Below, piece by piece: positions 1 through 64,000 of a stretch of 64,000 nt of DNA; the stretch's first letter is position 1, and the number at the start of each line of letters is the position of its first letter. The notes beneath the pieces are model-generated. The model was not told the origin of the DNA, did not search any database, and saw nothing but the letters and a program-made list of their open reading frames with translations. The stretch covers positions 55,097,356 to 55,161,355 of the forward strand of contig OZ024874.1 in assembly GCA_964017185.1 (NCBI GenBank). The letters are read 5' to 3'. Source of the DNA: Rugalucina vietnamica. Taxonomy: Eukaryota; Mollusca; Bivalvia; Lucinida; Lucinidae. The position numbers were made by a program, and so were the translations under genes.

Positions 1-460
1 TTTTGCTTTTAGAGCCGATAGTGATAGAACTATAAAAGTTGTGCCTTTGGAGCTGAAAGAACTGCAAAAGCTTTAGAGCTGATCTACCTGGGAATAATGG
101 GTGCATTCAGAAAAAGTGGCTGATTTTAGAGCTGATCGAACTGAAAAAAGTAGGTGCTTTCAAAGCTAAAAAACTCAATGGGAGATGGCTTTAAGGCGGC
201 ACATACCTGTACTACCGCTTAATATGGGAGACTATTGGGAGTATCCCCCCACAACCCCCATGGCTGCATTCAAGGTTTAATCTGTAAATTTTTTATACTT
301 GGAAGTTGAGGCTTCGGTGCTTAAAACAGAATAGAATAGTTAATAAAAAATTTTGTGCATGTGCATCTGCGATTGCATTGTCTAAGAGCACAATACAAAA
401 TTACAAATAAAAAAGTTAATTAACAAAATTTTCAGAGTTCATACAATGAGTCTTTGAAAG
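1..460. other. Gene-free stretch with degenerate short repeats
   Basis: No coding region is supported. The first 200 bases repeat a loose motif (TTAGAGCTGATC followed by GAACTG-like sequence) at irregular spacing, so this may be the eroded end of a repeat entering from the left. Nothing else is recognisable before the first MITE. Confidence 0.4.
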
Positions 461-471
461 AGTTCATACAA

Positions 472-729
472 TGAGTCTTTGCATGAGAATACCAACAATT
501 TGGGTTTTTGACCAGGTCAGACACAAATTGGTCTGTACAGTCAAACAAGTTGGGTAAAAGCTTGAAATTTTGGATCCAAGAAGAAGATGGATTTTGCTAT
601 CTGTGTAGCGTAAACAAAGACGCTGATCAGCTGTGCAGTTACTGCACAGCTGATCTGCGTCTTTGTTTTTGCATAATTTTTTATTTATTGTGTTAGTTTT
701 TGGTTTTCTGTTGCAGCGGTTCACTATGA
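472..729 (-). mobile_element. MITE family A, diverged copy
   Basis: Family A is a roughly 235 bp non-coding element. Its inverted ends resemble GAGCCGCCTCATGAGAAAAC and an internal hairpin reads AACAAAGGCGCTGATCAGC / GCTGATCTGCGCCTTTGTT. This copy has the TGTGC/GCACA hairpin variant at about 617-665 and weak ends. Minus here means the hairpin lies nearer the right end. Confidence 0.8.
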
Positions 730-777
730 GAGATAAATAAGCTAGGTCAGCTGATTCATTTGGTTAAATAACCTTTT

Positions 778-990
778 GGGGAGCTCAGTGGCCTGGTGGT
801 AGAGCATCGGACTCTGAATCAAGAAGTCCTGGGTTTGATCCCCACACAGGGCATCGTGTTGTGTATTTGATCTAGAAACATTAACTCCCAAGAGTATTGG
901 TAAATACCCAGGAAGCAGTGGCTCCCTCCTGACATGACTGAAAAAAATGTTGACTGAGATGGTAAACCTCAATACAAACAAAAATAAAAA
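778..990 (+). mobile_element. tRNA-derived SINE (family 2)
   Basis: The head has a box-A-like GGTGGTAGAGCATCGG and a box-B-like GGGTTTGATCCCC at tRNA spacing, the two halves of an RNA polymerase III promoter. The body ends near TGTTGACTGAGATGG, followed by a CAAACAAAAATAAA tail. It is about 210 bp and seems near full length. Other members are at 18218 (minus), 47293 and the right edge of the window. Confidence 0.75.
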
Positions 991-1097
991 CTTTTTAGTA
1001 TATTTCAGCTGGTCTATTAACAAGAGACCCCCGCTCAAGAGAGAGAAAGAAACCAGGACAGGAGAAGGCTAGAAAGAAATTTACATGGTATGTTTGT

Positions 1098-1362
1098 TTC
1101 CCATTACGAAAACTTGCTCATGCAATACACATGGAATTTTTTTTCAGCATTTCATTGCAAAAATTTTGATAATTTTAATATGTTAGCTCACATTGATTGT
1201 GGGTACACGTTAGAACCGCTTCGCCGAAGCAGTTCTAATGAGTACCTACAATCTATATTTTGGAACAAAAATAAGAAAATTAGGTATACCCCTGTAAACC
1301 CCAGTTTTGCTATATAAAAGTGGGGTATGAGGGGGTATAGTTTTCATGGACATGTTTTCCTG
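1098..1362 (+). mobile_element. MITE family B (fold-back, copy 1)
   Basis: Family B is a roughly 270-300 bp palindromic element. It has outer ends like CATTACGAAAACTTGCCCATG / GGACATGTTTTCCTGATG, a central stem TGTGGGTACACGTTAGAACC with its complement, and a right part with TATACCCC, GCTATATAAAAGTGGGG and GGGGGTAT. In this copy the central stem is at about 1198-1250 and still pairs well. Confidence 0.8.
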
Positions 1363-1635
1363 ATGCACTGGAGAAAAGAATGGCCCTGATAGATCCAGTC
1401 AATCATTTTGAAATAAAAGCAGACCTATATCAATATATTCATCATTACAATTTTTTTTTTCAATTTGGCTTCAATGGACAATTAAGAATTGGACAATCTA
1501 AGCTTTTAAAAATATAATTTCCAGCTTTCCTCTGACATTTACGGCTGAAGAAAAAAGTGTATCAAAAGAAAAAAAAACTTTGTAAAGGGATGTTAATATA
1601 GGGATCAAACCTAGTTTTCTATGCATTTACATATG

Positions 1636-1704
1636 CTTGGCCCCGAGGGAGGCGTTGAAACTGGAGCCTAAAAGGTGAGGGTTTCAACCCTCCCGAGGGG
1701 CCCA
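1636..1704. repeat. Short GC-rich hairpin
   Basis: GGCCCCGAGGGAGG..GTTGAAAC and GGTTTCAACCCTCCCGAGGGGCC face each other as roughly 24-base arms around a short loop. It is probably a tiny MITE or its remnant. The surrounding 1363-2574 has no gene I can support. Confidence 0.6.
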
Positions 1705-2574
1705 GCAGATGTTTGACTGTTATGATTGTATTATACAACTATTTCATGCCAAAATTTGGAGAAATGGTCCAGATTTTGCAAAAATCCATGCATCTAAAGT
1801 GACGCGGAAAAATGATGTTAGCTAATGACGTTTTAAAAATGCTGCTTTCGCTGCAAACTTGAATGTCATCATGACATCATAATATAACGTTAAATCAAAT
1901 GCATGTTACGTGATGTCAGTTTTGCAAGAGGCCCTGTAATAAATAAGAATAATGTGTTAGCAGCACATTAATGAACAGCTTTCTCTTCCTTAATGCACGC
2001 CTGTTGATATTGCATGGCACAGATATTTATGCATTAATATTGTTTATTGCATAAATACCTGTCTCACACAATATTAACAGGTGTGTATTAATGAAAACCA
2101 AACTCATGTATTAATCAGGCAATTTCATATGAGCATTTACTGTTACCGCACAGCTTTAACATACACTCATAACTGTGCACCATGCAAAACACAGGCTAAT
2201 AATAAGTAACTGTAGTATGCCCAGAGAGAGCATAAAATGAACTGTTTTCATATGTTTGAAAATGTGATGAAGCTTCAAGATATAAAGCGCCATTATTTCT
2301 TTCTTTTTCACAGAATTTATGCAATATTAGTGATCAAACATGACCTTGTCATTATATTAATATCTGCAATGTTGAAAACAGATGGCCATGCCTTCTGTTT
2401 TCAACACTTCTCTCGGTACCTAGCAAATGTTAATGAACGGAAAATCATGTTTGATCTCTCTAATTGAATCCATCTTGAACATCTTTTGCTTACAGGAAGA
2501 GGAGATGAGACCAGCAACTTTCTTGGCTTGGACAGTTTATGGATAAAAAAAGGGACCTAAAATGGTTGAAATGT

Positions 2575-2765
2575 CATTTCTTGGCTGTTTAACTCATGCT
2601 GCGTCCCATCTGGTGCTATTCTGTTTGCTTAGAGGAATTGCGTCGAAAAATTCAATTAAATTTTTAAATCCTACCTGAAGCCCCTAAAAATGAAAGTGGA
2701 CTCACCCAAATGATAATGATGGGAGAATCCATTCGTCAAATATGGGTTGATAGACAGACAGTGGA
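2575..2765 (-). repeat. Repeat family C, copy 1
   Basis: It carries the marks CCATCTGG-GCTATTCTGTTTGC, TGAAAGTGGACTCACCCAAA and ATGATAATGATGGGAGA, shared with 34625-34720, 52318-52512 and 54405-54610. The copy at 54405 shows a hairpin (AGAATAGCCCCAGATG with its complement), so the family is probably another non-autonomous DNA element. Confidence 0.65.
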
Positions 2766-2810
2766 AAGTGTGGTGTTTATCAGTGCCAAGAACAGAAACT
2801 TGATCCAGAA

Positions 2811-3048
2811 AGAGCCATGTTGTGAGAAAACCAACAATGTAGTTTCCGAACAGGTCCGACATAAACCAAGCTGTACAAGTAGAGAAGATGGCCGGAGGCT
2901 GGAAATTTTGGATTTAGAAAGTAGAGGAATTGTACTATCTGTGTAGTGAAAACAAAGGCACTGATCAGCTTCGCAGTTACTGCAAAGCTGATCTGCGCCT
3001 TTGTTTTCGCGTACGCAGATTGTTGCTTTTCTGATGAGGTGGCTCAAA
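2811..3048 (-). mobile_element. MITE family A
   Basis: Full-length copy with the TTCGC-type hairpin core at about 2960-3010. The left end begins GAGCCATGTTGTGAG and the right end finishes TGATGAGGTGGCTC. Confidence 0.85.
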
Positions 3049-3177
3049 TTTTAATTAAATTCCATTATACAGCTGGAAAAGAAACAAAAATATTCTTGAT
3101 TAAATAAAATGGACGCCGAAGTGTTTGTTCATCTTGAAATTCTGCATCATTTTCTACATATTATTGAATGACCTGTG

Positions 3178-3299
3178 CCTTAACGCTTTCAGTTGCGCTT
3201 AATCATATGATCATCTTGCCACTATGTCTGGTGTGGTTCCAGCCCCACATGCGGCACATATGATATAATGTTCTGCTTGAGTGTGTGCCAGGTGGTTTT
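3178..3299 (+). mobile_element. SINE (family 1), 5' half, interrupted
   Basis: The sequence matches the 5' half of the complete SINE at 45062: TGTCTGGTGTGGTTCCAGCCCC (box-B region), then TTCTGCTTGAGTGTGTGCCAGGTGGTTTT. It stops at its T-run, where the 6.2 kb element begins, and resumes at 9481. The insertion therefore postdates the SINE. Confidence 0.75.
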
Positions 3300-3477
3300 A
3301 CTGTGTCGCATACTATACCATATTTTCTATTATTTGCCTTTTCCCTATTACCCGACCAAAAGTTCAGAGATCGACCCTGAAGGACGAAACGTCCATGGAA
3401 CGAAAAGACTCGGTACATAGTCGTACCGGAACCACCGACGTGTGCGCATGCGCAAGGCGCGAAATCAGATTTCCTTT
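3300..3477 (+). repeat. Left inverted terminal repeat of the DIRS-like element
   Basis: It begins ACTGTGTCGCATACTATACC and runs through TTTTCCCTATTACCCGACC to AATCAGATTTCC. It matches the complement of 9276-9453 with only a few differences, so the element is probably young. Confidence 0.85.
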
Positions 3478-4964
3478 TGGTCGCGAGCAACATGGACGCT
3501 GAAATTTGACTTGAGGAAAAATATTCTTTATTTTTCCATCATTTTGCGTCTTTAAATTACTTTTACTCGCGACCATTTTATACCCGATCAATTGTATTTT
3601 CAATCTATGAAGATGATTTGTAGAATTTATTTCTAAAATATCGAAATGTTTTTGCTTTTCGTACTTGGCATTTTCGGCCGTTTGTGTACGAAATTTTTCA
3701 TCTGAATTTACTTATTTTCTTTTCGTTCCAGGTGTTTGTATTCATATGTCATTACCTGTGAACGATTACTCTCTCTTACCAAAATTGGTCTATGGCGAAG
3801 GAAGATGTCCAAGGGTTGGTCTGTGGCGTAGAACGGTGAACACAATGTGTAATTCGGGGACTAGAGCCTTTTGGCGTGTTACTATCAGTGACGCTCGGGC
3901 TAAGGCGCCGCAGTAAACTGGTAGTGACCTAGTCCTCGACCCCGATTGACCAGAATCGGGGAAAGTCTCGTAACAACCTTGCGCTTCGACACGGCCAGGA
4001 TCAGGGTTTGGAGACGAAAATGTGAATCCCGGGAAATAGGGCTCTGGCTCTGAGTTGGATATTCCGGATCGTCAAACTGGCAGACCAGAACATTCTCTAA
4101 TGTTAAACTGGCAAGCTAGGACGAACCGACACCAATTCCCGTGATTCTGCGTAATGTCGGTACCGGTACAACTGCCTCTCACAGGTACACTGGTTACTGA
4201 CAATTTACCATTGGGAAATAGAAACGAGGTTCACTTCAAGACAATCGGACACTATTTCCCGGGACTGTGATCAAGTGCAGGACCGGTATTTCTGAATACC
4301 GGATCCAATTAACTAGTGTCTATCTTACGGTCTTGCTTTGTAAATAAACACTAGCTTGACTAATTCCCGGACTCCATTGGAGTTCTGGAAGGTATAAATC
4401 AACGCAAAGTGAATGCTTGGTACTTATTCATATACCCTCTAATTGTTCTGCAGATAATTCAGATCTGTTTGCAGTTCAAGTTAAATTTTCCACACAGTCC
4501 ATTGAGAGTTCGACATAAGAAGTCTCTTTAACAGATATCAACAATCCTAGATTAAGATCATACAGGACTGTCGATACATAATACAGTATATACTATTTCC
4601 CGGTATCTGTAATTACTTGTAGTACCGGCAACACTTTCTGCAGTACTGTCGGTTACTTATTACTGTTAAGTTGTTTAGTACTGGTTTTATTTTATTTTTA
4701 AGGACAAGACTATGTACTTATTCTCAGAACCAATAATTAGTATCAGTTTTGTTAAGACTTAACGCTTAACCGCTCGATACTATGTCAAGATATTATTTTC
4801 CGGGATTGTAAAGAAGAACTGTTTAAGCACTGGTCTATCGGCTTTTCTCTTTACTTTTATATATTATTTCTTTCTCTGGTAGATGTTATACAACTTCTCT
4901 GGTAGATGTTATACAACATATTGCAACTACTTTCTGAAGTCACGATTTTTCGGAAGTAGGTTTC

Positions 4965-4975
4965 AATATTAAAAA

Positions 4976-5007
<32 letters not shown>
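4965..5007. repeat. Poly-A plus (TA)n tract
   Basis: A run of A is followed by about twelve TA dinucleotides inside the DIRS-like interior. It is simple sequence with no sign of function. Confidence 0.95.
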
Positions 5008-8000
5008 CTGTCAGTTTCGACTCTGGTTTGCAATTTTTGCATACTCGTATTACCAACAGAGTCTTATGGGCTTAGTGAAATGTATTCAATTTCACTATCT
5101 GATTAAACTTTGCTTGACTGATTTTCAGTCTTTGCAAATCTGATAGCCTGATTTTTCAGTAGAATAAACATCAGGATTCTTTCAGATAGTCGGATCATTT
5201 AAATTAAAAATGATAAACAATAACGAATTTTGTTTCTCTTTCACCAAGACGGAAAGAATCATTATTTATTCAGAGATAATAGCCATGATTGTCTTCTTTC
5301 TTATATACTTCCTAACGTCGAGTTTTTAAACGGAGGTAAGATCTCTGTAAGACAGTCCCTCCGATTCTATTTGCTTTAATTTTTAAAGATGTACGCATAT
5401 ACTTAGGCTTTTGTCTTCTACATTTTATCTCAATATATACTCTCTAAACTATCGTTAGTATATGAAGTATTATTTTATTTTAACTGACATAGTATTGATG
5501 CATGGCAGTTTTAATATTTTACATCCTTGTTATAGTTGGATAACTATTCTCCAGGATTATGAATTTATAAACGAATATTTTTAATGGTCTAAAATCCAAA
5601 TGATTTTTACAATATCAAACTAAGTTGAGTCAGACGAAACTTCTGTTTTTCATTGCTACATCTGTTACATAAAATCAATGAATACGAGGTTTTGTTTGAT
5701 TGTGATAATAATTATCCTTTTAATCTGTTTTGGCAAAGTTTAGGATAATAATTTACACGAACTATTGTCAGACTGACAAACAATGAAACGCTATTTTGTT
5801 CAGTCTCACACTTCGTGTAAAACTGAATTCTCTCTTTTCACTTACGATTTGTGAAAAACATGAGATGTAATTATGATAGTTCTAGATAATTTGTTTTAAT
5901 TCCTCTTGTGACTTTCACGTGTAGCCAACAAGAGTGTCTTTACTTAAACAAATTTCTCTGAACAGAACTTTTAGCCAATCGCTATATAATCTGCGATTTT
6001 GTGTTATTCCTATATTCAGAAACTGTTTTATTAAGTATAATGCATTCGTTCAATACTTAACTCCAGTGACTGAATTTTTATCACTAAACGATACATGTCT
6101 GTCTTTATTAACCGGAATTCGTAAGATTACTAAACCGTGTTTTTCTCATATACTGCATCGGGGTGATGAGACGGACGAACAGTATCAAACACGGTAATTA
6201 TACAAATAGTGTTAATGACCTTTTGCGACAGCCGCAAAACGTTATTAATCTGGTCCGCGATTGGTAGAATCGAGAGAATGTTTCAATTTGGAGCCATGAA
6301 AACATTAATCTCGTTTATCCAAAAGTCGTTTTTGCTGCTCAACGTCAGGCAGTTTATTTTTGCAGTACTTTAAACATCGTTTCTATGCAGGATCGAACAG
6401 TCTTTAGACTCAATGAACGTCAACGACATGATCAGTTTTCGTGACTGCAATTTTTGTAGATAATGACCAACTACCGATTGAAATATCTACATACATTAAT
6501 AGAGATCATTTTTCATTTATCAGTCTCTTTGTTTTCAATTGGTTAGTCAACAAAGAGAAATCATCTCCTCCCTTCAGACTTGTCATCATCGGTAAGGGTG
6601 GAATTTTCTTGTTTTCGTTTTGAATCGAAGACTTTGAAATTCTACTATTGCATTCACATGAATGAATCCAATGAGAAACAATTACTGTAGATATTCAGGA
6701 GACTATTCTGTAACTCTGAATTATCTGCAATCTTCATTCTGTACTTTTGCTGATAGCTCAAAATAGTGTTCTTTGATACATTGTTCACTAACTGAGACAT
6801 TATGGCTAAATTTATGTGCTTTAAAAAAAAAAAAAAAAAAACACCCGTACAGGTTTAGTCCTTGGTACTTCTGTCCTGAACCAAAACCAAGAGACTACTA
6901 TAAGAATGCGCCTACAGAGGTGCTGCATAGCCTGACTTTGGTGTCAAGGATTAGTGAGTCATCAGTGGACTTTGTAATGTTACTTAACTGCTTATAGTTT
7001 GAAACATTGCAAATGTCTTTTTGGATGAAAATGTTTATATTTTCTTCTATTTATTCTTATTGTCCCTAATTAACTGCTTACTGGGACATTGAATTGCAAT
7101 ATTTCTTTTAACACCATTCAAACGTTTTCTTTGGTGAAATACCTTACAATTCCATCATATAGAAGGTTATCTTTTTGGAAAAATATTACCTTCTAAGTAC
7201 ATGAAAATCTTTGTTTCTTAGTAACCTTTTGAACAAGGTTAATATAGTAGCCTTCTCATGTACATTGAGATTGGCTATTTCTTTTAGGAACTTTTCTCAA
7301 TGTCTCTCAGTACAGTTCCAAATTTATTTCAAGTGATGGCCTAAACAATAGTTAGAAATGAGGCACATCTATCAATTTTATAGTTATTAGTATACATCAA
7401 TAATGTAATCACTAATAAACAAGGTTTATATACATGATATAGTGATACGTATGTGATACTAAGTAACACAGTAACTTATGTTTCTTGGTATCTTTTATTG
7501 GAACATATTTTATTTTTGGTGTGTAATACAAATAAGTTTGTCATAAAACACCTATCTACTATAAAATTACTTTCTTTAGATAGATTCTCTTTTGATTAAA
7601 AATCTGATCTTTCAGAAATTTCTGCTGTCGTCCTGATGATTTATCAATAGGACACTTCATGTATATTTAACTATAATGTCACATGTTGCATGTTCATTTA
7701 CCTGTAAAGTGGAATTTGTTTTCCCAAACACAATTTTCACTGACCTACATAAAAAGAGTTTGTTTGAATATAAGTGGATAAAATTAGAAACTGTCCATTT
7801 ATAAAGATACCTTCTATAGTATAGATTCTAAACATTTACTTATCAAATGTTTGTCATTCTTTTATTAATTTCCCAAGTATAATATCCAGTATTGTCATGG
7901 GAAATACTTATCAGTAAATTACTGGGGATTTATCTTGAAACAGTATTACAGATCATCTCTAAACTAAAGAACATGTTCTATCAGTATTTACAGATTATTT

Positions 8001-8793
8001 ATACATGATTACAGTACTATACAGAAATTTCATAAAATAGGGTTTTCTTCATTTATTTTATATAGAAATGTGAATCAAGACCTTAATTATGTGACAATGG
8101 AACAGATAAGAGATGCAGTTTATCTAACTTTCTGTTTCTAAATTCAGAGTTCAGTTTTGTAGGATTACTGAATTTCATATATGTATTTGAGGAAAATTTG
8201 GTGATCAGGCCTATAATTCTCATTTACAATTTATATAAGTTTTTGTATGTTTTCATTTTTGAACATATACAAAAGAACTATGTGATATCATTTTACATAA
8301 ATTTCTGTTTATCACAATGGTTACATCCAATTTTGTGATAATTATATTCTTAAAGACTATAAACAACACCATTTGCAATTAATTTTGTTTATGGCTATTT
8401 TACTTGAGAATTCAGCTTGATTCTCTATCAAGCTTCCTCTTCACTTGAAAAGTTTAATGCTCAGTAAGAAAGTTCTGTACTAACTTTTTGAATTAAATAT
8501 TCATAACCACAAGGAGATAAGGACATTTCCGAAAACAAATATCTCAAATTTGGTTATCATTCATCATCAGTCTGTTGACAAAGATATACAATCGTAAGGC
8601 AATTAAGTTGTGACCTTGATTTGCCTTTGAAAATACTTTGAAAACATTTATTTAACTCATGGTACATGTATTTATAAATGTCAACATTTTGGTCCATTGG
8701 TTCCATTCGTTTACTCTCTCTTTATTTTCAATAATTGACTAGAGTAAATAATATTTCGATTTTAAACCTACCTTTCACGATTCAAAAGAGAGT

Positions 8794-8821
8794 GGGGGGG
8801 GGGGGGGGGGGGGGGGGGGGG
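8794..8821. repeat. Poly-G run
   Basis: An uninterrupted run of 28 G residues lies inside otherwise AT-rich sequence of the element. Such a run can form G-quadruplex structure and is prone to sequencing length errors. Confidence 0.95.
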
Positions 8822-9110
8822 TCATGATTCTGACTCCACCTCATTATGGAAACTTATCTGGACAGAACATCTATTAGCCTATGCTGAATCATTGAAGGTT
8901 ATTGGGTGTTATATGGTGATTTCCAGAGAGGTTTTAATGAATGTGTAAAGATTATGAATTAATCTATCAACACATTATTTTTATTTCTACAAGGTTCTTT
9001 TTATCGAGATCATTTATCATGATCTACTTAACCTTTTGGAATTTTCTCTGGAAATTTACTTCAGAGTCGACCCTGTTTATGAGGGATCCTCCCACCAAAT
9101 GAGTGATTCT

Positions 9111-9208
9111 GGCAAATAATAGAAAATATGGTATAGTATGCGACACAGTAAAATAGAAATTTTTCAAGTAAATTTCAGTTTACTGAGCATACTTACCATA
9201 TTTTCTAT
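9111..9208. repeat. Internal complementary region (circle-junction copy)
   Basis: Positions 9111-9153 are an exact reverse complement of 3296-3338. Positions 9154-9208 are an exact reverse complement of 9422-9476. The two pieces meet at AAAA (9150-9153), the complement of the TTTT found at both outer junctions. This two-ended composite is what separates DIRS-type termini from a simple fold-back element. Confidence 0.8.
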
Positions 9209-9275
9209 GCTAAGTTCCCTCCTCAAACCACCCCTCATCCTTCTCTATATATATTAAGGAAATATATATATTGCA

Positions 9276-9476
9276 AAGGAAATCTGATTTCGCGCCTTGC
9301 GCATGCGCGCACGTCGGTGGTTCCGGTACGACTATGTACCGAGTCTTTTCGTTCCATGGACGTTTCGTCCTTCAGGGTCGATCTCTGAACTTTTGGTCGG
9401 GTAATAGGGAAAAGGCAAATTATAGAAAATATGGTAAGTATGCTCAGTAAACTGAAATTTACTTGAAAAATTTCTA
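9276..9476 (-). repeat. Right inverted terminal repeat with end extension
   Basis: Positions 9276-9453 mirror the left terminus. Positions 9449-9476 (ending ACTTGAAAAATTTCTA) are an extension absent from the left end but represented in the internal complementary region. Confidence 0.85.
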
Positions 9477-9480
9477 TTTT

Positions 9481-9575
9481 TCTCAGTGTTCTCCCATTTT
9501 CGTCTCACTGATTTGTCCATCTCATATGAGCTGAAATAATCTTTAAAAGAATATAAAACTGAAACAAAAAATAGA
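9481..9575 (+). mobile_element. SINE (family 1), 3' half
   Basis: It reads TCTCAGTGTTCTCCC, GTCTCACTG-TTTGTCCATC and CATATGAGCTGAAATAATC, ending in an A-rich tail. This is the missing 3' half of the SINE that stops at 3299. Confidence 0.8.
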
Positions 9576-9821
9576 TTTATCATCTTTCCAACAGAAAAAC
9601 TGTCAACAAGGTTGCTGGGCATGTCACACAAACCTAAAATACTGGTATTTCATATAACAATGTCAGGTTTACAATTTAAATGAAAATTCAAATGCCCCCA
9701 TCATACTGCACAGACATTTGTTGCCGATTAATCTGTTCCTGGATCATGTGTATGACTCCGCTATGTGTTTTCCTATTTGACTGGTGTGAAGCAATGCCAT
9801 TACCATTGCAATACAGCACAT

Positions 9822-10113
9822 TACAAAAACTTGCCCATGCAATAAACAGTGATTTTTTTAGCTTTAAAAATTGAAAATTTTCAGCTGAAAAATTTTGATA
9901 TTTTTCTTATTTTTGCTCAAAACATAGATTGAGGGTACACGTTAGAACCGCCTCGGCACGTTAGAACCGCCTCGCCGAGGCGGTTCTAACGAGTACCCAC
10001 AATCTATGTTTTGGAGCAAAAATAAGAAAAATAGGTGTACCCCTGCATACCCCAGTTTTGCTATATAATAGTGGGGTTCAAGGGGGTATACATTACACGG
10101 ACATGTTTTCCTG
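9822..10113 (+). mobile_element. MITE family B, with internal micro-duplication
   Basis: Near complete copy. The central stem is preceded by a second CACGTTAGAACCGCCTCG, a local duplication of about 21 bp at 9938-9978 right at the palindrome centre. Confidence 0.85.
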
Positions 10114-10261
10114 ATGATGGGTATTGAGTATGTGTGTGTGAATATATTAAATGATCGAAAAAAATCAAAAAATTTGCTTTTGTATCCAAGAAACCTTTGG
10201 CCCCTCTCCATGAAGAAACAGGCTGCAAGATGCCTTTGCACAGGACTGGAAACCAAACATT

Positions 10262-10412
10262 CACTTTTATGCAAGAGGGTTCTAACAAGTACCCACAATA
10301 TCTATGTTTTGGATCATAAATATGAAAAAAAGGTATACCCTAGTATTACTATATAAAAGTGGGGTTTAAGGGGGTAAACATTTCAAGGACATGTTTTCCT
10401 GTTGATGTAAGA
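10262..10412 (+). mobile_element. MITE family B, right half
   Basis: Only the right half is present: GGTTCTAACAAGTACCCACAA through GGTATACCC and CTATATAAAAGTGGGG to ACATGTTTTCCTG. Confidence 0.75.
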
Positions 10413-10499
10413 CAGAAAAACAATTGAAAAACATAAGCTTGAGATGATAGAGGAGACGGTGGGTAGGGAAAGTTTTCGTTTCGCACAACACCCTCCACA

Positions 10500-11220
10500 T
10501 ACTAGGTTTGATACTATGGGTGGCTTCTTTGATCAATATAAAGAGCTTCTAGGCACGTTGTCGCCCTGTGATATGGTGCATTTGTCCTCCAGAAGCCGTT
10601 ACGTATGTTACCCATTCAAACCAGAAATGTGCTCTTAAGTTTGTAAAATACACTATGAATCTCTAATCTAAATTCCAAATCTAAATGTATCAATATCATC
10701 TGATGGAAGAATGTTACGGGCACATATATTGATATATTTAATCATTTTCATGCATCGATGGTGTTACGTATGTTACATTTTCAAAACAGCCTGTGTAAAT
10801 GTTAATTACAGAACAGTAAGCTATTTTAATATACTTCTCTTTACAAATTTCACTTTTAATACACTACGGGTGGCTTCGTTGATCAATATAAAGATTTTCT
10901 ATGCACGTTGTCGCCCAATGGTATGGTGCAATTGCCTTCAAGAAGCCGTTACGCACGTCGAATGTTACCCATTCAAAACAGAAATATACTCTAAGTTTGA
11001 AAAATGCACTATGAATCTCTAAAATAAATTCCAAACCTAAATATATTAATGTCATCTGATGAAAAAATGTTAATGGCACATGTGTTGATACTTTAATCTT
11101 ATATATGCATCGATGGTGTTACGTATGTTACATTTTTAAAACAGACTGTTCAGAGTTTAATTACAGAATAGTAAGCTATTTTAATATACTTTTCTTTGCA
11201 CATTTATACTTTAGATACAC
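10500..11220 (+). repeat. Direct tandem duplication (about 360 bp, two units)
   Basis: Units at about 10500-10860 and 10865-11220 share GGGTGGCTTC.TTGATCAATA, GTTGTCGCCC, GATGGTGTTACGTATGTTAC and GTAAGCTATTTTAATATACTT. Each unit carries two of the TTACGTATG motifs. The duplication lengthens the left subterminal region of the hAT-like element. Confidence 0.8.
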
Positions 11221-12014
11221 TTGTCTAAAAGACACTTATTCCTTTTCGTTTACAAACCTGAAAAACACTAATCATCATGTCATTCCTGAGTCGAAAGATA
11301 GAGCATATAGTCCACAGTAACTCACTTCAGATTATGAAAGAATAATGTGTTTAAAGTCAACTATGTACAGACAAGTTTGAAGAAAAGAAGAAAAATATAT
11401 ACAATTATTTTGCTGTAGATCAATAACATATATGCCTTCTTAAAGTTGAATGCTCACTGCTTTGCCAGAAATGTGTACTTTTGATTGGTAAATATGGTAA
11501 CGTATGTAACACATAATTATTTTAAAAAATATCAAAAATCAGTTATAATGATTTCAATGCCAATAAAATGCTCATCGCTGTATGTAATTATGATTTAGCA
11601 CTAATTTAGAAATCATATAAGATATAGCAAATATTCAAGGGTGTAATCCGGTTGTCAGTGAACTTAAAGCGCACACACCCAAACCACAAAACCCCAAAGC
11701 ATGTTTTACACCATTGTTAGTATCCAGTGTTATGAAATGACATTATCAAGACCGTCGGTCACTATTTCTTATGTTGCCTTTCACAAAGCTTGCCAATATT
11801 AGTAAGCAAATATCAATGCAGGTGACGGGCGATTTAATGGTAACGTATGTAACACATTTAATTTTTCACTTAAAATTTTAGGTGTTAAAACCTGAGGAAA
11901 ACAAATAATAATAAGATATAATAATCGTCACATTTAGATTGTATTTTCTATTTCCGGATATTGAAATGACTCGACGGCCATACAAAAGCACAACTCTGCG
12001 TATGCTAGTTCATT

Positions 12015-12180
12015 TTGTCTGGGTTCGGGCACATGTGAGACAAGCCAAGTTCTGCTTGCGCGTGTGCCAGGTGTTTTTTTTCTCGGGGTTCTCCCGTTTT
12101 TGCCCCACCTACCGGTTGGCCCGTCTCATATGAGCTGAAATAATATTGAAAGGGACGTTAAACGGAACAAAAAATGTTTA
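12015..12180 (+). mobile_element. SINE (family 1), 5'-truncated
   Basis: It starts in the box-B region (TGGGTTCGGGCACATGTGAG) and runs through ACAAGCCAAGTTCTGCTTGC and GGCCCGTCTCATATGAGC to an A-rich end. Confidence 0.85.
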
Positions 12181-12359
12181 GTCCTTGGTCATGAGCACTG
12201 CTTCAATATAAGTACCATTGATGTTCCAGACATTGCCTAATGTGGTTGTTTTGTTTGATTTTGAGTTGATGCTTAACAGCATAGCTAACAGCTATTGTCA
12301 TACTGAGACATTGACTCCATTTTATGGGACTTTTGCCCGAAAATCCGATGCCATGACAT

Positions 12360-12590
12360 CCAAACAATGCTTTGAATCTAACCACCCAAGTAAGCCACTA
12401 CGGCTTATACGTATGGATGGTTTGATTTTAAAACACTTTTCCTGATCAGGCTCAGACCTGAGCGGTTATTCAGTAATAAGATGGTCAGTAAGTAGCGTAT
12501 AAGCTATGCCTGGAGGCAAAAGAAACCCATCTATTTCTTAAGGACCCGATGAGCGGGGCCCATAATCCCACCCGACCAACCTTCTGAGGG
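12360..12590 (+). repeat. Repeat shared with 63690-63870
   Basis: GCTTATACGTATGGATGGTTTG, TTTAAAACACTTTTCCTG, GACCTGAGCGGTTATTCAG and CTGGAGGCAAAAGAAACCCATC reappear in inverted orientation near 63690-63870. Unclassified. The following 12590-13930 has no recognised gene. Confidence 0.6.
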
Positions 12591-13929
12591 ATTCTGCTTA
12601 GGCTGATAGGGTTGAGCGTTTCTGCTAAGGCTGAAAACATGTTTTTGAAGTTTTCAAGTTATGAATGTGTCATCAAATGATCATGCTTTGGTGGTACATT
12701 TTCATTTGTGTAGCGCTAATGGCAACAGAACAAGTGACGGACACTATTTACCCTTGAACCAGATTGCCCAGCAGATGAACAGAATCGGCAAAATGTTTTT
12801 CGTACACCTTCTTATGTGTTGTGGGGAGTGTTATCGTCTGTTTGCACAAGGTATTTTGTGATTGATCGCTTTTCTCAGCATTATTCCAAGCTTTCGTTTT
12901 ACCAATGCCATTGTGTGGAGTCTCACCTAAACTGCCTTATTGTGTAGTCATACCTTCTATTTTCTTGAAGATATGGAATGGTCGAGAGTCTCACCAGGAC
13001 ATCAAAGCTTGCTTAAAACGACAGACTGTTAGTATCGTGGTTTTCAGGATTTCCAGCGTGGAACCATAATGTATTGCAATCATTTGGCTAGAGTAAACAG
13101 CAGCATAAAACCAAGACATCTGATTCAGATGATTGTACCGTCAGAAGCATCGTGGTTGTTATGAAAATTCGCGTATCTGTGTCTTCATTGTCTGAAGTGC
13201 AGTTACGTCATCCCCGACAAGAAAGCATTTTCGTGTAAAAACGCATACACGTTGTTTGCACATCCTGTTCTATGTTCGGATTTCAAACCGAGGGCCCTCA
13301 AGAAATTCACATTTTGTGCTATTACTGCTTTACATTGGATTTTGCCACTCTCGGGGAACTGGTGTCGCAGGGCTAGATAATGTCCTTTCTCTTTCATCCG
13401 ATCTGATGGATTTACTCTTTAGGTATATATCAAACACTACATCAAATCAACGGTTTCGAAAGGCGCACACATTCAAGCTGTAAGGTATACCACATATATT
13501 TTAAAATGAATGGGTCCAGGAGTTTGAGGATAATATCCGCATCTAGTTGGATGCAACTGTCAGTGTGATATTTGCGAAGTCTTTGTCTTCCTAAGTCATT
13601 AAGTTCGCACAGTGTGAAAGATTCATCGTGAATCGTGGATCTTTTTCAAGAACACAGCATGGCACCGAAGAGGTCGAACAACACAAACTCGTAATCAGGA
13701 GCGGACGCTTTAACAATGGTTCACCAACTCATAATATATACCTTACAGTGCCCTATATGAAAATGGTGTTACATACGTTACCATGAGCATACTGACAAGT
13801 CACCAGTGGGTCAACATATTCCAAACACCTTACAGTGTTCTATGCGAAAACATTTGCAGATAATTATGTGAGACCACATTCATGTGAGCTGCAGCGCGCG
13901 AAAACCCCTCTTCCGACAATATTCCTTCT

Positions 13930-14085
13930 ACACAGTCACAGAATTTAGACGCTTGAAATTTCGGATTTAAGAAGAAGTTTGAATTATCTGTGTAGAGTAA
14001 ATAAGTGTGCTGATCAGCTGTGCAGTAACTGCATCTTTGTTTTCATATAGGAAGAATCTGGTTTTCGCATGAAGCGGCTCACTAT
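13930..14085 (-). mobile_element. MITE family A, truncated
   Basis: The left end is missing. The hairpin has lost most of its right arm (CTGCATCTTTG), so this copy can no longer fold fully. Confidence 0.75.
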
Positions 14086-14984
14086 AAATACATTTATAAT
14101 CACCAAAATGAAATCTACACATGTATGGACATTAAGGTGTTACATACGTTACCATGAGCATACTTGCAAGTCACAGGCTGTGTGTCTTAGCACATTAAAC
14201 ATGTACTTATCATAGGGTGTGTAAAATAGAACTAAATAATTTACAGAAACATATAACAGTTATTCATTTTGATATTTTTGTTGAAACGCCTACTTTTCAA
14301 CCCTTAGGAAATGTTAAATTATTTACATAAAATAAATTAAATATTTAATATAAATATATGATTTTGTGTAAAAGCCAAGTTGAACTATTGGTCAGTAGGA
14401 AAGGACCTTTCGTTTTTGGAATATGAAGAAAGAAATGCCAAAAACAAAAACGTTTTTGAACCAAAACCCCTATTTTCACGCCATGTATATAGAAGTAACG
14501 TTTGTAACACCGTACAATGTCTTATTTCAACTTTTAAAGATCATAAAGCATGTCCGTTAAATTGTTCTAGTATGTGATATAATTAATGTTGTTGCATGAT
14601 TAAAGTGGGTGGAGCATAGAAGGTTTCGCTATTTTGTTGGTACAAATATATTTTGAACATGTAACTTATGTAACGAGCTACAGAAATATTGTGCACCACT
14701 TGCCGGGGCGACAACGTGCCTAGAACTCATCTAGGATGACCAATGGACCAATTGCATACTGCAAACAAAGTATGTGGAGGGTGTTGTGCGATTTCGTTAA
14801 ATACGGTAGATACAGAATCTAGCGTCTCCCCTATGAGGAAAAATCGTGTATTTTTCTTAAATTGGTTGATAAAGAAACTACAACTTTCAGAAGCAGTAAA
14901 ATAGTCACTTTATTTAGACTGATCACAGGCTCGGCAGTGGAACATCCATATAAGACAAGAGAAAACTTGTCTCTGGTGGTATTT

Positions 14985-15211
14985 GAGCCCCATCATGAGA
15001 AAACCAACATGGTTTCCAACCGGGTCTGACACTAACAGGCCTTTACATTCACAGAAGAAAGCTAGAATCTTGAAATTTTGGGCATATTCAGAAGAATTGT
15101 ACTATCTGTATAGCGATCAAAGGCTCTGATCAGCTGTTCAGTTACTGCACAGCTGATCTTCACCTTGCATTTCGCATTGGCAAAATTCTGTTTTTCTCAT
15201 GATGTGGCTCA
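14985..15211 (-). mobile_element. MITE family A
   Basis: Nearly full length, from GAGCCCCATCATGAG to CTCATGATGTGGCTC, with the TGTGC-type hairpin partly eroded (CTGTTCAGTTACTGCACAGC). Confidence 0.85.
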
Positions 15212-15335
15212 TTTTTGTACAGCCAAAGATGCCTAGAGACTTGAAATTTCAGATTTATGAAGTACAGGGAGAATGCAGTGTGATTTCTGAAACGCTGATG
15301 TGCGTCTTCGCATTTGCATATCATACTTCGTGAAG
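15212..15335 (-). mobile_element. MITE family A fragment
   Basis: It picks up inside the element (TTGTACAGCC.AAGATGCCTAGAGACTTG) directly after the previous copy and ends near the hairpin. The palindrome core is deleted. Confidence 0.6.
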
Positions 15336-15395
15336 TATTGTGCGCACTCGTGCATAACACGCACTCAATTTTTGGGGGTCAAATCTGGTGTAAAA

Positions 15396-15575
15396 AGTCA
15401 AAGTCAGTAACTGCGAAGCTGATCAGCACCTTTGTTTTCGCTACAGGGACAGTACAATTCCTGTTCTTTCTAAATCCAAAATTTCCAGCCTCTAGCCATC
15501 TTCTGTGCTTGTACAGCTTGGTTTGTGTCAGATCTGTTCTGAAACAACATTGTTTTCTCATGTGAAGGCTCAATG
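15396..15575 (+). mobile_element. MITE family A, 5'-truncated
   Basis: It starts in the second half of the hairpin (AACTGCGAAGCTGATCAGC) and ends CTCATGTGAAGGCTC, just downstream of the UTP11 stop codon. It may be transcribed in the UTP11 3' UTR. Confidence 0.8.
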
Positions 15576-15616
15576 CTGAAACAGACTGCCCTATATTGGC
15601 CCTAACACTGCGGGTG

Positions 15617-18600
15617 TTATCTCTTCCTCTGAAATGTCCATTTATACTGTGCTGGAGCTGTCTTGGTTTCCTCTGATACTTTTACTTTCTCTGATTTAGT
15701 GTCCTGTGGTGAAAGAAAAAAAAATCTTCAGGCAAAATAATCTTAAAGCCACAATGAATTAACCCTATAATTTGACATGATTTAATTTAAACATCATGTA
15801 CTCATACAATCATTCTTCACTGTTACTACATTGTATCAAGTGTTCAAATGGTGTATAACTAAAACTGCACGAAGAGTATACTATTGTTTGGATACACAAG
15901 CCATTGCAGTTTATTTAAACTAACAGAAAAAGTTACAAGCTTCTCATACTAACAGACTTTAATGATTTGTAAAATGCAACATGCTATTTCACAATAGTTC
16001 TCTAAAGTCCAATTTTGTCATGAACAACCAAGCAAATAGCAGTTTAGCAATCCAGGTGTTTCAAACATCTGTTCACTAGTTGTCAAAAAGGTGAAACTGA
16101 CATTTCCTGTCCAATAGTTTTATCAACCTTGAAATGTACATCACCACCTAATATATCTCTGATTGGTCACAGTAAGGTGGAATTGACAGAGGTTGATTTC
16201 TCTTCAATAATTCCATTGGCTGTTTGAAAATAATGAAACAGGCCAAGGTGAATGTTTGACATCTATTGACATCTATATAGAGAAAAAAAACTTTTTCTAT
16301 ATTTAGAGTGCACCTGGATGACTGTTGTGGACTATCAATTTCTTGTCTAAATGACAACTGATTTTGAAATGTCTGAAACTTTTGAATTGCTAAACTGGTA
16401 TTTGTGCGGTTGCAATAATAGAAAACTAAGGTCATATGTTGCAAACATTCAGTATACTCAACTAGGGGCTCTTGTCACTGAGTGGTTTCATTCCTGATCT
16501 TAATCATTTGAGCATCTCACTGATTGGTTTGAGCCAGGCACAAGGCAGATGTGAGAGAAGCCAAGTGAATTGCAGTTTTGCCAGGTGATTTTTCTTTGGT
16601 CCTCATGTTTTTACCCACCTATCGATAGCCCATCTCATGTAACAAAAATAAATCTTGACAGGGATGTAAAACTGAATAAAAAAGTGTACTCACTGTAAGT
16701 TGTTTCTTTCTCTCCATCTTCTGTGCTATTATACTCAGTTCTCTCTCTCTTTCTATCCTTTTCTTCAATTCTTTGTATTTCTTCTTTCTTTTATTTGACA
16801 TTTCCTACATGAGAAAACCAACATTTGCATATACGAAAACAAAGGCGCAGTTCTAACTGCAAAGCTGATTGCCACCTTTGTTTTTGCTACACAGATACTA
16901 CAATTCCTCTGCTTTCTAAATCCAAAATTATCAGCCTCTAGCCATCTTCTGTGCTTGTACTGCTTGGTTTGTGTCAGACCTGTTCGGAAACCACATAGCT
17001 GGTTTTCTTGCAAGGTGGCTTGAATAAAGGTTTACCATTATAATGACATGAACATTTACAAATTAGACTGCAGAGCATACTTTGGCAAAGAAAATTTGCT
17101 TTTGTAATATGAGCCTTTGCATGACAAAACAAAACCAACAATCTGAGTTTCTTACCAGGTCTGACAAAAACTGGCCTGTACAGCCACAGAAGCAGGCTAA
17201 ACACTTGAAATTTTGACTTTAACAAGAAGGGGGATTGTACTGTGTAGCAAAAACAAAGATGCTGATCAACTGTGCAGTTACTGCACAGCTGATCAGCATC
17301 TTTGGTTTCTCATATGCAGTTTGTTGTTTTTTCTCATATTGAGGCTCATATTGTTTCAGCCAATGGCACTATGAAAGACAGGAAATTCTTTAGAAAAGTA
17401 ACCATCAATATACTAATGCTCTTAGGTTTTCATAATTCTTTAATTTCCTTTTTTTTCTTCGCTTACAACATCAAATAACCCATAGGAAAACATGAATGTG
17501 AAATGTATACCCCTTAAACCCCACTTTTATATAGAAAAACTGGGGTTTGCAGGGGTATTCCTATTTTTCTTGCTTTTGCTCAAAAACATAGATTGTGAGT
17601 ACTCATTAGAACCGTCTCGGCGAGGCGTTTCTAATGTGTACCCACAACCTATGTTTTAAGCAAAAAAATATCAAAAATTTTCTACTGAAAATTTTCCTTT
17701 CTTACAACTTTTAAAAATGTCTGTATATTGCATGGCATGTTTTCGTAATGACATACCTCAAGACCGTCAGGATCTAGTGAAGACAGTTCTCCACTTTTCA
17801 GTGTGTCTAACTTTGGTCTGTTGAATGTTCTGTTTACGAGAGATGGGTGGGTCTTAAAATACTTGGCTGCATCAAACTCTTTCACTGAAACACAATTAAA
17901 ATGTTCCTCTATAAATAATGAGCCACCTCATGAGAAAACCAACAATCTGCATATGCAAAACCAAAGACACAGATCAGCTTCGCAGTAACTGTGAATGTGA
18001 GCGTCTTTGTTTTCGCTACATGGATAGTAGAAAGTACAATTCCTCTACTTTCTAAATCCAAAATTTCCAGCCTCTAGCAATCTTCTGTGACTGTACAGGT
18101 GGGTTTGTGTCAGGCCTGTTTGAAAACCACATTGTTGGTTTTCCCATGAGGTGGCTCAATTGTTAAAGGGAAGTTCAAATTTTCAGCTTATCTTTACAAT
18201 CATGGGCATCAAAGATTGTTTGTTTGTATTGAGGTTTGACATCCCAGTCAACAATGTTGGGATGGAGACAAAACTTCCTGTGTATTATCAGTACTGTGGA
18301 AAGTTGGTGTCTAGCTCAAGGACACAACAGGGTGGCCAGTGTGGAGATTGAACCCAGAACCACTAGATCTGGAGTCTGGTGCTTTACCACCAGGCCACTG
18401 TGCTTCCCTCATCACTAATTTTCAGAAAATGTTCAGAGTTTAACAAAGGTGATATATAGTCTAATTAATTTTAGTTAATCTGAAATATTGTCTCAACACT
18501 GTGACTGGGTTACATATAGCAATGATACATAAAACAAAACATCACAGAAATGAACAAATGACCACAAAAACTGGTTATGTTAAGGCCCCTTTTCATCTAC

Positions 18601-21600
18601 TCACCCTCCTTCTTGGAGTTGACAAAAACAATATGTTTATTTTTAGGTTTGTCATGACAGTCTATAAGATGAAGCTCCGATTTTAACCTCTCTATTTTCT
18701 GAAATTAAAGGAACCATCATATGAGCTATAGCTAAGTTTACAATTTCTTTTAGTGCTGACATTGCTTCATACAAAAGCATTTTTAATATCAGGTGAGTGC
18801 ACACGTGGACCTCTTTATAACACAGTTCATTACAACACGGCTTTGGTTATAACACTGATCCGTGTTGGACCCCAAATGGACTATTTTGCTACATGTCTAT
18901 ACATTTTCCCTCGTTATAACACGGTTTGGATAGCTAACACGGAAATTGGCTTAGACCCCAACAATTGTGTTATAAAGAGGTTGAAAACAATGCATACATA
19001 AAGAGGTTGTAAACAATGCATACATTAATATGATGGTTTCCCATGAAGCAAATATAGTCACTGGCATTGGAATAGTTCAGACATAGATCAGGTGGCTCAG
19101 CTACCATAGATCTACTCAAGAGTTTTAAAAATACCGACAAATAATAGACTAGTCTGTTGTCGGAAATAAGATGTTTAGACAGATCTTCAGGCTGATTTGT
19201 GCCTTATTTGATGGTTGACATCCATGGTCAACAGCTTAGATCATGTGATTATATATCTGCAGGTTAAAGGAATAGGTTTAGAAACATTATCCTTCATTTC
19301 ATAAGAAAGAGATCAGTGAAACAAACATTTTGACACCACATTTATTAAAATCGGCTAAGTGGTTTTGAAGATATGAATGTTTTAAGATTCAACAATGGCC
19401 GCCTATGGTGGCTGCCATTTTGTTTAGCTAGTCATGTGACCAAAAAGGAAAAATGCTTATTTACAAAAGGAGACTTACTTTTTACATTCGAAAACAGATC
19501 AGTATGATTCTATTAAGTGAATGAAAAGTATTTCAACAACTTTCATGCTTTTATTTACATGGAAATGGCAGATATTTATAATTCCATAATTGTGAGGGTG
19601 ACGTCATACCCTCACAGCCTTGTTCTGGACTTGGGCCATCAAAATTTTCAAACCGCTATAATTTTCTTAAACCTTGGTTGATTTTCGTGAAATTTGTTGC
19701 AAACTGTTCAGCTACATGAAGGCTTTCTTAAAACGCACATATAATAGTTTGTGAGCCTATTCCTTTAAAGTCCCACAGCTTTACCCCTGTTACATAAATG
19801 TCTACATAAATCAACATAAGCATCTACTTAAAGCTGCCCTTAGCTAATGTAGCTCTGGGGGTATTTTAAAATTGTTTTATGCAGCAGAAAATCAATGCCC
19901 TATTAATTACTAAAAGTTTTTGAATTTAACAAATGACAGCTTATGTTTATGCAACAGGCCTTTAAAAATGTTCCTATGTTTCTTCTATATTCTTAGAATA
20001 CATGTACTTGGTTGACAGCCTGCATGATACCAATCAAGCCTGAAAGGGGTGTCAGTCTGAATCTACAGCATTTACCTTTAGTTCGGCCGATCTCTTCATA
20101 TTAACATATCTGAGATCTTGTGTGTACATCAGTTTCAGCTGAGCCTCTGTGTGTTCTAGCTCTGTCTTCTCTCGCCTCTCATGTACACCATCCTAGAATT
20201 TTTTTTAAGTTTTATACTTTTAGGAATATGACGTAAGTGTATGGTATGTTTCAACAACTATGTTTAAAATTCAGTAGTAATGATAATCATGACGAGAAAT
20301 GAGCCGAGACACGAGAAAACTGGTCTTCGGGGTTTCAAACCTGGTCTGACACAAACTAACCTGTGCAGCTACAGAAGATGGCTAGAAGCTTAAAATTTAG
20401 GATTTAGGAAGAAGAAGAAATGTACTATTCGTGTAGCAAAAACAAAGGTGCTGATCAGCTGTGCAGTAACTGCACAGCTGATCTGCGCCTTTGTTTTTGC
20501 ATAGGCAAAAAACTGGTTTTCTCATGACGCCGTTCAATTACATGTATAATGTAAATGTTTTTTTATGATAATATACATGTATTTGGATTTGTTTGATTGC
20601 CTGTCTTCCATTCAGTTCTCCAGGATCTAGTGATTACAGAGATGTAGGCTGTTTCACATCCCAAGCACTGCAAATAATTTTAAACAACTTTCCATGAAAA
20701 ATAAATATAGCTTCCAAACCAATGGTCACATTGTCTATGCAACAAAATTTCTGGAACAATTAAAAATTGTACCAAACACCTTGAAAAATGTGTTTGATGT
20801 ATTCTCTTGCTTTTATCTTTGTTAGTGTAAACCTTTAATGATTTTACAACCACATGAATTCAGTTTTGTTTTGAAGAATATCTACACATCAGGATAATAT
20901 GTCCTTGTAAAGTATACCCCCTTAAACCCCACTTTTATATAGTGAAAATGGGGTTTACAGGTTTACATATTTTCTTTATTTTTGCTCCAAAACATAGATT
21001 GTGGGTACATGTTAAAACCGCCTCGCTGCGGTTTTAACCTGTACCTACAATCTATGTTTTGGAGCAAAAATAAGAAAAATTTAAAAAAGTTTGTACTGAA
21101 AATTTTCAGTTTTTACAACTTAAGAAAAATCTGTATATTACATGGGCGTGTTTACATAATGTACATGTTGTGTATAATTAATATAATAATCCTACCTTTT
21201 TGACGGTGTTAACCATGTTGAAATAGAATTCATCTGGATTCCTGTCGAGGGCTTTCTGTTTTAATAGTTTCAATGTTTTAGCTCTCCTTTGGTGGTCACT
21301 GAAAGAGAAGTTAAACATTTATTGCATATTTATATATAATATATCTTATACTGTAATGCAATGTTCAATTTTTGTACATATCCACAGCTATAACAAATTT
21401 AAACATTCTTTTTGTTTTAAAATGTGCAATATTTTTCTAGTCTAAGTCTCAAAGCACTCATCTCAACATTTATAAACCTTAAATATTCTTTGACAGAAGA
21501 AAGATTCAGTGTGGCCTCATCAGATGCCATTGATACAATAGGTTCCCAGGAAACTACATTTGAGCCGCCTCATGGGAAAACCAACAATTTGCATAAGCAA

Positions 21601-24537
21601 AAACAAAGGCGCAGATCAGCTTCGCAGTAACTGCAAAGCTGCCAATCTGATCAGCACCTTTATTTTTGCTACACAGATAGTACAGTCCCTCTACTTCCTA
21701 AATACGAAATTTCATGCTTCTAGCTGTCTTCTGTTACTGTGCAGTCCAGTTTGTGTCGGACCTGTTAGGAAACCACATTGTTGGTTTTCCCATGAGGCGG
21801 CTCATTTATAAAGCTCAAATAATATACATTATTACATGTACATGTATTAATATAGGCATCTTACTTTTATCAACCAGATTAAAGTTTATACAATGCATCT
21901 AAAGAAGTTAAATGTCCCAACATGGTGCAAAGACTAGGTGTCATATTCTCTTGCAGTATGAACACTTAATTTGTCATGGACAGCTTTTCTCATTACAGCT
22001 AATTATCTGAAAGAAACCATACTTACTCGGCCCTTTGTCTATAATCTTTCTTTTTCTCCAGCTGTCCTAGATGAGCTCTGCCTTCTGGCTGAAATGGGCA
22101 ATTCCAAGTAGAATTAGCATAACCCACAAGCCCCAGAGAATCTAGATACATGTACTTTTCATGCATTTGAGTAATTTACTCCTTACTTTTTGCCCAAAGA
22201 GTATTTTTCTACAAACAGTATTTTATTATTTTTATTTTTTTTCTACAAAATAACAACAGATTTAGCCATTTTTAAACTGCTTTTCAGCACAAAAAAGTGT
22301 CACTGAAGACATGATCTATGTCTGACTATATTGGGCCAGCGTCATTGCTTAGCAGCACTGTCAGGAAACCCTCATGCAGATAATCTCAGATGACTTATGA
22401 ATGGCCCAGGACTTGACCAATAAGGTGGCTGGGTCTGTGGTTCAGGCCACTGCTGGATCACCTTTTGTGGTGGCCTTGAGTGTGTGTACAGTCTTTGTCT
22501 GAAAGTCAAGCCTGAAGACTAGGTTCATTTTACTTAACACAGGCACATCATAATTTCCAGTCGTATTATAGCAAACCAATTTGTCCTGGAAAATTGAGGT
22601 AGTTCATTCCCGTAAAGGAATGCACCCTGAATGCACCCTACCATGAAAATCGTTGTGGGACTGAGAGTATGAGACCTGGTGTAGTCTCATCTGAAAGATT
22701 GTAGAATCACGGCATCAAACCGATAAACCCATGTGTAACAAGGCAAGTAGCTTAACCCAGTGCTCCAGATAAGCAGCGTATCTGCGTATTTACCCAATTA
22801 AAATGTCTTAAAACCCAATTAAGATTTACAACTCTGCGTACAGAAAAGCAAAAGAAATCTTCGATACACAAATCTTTGCGTACAGCCCTATTACAGGATG
22901 TTTACACTGTGCTTGCACATGCGAGCACATGTGCCTATTTTTGGAACTTGGTTCCCGTTTAGCCATTCATATCTTTTAGAGCGTCTTGATGATCAAGACT
23001 GTGAGATAAGAATTTCAGCCATTCGATTTTTGTCACCAGGTTGCGTTTGCAGTCTAAATCTACTTTCAGTTTGACTGGGAGAAAAAGAAACACAATTCCT
23101 TAGCCTATTTCTTTCAATAATGACCCATCAGATTTGTTTTATTGCATTTAATGTTAAGAACACTTGTTAAATTTTTATTTTTTCATTATTTCCACACAAA
23201 CAATTGATTAATTCTGCAATTAAAAGTTAAAGGGCAGCCCAAAATCTTATGCAACTTACGATCTCTGTTAACCATACCCCTTCCACTAAGCCTGTATTAT
23301 AGAGATCTGCATGTAGTTGCAATAGGAGTATAAATATCGCCTAGATCAATTCCAGATATTACCTCATTGAGCAACAAAACACTTTATTTTACAACAGGAA
23401 GCAGCTTCCAAAATAGTTTGCGTCATTTTGTCCTTTCTTGTTGGTTAAAATCGATTACAACAAGTACTAGCTTTTAGAAAAAAAAACAATCATATGGACC
23501 TGTAGTCAGCATGGTCAGTGATAATTGAGGATAACTTTTTCAAGTATCACTTCCAATGTTAAAGGAAATTAGCTGATATACCCTCAAAACAATAGGCAAA
23601 TCAGTTATTATCGAAACTCATGTTTTTTGTTTGTAATTTTGACTTTAACTTTCATCCTCGATTACGATACCCAATTGACCCGGTAGGCAAGCTACTCTTT
23701 CGTTAGAAAAAATCAATATTGGTTACCGGAACTGCACCTTTCCCGCCTCTTCTCTCATTCGGTCGAGGGTATAACTTGCTCAATATCGCTGTGATCTAAT
23801 TATTTTTAGACGCGTATAAAATCATAATTTGTCAGAATAATAATGGGGTTCATACCATGAGTTGAATAAATAATGAAGATCTAAAAAGACATGCAAAGCT
23901 TTTATTAATATTTTTATTTTGTTTTCATATTTTCTGATTTTAATTCTGTAAGGTTACAGCGATAAACACTGAGAAATTCACCTCGTACGAATGACCTATG
24001 ACGTCACACCGATCGTATCAATACAAAAACATGAAATACGGTCAAATACCCAATTCAAAATTTTAAAAGTTATATTTTATCCTATCTATCTATCTATCTA
24101 TCTTCTGATACTGAGTCGATCAATTTCTGATCATCACCTCAGGTGTGGGGTGGGTGGCTAAATTTAGAATTTAGTCAAGGGAAAATTAAACATTTGGGGT
24201 GGACCATTAAAACTATTTACAAGATATAGATGAGAGGCATACTAAAATGCATGCCTCTGGGCCAATCATGGAATCTGAAATACCCAATTAAGCCAAAAAG
24301 AGGTGGGTTAATACACAATGGCCCTCAATCCTTATCTGGAGCACTGCTTAACCACTGCACCATGAAGGCTTGAGCAAGTCACACGTTTTAACTTTCTACT
24401 ATTGTCATATGTTTTCGCGACCACTGCACATTTTCATGCGTGAATTTTCTCAGTTATACTGTAATTTATTTACCAACCTGACTTCTTTCCCGATGCGTTC
24501 GGGTTCTGGTTTTATTTGCGTTTTTCCAGGAAGACAT
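15617..24537 (-). CDS. UTP11: UTP11, small-subunit processome component, complete
   Basis: UTP11 is a nucleolar protein of the U3 snoRNP / small-subunit processome, needed for early cleavage of pre-rRNA and 18S rRNA production. Eight coding exons on the minus strand, in transcription order: 24478-24537, 22027-22088, 21196-21298, 20076-20192, 18605-18698, 17757-17884, 16694-16804, 15617-15703. They have GT/AG boundaries and matching phases, and give 253 codons plus TAA, the length I recall for the human protein. Family marks in order: THRERSQ (about residues 14-20), HLGQLEKKKDY, LDRNPDEFYFNM, MYTQDLRYVNMKR, IERLKSELHLID, NRTFNRPKLDTL, RIERERELSIIAQKM and a basic end FQRKR. The start is the ATG giving MSSWKN. 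Introns hold many MITEs. A candidate AATAAA lies near 14909. Assignment is near certain; intron 6/exon 7 is the least typical boundary. Confidence 0.95.
16464..16685 (+). mobile_element. SINE (family 1), diverged, antisense to UTP11
   Basis: Degenerate full-length copy: box-A-like ACTGAGTGGTTTCATTCCTG, box-B-like GGTTTGAGCC, then GAGAAGCCAAGTGAATTGC and CATCTCATGTAACA. It ends 9 bp from the donor side of UTP11 exon 7. The UTP11 intron between 15730 and 16460 holds nothing else I recognise. Confidence 0.7.
16805..17024 (+). mobile_element. MITE family A next to the UTP11 exon 7 acceptor
   Basis: The left end (ACATGAGAAAACCAAC) directly abuts the exon. On the UTP11 strand it reads GTTGGTTTTCTCATGTAG, so the MITE end supplies the pyrimidine-rich tract of the 3' splice site. 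The hairpin is partly decayed. Confidence 0.85.
17110..17349 (-). mobile_element. MITE family A
   Basis: Full-length, with the TGTGC/GCACA hairpin at about 17252-17303 almost perfectly paired. Located in UTP11 intron 6. Confidence 0.85.
17492..17750 (-). mobile_element. MITE family B beside the UTP11 exon 6 donor
   Basis: It reads TATACCCCTTAAACCCCAC through the central stem at 17590-17645 to ATTGCATGGCATGTTTTCGTAATG. Its end touches the donor hexamer of UTP11 exon 6 (17751-17756). Confidence 0.8.
17920..18157 (+). mobile_element. MITE family A
   Basis: Well-preserved ends GAGCCACCTCATGAG and CCCATGAGGTGGCTC. The right hairpin arm is mutated (AACTGTGAATGTGAGCG). Located in UTP11 intron 5. 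Confidence 0.85.
18218..18412 (-). mobile_element. SINE (family 2), minus strand
   Basis: Read on the minus strand, the head has AGTGGCCTGGTGGTAAAGC (box A) and GGTTCTGGGTTCAATCTCC (box B). The tail is TTGTTGACTGGGATGTCAAACC. Confidence 0.8.
18790..18990. repeat. Repeat with 'TTATAACACGG' words
   Basis: Inverted ends of the type GACCTCTTTATAACAC / GTGTTATAAAGAGGTT, with several TTATAACAC repeats between. A related diverged copy is at 47705-47900 in CEP162. Probably a small DNA-transposon derivative. Confidence 0.65.
19264..19768. mobile_element. TTAA-flanked MITE (about 500 bp)
   Basis: TTAA-AGGAATAGGTTT at the left and GAGCCTATTCCT-TTAA at the right form inverted ends with TTAA at both borders. 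TTAA duplication is used by piggyBac and Kolobok-type transposons. An internal TGAGGGTGACGTCATACCCTCA palindrome is at about 19593-19614. It is intronic in UTP11. Related ends occur at 54625 and perhaps 50692. Confidence 0.65.
20299..20537 (-). mobile_element. MITE family A, variant ends
   Basis: Belongs to a sub-family with GAAAACTGGTCTTCGGGG rather than AAAACCAACAATGTGG at the left end, shared with 38007 and 42962. The hairpin is intact. Confidence 0.85.
20890..21160 (-). mobile_element. MITE family B
   Basis: Near complete, with central stem AAAACCGCCTCGCTGCGGTTTT. It ends in ACATGGGCGTGTTTACATAATG, about 35 bp from the donor of UTP11 exon 3. Confidence 0.85.
21562..21806 (+). mobile_element. 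MITE family A
   Basis: Excellent ends (GAGCCGCCTCATGGG / CCCATGAGGCGGCTC). The hairpin has a short duplication (AAGCTGCCAATCTGATCAGC). Located in UTP11 intron 2. Confidence 0.9.
22450..24375 (-). mobile_element. SINE (family 3) split by a hAT-like insertion
   Basis: On the minus strand the tRNA-like head (TTCATGGTGCAGTGGTTAAG) lies at 24347-24375. It continues at 22757 and below with CTACTTGCC and a box-B-like GGTTTGATGCCGTG, then a long body to about 22450. The 22758-24346 element is inserted inside box A. Confidence 0.65.
22758..24346. mobile_element. hAT-like non-autonomous element (1.6 kb) in UTP11 intron 1
   Basis: The ends are CAGTGCTCCAGATAAG and CTTATCTGGAGCACTG, perfect over 16 bases. 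CTTAACC follows the right end and precedes the left end (22751-22757, 24347-24353), giving a 7-8 bp duplication. CAG...CTG ends with an 8 bp duplication are typical of hAT elements. No transposase frame. A (CTAT)n microsatellite is at 24082-24103. Confidence 0.75.
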
Positions 24538-25015
24538 TATTTTATCTACTAAAGTTAAATGGGCTAAATTAAAGACAAAAATGCTAATATCGATGTGGTC
24601 GCTGTCCAAATTTTGTAAAGAGTCAACAGGGGAAACTACTCTTGTAAAAACCCACAAGGCAATGAATTAATCCAAACGTTCCATTCGAGTCTTTTCGTTC
24701 CGAGCCAGTGATCAATACTGGAAGGGAAAGAATCATGCACTGGCCCATCATTACTTTTCATCCTAGATAAACCATCTTGCCTACCTTATAATTAGCACTG
24801 TGATTTTTGCTTTGGCCTAAGGAGGCTGCACAATGGTGCTGTATTTCAATTCTTGTTTGATTTTAATTTATCAAGATTTCTTTCTATCATTATCTTTCAA
24901 AATTAAAATGTAAATTAATAAACTAGATCTACTGCATTTTTTCTTTACTTTTTACATAACATTATTCTTTTTTATCTTAACTTTCACACAGTAACAAAAT
25001 TTTAGGGATAAGGCC
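24538..25015. other. UTP11 upstream region
   Basis: This is where the UTP11 5' UTR and promoter should lie (minus strand). I see no TATA box or known motif that I can defend. No coding region. Confidence 0.4.
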
Positions 25016-25430
25016 ACATCTAAAATTATTTCTGTTTGTCCTCTCCCTACCCTGTATAGAAAATGTGAGTAGGTAGGTAGGTAGGTAGGTAGGTAGGTAG
25101 GTAGGTAGGTTTTTTATGAACTACTGTATTGTGCCTTATTTTGGTGAAAGGAACTAGCTACAATTTTGTCGAAGCTACTCACAGTTACAGTTGCATTTTA
25201 TGTTTTGTAGTGCTTGAACATAAGAACAAAATATCCAATTAGTTAGGAGGGTCATGATCTAAGTGAAAACACACTACTTTCTAGGGAAACAATTTATCTG
25301 CTGACAGAAACATTTTTAAATAATGAAAATAAATCTGGTGAAAGGACAATACATTTTTTGAGTAGGCCCCACTTTCGGTGAGTAGGTAGGGAGAGGGCAA
25401 ACAGACAATTTTTTTGTATTTTTGACCTAA
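25016..25430. mobile_element. MITE containing a GTAG microsatellite
   Basis: TCTGTTTGTCCTCTCCCTAC at about 25030-25050 faces GTAGGGAGAGGGCAAACAGA at about 25386-25405. Next to the left arm, GTAG is repeated about ten times (25070-25111). The right side has a matching single GTGAGTAGGTAGG. The array therefore appears to have expanded from the element's own subterminal motif. Confidence 0.65.
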
Positions 25431-26163
25431 TGTATGTATTTATAAAATTTCTGTGTTGTATACATATAGTTATTTTTCTTCTAATTTGTGCATGCACTGT
25501 GATAATTGGGTTATTTTACACATGGTTGTCGAAGTAAAAGCCCTACAGGCACACTGGTCAATGTAAACGCATAGGCAACATCTGAAACGCACAGGCTCTG
25601 TTATTAGGATGCATAGGTCACCTCATAAAATGGAAATGAAAAAATAGACCCAAATTTACTTTTTCATGTAACGATGTTTTGTAGGTTAAAATTGCCTTTT
25701 ATCTACCGATTTCTCTCTTAAATACACGATCGAAGCTCTTGTTCTGCAAAGAACATTGAAAGCCAAGATAATGAAGTCGAAAGACAAGTACCCAAATAAT
25801 GTCACAACCTTTTAAGAAAAAATATTCAAGAATTTCATTTACAATGCACCTGGCTTCTAAATTCAAAACAACGCAGATGCGTCTCACGAAATTTCAAATT
25901 GATGAAAAAGAATGTATTACATGGTATTTTATGCGTAAGGCTTATAATCAGATGACACAACCAGCGTTTTAAATGAGAGTGGCTAGAAATATGGCCATGA
26001 AGAATACCTAGACCTATGATTTTGTAGATAATCCTACAAAGTTTACAAATATACGTTTGGTTTCAAACTTGCGACAGGAGCAATGTTTTGTCACATCATT
26101 TAACTCATATTATCACGTTAGACAACATTCGTTACGAAATACGATGCATCACCCTTTTAAAAA

Positions 26164-26775
26164 GGTACAAGTAGGCAAAGATCAGGAAAAGGCGCAATCA
26201 GAAAAAGATTCCCACTCCAAAAACCGAGGCGGGAAAAAACCAAACTAACAATCAGGTACTTATACCATGAAACATATCGTAAGCCGAATGAGCAGCTATT
26301 TTCCCAATACATGTAGGTGGCCACTCAGTTACCTTAACTTAACTAAAAATATGAAAACATACATAAGGCGCCAACAGCACAAAAAAAATTTTATACACCA
26401 AGACATAAAACAAAAAGAACCACCACAGAAGTATCGACTTGGAACGATCAGTAACACAAAGTTACTGGCGGGCTTAAACCGGTTTTACATGGCCATAACC
26501 TCACCCTCAGCTTCTGCAGTGGTTCATAACATTTAGTTAGTTATTCGGTCCTCGTGGTGAATCTCTAACTAGTCAATGAATCATCAAGAACAAACAAATA
26601 AATCATGATAAACATCCTGATGAATCAAAAACCAGGACTCACAGACTGAGTAAGCTGCCCGACGATGGAGATCCCTGGGCGCCGAATAACCTACTAACTC
26701 CGGAGCAAAAGAAAAACACCAGTTGGACCCCGGTGGGCCAAGCAACAGACAAGAAGCTCCGGCCCCAACCAACTA
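26164..26775 (-). mobile_element. 5'-truncated LINE tail inserted in the left arm
   Basis: The break points are defined by comparison with the uninterrupted right arm (27510-27535). The inserted piece shares CATATCGTAAGCCGA.TGAGCAG and CAGAAGTATCGACTTGGAACG with 29070-29250, the 3' region of the LINE lying just downstream, so it is the same LINE family in minus orientation. Confidence 0.7.
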
Positions 26776-27149
26776 AATACGTTTTTCATCAAATAGTATT
26801 ACAACACATGTTGCCTTTAAAAGATACAACGATCAGGTTTTCATGCCAGCTTTGGTTTGATACAGAACAGATGATTCGAGTAGTTAGCTATCCGTTTTGT
26901 ATGATGATTGATCGCATAACCAGGACAGTATCTACCATAATAAAATCCGCTTTGTTCGTTTCTGAAATTGGCTCATGTTAGCAATAAATCTGCAATAAAC
27001 ATGAGCAATAAATCTGCAATAAGATTTTACATGCATACATGTACATGTAAAAAGTTGCAATAAAATATGTTTAAACTGAATAAGATTTTAGGTTCAAAAA
27101 TGAAGGTAGAAATTTTGCATTAATAGTCAAACAGTCATAAAGTAAAACA

Positions 27150-27290
27150 TTAATTGACTTCAATGTCGGTAGACATAAGGATTTACCTACCCTCAAAAAC
27201 TATTCACCTCGACCTTACGGCCTCGGTGAACATACGAATTTTTATCGGGTAGATAAATCCCTATGTCTACCTCACTGAAGTCAACAATTC
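27150..27290. mobile_element. Small MITE at the centre of the inverted duplication
   Basis: TTGACTTCAATG.CGGTAGACATA.GGATTTA and TAAATCCCTATGTCTACCTCACTGAAGTCAA are inverted ends of about 35 bases around a roughly 70 bp core. Confidence 0.75.
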
Positions 27291-27754
27291 TATAATATTA
27301 CACATGAGCCAATTTCAGAAATTTACAAAACGTATTTTATTATGTGAGATACTGTCCTGCTTATGCGACCAATCATCACATAATTAAAACGGATAGCTAA
27401 CTTCTCGAGTCTTCTGTTCTGCTATCAAACCAGAGCTGGCATGAAAACTGCCTGATCGTTGTATCTTTTAAAGGCAACGTGTGTTGTAATACTCTTTAGT
27501 GAAAAACGCATTTTAAAATGGTGACGCGTCGTATTTCGAATGTTGTCTAACGTTATTATTTGAAATGATGCGACAAAACATTGCTCCTGTCGCAAGTTTT
27601 GAAACCAAACACATACAAGTCTGTAAACTTTGTATGACGATCTACAAATTTAAAGGGTCTAGGTGATTCATCATGGGCACATTTCTAGCCACTTTCATTT
27701 AAAACGCTGGTTGTGTCATCTGATTATAGGCCTTACGCATAAAATACCATGTAA

Positions 27755-28544
27755 TAGAGCTGTCATGGATTGGGCATTTTACATATCGATATATCGGTGA
27801 GAAATATTGTGATATATCGATACACATATCGATATACAATATTAATATACAAGTAATTTTTCAACAAAGTGTTATGTAACTTCAATAAACACATATTGTT
27901 TTCTTATGCTACTTAAGTTTGTATGTATACAATATAATACTCCCTAGCCTTCTGTAACCTTGAATTTAGTCTCACCAAAAACAATTGTAAGATAAAGCTA
28001 AAAAATAATTTTAAATTTTATTCGTAAAACTTAAAGAGAAGAGACATATATTACTTAAGTTAACATTTAACGGACATAACGGACATGCTTGCACATCATA
28101 ACTAGCCTAATGTGAATGAATGTTGCCTGTCTGGCAATTTGGCAAATTGACATTGCTAAAAATTAAGGATGGAGTATTTGATGATACGGATTTAATTTCT
28201 CCAAAAAAAACGTGCTGTTAAGAGCTAACGCCAACCCTCAGTTAATGATTAGACTCGGTTTAAATGTATGAAAACATTGTGCAGTGGGTATTTAATAACA
28301 CTGCCTCATGTTTTATGTAAACATATATACATGTAACAAGACATCTCTAATTTATACAATATAAGCTATCGTTTTTTGAAAATATTTGGGAAAAATAACT
28401 TGAAATACTATATGTCCTTGTCTGTATCAAACTATATACTTGTACCATTTTTCAATATCGATATGTCTCTTTTCTGTATCGATATGAATATCGAAGCTCA
28501 TTTTTATCGATACATCAATATCAGCGATATCAATGACAGCTCTA
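27755..28544. mobile_element. hAT-like MITE (790 bp) with perfect 8 bp target duplication
   Basis: Inverted ends are TAGAGCTGTCAT and ATGACAGCTCTA. Both flanks are CCATGTAA (27747-27754, 28545-28552). The matching site in the other arm of the inverted duplication (about 25916-25932) has a single copy, which confirms the empty site. The ends fit the hAT consensus. Six TATCGATA octamers cluster near the ends, three on each side. No transposase frame. Confidence 0.9.
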
Positions 28545-29065
28545 CCATGTAATACATTCTTTTTCATCAGTTTGAAATTTCGTGAGACGCATCTGCGTTG
28601 TTTTGAATTTAGAAGCCAGGTGCGTTGTAAATGAAATTCTTGAATATTTTTTCTTAAACGGTTGTGGCATTATTTGGGTGCTTGTCTTTCGACTTCATTA
28701 TCTTGGCTTTCAATGTTCTTGGCAGAACAAGAACTTTGATCGTGTATTTAAGAGAGAAATCGGTAAATAAAAGGCAATTTACCTACAAAACACCGTTACC
28801 TGAAAAAGTAAATTTGAGTCTATTTTTTTCATTTCGAAAAAATTCGACTTAAATTTACTACCGTTGTAAAGGGAAGTAGATAGGGGATACTTTAAGGCAT
28901 GTATCAGATTTTGCAAATGTTGAACAATGGTAAAACAATTAGAAAGTATGTATCATACCTTTCTCACCTGTCAGATATCCGCCATTTTATGAGGTAGCCA
29001 GTGCGTTCTAATACGGGAGCCTGTGCGTTTCAGATGTTGCCTATGCGTTTACATTGACCAGTGTG

Positions 29066-30900
29066 ATACTTAGAAAACATATCGTAAGCCGAGTGAGCAG
29101 ATATTTCCCAATAGGTGACCACTCAGTCATGCGAACTTATGATATTATAAAATATGAAAACGTACATAAGGTTCAAACAACACAAAAATTCGACTCCAAA
29201 ACATAAAAACAAATGGAACCACAACAGAAGTATCGCCTTGGAACGATCAGTAATAGAAAATCACTGAAATCATTGGGGTGGGTGTTGGGACTTCAATCGA
29301 TTTTACAGGCGCATATCCTCACTCCCCTCTTCTGCGGTGGCTCTAATATAATATACACAAGCCTTTGTTGTATTTTCCATTTTCGTTGCTTGTCTAATTG
29401 TGCCAGGGCTAGGCGGGGGGGGGGTATCTATATCGATGCTTGTCCTTGTTTAGTCTACAGCAGATCATGTAGGGTCACTCTAAGTGGGTGCGAACTTTTC
29501 TTGGATGGGAGTTAGGTCTGACACTGCTGTTTCGCAGGTCGTAGGTCAAGTGGTTGGACTTCAGAGGTTACTTCCATTGCTTCCCTGTCTGATGTCTGTG
29601 GGAGGTTTAGGCATTATTGCTAGCGCCTTTCTTTGGATTGCTTCTAGTTGACCAATGTGATTGGTAATTTGCTATGAGCGGCTGAGAGCCCCATACTCTA
29701 TTGCTGACCTCACTATTGTGGAATACAGGTTGTGCATCTTTCTTGTAGATATAGTATCAGCAATGTCTTTGACATCTCAATGATTTGCTGGCTTTCTTTT
29801 CCACCATTTTAACCTGTAGTTCAAAAGTCGTCTTCTGCTCTAGAACTATGCCAAGAATCTTGGGTTGGCTGTTGCATTGTAGAATTTTATTGTTGACCTG
29901 GAAACTCTCTTTGTCAAGGGCAATGTCTATTACAGAGAAAAGGGTGGCTTCTATTCTTTATAGATGTATGACAGCACCATTTAAGCACCATAAGAGCAAT
30001 CCGACAGGCTGCTGCGATCGCGGCTAATCATTCTGCCATAGTTGCCCATACCTTCCGTCATCTGCCAACTTGCAATGGTTCTTCCTCAACCCCCTCGAGC
30101 ATATCACAGCTCAAGATGTTGAAAAGTGTTTGGAAAATTACGCTCCCCTGGCGAAATCCCGTTTCTGAGTTACAATCCAGTCCACAGAAAACGTCGATCA
30201 TACATTTAGCTTTCCTATAGATCTGTGAGAAAATCATTATCCACCTCCACGTTCTTCCTTTTATGTCCATTTTTGCTAGTTTTACTTTATAACATAGCCC
30301 GTCTCCCCCACTTCAAGTCGTACGCACTGGCTAGGTCTACAAATATTGCTGGTGTTATCTCAACTCTGTTATATCCATCCACTACACTTTGCACGAGTCT
30401 AGCTACAGCATTTGTTGTTGAGCGATTCTTCTTAAATCCTTATTGTCCCTGGTCCAGTAGGTATTTGCACTCAATATACCCATTAAATCTTGCTAGAACA
30501 ATTGTTTCCATCAATTCACATAATGTCTGTATAAGACTGATTGGCCTGTAAGACGAGGCTGTGTAGTAGAATGTCTTTCCTGGATTTCTAATGTTTCTTT
30601 CCATGATTTTGGAGAGTGTCCTTGGTTCCATCAAAGATTAAACATGATTAAAACTGCATGTCTGAGGTAATCTCCTCCATTTATGAACAGTTCTGATGTA
30701 AACCCGTCTGGTTGGGTCAGGGGCCTTTCCTTTCCTGAGCCTGTAGATTGCGCCTTAGAACTACTTCTTCTATTCTCGGACATTTTAATACACCATGCCA
30801 CCCAGGATCTCGCAAATAATGAATTGACAATTGTGATCTGAGGCGTCCCGGATTGAAAAACAGGCTGAGGCGTCATCCGAGTTTTGGACCAAAGTGACAC
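29066..30900 (-). pseudogene. Decayed non-LTR retrotransposon (reverse transcriptase)
   Basis: On the minus strand, fragments in order from 30900 downward are a linker ending DGFTSELFINGGDYLRH, then RT fingers SSYRPISLIQTLCELMETIV (about 30560-30500), then a degenerate F(R)QGSV..TLFNILSCDML block (about 30180-30100). A thumb/connection-like segment with IVRSAIEYGAL and IGQLEAIQRKAL lies at about 29740-29640, followed by the 3' region. Stops and frameshifts break it into short pieces and no catalytic double-aspartate box is readable. It resembles jockey/CR1-clade LINEs and is surely inactive. Confidence 0.75.
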
Positions 30901-31540
30901 GGATTGAACCCGGGACCGCGTTCGTGATTCCGGCTTTTATTCAATCTCCGTAGGACGGAAGTGGAATTTTCAATGCAAGTAGAAACACATAAACAAACAA
31001 ATTTACACACGATTTTTAAGCTTTTACAGGCACTAAACGACGTTTCGTGATTATTTATGCAAAGAATTATCTAGATTCAAGTGGAAAATCTAATGAGTTG
31101 TGTTATTTGAGGTTTCATAGCTTGTTATTTGACTTATGAAAAAGTGGCAACTTCAGTTTTGAATTTTTAACATAACAAGGATGGCTTTTTGGAAAGCTTG
31201 TTACCATATCTGATGCTACATGTACTTAATCCATGTTTAAATGTAAATATTCCTTTTGTGTATAAGTCAGGGACTGTCCCCTTGGTTCTGGTATGTTAAT
31301 GGTTCCGAGAATCCTATTAAGCAGAGGGTAATTGTAGCCAATTGACATAGTCAATCCATAAAACTCAGGGTTTTTATTGTGATATTTATATTGAAAATAA
31401 TGGATATACAACTGACAATATCAGCCTGAAAATCAGTACATTGTGTAATGTTAAACTTGTTGAACTACTTTCAATCATGTGGCTCAATAGTTCTGCCAGT
31501 GTTTACATCTACATCTGTACGTTGAACCGTCAATCTTGAC
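30901..31540. other. Intergenic, no recognisable feature
   Basis: No coding region, RNA gene or repeat family that I can name. Base composition is like the rest of the intergenic sequence. Confidence 0.4.
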
Positions 31541-31559
31541 TACTACTCAACGGTTTGAC

Positions 31560-32145
31560 TTCGGGTGGTAACGCAAAGAAAAGACGAAACAAAGAGAATA
31601 TAGGCAGTTAGAAGAATTGTAGAATAATGAGATGTATATGATAATAATAAATAATAAAAAAGCAAACAAAAATTAAATGAAGTAAGCAAATTCAAACCAC
31701 TTGAATAATTAGAGATACAATAAAAGAAAGGAAGAAGGAAGAAAGTGCTCCCAGAAACTTTTGGCTCACCAGGCAGAGACCAAACTGCCTTCCTTGCAGG
31801 TACCAGGGCCCTTACGTCCCCGACAGCATAGCTCCCCACCTTGGCAAGTTAATAGGCTTCTGGGCCCCTACCTAACCTTGCTTAGAATGAGAGGGTGGAT
31901 AGCTCCTTCCTGAAAGATGCCAGTGAAGGAGCCTCAGCTACAGAAGCTGGAAGAGAGTTCCACAATGGAATTGTATGCGGGAAGAAACTAAACTTGAATG
32001 GGTCTGTAGATGTAGAATACTGTCTGAACTTCCTGGAGTGGGCTTCCCCAGAAAGTAAAGACTCAGGGAGTTTGGCTGAGAGAAGCCTAGCACATATAAA
32101 CAGAAGGGCAAAGACTAAAAACGTAATGTAGTTTCTAAACATACT
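31560..32145 (-). pseudogene. 3' fragment of a second LINE
   Basis: An 86-codon frame at 31882-32142 (minus) carries FKFSFFPHTIPLWNSLPASV and SLASFRKEL, the characteristic C-terminus of CR1/jockey-type reverse-transcriptase polyproteins. About 320 bp of 3' UTR-like sequence follow. It is truncated at the 5' side. Confidence 0.8.
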
Positions 32146-32811
32146 TCGTTTCAGCTTTAACCGGAAGTAAACATGGCTGTGATCATGGTCTAATAGAAGC
32201 TTGACTGAGCACAGTGGGTGGGTGGGGTGTATCTATTTTCCAGATTTGGGCAAATAAACACTAATGATGCTGTACAATGGTTTAAACAGGGAGGATAACA
32301 CAAACCAGAAGCATGTATATGCTTTAAATTGGCTAGTTGTGTCTTGCTGATTTAATTAAAACGAAAATTTGGCTAAGCCAAGAGCGGAAGCAAGTCGTTT
32401 CGCGCTACCGGAAGTCGTAAATATCAAATACAAATGTTGATTTTTACTGAAATGTTCACAGGCACGTGTAGCATAAAAATATACCCCCACCCTTGATGTG
32501 CAAAATACATGTGCAACTCCTCCTAGATCTATAAGATAAATTGTGTGGCAGTTGATGTCAATATTGGGACATTGGTATTTTCGCAGGAACATCATAATAG
32601 AAAATATCAGAAATACCTGATCTCTCATGCTATGGGAGTACACCCCCACCCACATGCACTACTGAAATGGCAGATAGCCTGGATTGCACTATATTCACTT
32701 GATGTTTGGCTCCATGACCATCACTTTTTTATGGGGCTGTCTAGTTCAGGAGAAATATTCTCTGGCTCAGTAAAAACTTTGAAAGCAAGGTGTTGCTTAT
32801 CATTTACATAA
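32146..32811. other. Region upstream of CEP162
   Basis: Possible site of the CEP162 promoter and any non-coding first exon. No motif is convincing. No coding region. Confidence 0.35.
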
Positions 32812-33053
32812 TGAGCCGCCTCATGAGAAACCAACAATCTGCATATGCAAAAACAAAGATACAGATCAGCTTCGCGGTAACGGCGAAGCTGATCAGTGCC
32901 TTTGTTTTTGCTACATGGATAGTGTAATTCCTCTTCTTTCTAAATCCAAAATTTCCAGCCTTTAGCCATCTTTTTTTTCGTGCTTGTACAGCCCGGTTTG
33001 TGTCAGACCTGTTTAAAAACCACATTGTTGGTTTGCTCATGAGGCGGCTCAAT
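32812..33053 (+). mobile_element. MITE family A just upstream of CEP162
   Basis: Well preserved, with perfect TTCGCGGTAACGGCGAA-type hairpin. It ends about 95 bp before the CEP162 start codon, so it lies in the promoter or 5' UTR. Confidence 0.9.
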
Positions 33054-33147
33054 TATGAACTTTTGTGATTGTGGTTTATCATAAAAATTGTTAAATTCCA
33101 GAATGAGATAGACATAATCTGTATGAATCTGTGCCAAGCCTGACAAG

Positions 33148-36100
33148 ATGAGTCGGAAAAAAATAAGCAAGCGAGACTTTGATGAGCAATTTGAAGCTTT
33201 TTTGAAAGATGTAAGTACATGTACATATTACAGTAGCAATGACAAAATTTGTCAATTATGTGGCTGTTCAGTATTGAAATAATATTCACTGTCATTCTTT
33301 TCTGTATTGAGCTATTTACAGTAATAAAACCTCTGGCAAAGGCAGAGCTTATCTGATCAGACTCTGTTGTCTACTTTGAGTCCTATGCTGCCGGAAAGAA
33401 ACACACTTTTAACTTAAAGACAGTGTTTGCACTCTGCACCTTTTTGTACCAGTAAGATAATGGTCAGCTCATTTGTTTGTATTGTTGAGATACATTTTAA
33501 AATTACACTCTGAATGCAAGCCTGTAATCATTCTTGGTGGCTGTAATGTTTGTCTTGGCATGTCAGAAACTCCCAAAGCCAGATTTTATCACAGACGGTT
33601 TTTACACTATATTTTCAAATGATCTTTTTCAGTCTGTTTCATCAGAAGACTCTTTTGACTCGGCCAGAATCAACAAGTTTCTGGAAGCCCCTAAAAGGGA
33701 GCCTAAACCCTGGTGGGATGATGATGAAGATAATGAGGGGTTGGGGACAGGTAGAAAATCACTTTTATAAGCTGTTTTTGATTTGTAGAATTTACATTAT
33801 ATATTTTTCTTCATAGCTTTTAAAGAAGTCATGTTTAATGGAGTGATTGGCTTCTGATCAGTAATTTTGTATCTTTCCTCTATATGTCAGGTGTAAGTGT
33901 ATGATACATGTAAAGCCACCTTTTGTGTTGTGACACCATGCATAACTCTGCATGTAATAAAGCCATTTAGTTATATTTAATTGTACTGTATTTTATCATA
34001 AAGATTTGGTCATGAAAGTATTTTATAACTATTTTTAAAGTCAGGGCATTTATCAGGTAATGGTGAAAGAAATGTGCACTAAGCACATAAATTCTTAAGA
34101 CGTTAATTTGCCTCTTGTGGCTTGCTTAGGGACAGTAAGGCTAGATAAGGATACCTTACTACCTTAACATGACTGGATTTGCCCAGCGGGCACATGACAT
34201 CAAAATGACGTCATATCAACGTCGATGCGACGTCATGACGTCGCATCGACGTCGATCTGACGTCATTCTGAAGTCATGTGCCCGCTGGGTGTTTACCATG
34301 TATGTATAAGAAAATTATTTCAGGCACAGGTAAAAGTTTCTTGAAGTCGAGGAAGAGTGTTGAAGAGGAGAAACCCAAACCCAAGAACAGTAACTCTAGA
34401 CAGAAAGTACAGCAGGCTCCCAAACCTAAGGCTAGGAAAGATGTATGTACATGTAGTTTTAGTTCTAGCCATTGTTTTTTCATGCTCAGCTCAGCTGAGA
34501 CTGAAATTTCTACTGCTCATAAACAATGAAGTAGCCTTAATAATTTGAATTTTATTGTTAAAACCACGAAACCTATCATTTCTTAAATAAATTTCATCAA
34601 GAAATTAAATAAGAATTTAAAATTATTTCTGATGACCCTAAAAATGAAGTGGACTCACCCAAATTATAATATTGGGAAAGTCCATTCATCACTTACGGGT
34701 TAATCTATTAAACATTATTTCAGGCCAAGATCAGAGTTATGGCAGAATCTTCCATCAGTAAAGACAGCTTGGATGATAGTAAGTCAATATTTTACATTCT
34801 ATTGGTAATAAAATCTGTACAAGACTGTCTTTGTTGTGTTTGAGGCACAACCTCTGCACTATGCAGCCCTTGAAATGACTGAGAAGTATGGAATTTGAGG
34901 TTTGGGAAGTAGACAGATTTTACTATGTTTGTAGTTAAAACAAAGCTGTCGATCAGAGAAAAGAAAACAAGTACACAACTGTCAACCCTGTTATAGTTTT
35001 GTTGCCTTTAGTGTTTTAATTGTTTCACCATACAAACATTTTTTCTCCAAACGTTTTTTCTTGCTGTTTTCAGTATCAGAGAAATCTGAAGAGGATCATC
35101 ATGACCGTGGGTAAGTACATTATAAAAAAATGCACATGCAATATACTGTAAACCAACTTTTTTGCATGAGCGACTTATTTTCGCGAGGCTGAAAAAAATC
35201 ACAAAATTAAATCGCTGCAAAAATGATGACATAATATTGACACTATTTTTGGTAATAAGAGAAGACAGAAATTATATAATATTTGATGCACATATTTCAC
35301 ATGTGATACATAAGATTTTAGTCCATAAAAATGGAATAAAATTTGCAGTAAAATCTCATTAAAACATTTAATAGTTAAAAAAAATCCTCATTTTTATTTG
35401 CATTTTTATTCAGAAACAATATCAACAATGGCAATCATCTGCATACTTGACAATTGTTTGTGTTCGAGCTTGGCCATTTATCATTGTCTTCTTTTGTTGG
35501 GGGATTATCTCCCGCGCTTTGATGACCCATCTCGTTTAAGTGGTCAAATCCAATCAATATTTGAGACGGTACACATCAAAAGACATACTTCATTATGTCA
35601 TATGGACCAGAGCATAACAAATCGCAAAAATATAGTTTTCTATATATTTTCTAGATCTGCGAAAATAAATTGCCGTAAAAATGTCCCAGTTGCTAAAAGT
35701 GCGAAAACAAATAGCCGCAAAAAAGTTGGTTTACAGTATACTGTAAATTTGGAAATTTTCATGAGTCTTTATGGCTTATAGAGATTCTTTAACAGCAAGA
35801 ACCTTCAATTCGTGAAGCACCAAGTTCGTGAATAATCAAACTTACAGTTGTGATGTTTAGTTAGAACTGTAAAAATTCACAATTTTCTTTTGAAATTTTT
35901 TTATATTTTTCTTGTTGAGACATTAAACAATAGTTTAATGTCATTCTATCATTGCAGACCAAGAGTTCATGTGCCTAATGAAAGCATGGATAGTGTAGAT
36001 ACAAGTAAGTGAGATAGTTTCAGCAAATGCATCTTGAAAGTGATAATAAGGTAGTAATTCATAGAAATTTGATGTTCTGTTCTCGAGTTAAGGGGTAGAT

Positions 36101-36688
36101 TACATGTCTCAAACACAGAGCTTTGAGATTGTTTATATATGAGCCGCGCCATGAGAAAACCAACAATGTGGTTTCAAACAGGTCCGACACACACCAAGCT
36201 GTACAAGCACAGGAGATGGCTAGAGGCTGTAAATTTTTTATTTAGAAAGTAGGGGACTTGTACTATTCGTGTAGCAAAAACAAAGGTGATAATCAGCTTC
36301 GCAGTTACAACTGCGAAGCTGATCTGTGCCTTTGTTTTGGCATATGCAAAATGTTGGTTTTCTCATGACGCAGCTTGTACTTTGTTAAGCATACTTTGCC
36401 TAGATGGTTCATACACTAAAGCTATAAGTGATCTTATGGGACAAAAATTTAATTTAGAATGAGTTCATAATTTTAACACACACCCTTCTTTGAGTGTCTT
36501 TTATATACCAGATTTAATAGCTTAGTGTGAGCTTTTAATGAAAAGTCCCCATCTATGTAATTTGTTGCTTTGAATTGTTCAATTATGGTCGCATTCTATC
36601 ACATCTAGATGAGCTTCTGAACATGTCCCCACAGAAGGTTGGAATGGACACCTTGGATGAACTGGCAGACAAGGAAAAATTCTTCAGG
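33148..36688 (+). CDS. CEP162: CEP162 exons 1-7 (residues 1-173)
   Basis: Exons: 33148-33210, 33633-33750, 34324-34442, 34724-34778, 35074-35110, 35958-36004, 36609-36688. They encode the acidic N-terminus with the PWWDDDED motif, a Lys/Pro-rich stretch, and LDELADKEKFFR. Several exons are tiny (37-55 nt), so annotation pipelines may miss them. Confidence 0.92.
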
Positions 36689-39600
36689 GTAAGTGATTGT
36701 CAGCCTTGTACATATGTAATGAAAACTTGCCCATGCAATATATGAGCCACCTCGTGGTAAAACTAACAATGTGGTTTCCGAACAGGTCCGACACAAACCG
36801 GCCTGTACAAGCACAGAAAAGAGCTAGAAGTTTGAAATTTCGGATTTAAGTAGAAGATGAATTGTACTATCCTAGTAGCGAAAACAAAGGCGCTGATCAG
36901 CTTCGTGGTTACCGCGAAGCTGATCTGCGTCTTTGTTTTCGCATATGCAGATTGTTGGTTTTCCCATGGGGCGGCTCATATACTTTTCTATTACTGTAAA
37001 AGTTGATAATTTTCATTAGAAAAATATAGTTTTAATATTTTTCTCAGAACATTGATTGTGGGTACACATTAGAACCACCTGGTAGCTTTTATTGAAGCTG
37101 ACAGATTGACCATCACATCTGACACATTTCAAATACTTTCTTGAAGATTTGGTCATAAAAATATTCCACAGCCAATTAAAAACCTGGGCCCAGTTGTTCA
37201 AAATTAACAACATGATCGTTAGTTAACAATTTGTCAAAATTTCAAACATGAATATTACAAATACACTGTTATTTTTTGTTTATAAAATGTGAGAATCCTT
37301 TGCATTGCAAAGGATTCTCACATATTATAAACAAAAAATAACAGTGTATTTGCTTATTTAGTCTGCATTTACTTAATCAGTTGAGGTCTTAACCATGACA
37401 TTAAGCAAACAGTTTTGAACAATTGGCCCCTGCTGTCAGTACTGTTAATCTACCTGTTAAAAATGCAACTAGGATAATTCTTCATCTAGCTGTAAACTGA
37501 ATTTCATTTTATAGGATCTAGAAAATCAAGCCAACGGTACATTGGATTACAGAAGGATGAACCAGGAGTTGAGCGTCACGGCTAACACAATGTCCCCGGA
37601 AGGGGCTGCTAAAACCGCGGCGACACTGGCCGCCTTACAGGATATAGAAGATGAAGAAGAGAGAATGAATCAATACAGGGGCGCTGCTCCTCTGCCGGCA
37701 GATCATTTACTGTCAGAAAGGGTGAGATTAGCTTTTCACAATGTCACTAGTAGGTGGGGCTAAATTGTATAGAATGAAGAGAAAATGAATCAATACAGTG
37801 GTGTCGCTCCATTGCCGGCAGAATATTTACTGTCGGAAAGGGTATGTTTTCCCAAGATGTTAAAGGAGAGAGTTTGATAAAGCAACTTGTATAGGTTTCT
37901 TTCTTGACACCTTGCAGGACTTTGTATTAATGTAATGTAATGTTTATTCTTTGACAAGTTCCTTTGCACGTTGATTGCTGTTGCTGTAAAAGTTGCAAAA
38001 GATTTGAGCTGTGACGCGAGATACTTGTCTTCAGGGCTTCCGACCAGGTCTGAAACAAACCTAGCTGTGCAAGCCCAGAAAATGACTAGAGACTGGAAAT
38101 TTTGATTTGGAAAGTAGAGAAATTGTACTATCTGTGTAGGGAAAACAAAGGGGTGGTCAGCTTCGCAGTTACTGCAAAGTAGTACTAAAGCTGATCTGCG
38201 CCTTTGTTTTCACATAGGCGAAAGTCCGGTTTTCTCAAGACACGGCTCATTTAGTAAAGGAAGTGAGTTTTTGTGAGGGTTTTAAACATTACAGTAAGAC
38301 AGGGGGCAATAATATTTGGAGCTTAACTTTCATTGCTATTCCATGACAAGCAGACCAGCACAGAGACTTGAGTGTGACATCGATTTGACATTGTACAATG
38401 TTAATGGCTTTATCATACCGTGTCATTACAAAAACATGCCCATGTAATAAACAGATTTTTCTTAAGTTGTAAAAAATGAAAATTTTCAGTACAAAATACT
38501 TTATATTTTTCTTATGTGGGTACACGTTAGAATCGCCTCGCCGAGGCAGTTCTAATGAGTTCCCACAATCTATGTTTTGGAGCAAAAATAAGAAAAATAG
38601 ATATACCCCTGCATACCCCAGTTTTGGTATATAAAAGTGGGGTATAAGGGGTATTCATTACACAGACATGTTTTTGTGATGGTCATGTCTTTTACAGGAG
38701 GCTTCAGAGCAGAAACCAAGCATGCTGTCAAAAGGTAGGCCAATTTCTGTTCCTTTCATGGTGTACATTTTTTTCTATCCTCTAGATGAAAACGACTTTC
38801 AATGTTTTCAATTTAGAGCTTCTGGAAAAACTTCTGGGGTATGCTAAGCATTTCCCTCATCTTACTTGTTTTCACTACATTTCAAGCACTTTGATGTGTG
38901 TGCAAACATATCTAATATAATGAGAAGCATTGTATGTCTGTATATGAACATTTATATGGACAATTCCAGTTGGAAGCAGCTTACAGTGTATTCAAAATTC
39001 TGTCTTGCAAAACTGGCACATTGACAAAGTTACACAAGTACAATCACAGTCTTCTATTTCCACTTTTATCATATGACGTCGCTGTTTTCCTGTGGATAAC
39101 ACCATGTAAAAAGAAGAGTTATGACCATACATATATTAAGACTTTTGCTGGAATATGTAATGTCATTGAAGACTTCCATAACAACAATGTAAATTTTCAT
39201 TGAAAAAAAATCCACTTTCCGAGGCAGTAAAACCCTATTTAAATAGTCATATGATAAAAAGAATCTTAACACACATGGTCATTTCATTTGAAATTTATTA
39301 AATTCGCTGAAGGCTGGTTTAATCAATTCATATGATATACAATGACTACTAGTGTAAGATTCTTTATGTGGAATGCAAAAATCCTAAAAAATTCCTAAAG
39401 GTCCTCAAAATGGAGCTGCTAAAACCAAGGTTAATCAGAGTTTTTGTTGGAACATTGGTCATATAAATTGATTTTTACCATGCAGCAGCTCTTTTTAAAA
39501 ATGTAAAATGAGCTGCATCATGAGAAAACCAACATTTTGCATGTGCGCAAACAAAGGTGCAGATCAGCTTCGCAGTAACTGCGAAGCTGATCAGCACCTT

Positions 39601-42600
39601 TGTTTTCACTACACTACGAATACAATTCCTCTACTTCATAAATCCAAAATTTCCAGCCTCTCGCCATATTCTGTTCTTGTACGGCTCAGTTTGTGTCCGA
39701 CCTGTTCAAAAACCATATTGTTGGTTTTCTCAAATGTGCTTTGATTTGAGCCGCCCCATGGGAAAACCAACAATCTGCATAGGCGAAAACAAAGGCGCAG
39801 ATCAGCTTCGCGGTAACCGCGAAGCTGATCAGCGCCTTTGTTTTCGCTACTCGGATAGTAAAATTCCTCCTCTACTTAACTCCAAAATTTCAAGCTTCTA
39901 GCCTGCTTCTGTAGCTGTACAGGCCAGATTGTGTCGGACCTGGTCGGAAACCACATTGTTGGTTTTCCCACGAGACGGTTCATTTGATTCTAGTGTCATT
40001 AATGGATTCTCTGGAGTCTACTATGAACACGACCACCTCTCCCCAGGTTGGGAAAGGAACATTACGAGATGCCGGTATACTGGAGCAAGATGAACCTGAT
40101 GATAATGTTAGATACGGGCAGTCTATCTCTATGAAAACTGGAGGCACAGGTAATACGTGGGCAATGGTTTGCATTAGGTAGGACTAAGTCTGGGTCCATT
40201 CCTAGCGGTATCACAGGTTACAAGTATGTTTAACCAATAGAAGGCAAATTGCCATATTACCATCGCAATTCAAGTGTCCACTACCAATATTTCATGCATT
40301 TATGGATTAGCTGTGGACCTTAGCTATGAGTGTCTTCCATTTCCTAGGTTTCTCAATAGAATTGAATTAATCTGTTGGAGCACCAGATGCAGATTTTGAG
40401 AGGTCTTTTGGTGGAATCCTACCAAAGTAACATCAAAAAATAATAAGGATCAGTTTCACAATATGGAAGACAGTTGATCTACAGTTTTTATAACCTTCCA
40501 TTTTTCCTAGGAATGATGGGTACCAATACTAGTCAGGAGATTGAAGCTCTTCACCGGGCTCTGAAGGAGGTAGGATTGTCGGCGACTATCGGCAATGACA
40601 GTCAGATTGATGTATCATCACAGGGGGACAAGGCGGACAAGGGAACAGCTGATCTTGTACAGAAACTGCTCAACAGTTCTATGGCCAAGACTGGTATGTA
40701 CACAAAGCCCCGAGGTCATAAAACCTTTTTCATGCTCAACTCTGTTGAGCATGAAATTTAAACTGCTCATAAATACTGAAATAGCCTAATTAAATAGAAA
40801 CTACATGTTTAGATCAACAAAGCCTGTAATTTATCCTGCTAATAAATGTTAAAATGCCAACAATTGTTTGCATTTTAACATTTATGAGCAGGATAAAGTT
40901 GAGCATGAAAAAAGTATTTTAATCTCGGGCCAAGGACATAAACAGAAAATCTAATACTTTAATGACAACTTTCTTTAATTAAGCCCTGTTATATTTTGGA
41001 ATCATTCCAGATGTTTTTAAAAGCTGGAATCTCATATTCAAGCACTTGGCATCAAGGTGCTAATGTCATACAAATGTCACTTAAGGAAGAACATATTAAA
41101 CTGACTTGTGTCATTGTAAGTCAGCAGATAGCATAGCGTTGATCACAGAATTGCATTTGGAAATGAAATACTCAGCCATGGTTGTTTCAATGAAGAGTGC
41201 CAGCCACGAAGGTGCTAATATTGTAATTACAGGAAAGCAGCGTAATTTTGCTGAGATAATGGCTGAACTGGAGCAGATTCAGAAGAAACAAGATGAGGAA
41301 GCCGGAAGAATGGCTGACAGGCCTATACCGGCTCAACGAAAGAGCCCCAGAAGCCCTAAAAGTAGGTTGAACCTTTGTCATATAGCTCATTCTTGCAAGT
41401 CGTTTTCTTGACTTCTGTGAAAATTGGTCAATTTATAGGGTTACTATATAAAATATGATGCTCCTATGGCAGGACATATGGCTTAAATGCTATACACCAG
41501 GTTTCAATGCTGATTGCCTTTTTGGTCTACAAGTATTATGCTTCACTATAAGGAAATGTCCTCAAAAGATACAAAAATGACAAGCAGTCAGTGTTATCAG
41601 CTCTTTTCATATAATCTGGGTCTGCACTGTATGATGAAACTACCACGTAAATGTTATGAAAAAATGGATGAAAGATGAAATACATTGCTGATATTTTCTT
41701 TCCAGGTCTTGAAAGGCAGCGTCAGATTGAGGAATATGAAGAATTTAGGGGCTTTGACCTGTCCCCAGCTCACCCACTGCCAGTAGATCAGGACTACTCC
41801 CAGAATGCTTTGTCACACAGGGGAGATCATTCTCAATCACTGAAGGGAGAACACTCACAATCACTTAGGGGAGAGCAATCTCAATCTCACAGGGGAGGGT
41901 TTGAGACTTCGCACACTGAAGATACAGAAATGTACTTGCCTGTAACTCAAGTGGTAAGTCTATCTATCTTCAAATACTGCCTACGCCCTTCCGAGCATTT
42001 TTGGCAGGCACTGCACTTCAGGGTTATGAAAAAAGTTTACCTTGACATGTCGCAAGAGATTGAAAAAACGAATACAGTCCAAATTGACCAAGTCCTAGAA
42101 AGGATAAGCATCTGCAGACTCAAAAATAATAAACATTGAAGTTACTGAACAGAAATGTACTTGCCTGTCACTCAAGTGGTATGCTTATTTTACTGATATG
42201 TTGCACGAGATAGAAAAAATGCATAATTCAAGCATACCAAGTCCAAGAAAGTACCAAAGTTGATACAACATACAGAGTAAAAAACTCTCTTGCAGTTATC
42301 ATTTATGAGCATACAAACTGAATGTAAAGGAGACACTTTGGGAATAGCCCATTAAGCTTCCTATTTGTATGTGCAGCATTGTATTTGTATGTCTTCTTGC
42401 CATTAGACAGAAGATTCTTTTCTGCAAGTAAGTAATGTCACATTCAAACTGGTTGGTTGTCACCTCGTATCAAGGATTGGTTGTCACTTAACAACATCAG
42501 GATATATGTCCTTACAATATATACCCCCTTAAACCCAATTCTTATATAGAAAAACTATATTGCATGGTATACCTAATTTTCTTATTTTTGATCCAAAACA

Positions 42601-45600
42601 TACTTTGTGGGAACTCTTTAGAAGCTCCTCGTCGAGGCAGTTCTATCATGTACCCACAATGTATGTTTTGAGTGAAAATATTTAAAAAATAAAAAAAAAA
42701 AATTCCAATGAAATTTTCAATTTTTGCTTCTGAAAAAAAGAAAAAAAAAAACAAACAAAAAAACTATATATTGCATGGGCAAGTTTTTGTAGTTGCACCA
42801 ATGATTGGGTATCACTTAACATTATTTGGCAGCAATAATTGGTATTCACTATTTCATTGATCACATGACTCTCTTTACTTTGCAAGATGCCCAGTTGCCA
42901 CTTTACTACAACTTTGGGTTCCTGCTAGTATGAAAATGCCTTCAGCGGCACATGCATAAATTGAGCCGCAACAGAAGAAAACTGGTCTTCGGGGTTTCTG
43001 ACCGGGTCCGACGCAAACCAGCCTGTGCAGTTTCAGAAGAATGCTAGAAGCATTAAATTTCGGATTTATGAAGTAGAGGAAGTGTACCATCTATGTAGTG
43101 AAAACAAAGGCGCTGATCAGCTGTGCAGTTACTGCACAGCTGATCTGCGCCTTTGTTTTTGCATAGGCAAAATCAGGTTTTCTCATGACAGGGCTCAGTT
43201 TACTTCAGGAAATGTAACATCATACATTGCCGAGATTACTCGTCTCAGGTCACTTATTAAAGAATCAAAATGTGTATGCATGCTGCACAGACTACACAAA
43301 TATGAGATCTATCTTCAACTGAAAATGAGAGTCATTTAGAAATGCACCAGACATACAAATGAGCCAATGCATGGGAAAACCAACAATCTGCATAGGCGAG
43401 AACAAAGAGGCAGATCAGCTTTATCAGTGCCTTTGTTTTCGCTACATGGATAGAACAATTCCTCTACTTTCTGAATGCAAAATTTCCAGCCTCCATCTTC
43501 TGTGACTGTACAGCCCGGTTTGTGTCGGAGCTGGACGGACCCCAAATTGTTGGTTTTCACACACACAGGCTCAAATGACATGTCATTGGTCATAATCTAC
43601 ACTTATTTTGTGATGCAGCATTTTCAGTATACTGACTGTTTTCAATTGGAGAACCTGACAACCAAAGAATTATTTGGTTTATTTGTCATGTCACACCACT
43701 CATTTTTTGGTTTGAAGCACCATGAATAAGCTCCCAATGCTTATTATTATGGTGTGCCGTTTTACTATTTATTCCCTATTTTTGGATATCCATAATTCAT
43801 TTAAGGATATCCATAATTCATTTATGGATATCCTTTATTCATTAATGGATATCCTAAAATAATTAAGGATATCCATTAATATTTTTGGATATCCTAAAAT
43901 GAATTATGGATATCCATAAATGAATTATGGATATCCATAAATGACTTATGGATATCCTTAAATGAATTATGGATATCCTTAATTGAATTATGGATATCCT
44001 AAAATACATTTTTGGATATCCAAAAATCATGATGAATTATGGATAGCCACAATTTGATTTTTGGATATCCAAAAATCGAATTATGGATATCCTTAAATCA
44101 GCTTACCGGTATTTAAGGATATCCTTAAATGTATTTTAGGATATCCAAAAATAATCTTAAATTAAGGATATCCATAATTCGATTTTTGGATATCCATAAT
44201 TCTATTTTAGGATATCCTTAAATGATCTGATTTAAGGATATCCGTAAATCGATTTTAGGATATCCATAATTTATTTTTAAAAATATTTCTTTTCTATAAT
44301 GATTTCTCCAGTGTAATATGCAAACGCTAACGTAAAAAAAAAAAAAAAAGTTGTTTATTCAACCACACCGGATGCCTTCATTCTCTGACTAGGGAGAAAT
44401 CATTGTATTTCTTAGGCATGTACATCATTTTTGTGATTTAAGGATATCCTTAAATGAATTATGGATATCCTAAAGTACAGTCCTATTTTAGGATATCCAT
44501 AATTCATTTATGGATATTCATAAATCGAATTATGGATAGCCAATATTAGCCCGATTTTAGGATATCCTTAAATTGAATTATGGATATCCAAAAATAGGAT
44601 TGTATTTTAGGATATCCATAATTCGATTTTAGGATATCCTAAAATCAATTTATGGATATCCAATATTCAGCCTAATTAAAGATATCCATAAATCGATTTT
44701 AGGATATCCAAAAATGAATTATGGATATCCAAAAATGAATTTTGGATATCCAAAAATGAATTTTGGATATCCAAAAATGAACTTTGGATATCCAAAAATG
44801 AATTATGGATATCCATAAATAGGGAATAAATAGTAAAACAGCACCCCATATATTATCACTGTTATACTAACTGCACAAAAACTCTTACATTGACAGAATA
44901 TTTGCATTTTATGTATCAGCTGGGTCTGGTGGATAATTCATGACATTGTGTTTGAAGCAAAAATGAAATTTAAAGATAATAATAGCTGTCAGAGACAGAG
45001 AAATTAATTTTTTTTTATCAGGTTTATAGATTACCTCATGGACCTAAATTATATATAAAGCGGCCCCCGTGGCCGAGCGGTTAAGAGCGCTGTTTCTTAA
45101 TCACCTCACGGCTGTGTCTGGTGTGGGTTCGAGCCCCGCTCTGGCCACATGTGAGACAAGCCAAGTTCTGCTTGCAGGTGTGCCAGGTAGTTTTTTCTCG
45201 GGGTCCTCCCGTTTTCGCCCACCTACTGATTGGCCCGTCTCATATGAGCTGAAATAATCTTGAAAGGGACGTAAAATTGAATTAAAAAAAAATTATTTGT
45301 AAGATTTAAAGTGGTTTTCAACATGTGTGTATATTTATGGCACCATAATGAAATGACCAATCTTTAAGCATTCAATGATAATTGCAACAAAGTATCCCAG
45401 GCCATATGGCTACTTATCTTAAGCATTCTTAGTGTTTTTTTTTTTTTAAAAAATGGTTTTATACTTTATATTTTAAATCAAATACAATCACAGGTTATTG
45501 TAGTTCTGTACCGCCACATATATAAATGCTGACTAGGTCATAAATGATGGCAATAATCTTTATGGGTACATGTGAGGCACGTCATGAGATGTGACTTTTG

Positions 45601-48600
45601 CCTATACATAAACAAAGGCGCAGATCAGCTGTGCGCCTTTGTTTTTGCTACTCGGATAGTAAAATTCCTCTTCTTCATATACCTGAAATTTCAATCTTCT
45701 TGTCATCTTCTGTAGCTGCACAGACCAGTTTTTGTCAGACCTGCTTGGAAACCCTTAGACAGTTCTTCTTGCGTAGTGGCTCATGTATAAGTAAATGAAC
45801 AATACTCTGTTTTGTTTTCTAACAGTCAGTGACAGAGAGAAGTAGAAGTAAGAAGAAAAAGGACAAGAAACTTGATAGAACCAAGGGAGATAAGACACTG
45901 GAGCAGACCAGGATAGATCAGACAGGAAAGGTGAAGGTCACCAGAGACTCCAAAGTCAGGAGGTCAAGGTCAGACTCACCAAGGAAATCAGGTACTTTTT
46001 TTTAGCATTTTCTCCTAAAAGTTTATTGATCACAGATTATAAAGTTCATGACTTACCAGGTTTGTGATGTGATAGCCCGGTAGCATGGCAGATTTGTATA
46101 GAAACAGCCTTATGATCGACCCCAGCATTTGACACATTCTTAATGAAGATTTTTATTGAGACTTTATCTCAAGCTGTTTTCTTGTGCTTGTACGAAAAGA
46201 GCACTTGCCTGGCAATGGCAAAAGAATGTGCTGTAAGTACTTGTAATCTGCCACTTCAAAGACAGTATGGTTTGGATAGCTGACTATTACAACATGTACT
46301 TTAGATCAAATGTGTTCATATGCACTGTTTTCATTGTATTGCCTATCTTTATTTAAGAAAAGTCAGGAAAAACGAAGTATGACAAGGTGAAGAGTTCTGG
46401 CTATGGTAACCTGTCCCCTCATAGACCCCCCAGGGACACGAGTCGGGATAAAGACTTTATAAGCATGAATATTACCAAAGCAACAAAGACCCTCAAGGTA
46501 TGATCTCACCCACTAAGGACATTAAAGATGACACAGAGTTTTACTGATTATTTTTTCCAACTATTACACGTAAAGCAAACTGTTTGTACGCGGCCTTTCT
46601 CCTTCCAAAGGGTACCCCAAGTCGTGATCGAGTGCTGTGTTTTTTTGTTAAGATACTCAATGCTCACTGCTAGCATGTTATCTTTTATGAGCAGCTGTAT
46701 GATGAACTATATATCGAGGGAAGTCTCTGACCTGTTTCACATGGTTTACGAAATAAGTAAATCTAAAAGCACTTAGCTACCCATTAAAGCACATGTTGAA
46801 GCCTTTTAGATACCCTTTCAGATCTTTGCAAAGATATCCTTTACAATTTGATGGACTCAGATTTGAGCCGCCTCGTGAGAAAACCAACAATCTGCATAGG
46901 CGAAAACAAAGACGCAGATCAGCTTCGCGGTAACCGCGAAGCTGATCAGCGCCTTTGTTTTCGCTACTCGGATAGTACAATTCCTCTTCTACTTAAATCT
47001 GAAATTTCAAGCTTCTAGCTCTTTTCTGTAACAGTACAGGCCGGTTTGTGTCGGACCTGTTCGGAAACCACATTGTTGGTTTTCCCACGAGGCGGCTCAT
47101 TTGTTATGCTGTTCTCATTGGTTATTCAGGACAACAAGAGATCCCCAGCCCCCTCCCCCAGTAAAGGGGACCTGGAGCACAGAAGCCCTCCCAGTAAGGT
47201 CCCTAAATCAACAGTGGACGTCTGGAGCCCTGCTGAGATTGCTAAACAGAAAATCAAAGGTACTCCAATACAGATTAATTTAGATTTTAGGCAGTAAAAG
47301 GGTAGTGGGGTGGCATTTTCACCAGGGTAGAATATCTGACATTGAGAGGACCTGAGTTTAATCCACACTGACACCAAGTTGTCTACTTAAGCAAGACATA
47401 TTAACTCATAGTTAACTCATAGTACTGTTTAATTCATTTGAAGTGTTGGCATAATCTCCACACAACTGAACAGTTGTTGAATGGGACATTAAACCACAAA
47501 ACAAACACCAAGTCATATTGAAGAAGAAACATATTAACTTTATACCTGTCCTCACAAGCTTACAAATTCAAACTTCCAACTGCTTAAATAGTTCCTCATG
47601 ATGAATGAAAAATTAATGACCTTTTTTTTCAAATCAAGCATATCATGATTTAACACAAGAAAACAGCTCTTGAGGCAAATAATCATGTAATATGTAAAAT
47701 ATGTTATTGCAATATACTTGAGCCTCATTATAATGGGCCTCATTATAGCTTAGTTTTCAATATAACATGGCCATGTCATGGCTCCGAAATTGATTATTTT
47801 GTTATATGTCTATATTAAGTAACATCAATGTAACACAGTACACTTATAACACTGTCTGCTTCTATGAACCTGTGTTATAATGAGCTTGACCTGTATTTGA
47901 TATGGTATAATTGTAACTTCATGTCCCAATTAACTGAGGACACATCTTGTGTATTCTAGGCACCCAGTCCCCTCAACAAGCCAGGAAGGGTGTGTCTGGT
48001 ACAATGAAGGCCACTCAACTACAGGCTTCAATAGAATCTTTCACACAGTACATTAAGGATCACTTTGGGAGCAAAACCAAGGGTTTGCCTGAGGTAGTAA
48101 TGTTATCTTTCTATGTTATTTGAAAATATAAACTAAGTATCAGGATTTGTGACTTGGGTGGTAGGGAATATCACTTTATGTAATATAGTTGTTTTACCTC
48201 CTGTCAAGTTAAAAGTCATGGAAGCTGAGTTGGATTATTAAAACCAATGCTGGACTTATTTCATTCAAAAATGTTATTAGACATGTACTGTATAGTAAAA
48301 TTCAATACTCAGTCTGTCAGTATTTAGAATATGAAAAAAAAAAAAAACAAAAAAAAAAACAAAAAAAAAACTGAGCCACAAGAAGACCAACAATGTGGTT
48401 TTTGAACAGGTCCGACACAAACCGAGCTGTACAAGCACAGAAGATGGCTAGAGGCTGGAAGTTTTGGATTTAGAAAGTAGAGGAACTGTACTATCCGTAT
48501 AGAGAAAACAAAGGCGCTGATAAGCTGATCTGCGCCTTTGTTTTCGCATATGCAGAATGTTGGTTTTCTCATGATGGGGCTCAAACTTGGTTTTATATTG

Positions 48601-51600
48601 TCAGATGAAGTACTCAGTAGATGAGCCTACAGTTTCTACAAGTTTCAAAGAGAAAGTAGAAGAAAAGAATGGCACAGATGATACTGAAAAAGATGAAATC
48701 ATTGCGAAACTGAAAGGTAAACTTTTTCATTCAGATGGCTCCATTTTAAATGTCAAAGAAAAATTGACCAACAGATGCAGAGATGAGGATTTATAGTCAA
48801 CGATTTTCTTCAGTCTGCATTGTTACCACCTAGAAAAGCTTATAATTTCTGAAGTTTTAAAGAGATAGTATATTGGGCTAATTGAATGCTAGAGCCTGAA
48901 ATAGAAAAGTTCTAGTACTTCTGGAAACAATTATGGTAGTATATTAATTTGACCATGCCACTTAACCTCTGACATGGATATGCATTTGTTGATCGGACTG
49001 CTTAAATAACTATGTTCTCAATAATGCAACTTTTATGACGGTAAAAAATATATGACCACGTGCTTCACATGGCACTGGAGATATGTGTAAAACAAATAGG
49101 TGCTCCTTTTACCGTGTTTACAAAACTTCATCCTTGAGTTCAAGCTGCATGGTCAGAAGTATTTTACCTATACATTTTGGCTGGCACATGAGAAAATGGT
49201 TGGTTGATTGGGGTTTAACGTCCCACCGACAGCTAAGGTCATATGGAGAAGGGACCTCGGTTTATAGTCCCATCCGACGGACTGGAGAAGCCCGGGATCG
49301 AACCTGCGACCCCTGGTTTACAAGGCGAGTGACATAACCACAGCACCACAGAGGCTTCTGCACATGAGAAGAGTTCAGTTTTAATTTCAAAATCAGACAC
49401 ATTCTTTCAATTTTCAATTTCTGATGAAAGCATTAAAACCGAAAACTGGCTTGGCTCTTGGATAAAGTAAAAGTTCTCTTACCGGAGATGACAAGCTGTT
49501 TTACCATCAATGTTAAGAAAACAATACAACAAAATAGAAATAAAAAATGACTTTTGACTTTCAGGTGATCTAGAATCTCTAGAGAGAAGTTATGAAAGAA
49601 AGCTAGAAGCTCAGAAACTGGAATATGAAGAACAAATACACACACTGAAACAAGAAAACTTTGTACTCAACTCTCAGGTTAGTTCAGCAAGCAACGATCA
49701 TATCAGGTTAGTTCAGCAAGCAACGATCATATTACAATCCAATCAAAGACAAAAGCTACTTAATACTCTCAAGTATTTTTATGAACAGAATTAACTTAGG
49801 CACTGCAAAGTTGGCTACCTTTATGTCAAATCATTTGAGGAAAAAGCATGTAATAGATACATGTCTGACAAAAGGGTGCCTTGTACTTTTATTATTAGGT
49901 CTCACAACTTTTCCTCAAATCACAGTTTTGTACCTTTTTGCAAAGCTGTTTGAAGCAAAACCGTGAACATTGAAATCTGTACCTATAATAGATTTTTACT
50001 AAGCCGCCCTTCTCTTTCATAGCTATCAGGGGAAGGACAAAATGAAGCCAAGAAGAAACTATTAGCCGGTGAACCCATGGAAGGAGTGAGCAAAGAACAA
50101 ATAGCCCAGCTGGAGAGAGAGATGAAGGAACAAGAGACTTTGATAGCCGGGTACCAGCAGGAGAATAAACGACTGTACAACGAATTGAAGAACGTACAGA
50201 AACAACATAAACAGACAGAGGAACGAATGTTCAAGGAAAATCAGAAACTGCTGGCTGAGGCTTCTAACTTGAGGTAAATCTTGAGCTGTGATATTTGAGC
50301 CGCGTCATGAGAAAACCGGATTTTTGCTTTTGCGAAAACAAAGGCGCAGATTAGCTGTGCATTAATTGCACAGCTGATCAGTGACTTTGTTTTCGCTACT
50401 CAGATAGTACACTTCCTCTACTAATTAAATCCAAATGTTCTAGCTTCTAGCCTTTTTTCTGAGACTGTATAGGTCGGTTTGTGTTGAACCTGGTCGGAAA
50501 TCCCAAAGACAGGTTTTCTCACATTGGGGCTCATATGATTAAATTAAGAAAATTATTGTCCATATTGTCTTGTACAGCAAATTGGCAGATTCTCACAATA
50601 TGACTCCTTTGATTTAATCACATAGCGGCACACTTGTCCTGACTTTTCAATTTTCAGATAATGGTTATTATTTTGTTTCATTAGAAAGTTAAAGGAATAG
50701 TTAAGTTTAAAAATCTGTAACGGCAGTCACGGTGGAAATGAGAAACGTAATGGGTTGTGATAAAACGGTCTGAATGTAACACACCGTGACAGTACATAGT
50801 GAAACTTGGAGGCGGTCCTTAGTGCAATGGGAAGCTAGTGAATAGCTTGGCAAGCTACGGATCTTCCATTTTCAGCTGCGTTTGATCAAGCTGTCTCGCG
50901 TCTCGTCCCGTTTCCTCAACACGTTTTGTTGCGTTACGTTACGGTCTTTGACAGTGTTGGACCCCATTCTACTACGTATGTCACGTTATGGTACGGTTAT
51001 CAGGGCACGTGAAGTTTTAAGATATAAAATGGCATATCATGGGGACAAGTTCCTTCATATTGGAGCAGTCACTATAGTGAACAATAGAGACCATATGCTG
51101 CACTATGCCATTGAAGAAGAAATAAAATCTCGAACTTCCTAATCAACTCTTCAGTCGGTTGTTGAGGAGCATGGTTGTTATTATTTCAAAGGGCTTATTC
51201 TTAAGTAAAAGGCACAAAAATGCTTTAAATTGCATGGTGTCTACGTTTTGTCCGTAGCTGACCTTGACAGAACGAAAAAAACGTGTTACGCTTTGGTAAA
51301 AATGCAACTGATCGCATCAGAACGTAACTGGCCGTAATAGAACATGCTTATAATTGTGATAGATCGTGGATAACCATAACGTACCTTAGCGCCTCTGGTA
51401 TTACACTACCACGGCTTGTTACGGATATTGTAATACAACGTAAAAAAAATTAACAAGACATACTTTATCATGAAAACAAAAAAATATATGACCAAAATTC
51501 CAGGGCACCCTACATTGTTGGGGCCACTGCGAACATAGTGTAAACGCAGTATAAAGTTTTTGTTTCATGTACCAACTTACAGCTTTAATTTGTCACTTTC

Positions 51601-54600
51601 AATGTCACAAACCAAGATCTGATTTAAATCTACTCCACTGAATTTAGGTTGAAAAAGAAAGACAATTTTATGGAGTGAGTATTGCTTGCTATAACAAGAA
51701 CCAGTCCCTAATCATTGCTTACGTTTTGCTTGAGCCATTGCGTGAGAAAAACCAACAATTTGGGTTTCCGACCAGGTCTGACGCAGACGCTAGAAGCTTG
51801 AAACTTTGGATATAATTCACAGAGGCATGGTACTATCCGTGTAGCGAAAACAAAGGCGCTGATCAGCTGTGCAGTTACTGCACAGCTGATCTACGCCTTT
51901 GTTTTCGCATATGCAAATTGTTGTTTTTCTGATGTGGCAGCTTTATTTTCTTGCTAAGTTGTGTCACTGTTTAATAGATTGAAGTGCTATTAATATTGTT
52001 TTGATTGTCTTGAAAGCTGGCGGATATAACTTCCGGACATTGTTTTATCCTTGGACATGCTAATGCATTGGGATAGCCACATGATTTGCTCTTTAATTCC
52101 TTTGCATTTTTCTCTCTCAATCTCTATACGAAAAGAGGTAGACCCTATGTTAATATTACTGAAGGAACTGTTGAAGTAGGACAAGACAAGACAATATTTA
52201 TTTTGAGTTGGCAAAGCGGATATCAATACATATATTCCAAAGGGCTTTTATTTCCACTGTTTGCTAAAAACATTCTTTCTTAACTCATATGAGTCTGGCT
52301 TTCTTTTCGTGGGACATAGGCAAACAGTATAGCTCCAGATGTGATGCCGCAGAAGGTGGCATACCATCTGGGGCTATTCTGTTTGCTTAGAGGAATGTCA
52401 TGGAAAAATGGAGAACAAATCAAAATCACTCCTAATCGCTCTAAAATGACAGTGGACTCACCCAAATGATAATAATAGGAAAGTCCATTCATCAAAATTT
52501 GGTTAATATGCTGGACTGTTCCTGTTCTTCTGAGGGGATGCTAGTTTTTGCTTAATAGCTTGCTTTAAATTGATAAACTGCGTGTTTTGAATTTCTTACA
52601 AGTGATTTTTATTTCAGATTTACATTTTTTCTTAGGGAAATTTCTTTTTTTTTTTTTTAATGTAACCAGTTTATTTCAATAATTTGAGTGACTTTAAAAG
52701 GATCACACCACTTTCAATGCTTAATTAGGAGGTACTTGAAGTTTGCATTTTAGAACCTCAATAGAAAAGAGAAAACAGGTTTTGTTGTTTTAAAATTTTG
52801 ATTCGACAGTTCAAAGATCTTAATGATTGTTTATATGTAACAATTACCAAGCATTTGCTACCAAAATATGATATACTTAATTGGCTATGTACCCAAATCA
52901 ACATTTGAATTTCAGGACTGAGCAGAAAAAGGGCAGCAAAGTCTAATCTGCCAGGATCAAAGGTCTTACATGTCTATTGTGTATAATATGAGCCTTCATG
53001 AGAAAACCAACAATTTAGGTTTCCAACCAGTCTGACACAGACAAGCCTGTACAGTGACAGAAGCAGGCTAGTAGCTTGGAATTTCAGATTTAAGAACAAG
53101 AGGGTGTGTACTATCTGTATAGTGAAAACAATGACGCAGATCAGCTGCGTTATACAGGTTGATTTGTTAGTTAAATGAGCTGCGTTGTGAGAAAACCAAC
53201 AGTGTGGTTTACGAACAGGTCCAACACAAACGAGCTGTACAAGCACAGAAAAAGGCTAGAAGCTTGAAGTTTTGGATATAAGTTGAAGAGAAATTGTACT
53301 ATCCCAGTAGCGAAAATAAAGGCGCTGATCAGCTTCGTGGTAAACGCGAAGCTGATCTGCGTCTTTGTTTTTGCCTATGCAAATTGTTGGTTTTCTTAGT
53401 AGGTGGCTCAAATGTTTAAGATAGCACCAGAATGTTAACACATGTCGTTGCAGGACTCAGCTAGAGCAAAAAGAAGAGGCATACAAGAACAAGGGTATAA
53501 TCACAGGCCACGCCGCACAACAACAAATAGCGGCTGGGAATACTGCTGGAGCTATTACGACTCTGGAAAATGAACTACAGGAAGCAAAGGTATGTTGACA
53601 AACAGGGTTCAATGGTTCAACATGAACATAAATTAATGTATAGTGCAAATACTTTGACGGTGCCGGTTTAAATTAATGTATAGTGCAAAAACTTCTACGT
53701 GCCGGTTGACCTCTGACATAGCATTTGTTGATCGCACTGCTTAAATAAGTACATGTATGTATTCAATTATGCGACTCTTTGATGATGAACAATATATGAC
53801 CATGTGCTTCACATGGCATGGGAATAATGTGTAAAACAAAAAGGTGCCTCTTTTCTAGTGTTTACAAAACTTTGTCATGTAAGGTAAACTGTCATGGTCA
53901 AAGTATTTGCACTATAGGTAAAAATTGAATGAGTCTAGTGGATGAATTATATGAAATTAAGTTATACTAGACATGTTTTCAGAGAAAAGTACATGTAAAA
54001 TGTAATGTGTAGCCCCATTGCCAAGTTGTACTGGCTGGGGTTTCGGATTTTTTTTCTCGGATTACTGTTTCTAGCCCCACCTACTGTTTGGTCTGTTTCA
54101 TATGAGTGAAATAATGATGAAGGGATGTACTACTGAATAAAAAAAAGGTCTGGAGAAACTTGCAGCTCAATGTAACTTTGAAAAAAAAAAAAAAAAAAGC
54201 TGTTATGGTCATGCAGATGTCTTTATTTTCCCTCAGAGAACCACAGATGCATTGAACAGAGAGATGTTGATTGTACAACAGTCTAAAGTTGAGCTGGAGA
54301 AACACATAGAGAAGCTGGTGAGAGAACGAGAGGAACAGAACAGGAAAATTGAGGAATCCAAGACAATGAAATCTGAGGAGGCTAGGGTGAGTGGGGGTTC
54401 ATTTTAACCCATATTTGACGAATGGATTCTCCCATCATTATCATTTGGGAGAGTCCACTTTCATCTTTAGGGGTGTTAGGAGTGATTTAAGATTTTTATA
54501 TTATTTTTCGATGAAATTTCTTTAAGCAAACAGAATAGCCCCAGATGGGACGCTGCGTTCGGCGTCACATCTGGGGCTATTCTGTTTGCCTAAGTCCCAT

Positions 54601-57600
54601 AAAATGGACGCCAGGCTTAAATGAGTTAAGGAATAGGATCACAAACTTCTAATAGTTCCAAATATGACAGACTTATTAATGTAGATGAACATGAAAATTA
54701 GTCTGGCCATCACAATGGTTCAAACAAAAACAGTTTTCAAAAAAACATTTGACTGTTTTCACGAAAATAGTAGCAAAATGCTTTTCTCTTTGACCTTTTT
54801 CTTTTGAAATGAAAGATTTTTATTTTTCAAGCACATTGCTTTAAGGAAATTTCTGAGATTTGTTATGTATAGTGACTATTATAGACAAGATTTAAACATT
54901 ATTTGACTTCAATTTGACACGCTCATTTTCAACTTATTTGTACATTCTTGAATGAATGGATGTCGGCATTTTTGTGGTGGATGAAACTGGAAAACCCAGA
55001 TACACAGGTATGCACTATCCTGTCAAATACTCACACAGGGTTTTTAACCGAGGCAGCAGCGTGATAATCATAAATCAAGGCAAGGCCGTCATTGCCGGTG
55101 CCGCAGGTCCGGCGAGCGCCGGACCACTTTTTTGACCGACCATGGTATCCGCCGTACCACTTTTTTTCGATTGCCGCAGCAGTGCTTACCTGTCTTTGTT
55201 GTTCTAATCGTCTCATCAAACGACTCGCGGCTTATTGATTAAACGAGTCGCGGCTCATTGATGAAATTATCATCAACACCCGAAACTCGTGTCATCAAGG
55301 CAAAGGAGTGAAAACAAACATCACAGGGATCACGAGGCGTGTCAAAACATTGCGGTCATTAAAATGACACCTATGTGATTGGATTTTAGGATTAATAGAT
55401 TAGAGTTGTAATTAAGTTGTTACCTTTTAATCCGATCTTCGATTATCATTACGAAAACTTGCCCATGCAATATACAGAGATTTTTGGAGCTTTAAAAATT
55501 GAAAATTTTCAGCTCATTACGAAAACATGCCCATGCATTATACAGAGATTTTTAAAGTTGTAAAAAATGAAAATTTTCACTAGAAGAAAATTGATATCTT
55601 TTTATTTTTGCTCAAAACATAGATTGTGGGTACATGTTAGAACCGCCTCGGCGAGGCGGTTCTAACGAGTACCCACAATCTATGTTTTGGAAGAAAAATA
55701 AGAAAAATAGGTGTACCCCTGCATACCCCAGTTTTGCTATATAAAAGTGGGATTCAAGGGGGTATACATTACAGGGACATGTTTTCCTGATGTGAAATAA
55801 ATGATATTTTTTTATTTTTGCTCAAAAGATAGATTCTAACGAGTACCAACAATCTGTTTTGGAGCAAAAATAAGAAAAAAAAGGTATACCCCTGCAAACC
55901 CCAGTTTTGCTATATAAAAGTGGGGTTCAAGGGGGTATACATTACACAGACATATTTCATGATGGTATATGCAAGTGCCGCCCGTTAGAAAATCAGCCTA
56001 AAACTTTTCGGTTCCCACAACGCCGGTACATTCGGTGTGAAATGTTTTAATCCGTCTTGGTTCGACAGTAGGCCACCGCATGCTGAGACTCGCAAAGGGG
56101 TGGAAAAAGTTGCTAAAAAGAAACTGTTTTCTGATAAATTTAAACTGTCTGAATTTCGGTCATTTTTGTTAACAAAACGATCGAAACTCTGACCCCAAAA
56201 CGCACCCAGAACGCGTTTAGAGGCACCAATCTAGCCCCCTCTCGTGCTGCCTCCCTCTGGTGCCTTGGGCACTCAACCATGTATTCCACCGGACCACTTT
56301 TTAGAACGCGGCGACGGCCCTGCAAGGGTATTTATTAGAAATTGGGAAACTTAGAATCAGGTCAGCTAAGTATGTATGGGTTTTATGCCAGCAAACATAG
56401 GAAAGTAATTTTTATATAAATTTTGGTTGCAGGCTCTGGAAGCCAAGTATGAAGAAGAGCTAGAGAAACTGAGGAGAAAGTTAAAGTGGTATGCAGAGAA
56501 TCAGGAGATCTTAGACAAGAGTGCCAGGCAACTGAGGAACAAAGACGACGAGATACACAAATATAAGATGAGGATTGAGGAGTTACAGACTGAGGTTTGA
56601 GATTATAAGAATCTGTCATGAGTGTCAGGTATGGATAGACAAATCTGTCCTGAGGGTCACAGTTTGGCATCACAATGCTTGCAGAGTGATGCCAAACTGT
56701 CTCCCTAGGGACAGATTTGTCTGTCCATACCTTACACACATGATGGATTCTTTTTCTTGCACACCTTAATATATGACAAATTGATATTCATACTATTTAC
56801 CTAGAAAAACGCTACAATCATGGCGTCCGCCATTTTGGTTTAAAACGTTTTGACGTCATTGTGACGTGTGCGCTTAACGACGAAATTACATGACATCCTA
56901 TACAACCAATGTTAAAAAAAAAAGAACACTTGAGGTATGAGATACTCAAATATAAGATGAGGATTGAGGAGTTACACACTGAGGTATGAGATACAAAAAT
57001 ATAAGATGAGGATTGAGGAGTTACAGACTGAGGTATGAGATACACAAATATATAAGATGAGGATTGAGGAGTTACACACTGAGGTATGAGATACTCAAAT
57101 ATAAGATGAGGATTGAGGAGTTACACACTGAGGTATGAGATACTCAAATATAAGATGAGGATTGAGGAGTTACACACTGAGGTATGAGATACACAAATAT
57201 AAGGTGAGGATTGAGGAGTTACATACTGAGGTATGAGATACTCAAAATATAAGATGAGGATTGAGGAGTTACACACTGAGGTATGAGATACACAAATATA
57301 AGGTGAGGATTGTGGAGTTACACACTGAGGTATGAGATACACAAATATAAGGTGAGGATTGAAACGAAGGTGAGGATTGAGGAGTTACACACTGAGGTAT
57401 GAGATACACAAATATAAGGTGAGGATTGAGGAGTTACACACTGAGGTATGAGATACACAAATATAAGGTGAGGATTGAGGAGTTACACACTGAGGTATGA
57501 GATACACAAATATAAGATGAGGATTGAGGAGTTACAGACTGAGCTATGAGATACTCAAATATGAGATGAGGATTGAGGAGTTACACACTGAGGTATGAGA

Positions 57601-60600
57601 TACTCAAATATAAGATGAGGATTGTGGAGTTACACACTGAATGAGATACACAAATATAAGGTGAGGATTGAGGAGTTACATACTGAGGTATGAGATACTC
57701 AAAATATAAGATGAGGATTGAGGAGTTACACACTGAGGTATGAGATACACAAATATAAGATGAGGATGGAGGAGTTACACACTGAGGTAGGAGATACACA
57801 AATATAAGATGAGGATTGAGGAGTTACAGATTGAGGTATATGAATTGGTGACATCTCTTTAATATTGGCCAGGTAAAATTGATAAGATGGGTATGGAAAG
57901 TATACTTTTGATTGGATCTGTGTCACCAGAGAGCATGTTTTGCATGCGCCTTCCGCCACTCTCCCAGAAAAAATCAAGGGTACCATGCAGGCAGATTAGT
58001 GCATGAGATCTCACTACCTTGAATGATGAATCTCTGATTTCTACTCTAAATATCTTAACCCTCTTGTTACTTCTATAAGTATGTTCTAAACAATTTTTGC
58101 GAGGCTCGTATAAGTTTGAAATACTTTCAGTCTGGTAAGAGGGTAGAAGACAGTAAAGTCCGTGCCAGGGAGAGGGCCGCTGATGCCAAGAAGATACAGG
58201 ACCTTCAGCGGCAGGTGAAAGAAATGGAACAGATCCTTAAGAGACGCAACCCCAACTCTCTGCCTACACTAATGATGGCTGCTGCCGCAGCACCTGACAG
58301 TAGTCAACAAGGAAACCGGTCGGCCTATACCGAGGTGTTGGAGAAGAGAGTAAAGAAGCTAGAAGCTGAATTAGAACAAAAAGATGGGGAAGCTGATACC
58401 AGGTTGAGAGGTGTGGAGCAGAAATATAATTCTGTTAAGGTATGGTGTTACTTTAGTCACATTTTAGAAATCCTGCTTTGGCATATAAATACAATAAAGA
58501 TCAACATACGAGCCACAACACGGGAAAACCAACAATCTGCATATGCGAAAACAAAGACGCAGATCAGCTTCGCGGTAACCGCGAAGCTGATCAGCGCCTT
58601 TGTTTTCGCTACTCGGATAGTACAGTTCCTCTTCTACTTAAATTCGAAATTTCAAGCTTCTAGCTCTTTCCTGTGCTTGTACAGGCTGGTTAGTGTCGGA
58701 CCTGTTTGGAAACCACATTATTGGTTTTCCCACGAGGTGGCTCATTTGTTCAAGTTCATAATCGTTTTAATTTCTCTTCGTCTCTGTAACTCTAAAAGAA
58801 ATTCTGAAGAATGATTTTTGGTGGCAAAAAGTTACATAGCAGATTATGAGGTAAACCAATCTTTAGTGGCTGCACATATGAGCTGTGTCTTGAGAAAACC
58901 AACAATGTGGTTTCCAAGCAGGTCCGACACAAACTGAGCTGCACAAGCACAGAAAATGGCTAGAAGCTGAAAATTTTGGATTTAGAAAGCATAGGGATTG
59001 TACTATCCATGTAGCGAAAACAAATGCGCTGATCAGCTTCGCAGTTACTGCGAAGCTGATCTGCGCCTTTGTTTTCGCCTATGCAGATTGTTTGTTTTCC
59101 CGTGCGGCGGTTCATTTTTGGTGGCAAAAAGTTACATAGCAAGTTACCTTTAGTGGCTGCACATATCTTTTGGTTAATTTGGTCATGAAGCCACTTGGTT
59201 TTCTTTATTTTTACCAGCATCAGCATGAAGAGAGAATCAAGTAGCTTCAACTATTCATCTATGAGGGCCAGATGGATCACGTGCATCCCCATACACATGC
59301 AGTGGCCCTGGAGAGGGAATTGGAAAATTCTATTGGTTGTTGTCCTTACTTGACTAAATTATGTTGAAACTATGTTTTATTCCAGCTTCAGTATGAAGAA
59401 AGAATCAAAGATCTTGAACTTCAGCTATCCATCTACCAGGGCCAAATGGATCACGTGCATCCCCATACACATGCAGTGGCCCTGGAGAGGGAATTGGAAA
59501 GTGTGAGGGAGAGATACAAACAACAAATCAAAGATCTAACAGCAGAGGTGGATAGACTGACGAATGAAGCCAGTAAATCTAAGAAAGTCCATGAAGGTAA
59601 CTATAGCATAGGTTAATGAATTAAAGTCAGATTGCATTTAAATAATACCTATGACAGAAATTCTAGTTTTATTTGTTGCCTTATTTGAAGATTTAAAACA
59701 TTAAAACTGGAAACTTCATTTCCTTTGATACTTGACAGGTTTGTAAGCCTTCCTCTGTAGGAAAGCTTTCCAAGTGGTGTAAGGCCTCTGTTTACCAATT
59801 TAAAAGTGAACAGAGCACTATTTTGGTGTTGAAAAATTTAGGATTTCCCTGTAACATCTAAAAATATTTTCTTTCTTTGTTTAAGCAACATTTAGAGTGG
59901 AAACCCAAAGTGCTAAGGAAACAGAGACAGAGTTACGTGCCCTTGTTAAATCTCTACAGCTAGATCTAGACAACAAGACTCATGACCTGCAGGTTATGCA
60001 AAAATCTCTTGAGCGGCTAAGAAAAGAAAAACAAATGTCCATGACCTTCAGAGCTGGAGATGGTATGTTGAATAAGTTTGGTGTGTTATGTTGGTATTTT
60101 ACAGCTTTTTGACTCGGACTATTTTCAAGAGTAGTCAGCTGTCATGCTACACTTTCCTTTTGCTAGCCACCATTGTAGTTCACATGCATTGTCTTTTGGT
60201 GCACAAATTGATAAATGTCCTTATTGAATTACTTTATGTGAAAGCCATACATGAATCTCTACAAAAGAATATGGTTTGGGTTAACATCCCATCAACATTG
60301 CAAGTCATACTGAGACAGAACAGTGATTGAAAGTTTCATCTACAAGTCAGCTTAAACTGACTTCACCCACACTGGTTACCCAGAGACAACCAAGGTGACT
60401 GAGAACAACAAACACAGATGAAATCGATGATCTGTGATAGGAAGTTAATGCCAGTCTGACAAAAACTTGCTTTAGCTAAGAATGATTTGTGGCAAGTTTT
60501 TCCAAGAAAGATACATGTATTTGCATCCTATGGCCTTATATCAATTTTTGTAGGTGTTGGTCGTTGTCAGTCTCTGATAAATCGGTGTGTAAGCATAATG

Positions 60601-60810
60601 CCACTTTTTGTAAGTTGCATCAGAATGTTTAAAATTATTCCAGGAAAGAAAACAAAGCAGAAGGGTAAATCCAAACAGGAAGTGGAGGACCCAGAGTTCC
60701 ACTCACTTCCTGTTCAACCATCAGCCAATGAAAAAGAGTATGAGCCCAAAGACTTTGAGAGTACACACATCACAGATGTTGTACAAGAAAATGAAGAGCT
60801 CAAGATGAAG
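33148..60810 (+). CDS. CEP162: CEP162 (centrosomal protein of 162 kDa), 27 coding exons, 3' end beyond the window
   Basis: CEP162 is a microtubule-binding centriole distal-end protein that recognises the axoneme and promotes transition-zone assembly at the base of cilia. I joined 27 exons with GT/AG borders. All phases agree and the frame stays open for 1279 codons (the human protein is about 1400 aa). Family signatures: acidic start with FDEQFEAFLKD and SSEDSFDS (residues 12-30), PWWDDDED (about 46-53), GMDTLDELADKEKFF, a low-complexity middle, then a long coiled coil from about residue 730 with ETLIAGYQQENKRLYNELK, LKWYAENQEILDKSARQLR and DLQRQVKEMEQILKRRNPNSL. The start is the first ATG upstream of the conserved acidic motif; a 5' UTR exon further left is possible. 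The gene continues in phase 0 after 60810 and no further exon was found before 64000. Individual exons are given in the block entries. Confidence 0.94.
34184..34289. repeat. 106 bp palindrome with five GACGTC sites
   Basis: CCCAGCGGGCACATGAC and GTCATGTGCCCGCTGGG bound a near-perfect hairpin. Its stem contains five GACGTC words, three of them in a TGACGTCA context like the cAMP-response element. Located in CEP162 intron 2. Confidence 0.9.
34475..34560 (+). repeat. Repeat family D fragment
   Basis: TTTTTTCATGCTCAGCTCAG and ACTGCTCATAAACAATGAAGTAGCC match one half of the palindromic element at 40725-40925. Confidence 0.6.
34625..34720 (-). repeat. Repeat family C fragment
   Basis: CCCTAAAAATGAAGTGGACTC and GGAAAGTCCATTCATCA match copies at 2575 and 52318. 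It ends just before the acceptor of exon 4. Confidence 0.65.
35144..35738. mobile_element. MITE with 23 bp inverted ends (595 bp)
   Basis: TACTGTAAACCAACTTTTTT and AAAAAAGTTGGTTTACAGTA are perfect inverted ends, bordered by TA on both sides (TA target, as in Tc1/mariner-type insertions). It fills most of CEP162 intron 5. No transposase. Confidence 0.8.
36140..36376 (-). mobile_element. MITE family A
   Basis: Full length in CEP162 intron 6. The hairpin loop has an extra ACA (GCAGTTACAACTGC). Confidence 0.85.
36744..36980 (-). mobile_element. MITE family A
   Basis: Full length in intron 7, starting about 55 bp after the exon 7 donor. The hairpin variant is CTTCGTGGTTACCGCGAAG. Confidence 0.88.
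37023..37082 (+). mobile_element. MITE family B fragment
   Basis: Only ATATTTTTCTCAGAACATTG and TGTGGGTACACATTAGAACC remain, cut at the palindrome centre. Confidence 0.65.
37186..37430. mobile_element. MITE with nested 95 bp perfect hairpin
   Basis: The outer ends are GGGCCCAGTTGTTCAAAA / TTTTGAACAATTGGCCCC. Inside, 37258-37352 is a virtually perfect palindrome centred on TTTGCATTGCAAA. Confidence 0.85.
37515..41953 (+). CDS. CEP162: CEP162 exons 8-13 (residues 174-493)
   Basis: Exons: 37515-37721, 38698-38734, 39994-40149, 40511-40693, 41233-41361, 41706-41953. They are mostly polar, low-complexity sequence. Exon 8 has TLAALQDIEDEEERMNQY and exon 11 an amphipathic EIEALHRALKEVGLS. Exon 13 has a short tandem peptide repeat, (G-E/D-H/Q-S-Q-S-x-x) three times. 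Exons 10 and 9 are closely preceded by MITE ends. Confidence 0.9.
37772..37842 (+). pseudogene. Degenerate duplicate of the end of CEP162 exon 8
   Basis: About 70 bp just downstream of exon 8 repeat its 3' end (AATGAATCAATACAG, TTGCCGGCAGA, ATTTACTGTCGGAAAGG), followed by GTATGT, so a donor-like site is retained. No acceptor precedes it and the frame starts with a stop. Confidence 0.85.
38007..38250 (-). mobile_element. MITE family A, variant ends
   Basis: Sub-family with CTTGTCTTCAGGGCTTCCG. The hairpin carries an insertion (AAAGTAGTACTAAAGCTG). Confidence 0.82.
38420..38683 (+). mobile_element. MITE family B before the exon 9 acceptor
   Basis: From CATTACAAAAACATGCCCATG to ACAGACATGTTTTTGTGATG. 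It ends about 14 bp before CEP162 exon 9. Confidence 0.85.
39509..39745 (+). mobile_element. MITE family A
   Basis: Near complete with intact CTTCGCAGTAACTGCGAAG hairpin. The right end is diverged (TTCTCAAATGTGCTTTG). It is nearly head-to-tail with the next copy. Confidence 0.85.
39749..39982 (+). mobile_element. MITE family A before the exon 10 acceptor
   Basis: Excellent copy. TTTGATT flanks both sides, a possible 7 bp target duplication. It ends 11 bp before exon 10, so it supplies much of that acceptor's upstream tract. Confidence 0.9.
40725..40925. mobile_element. Repeat family D, palindromic
   Basis: TTTTTCATGCTCAAC and GTTGAGCATGAAAAAAG bound the element. A second palindrome (ATAAATGTTAAAATGC / GCATTTTAACATTTAT) lies inside. 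Confidence 0.75.
42147..42177 (+). pseudogene. Duplicate of the end of CEP162 exon 13
   Basis: ACAGAAATGTACTTGCC...CTCAAGTG followed by GTATGC repeats the last ~30 bases of exon 13 with its donor, 190 bp downstream. One base differs. Confidence 0.85.
42490..42795 (-). mobile_element. MITE family B, decayed centre
   Basis: Minus orientation, from ATATACCCCCTTAAACCC to TATATTGCATGGGCAAG. The central stem has mismatches (GAAGCTCCTCGTCGAGGCAG) and there are two A-rich expansions. Confidence 0.8.
42962..43199 (-). mobile_element. MITE family A, variant ends
   Basis: Same end variant as 20299. The hairpin is perfect (CTGTGCAGTTACTGCACAG). Confidence 0.88.
43361..43575 (+). mobile_element. MITE family A, hairpin partly deleted
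   Basis: The loop and inner stem are missing (CAGATCAGCTTTATCAGTGCC), shortening it to about 215 bp. Confidence 0.85.
43751..44847. mobile_element. Element built of GGATATCC palindromes (1.1 kb)
   Basis: Inverted ends of about 40 bp (GTTTTACTATTTATTCCCTA and its complement) enclose 35 exact GGATATCC octamers by direct count, plus four one-base variants. They are spaced mostly 17-30 bp apart and set in TTATGGATATCCATAA, TTTTGGATATCCAAAA or TTAAGGATATCCTTAA contexts. A non-repeat segment at 44281-44430 has its own inverted pair (ATGATTTCTCC / GGGAGAAATCAT). No coding capacity. It is intronic (CEP162 intron 13). The termini make a transposable origin likely, and the interior is unlike an ordinary tandem satellite. 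Confidence 0.85.
45062..45292 (+). mobile_element. tRNA-derived SINE (family 1), complete reference copy
   Basis: The tRNA-Leu/Ser-like head has box A GTGGCCGAGCGGTTAAGAGC and box B GGTTCGAGCCCC. The body is CATGTGAGACAAGCCAAG ... GGCCCGTCTCATATGAGC, then GAAAGGGACGT and an A-rich tail. The head alone could be mistaken for a tRNA gene, but four other copies with the same body show it is a SINE. Confidence 0.92.
45571..45785 (+). mobile_element. MITE family A, hairpin core deleted
   Basis: The palindrome is reduced to AAGGCGCAGATCAGCTGTGCGCCTTTG, still self-complementary at its edges. It lies just before CEP162 exon 14. Confidence 0.82.
45826..48716 (+). CDS. CEP162: CEP162 exons 14-18 (residues 494-720)
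   Basis: Exons: 45826-45991, 46358-46497, 47130-47259, 47960-48093, 48605-48716. Exons 14-16 are strongly basic, Ser/Pro-rich and probably disordered (ERSRSKKKKDKK, SPAPSPSKG). Exon 17 has a helix-prone ASIESFTQYIKDHFGSK. Exon 18 is acidic and leads into the coiled coil. Confidence 0.9.
46864..47100 (+). mobile_element. MITE family A, near-consensus copy
   Basis: One of the best preserved copies: ends GAGCCGCCTCGTGAG / CTCACGAGGCGGCTC-like, hairpin CTTCGCGGTAACCGCGAAG. It ends 30 bp before exon 16. Confidence 0.92.
47293..47512 (+). mobile_element. SINE (family 2), diverged
   Basis: Weak tRNA-like head (AGGGTAGAATATCTGACATT, CCTGAGTTTAATCC) and a tail TTGAATGGGACATTAAACC plus CAAAACAAAC. 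Confidence 0.6.
47705..47900. repeat. Diverged relative of the 18790 repeat
   Basis: It shares CATTATAA, AACATGGCCA, TTTTGTTATATGTCTATA and TGTGTTATAATGAGCTTG with 18790-18990 in order. Located in CEP162 intron 16. Confidence 0.5.
48372..48583 (-). mobile_element. MITE family A, hairpin core deleted
   Basis: Hairpin reduced to GGCGCTGATAAGCTGATCTGCGCC. It follows an A-rich stretch and ends 21 bp before exon 18. Confidence 0.85.
48955..49190 (+). repeat. Repeat family E, copy 1
   Basis: ATGCATTTGTTGATCGGACTG, ATATATGACCACGTGCTTCAC and GTGTTTACAAAACTTC match 53655-53930 in order. Unclassified. Confidence 0.75.
49192..49365 (-). mobile_element. SINE (family 3), minus strand
   Basis: On the minus strand the head is CTGTGGTGCTGTGGTTATG with box B GTCGCAGGTTCGATCCCGGG. 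It ends GGTGGGACGTTAAACCCC. Confidence 0.8.
49565..54386 (+). CDS. CEP162: CEP162 exons 19-22 (residues 721-937), coiled coil
   Basis: Exons: 49565-49677, 50023-50273, 53454-53589, 54237-54386. Continuous heptad-rich sequence. Exon 20 holds the conserved ALI-like ETLIAGYQQENKRLYNEL and EERMFKENQKLLAE segments typical of CEP162. Exon 21 includes an Ala/Gln-rich patch. Confidence 0.93.
49678..49735 (+). repeat. 29 bp tandem duplication including the exon 19 donor
   Basis: GTTAGTTCAGCAAGCAACG...CAG occurs twice in a row directly at the exon 19 boundary, creating two identical CAG|GTTAGT donors 29 bp apart. Use of the second would shift the frame. Confidence 0.9.
50298..50535 (+). mobile_element. 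MITE family A
   Basis: Full length, starting 24 bp after the exon 20 donor. It has the TGTGC/GCACA hairpin with ATTAAT loop. Confidence 0.87.
50695..51430. mobile_element. Possible DNA element with CGTTAC-rich sequence
   Basis: Weak inverted ends (CTGTAACGGCAGTCACGGTGG versus CCACGGCTTGTTACGG). Many GTTACG words lie between. An 86-codon frame at 50882-51142 matches nothing I know. The composition is more GC-rich than the surrounding intron 20. Confidence 0.35.
51731..51945 (-). mobile_element. MITE family A, internal deletion
   Basis: About 20 bp between the left end and TAGAAGCTTG are missing. The hairpin (CTGTGCAGTTACTGCACAG) is perfect. Confidence 0.87.
52318..52512 (-). repeat. Repeat family C
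   Basis: ACCATCTGGGGCTATTCTG, GACAGTGGACTCACCC and GGAAAGTCCATTCATC align with copies at 2575 and 54405. Confidence 0.75.
52912..52955 (+). pseudogene. Decoy resembling the start of CEP162 exon 21
   Basis: TTTCAG|GACTGAGCAGAAAAAGGGC resembles TGCAG|GACTCAGCTAGAGC of exon 21, 540 bp upstream of it. In phase it reads about ten codons to a stop. It is either a decayed duplicate or an alternative terminal exon. Confidence 0.45.
52990..53165 (-). mobile_element. MITE family A, truncated at the hairpin
   Basis: The left part is good (GAGCCTTCATGAGAAAAC) but the sequence stops inside the hairpin. It lies immediately before a complete copy. Confidence 0.8.
53176..53411 (-). mobile_element. MITE family A before exon 21
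   Basis: Complete. The hairpin is CTTCGTGGTAAACGCGAAG. It ends about 40 bp before the exon 21 acceptor. Confidence 0.88.
53655..53930 (+). repeat. Repeat family E, copy 2
   Basis: Diverged match to 48955-49190. It is preceded by a 40 bp local duplication (TTAATGTATAGTGCAAA twice, 53634-53704). Confidence 0.75.
54040..54148 (+). mobile_element. SINE (family 1), 3' fragment
   Basis: TTTTTTCTCGGATT, CCCACCTACTGTTTGG and CATATGAG.TGAAATAATG followed by an A-rich tail. Confidence 0.75.
54405..54610 (+). repeat. Repeat family C with intact hairpin
   Basis: AGAATAGCCCCAGATG.GACGC and GCGTC.CATCTGGGGCTATTCT form a stem at about 54532-54590. It is in the opposite orientation to the other copies. 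Confidence 0.75.
55448..55790 (+). mobile_element. MITE family B, complete, with duplicated left end
   Basis: The left end (ATTACGAAAAC.TGCCCATGCA) occurs twice, at 55448 and 55517. The central stem GTTAGAACCGCCTCGGCGAG is perfect. Confidence 0.9.
55800..55970 (+). mobile_element. MITE family B, second partial copy
   Basis: Begins TTTTATTTTTGCTCAAAAG and has only the right half of the stem, then the usual TATACCCC and GCTATATAAAAGTGGGG. Tandem to the preceding copy. Confidence 0.85.
56433..60810 (+). CDS. CEP162: CEP162 exons 23-27 (residues 938-1279), coiled coil
   Basis: Exons: 56433-56594, 58131-58439, 59386-59596, 59886-60062, 60644-60810. They carry the most diagnostic family motifs: LKWYAENQEILDKSARQLR (exon 23) and DLQRQVKEMEQILKRRNPNS with LEKRVKKLEAELEQKD (exon 24). 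Exon 25 has a His-rich MDHVHPHTHAVALERELE. Exon 27 ends VVQENEELKMK in phase 0 with a GTAAAC donor, so more exons must follow. Confidence 0.94.
56626..56733. repeat. 108 bp hairpin after exon 23
   Basis: AGGTATGGATAGACAAATCT with CAGTTTGGCATCAC, and GTGATGCCAAACTG with AGATTTGTCTGTCCATACCT, form arms of about 46 bases. It begins 31 bp past the exon 23 donor. Confidence 0.9.
56930..57838 (+). repeat. 18-copy minisatellite made from the end of CEP162 exon 23
   Basis: The unit is about 49-51 bp (GAGATACACAAATATAAG, ATGAGGATTGAGGAGTTAC, ACTGAG|GTATGA). It repeats the last ~45 coding bases of exon 23 plus its donor region; 18 units were counted. The original exon reads ...GAGTTACAGACTGAG|GTTTGA. 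Most copies have CACACT instead of CAGACT and GTATGA instead of GTTTGA, so the array arose by repeated copying of an early variant. Confidence 0.93.
58510..58745 (+). mobile_element. MITE family A
   Basis: Complete, with perfect CTTCGCGGTAACCGCGAAG hairpin. It starts 70 bp after the exon 24 donor. Confidence 0.9.
58879..59117 (-). mobile_element. MITE family A, flanked by a short direct repeat
   Basis: Complete. The flanking sequence TTTTTGGTGGCAAAAAGTTACATAGCA occurs on both sides (near 58815 and 59116), suggesting the element sits between copies of a local duplication. Confidence 0.88.
59218..59330 (+). pseudogene. Dead duplicate of CEP162 exon 25
   Basis: About 110 bp starting at a good CAG acceptor match the first half of exon 25, including an identical ATGGATCACGTGCATCCCC and GCAGTGGCCCTGGAGAGGG. 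An in-phase TAG appears after nine codons, and the donor half is missing. The 3' half is far better preserved than the 5' half. Confidence 0.92.
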
Positions 60811-60823
60811 GTAAACATTTGAA

Positions 60824-60955
60824 CCTTGTGTGAGAAAACCAACAATCTGGGTTTTTTGACCAAGTCTGACACAAACCAGGCTGTACAGTTACAGAAAATA
60901 GCTGGAAGCTTGAAATTTCAGATTTAGAAAGAAGAGGCATCATATTATACAGTAG
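60824..60955 (-). mobile_element. MITE family A, left half
   Basis: GTGTGAGAAAACCAACAATC to AGATTTAGAAAG. The hairpin and right half are absent. Confidence 0.78.
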
Positions 60956-60974
60956 GGCACAACCGTTAAATCGA

Positions 60975-61325
60975 TATATAATATTTCCTTTTTCATATAG
61001 TATCTAAAACTAGATATCATATCTAAATCTAGATATAAACACAAAATATTTGAATTTACATATAGTATCTCCTTCTAGATATATAACTCTACATCCGGTT
61101 TATCTATACTTCGTTTTACATATTATATCTAAACTGACATATATTGTCAAAATATCTCCTTTTTAATATAGTATCTAAAACTAGATATCATATCTAAATC
61201 TAGATATAAACACAAACTATTCGAATTTAAATATAATATCTACTTCGAGATATACAGCTCTACATCCGGTTAAAATATATATTTCGTTTGACATATTATG
61301 TCTCAATTGACAAAAATTTTCAAAA
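60975..61325 (+). repeat. Tandem pair of about 175 bp units rich in AGATAT
   Basis: Two units (about 60985-61155, 61160-61325) share TTTTT.ATATAGTATCTAAAAC, TAGATATCATATCTAAATC and ACTCTACATCCGGTT. Each contains several ATATCTA/TAGATAT inverted words, so strong local folding is expected. Confidence 0.85.
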
Positions 61326-61619
61326 TTTTTCGCCCCATAGCAACATGTATACGTAATTTGTAGTCAGGATGTTCCCATCGGTGTTCCTTGATAACTCTCC
61401 ACACCACGCGGAAGTAGAGCTAGGTGACAAAGTGAAACGGATTGCGGCTTATCTAGCTGATCTACGTAATTTGTTGATTTAGATATACTATGGATTGGAA
61501 TATGCCCGCAACTTAGTCTGCAACTAACATGGCCTAGTTCAACCTGGCGACGGACAAACATCTTAAATATCATCTTGTTGGTGTTTAAACGATTCCGTGT
61601 GTTCAGATTTTATCTGACA

Positions 61620-61850
61620 GTCAGGTCTGAAGACTAGGTCCCTTGGACTTAACAAAAGGTCACAAAGTCTGTAGCCTCGTCACAATACGTCCTTGTCATC
61701 TGTTTATCATGGAAGATTGTCGTGGGACCTCGGCTTAAAGTCTCACCCGGAGGAGTGGAGAAGGATGGGATCGAACTCATGACTCCTTTTTTACAGTGCA
61801 TTTAGCTTATCCGCTGTGTGCCTTAGAGGACTGTATTACCCCGCCACGCG
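61620..61850 (-). mobile_element. SINE (family 3), minus strand
   Basis: GAGGAGTGGAGAAGGATGGGATCGAACTCATGACTCC is a reversed box-B region like 49192-49365. CAGGTCTGAAGACTAGGTCCC matches the 22500 copy. Confidence 0.7.
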
Positions 61851-62299
61851 AACACGATCATCGAGTTGCTTATTTTTGAAAACTCCAGTGTGCTAGAACT
61901 CGCCAAGATACATGAACCATCTCATCGTATGAAGCTTTGCCATCGTTTAACAAGTCCCCACTCCGTTAATAATGCTGGTCCATGACCTACTTGTTTTTTA
62001 GCAATCATTCTTATATATTTCCTTCTCTCGTTTCAATATGTCAGAGATGTTCCGGGATATCAAAAAGTTGAGGCATCCAGACGCAGGAAGCATAAATTTA
62101 AATTGGTTCACCGGTACCAGCTCCATTCCAATAACATGTTGATGCTCTCGACATGGATGATAGCCTTGCTGAACCGTTTTTTTTTAATTTCACATTTGTA
62201 TAAAAATAGGTACCAACAAGGCACATTTTGGAAGTGTGACATTTGTGTATGTTAAATTTCGATGGCGGGGTGGAGGCGGTGAAATTAATACTAAAACTT
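61851..62299. other. Intron or downstream sequence, nothing recognised
   Basis: No exon-like frame with CEP162 character and no known repeat. Confidence 0.35.
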
Positions 62300-62640
62300 C
62301 AAATGTCTTCAGTATCGTTCCAAGGCAATACTTCTGTTGTGGTTCTAGTTGTTTTGTGTTTTGGAGTCGAATTTTTGTGCTGTTTGAGCCTTATGTGCGT
62401 TTTCATATTTTTAGTTCAGTTCGGGTAACTGAGTGGCCGCCTGTTGGGGAATAGCTGCTCACTCGCCTTACGACATATTTTCATGGTATAAGTACCTAAG
62501 TGTCATTTTAGTTTTTCCCACCCCTCGGTTTATGGAGTGGGAATTTCTTTCTGATTGTCCCATTTCCTGATCATTGCCTTTTCGTATTTTTTTCTGTTTC
62601 TGACGGTACGAATTTCTATAACGTCTGTGAAGAACTAGTA
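62300..62640 (+). mobile_element. 5'-truncated LINE tail, plus orientation
   Basis: CTTCTGTTGTGGTTCTAG, GTGAGTGGCCGCC-like and ACGACATATTTTCATGGTAT are the reverse complement of the tails at 26164 and 29066. Its antisense frame (QSERNSHSINRG) is a by-product of this repeat, not a gene. Confidence 0.7.
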
Positions 62641-63179
62641 TGATTTTTTTCCAGATGTGTAGAATTGACACAAATCGGTACTAAATCTTCTAACACGAAA
62701 ACACGTTCTTGAACCACAATTGTCACATTTCGCAAAGTTCTTATGTGAATTATTAGTACCAAATCCTCCCAGCCGGCGAAGAATTGGTAACAAACTGGTA
62801 TGTAACGAATTTCATCCCATTTCACACGCATGTGAGATAGGCGCATGTAATCAAATTTCATGTACGTATTCTTCGCACTCACGAAAACCACCCATGTGAA
62901 GTGGTTTTGCCTTTAATTCCACTGATTCTTCAATATTTATAGCATTATATGTGAACATTAAGTACCAAGCTTTCACATCTGAGTAAACTTGATACCAGTT
63001 CTTCAAAGATGTGATGAATCCAAACCAATTCTTCACACGTCAAAACACTGACTCGTCCCGCATGTGAAAATTTGGTACAAATTTTTCACATATGAAAATA
63101 ATACCAGATATTCACAGATTTTATGATTAAGTGCCGCCGATTTCACACGTGTGGAATCTGCGATTCAACAACGCTTTGA

Positions 63180-63320
63180 AAACGTAGATAAAAGGAGCAA
63201 AACATAAAACAAGTAGGACTACAACAGAAGTACCGCATCGGAGCGGTCAGTAATATAAATTTACTGGGTGGTACAAACAGTTTTATATATTTTCCACTAT
63301 CTTTGTTGAACTAGAGCCAC
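63180..63320 (-). mobile_element. LINE tail fragment, minus orientation
   Basis: ACTACAACAGAAGTACCGC and GGTCAGTAATATAAATTTACTGG match 26411-26490. It faces the 62300 copy. Confidence 0.7.
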
Positions 63321-63594
63321 AAGTTAAGCTTTTCTTCTCGGTCTGATACAAATGCATGATTTTGCAAGCAGCGGGCGGTCTCGGGAGATACAACGTTATA
63401 ATTTATAAATCCGTGGTTTCCTGCAGATAGAACATAAGCGTATAACCCAAACGCGCCCCGGGTGTATGAAAATTCTCAACACGCTGAAGATTTTGGACGT
63501 ATAAAAATAATTTGTTTCTTAAACTCGTTTTAGCAGTCACACATTAGCGCGTGACTAAAGCGTCTGCCAGACGTATGAACAAGAAAATCTCAAA

Positions 63595-63655
63595 ACTCAA
63601 AAAAAAAAAAAAAAAAAATAAATAAATAAATAAAATAAAATAAAATAAAATAAAG
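63595..63655. repeat. Poly-A with AAAT/AAAAT repeats
   Basis: About 20 A followed by (AAAT)n and (AAAAT)n. Likely the tail of a retroposed element whose body I do not recognise. Confidence 0.9.
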
Positions 63656-63689
63656 TACGTTTTGTGTTACGTCGCAGACACACTAAGCA

Positions 63690-63870
63690 GGAAGACCCCG
63701 CCCATTGGGACTTAAAGAAATAGATGGGCTGCTTGGGCCTCCAGGCAAAGCTTGTTCCACCTGATTACTGGTTAACCGCTCAGGTCTTAGCTTTCCCAGG
63801 AAAAGTGGTTACAAGTCAAACCGTCCACACATATAAGCATGTGTGGCTTTGTTGGATGGTTATATTTTAA
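63690..63870 (-). repeat. Repeat shared with 12360-12590
   Basis: GATGGGCTGCTTGGGCCTCCAG, GGTTAACCGCTCAGGTCTTAG and CACACATATAAGCATGTGTGG are the inverted counterpart of the earlier copy. Confidence 0.6.
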
Positions 63871-63894
63871 GCACTTGTTGAATGTCTTGACATC

Positions 63895-64000
63895 CTCATT
63901 TTGGTTAAAAGTCCCATAAAGTGGAGGCAACGTCCCGACATGACCTTAGCTGTTGACTGGGACGTAAAGCATCAATTCAAACAAACAAACAAACACTAAG
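63895..64000 (+). mobile_element. SINE (family 2) 3' end at the window edge
   Basis: ACATGACCTTAGCTGTTGACTGGGACG then CAAACAAACAAACAAACAC is the typical tail. The head is missing or unrecognisable. Confidence 0.7.

What the first reader, a model, noticed from the sequence alone, without database searches (positions are those of the whole stretch)
3296..9480. 6.2 kb element with DIRS-type termini and internal circle-junction copy
Inverted ends, a roughly 28-base extension on only one end, and an internal segment that is an exact complement of both ends joined together (43+55 nt through a shared AAAA) are together the hallmark of DIRS-type tyrosine-recombinase retrotransposons, not of MITEs. 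The 43- and 55-nt matches were read directly; the class is inferred from known DIRS-1 architecture.
Basis: partly seen in the sequence, partly recalled or inferred. Interest (0 to 1): 0.75.

Follow-up and report, generated by a model that had tools for sequence, protein, structure and literature searches.

The report
Non-coding DIRS-type retrotransposon in a SINE
A 6.2 kb jumping element sits inside an older repeat; it carries the end signals of a DIRS-type retrotransposon but no recognisable gene, so it probably moves by borrowing another element's enzymes.

Summary
The element is 3296-9480 (6185 bp): inverted ends (160 of 162 nt complementary), a 28-nt extension on the right end only, and an internal copy complementary to both ends joined (43/43 nt left, 59/59 nt right, overlapping on AAAA). 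A 15-nt core occurs once in each end and in each half of the internal copy, and nowhere else in the window. The element splits a SINE-like repeat; two other copies of that repeat show the unoccupied site. The architecture matches published DIRS1-like elements closely.

DIRS genes were not found: six-frame reading with stops masked gives no RT, RNase H, methylase or recombinase, while the same method finds an RT fragment with an in-frame stop elsewhere in the window. The ends are nearly identical, so the interior was very probably non-coding when the element last inserted.

Best reading: a large non-autonomous DIRS-type retrotransposon, comparable to a LARD, mobilised in trans. Its interior folds into hairpins more than its composition predicts, equally on both strands; this is unexplained, and other repeats in the window do the same. 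No host genome was held, so copies and an autonomous partner are untested.

The parts
3296..9480 (+). whole element, 6185 bp; + strand is the conventional DIRS orientation (internal complementary regions and extension at the right end)
3296..3477 (+). left terminus: TTTT start, divergent part 3296-3315, conserved ITR 3316-3477
9275..9480 (-). right terminus: conserved ITR 9275-9436, then divergent part and extension, ending in TTTT
9453..9480 (-). right extension (28 nt), with no counterpart in the left end
   Evidence: global alignment
9111..9153 (+). left internal complementary region, exact reverse complement of 3296-3338
9150..9208 (+). right internal complementary region, exact reverse complement of 9422-9480; overlaps the left one on AAAA (9150-9153), the circle-junction letters
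3316..3330 (+). 15-nt core TACCATATTTTCTAT, one of four copies (others 9119-9133 -, 9194-9208 +, 9422-9436 -)
3443..3454 (+). TGCGCATGCGCA in the left ITR, an exact match to the NRF1 consensus YGCGCAYGCGCR (consensus recalled); a second site, TGCGCATGCGCG, at 9298-9309 in the right ITR; possible promoter signal
   Evidence: these two sites only (each matching on both strands), 0 in 100 shuffles
3478..9110 (.). interior without recognisable coding sequence; folds better than shuffled sequence on both strands
3222..3299 (+). left half of the host SINE-like repeat split by the insertion (3296-3299 TTTT shared with the element)
9477..9572 (+). right half of the same repeat (9477-9480 TTTT shared with the element)
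12028..12175 (+). unoccupied copy of the same repeat (GGTG TTTTTTTT CTCGG)
45112..45289 (+). unoccupied copy of the same repeat (GGTAG TTTTTT CTCGG), with a tRNA-like head upstream (by eye)

Best explanation
A large non-autonomous retrotransposon with DIRS-type ends. Shown: the cis anatomy (ITRs, right extension, two overlapping internal complementary regions, four copies of a core), insertion at a T-tract inside a SINE-like repeat, no recognisable coding sequence. Inferred from the published DIRS model: a transcript that starts in the left end lacks part of the ends; enzymes from an autonomous DIRS element elsewhere in the genome copy it; the internal complementary regions serve as template to restore the ends and hold them together as a circle joined through AAAA/TTTT; the recombinase then inserts the circle at a matching T-run, leaving no further duplication. 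The non-coding interior travels as cargo, as in the LARDs of LTR retrotransposons.
For: Exact internal copies 43/43 and 59/59 with shared AAAA. Termini dimensions (divergent 20, conserved 162, extension 28, ICRs 43-59) close to AcDIRS2 (26, 136, 28, 39-60; start TTT, junction AAA) and GaDIRS1 (19, 148, 27, 46-56) in the rows of Table 3 of PMC3266345 that I saw. Core of 15 nt in all four segments, where that paper reports at least 10. Unoccupied site in the 2 repeat copies that align across the junction, E 2.7e-31 and 3.7e-23 (a third, partial match at 16630-16683 covers only the right half). No RT/RNase H/methylase/recombinase Pfam match in 6 of 6 frames at E<=1; the same method finds RVT_1 (E 2.8e-4, below Pfam's own cut-off) at 30317-30559 (-), a stretch with an in-frame stop. 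Longest stop-free run in 3478-9110 is 99 codons; 66 of 100 shuffles reach it (3490-9105). Two differences in 162 ITR positions and none in the two internal copies mean little time for decay since the last insertion.
Against: No second copy and no autonomous partner has been seen, so movement in trans is inferred from one copy. Exact-pattern scans of viral and prokaryote contigs found nothing, which is expected for an animal element and says little. The T-tract means that a 4-bp TTTT duplication made by a DNA transposon would give the same empty site; only the internal complementary regions and the unequal ends argue against that. Gene conversion between ITRs could make the insertion look younger than it is. 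Stops are about 2 SD fewer than in shuffles in two forward frames.
Confidence: 0.85

Rival explanations
1. A once-coding autonomous DIRS element that decayed in place after insertion.
For: DIRS-type ends are present and 6.2 kb is near the size of coding DIRS elements (up to 5997 bp in the rows of PMC3266345 Table 3 that I saw). Two forward frames have about 2 SD fewer stops than shuffles.
Against: ITRs differ at 2 of 162 positions and the internal copies at none, too little time to erase RT, RNase H and recombinase beyond recognition; no Pfam match; stop codons per frame 100-140, all within 2.3 SD of shuffles.
Confidence: 0.06
2. A TIR-type DNA transposon or foldback element with a 4-bp TTTT target duplication.
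For: Long inverted repeats, and TTTT at both borders.
Against: The outermost bases are not inverted repeats of each other (28-nt extension on one side), and an internal segment that reproduces both ends joined through AAAA has no role in that class.
Confidence: 0.03
3. A short non-autonomous DIRS-type element that was later filled by nested insertions of ordinary, hairpin-rich repeats, so the interior is a mosaic and not the cargo that moved.
For: Repeats in this window are hairpin-rich: 110 repeat-bearing 300-nt windows have mean z -2.92, and the interior does not differ from them (p 0.33). The interior has A19 and (AT) tracts that could mark old insertions.
Against: No part of the interior matches another place in the window at E<=1e-3 apart from simple A/AT tracts (0% covered by repeats), and I saw no insertion borders.
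Confidence: 0.06

Closest known systems
DIRS1-like retrotransposons (e.g. AcDIRS2 of Anolis, GaDIRS1 of stickleback, LgDIRS2 of Lottia)
   Same: ITRs, right extension, two overlapping internal complementary regions, 3-4 bp junction, shared core, similar lengths of these parts (PMC3266345 passages)
   Different: no recognisable RT/RNase H, methylase or recombinase, nor any long ORF
LARDs (large retrotransposon derivatives, e.g. Sukkula) of plant LTR retrotransposons
   Same: core domain without protein coding, assumed to depend on trans-complementation, described as specifying well-conserved RNA secondary structures (PMC7215508 passages)
   Different: DIRS-type ends in place of LTRs; an animal genome (recalled judgement); conservation of structure between copies could not be tested
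SIRE, the short derivative of VIPER in Trypanosoma cruzi
   Different: SIRE is about 435 bp (185 + 30 + 220 in that passage) and corresponds to a region of VIPER split direct repeats; here 6.2 kb with ITRs and internal complementary regions
Non-autonomous Cryptons (CryptonI-1N1_RPro, CryptonA-1N1_OL)
   Same: non-autonomous derivatives of elements that use a tyrosine recombinase (PMC3212892 passages)
   Different: DNA transposons in which no terminal repeats were found

Membership tests
DIRS1-like retrotransposon | inverted terminal repeats | tested here: met
   162 nt, 160 complementary
DIRS1-like retrotransposon | left and right internal complementary regions overlapping on a circle junction | tested here: met
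   43/43 and 59/59 nt, overlap AAAA
DIRS1-like retrotransposon | extension on at least one terminus, matched only in its own ICR | tested here: met
   28 nt on the right
DIRS1-like retrotransposon | core of at least 10 nt shared by both ITRs and both ICRs | tested here: met
   15 nt, 4 of 4 places
DIRS1-like retrotransposon | insertion without target duplication beyond the junction letters | tested here: inconclusive
   unoccupied site agrees, but the T-tract hides whether TTTT is shared or duplicated
DIRS1-like retrotransposon | encodes RT/RNase H (often with a methylase) | tested here: not met
   no Pfam match in six frames at E<=1; the same method found RVT_1 elsewhere
DIRS1-like retrotransposon | encodes a tyrosine recombinase | tested here: not met
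   no positive control for this domain was run
LARD-like non-autonomous derivative (by analogy) | large interior without coding capacity between intact termini | tested here: met
LARD-like non-autonomous derivative (by analogy) | interior conserved between copies, with conserved structure | not testable with these tools
   only one copy available; no host genome held
Ngaro/VIPER-type tyrosine-recombinase retroelement | split direct repeats | tested here: not met
   ungapped direct repeats in 2800-10200 are at most 29 nt; the one gapped direct match at the right end (9111-9176 / 9414-9474, 81%) follows from the ICR resembling the end; the long repeats are inverted
TIR DNA transposon / MITE | inverted repeats at the very ends | tested here: not met
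   outermost 28 nt of the right end have no counterpart on the left

The most novel reading that the evidence does not exclude
The 5.6 kb interior is not passive filler but a selected, hairpin-forming sequence along its length, a structured non-coding genome carried by DIRS-type ends; because both strands fold equally well, selection would act on single-stranded DNA as well as RNA, for example on the single-stranded cDNA stage proposed for DIRS replication.
Probability: 0.12. Interest if true: 0.75.

Novelty: new variant of a known kind. Interest (0 to 1): 0.45.

Why it matters
How DIRS elements restore their ends and circularise is a model that a 2017 review calls experimentally not fully proven (PMC5633606 passages). 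A young element that keeps only the end signals would help define the minimal cis requirements and show that the machinery can work in trans. Searches of the held open-access library for phrases naming non-autonomous DIRS, Ngaro or YR elements gave 0 papers; Repbase and most subscription journals could not be searched, so such elements may be catalogued there. The SINE-like unoccupied site gives a clean view of one insertion.

Tried and rejected
Decayed coding DIRS: rejected on end identity and absence of any domain trace. Independent right-hand MITE: rejected because both flanks form one SINE-like copy. RNA-strand-specific structure: not supported; + and - strands fold equally well relative to shuffles (difference z 0.1) and the share of G-U pairs is below that of shuffles; smaller windows lean slightly to + (-1.32 against -1.08 at 120 nt, -0.83 against -0.55 at 60 nt). 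Known RNA families: none at gathering scores in the window; 4 weak matches at E 1.8-4.4 in 3200-9600, far below their gathering scores, taken as chance. tRNA detection in the SINE head by Rfam (E<=1) and ARAGORN gave nothing, so tRNA origin rests on reading GTGGCCGAGCGGTTAAG...GGTTCGAGCCCC by eye. Related sequences outside: exact patterns in viral contigs and genome contigs gave 0; a 56-aa peptide from the 99-codon ORF gave no relative in viral contigs; blastn of the interior against phages gave one 78-nt match, 78.6% identity, E 3e-4, taken as chance. Host gene identification: a coiled-coil ORF looked like CEP162 from memory; Pfam and PDB gave only weak matches. A forward-strand Pfam scan of 9700-18000, run as a further control, found nothing and so says nothing about power.
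Full report
Observation. The inverted ends 3316-3477 and 9275-9436 are complementary at 160 of 162 positions. The segment 9111-9153 is the exact reverse complement of 3296-3338 (43/43), and 9150-9208 is the exact reverse complement of 9422-9480 (59/59); the two overlap on AAAA at 9150-9153. A global alignment of the two ends leaves 28 nt of the right end without a counterpart on the left. A 15-nt core, TACCATATTTTCTAT, is found in each end and each internal copy and nowhere else in the window, against 0 in 100 shuffles.

Borders. BLAST of the flanks against the window shows that the left flank up to 3299 and the right flank from 9477 match one and the same repeat at 45112-45289 and 12028-12175. 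When the flanks are joined, both copies align across the join (E 2.7e-31 and 3.7e-23); a third match, 16630-16683 (E 0.001), covers only the right half. The unoccupied copies read GGTG-T8-CTCGG and GGTAG-T6-CTCGG; the occupied one reads GGTGG-TTTT-[element]-TTTT-T-CTCAG, counting the T's shared with the element on both sides. The copy at 45112 is preceded by a tRNA-like stretch, so the repeat looks like a tRNA-derived SINE; this is by eye, since Rfam and ARAGORN did not call it. The T-run means I cannot tell a shared TTTT from a 4-bp duplication of TTTT by this evidence alone. The internal AAAA junction and the unequal ends favour the first.

Comparison with DIRS. The passages of PMC3266345 that I saw describe DIRS1-like ends as ITRs with a divergent and a conserved part, in most elements a right extension only, left and right internal complementary regions overlapping on a 3-bp junction, a shared core of at least 10 nt, and no target duplication. 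This element has divergent 20, conserved 162, extension 28 and internal regions 43 and 59. AcDIRS2 has 26, 136, 28 and 39-60 with start TTT and junction AAA; GaDIRS1 has 19, 148, 27 and 46-56. The five mollusc elements in the rows I saw have longer extensions (46-49) and right internal regions (67-88).

Coding content. Reading all six frames of 3296-9483 with stops as X gave no Pfam match at E<=1 except one at E 0.15 to a plant cysteine-rich domain (13 bits against a cut-off of 34.1), which I take as chance. The same procedure on 30200-34500, six frames, found a reverse-transcriptase fragment (RVT_1, E 2.8e-4, 21.1 bits, below the Pfam cut-off of 29.6; 81 residues at 30317-30559, - strand) and one chance-level match (DUF1242, E 0.48). 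That stretch carries one in-frame stop, so the method can see a damaged piece of RT. No such control was run for a recombinase or methylase. The longest stop-free run in 3478-9110 is 99 codons; one of 115 codons lies partly in the left ITR (3367-3711, - strand). For 3490-9105, 66 of 100 shuffles reach 99. Stops per frame are 107, 100, 124, 133, 129, 140, against shuffle means of 122-144 with SD 8-11; two forward frames are about 2 SD low, which I do not regard as a coding signal. 3-base periodicity exceeded the background 95% point (1.49) in 2 of 18 windows, those starting at 6190 and 8290 (2.18 and 2.25; background maximum 4.20). The ends differ at only 2 of 162 positions, and one of these differences (3331) is also present in the internal copy and so may be inherited. 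The interior can therefore hardly have lost a gene set since insertion. This step is inference and assumes no gene conversion between the ends.

Interior structure. The interior folds better than dinucleotide-shuffled sequence. In 18 windows of 300 nt the mean z is -2.36 on + (17 of 18 negative) and -1.91 on - (16 of 18 negative); three host stretches in the same call gave +0.06, -0.72 and -1.38 on +. In 120-nt windows the means are -1.40 for 92 element windows and -0.77 for 959 others. Eighty 300-nt windows without within-window repeats have mean -0.38; 18 drawn at random from them reach -2.36 with frequency 1e-4, but neighbouring windows are not independent. Summed over 25 windows of 200 nt without simple tracts, energy is 8.1 SD below shuffles on + and 7.3 on -, with no strand difference (z 0.1) and fewer G-U pairs than shuffles. 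Perfect stems of at least 9 bp within 150 nt number 13 against 5.8 expected (SD 2.0); stems of at least 8 bp number 35 against 20.8 (SD 4.8). Of four host control segments one (60.96-63.5 kb) is also high (17 against 8.6) and three are not. Weaker or contrary results: short perfect hairpins (stem at least 7, loop 3-12) number 17 against 5.65, but 6 of the 17 are registers of one AT tract, and the three sub-regions free of it give 3 against 0.6, 4 against 2.3 and 3 against 2.35; by the same count, host segments gave z of -1.1, -0.1, 2.4, 3.0 and 3.2 (the 3.0 segment lies within the 3.2 one). 110 repeat-bearing windows average -2.92 (median -1.4), and the interior does not differ from them (p 0.33). 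So hairpin-rich DNA is common in this window. The signal is present, is not specific to one strand, and is not explained. A short motif, CTATTTCCC, occurs 4 times in 3490-4860 and in none of 100 shuffles, and TACCGG recurs between 4161 and 4623 and is in both ITRs; CTATTTCCC was picked as the top of all 9-mers, so its enrichment is descriptive.

Possible promoter. TGCGCATGCGCA at 3443-3454 and TGCGCATGCGCG at 9298-9309, one in each ITR, are the only exact matches in the window to YGCGCAYGCGCR, with 0 in 100 shuffles. That this is the NRF1 consensus is recalled. Passages of PMC5633606 say that DIRS-1 LTRs act as promoters, that the transcript lacks parts of the ends, and that the internal complementary region is thought to restore them.

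Mechanism. The best reading is trans-mobilisation: transcription from the left end, reverse transcription by a DIRS element elsewhere, end repair and circularisation on the internal complementary regions, and insertion at a T-run by that element's recombinase. Shown here are the cis anatomy, the occupied and unoccupied sites and the absence of recognisable genes. The rest is inference from the published model, which PMC5633606 calls experimentally not fully proven.

Novelty. LARDs are the same idea in LTR retrotransposons (PMC7215508 passages). SIRE is a short derivative of VIPER (PMC6681497 passages), and non-autonomous Cryptons are known (PMC3212892 passages). Phrase searches naming non-autonomous DIRS, Ngaro or YR elements found 0 papers. 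Wider searches gave 37 papers (20 listed; passages of 7 opened), 3 papers (passages of all 3 opened) and 6 papers (passages of 1 opened); the passages are, and none of those I saw describes a non-autonomous DIRS element. No paper was read whole. Repbase, where such entries may well exist, was not available. I therefore call it a new variant of a known kind, with the reservation that it may be catalogued somewhere I could not look.

Limits. No host genome is held, so copy number, partner and conservation are untested. The host is an animal, perhaps a mollusc, by the look of the repeats; this is a recalled judgement, not a result.

Noticed in passing
25639-28828: A series of nested inverted repeats, 83-96% complementary, makes much of this 3.2 kb a large palindrome-like structure (arms 25639-25689/28778-28828, 25689-25926/28543-28780, then pairs stepping inwards to 27168-27199/27240-27271).
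   Followed up: partly
2809-3051 and more than 15 other places, e.g. 36737-36981, 39744-39986, 46861-47105, 58506-58750: An abundant ~240-nt repeat on both strands with an internal palindrome (GCGCAGATCAGCTTCGC...GCGAAGCTGATCAGCGCC), MITE-like.
   Followed up: no
1190-1365, 9941-10116, 38507-38682, 55617-55792: A repeat of at least 176 nt whose core resembles the palindrome GTTAGAACCGCCTCGGCGAGGCGGTTCTAAC (exact in the copy near 55.6 kb).
   Followed up: no
56550-57863: A tandem array with a unit of about 49 nt (19 copies listed in family D7).
   Followed up: no
30317-30559 (- strand): Reverse-transcriptase fragment with one in-frame stop, RVT_1 E 2.8e-4, below the Pfam cut-off; used as control. 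An ORF at 31882-32232 (-) looks like a LINE C-terminal tail from memory only (no Pfam match).
   Followed up: partly
4028-4800: Recurring short motifs (CTATTTCCC, TTTCCCGG, TACCGG) inside the element, on both strands.
   Followed up: partly
8794-8821: A run of 28 G inside the element, and A19 at 6823-6841.
   Followed up: no
58059-58814: ORF with coiled-coil-like sequence, possibly an exon of CEP162 (recalled); Pfam and PDB matches only weak.
   Followed up: partly
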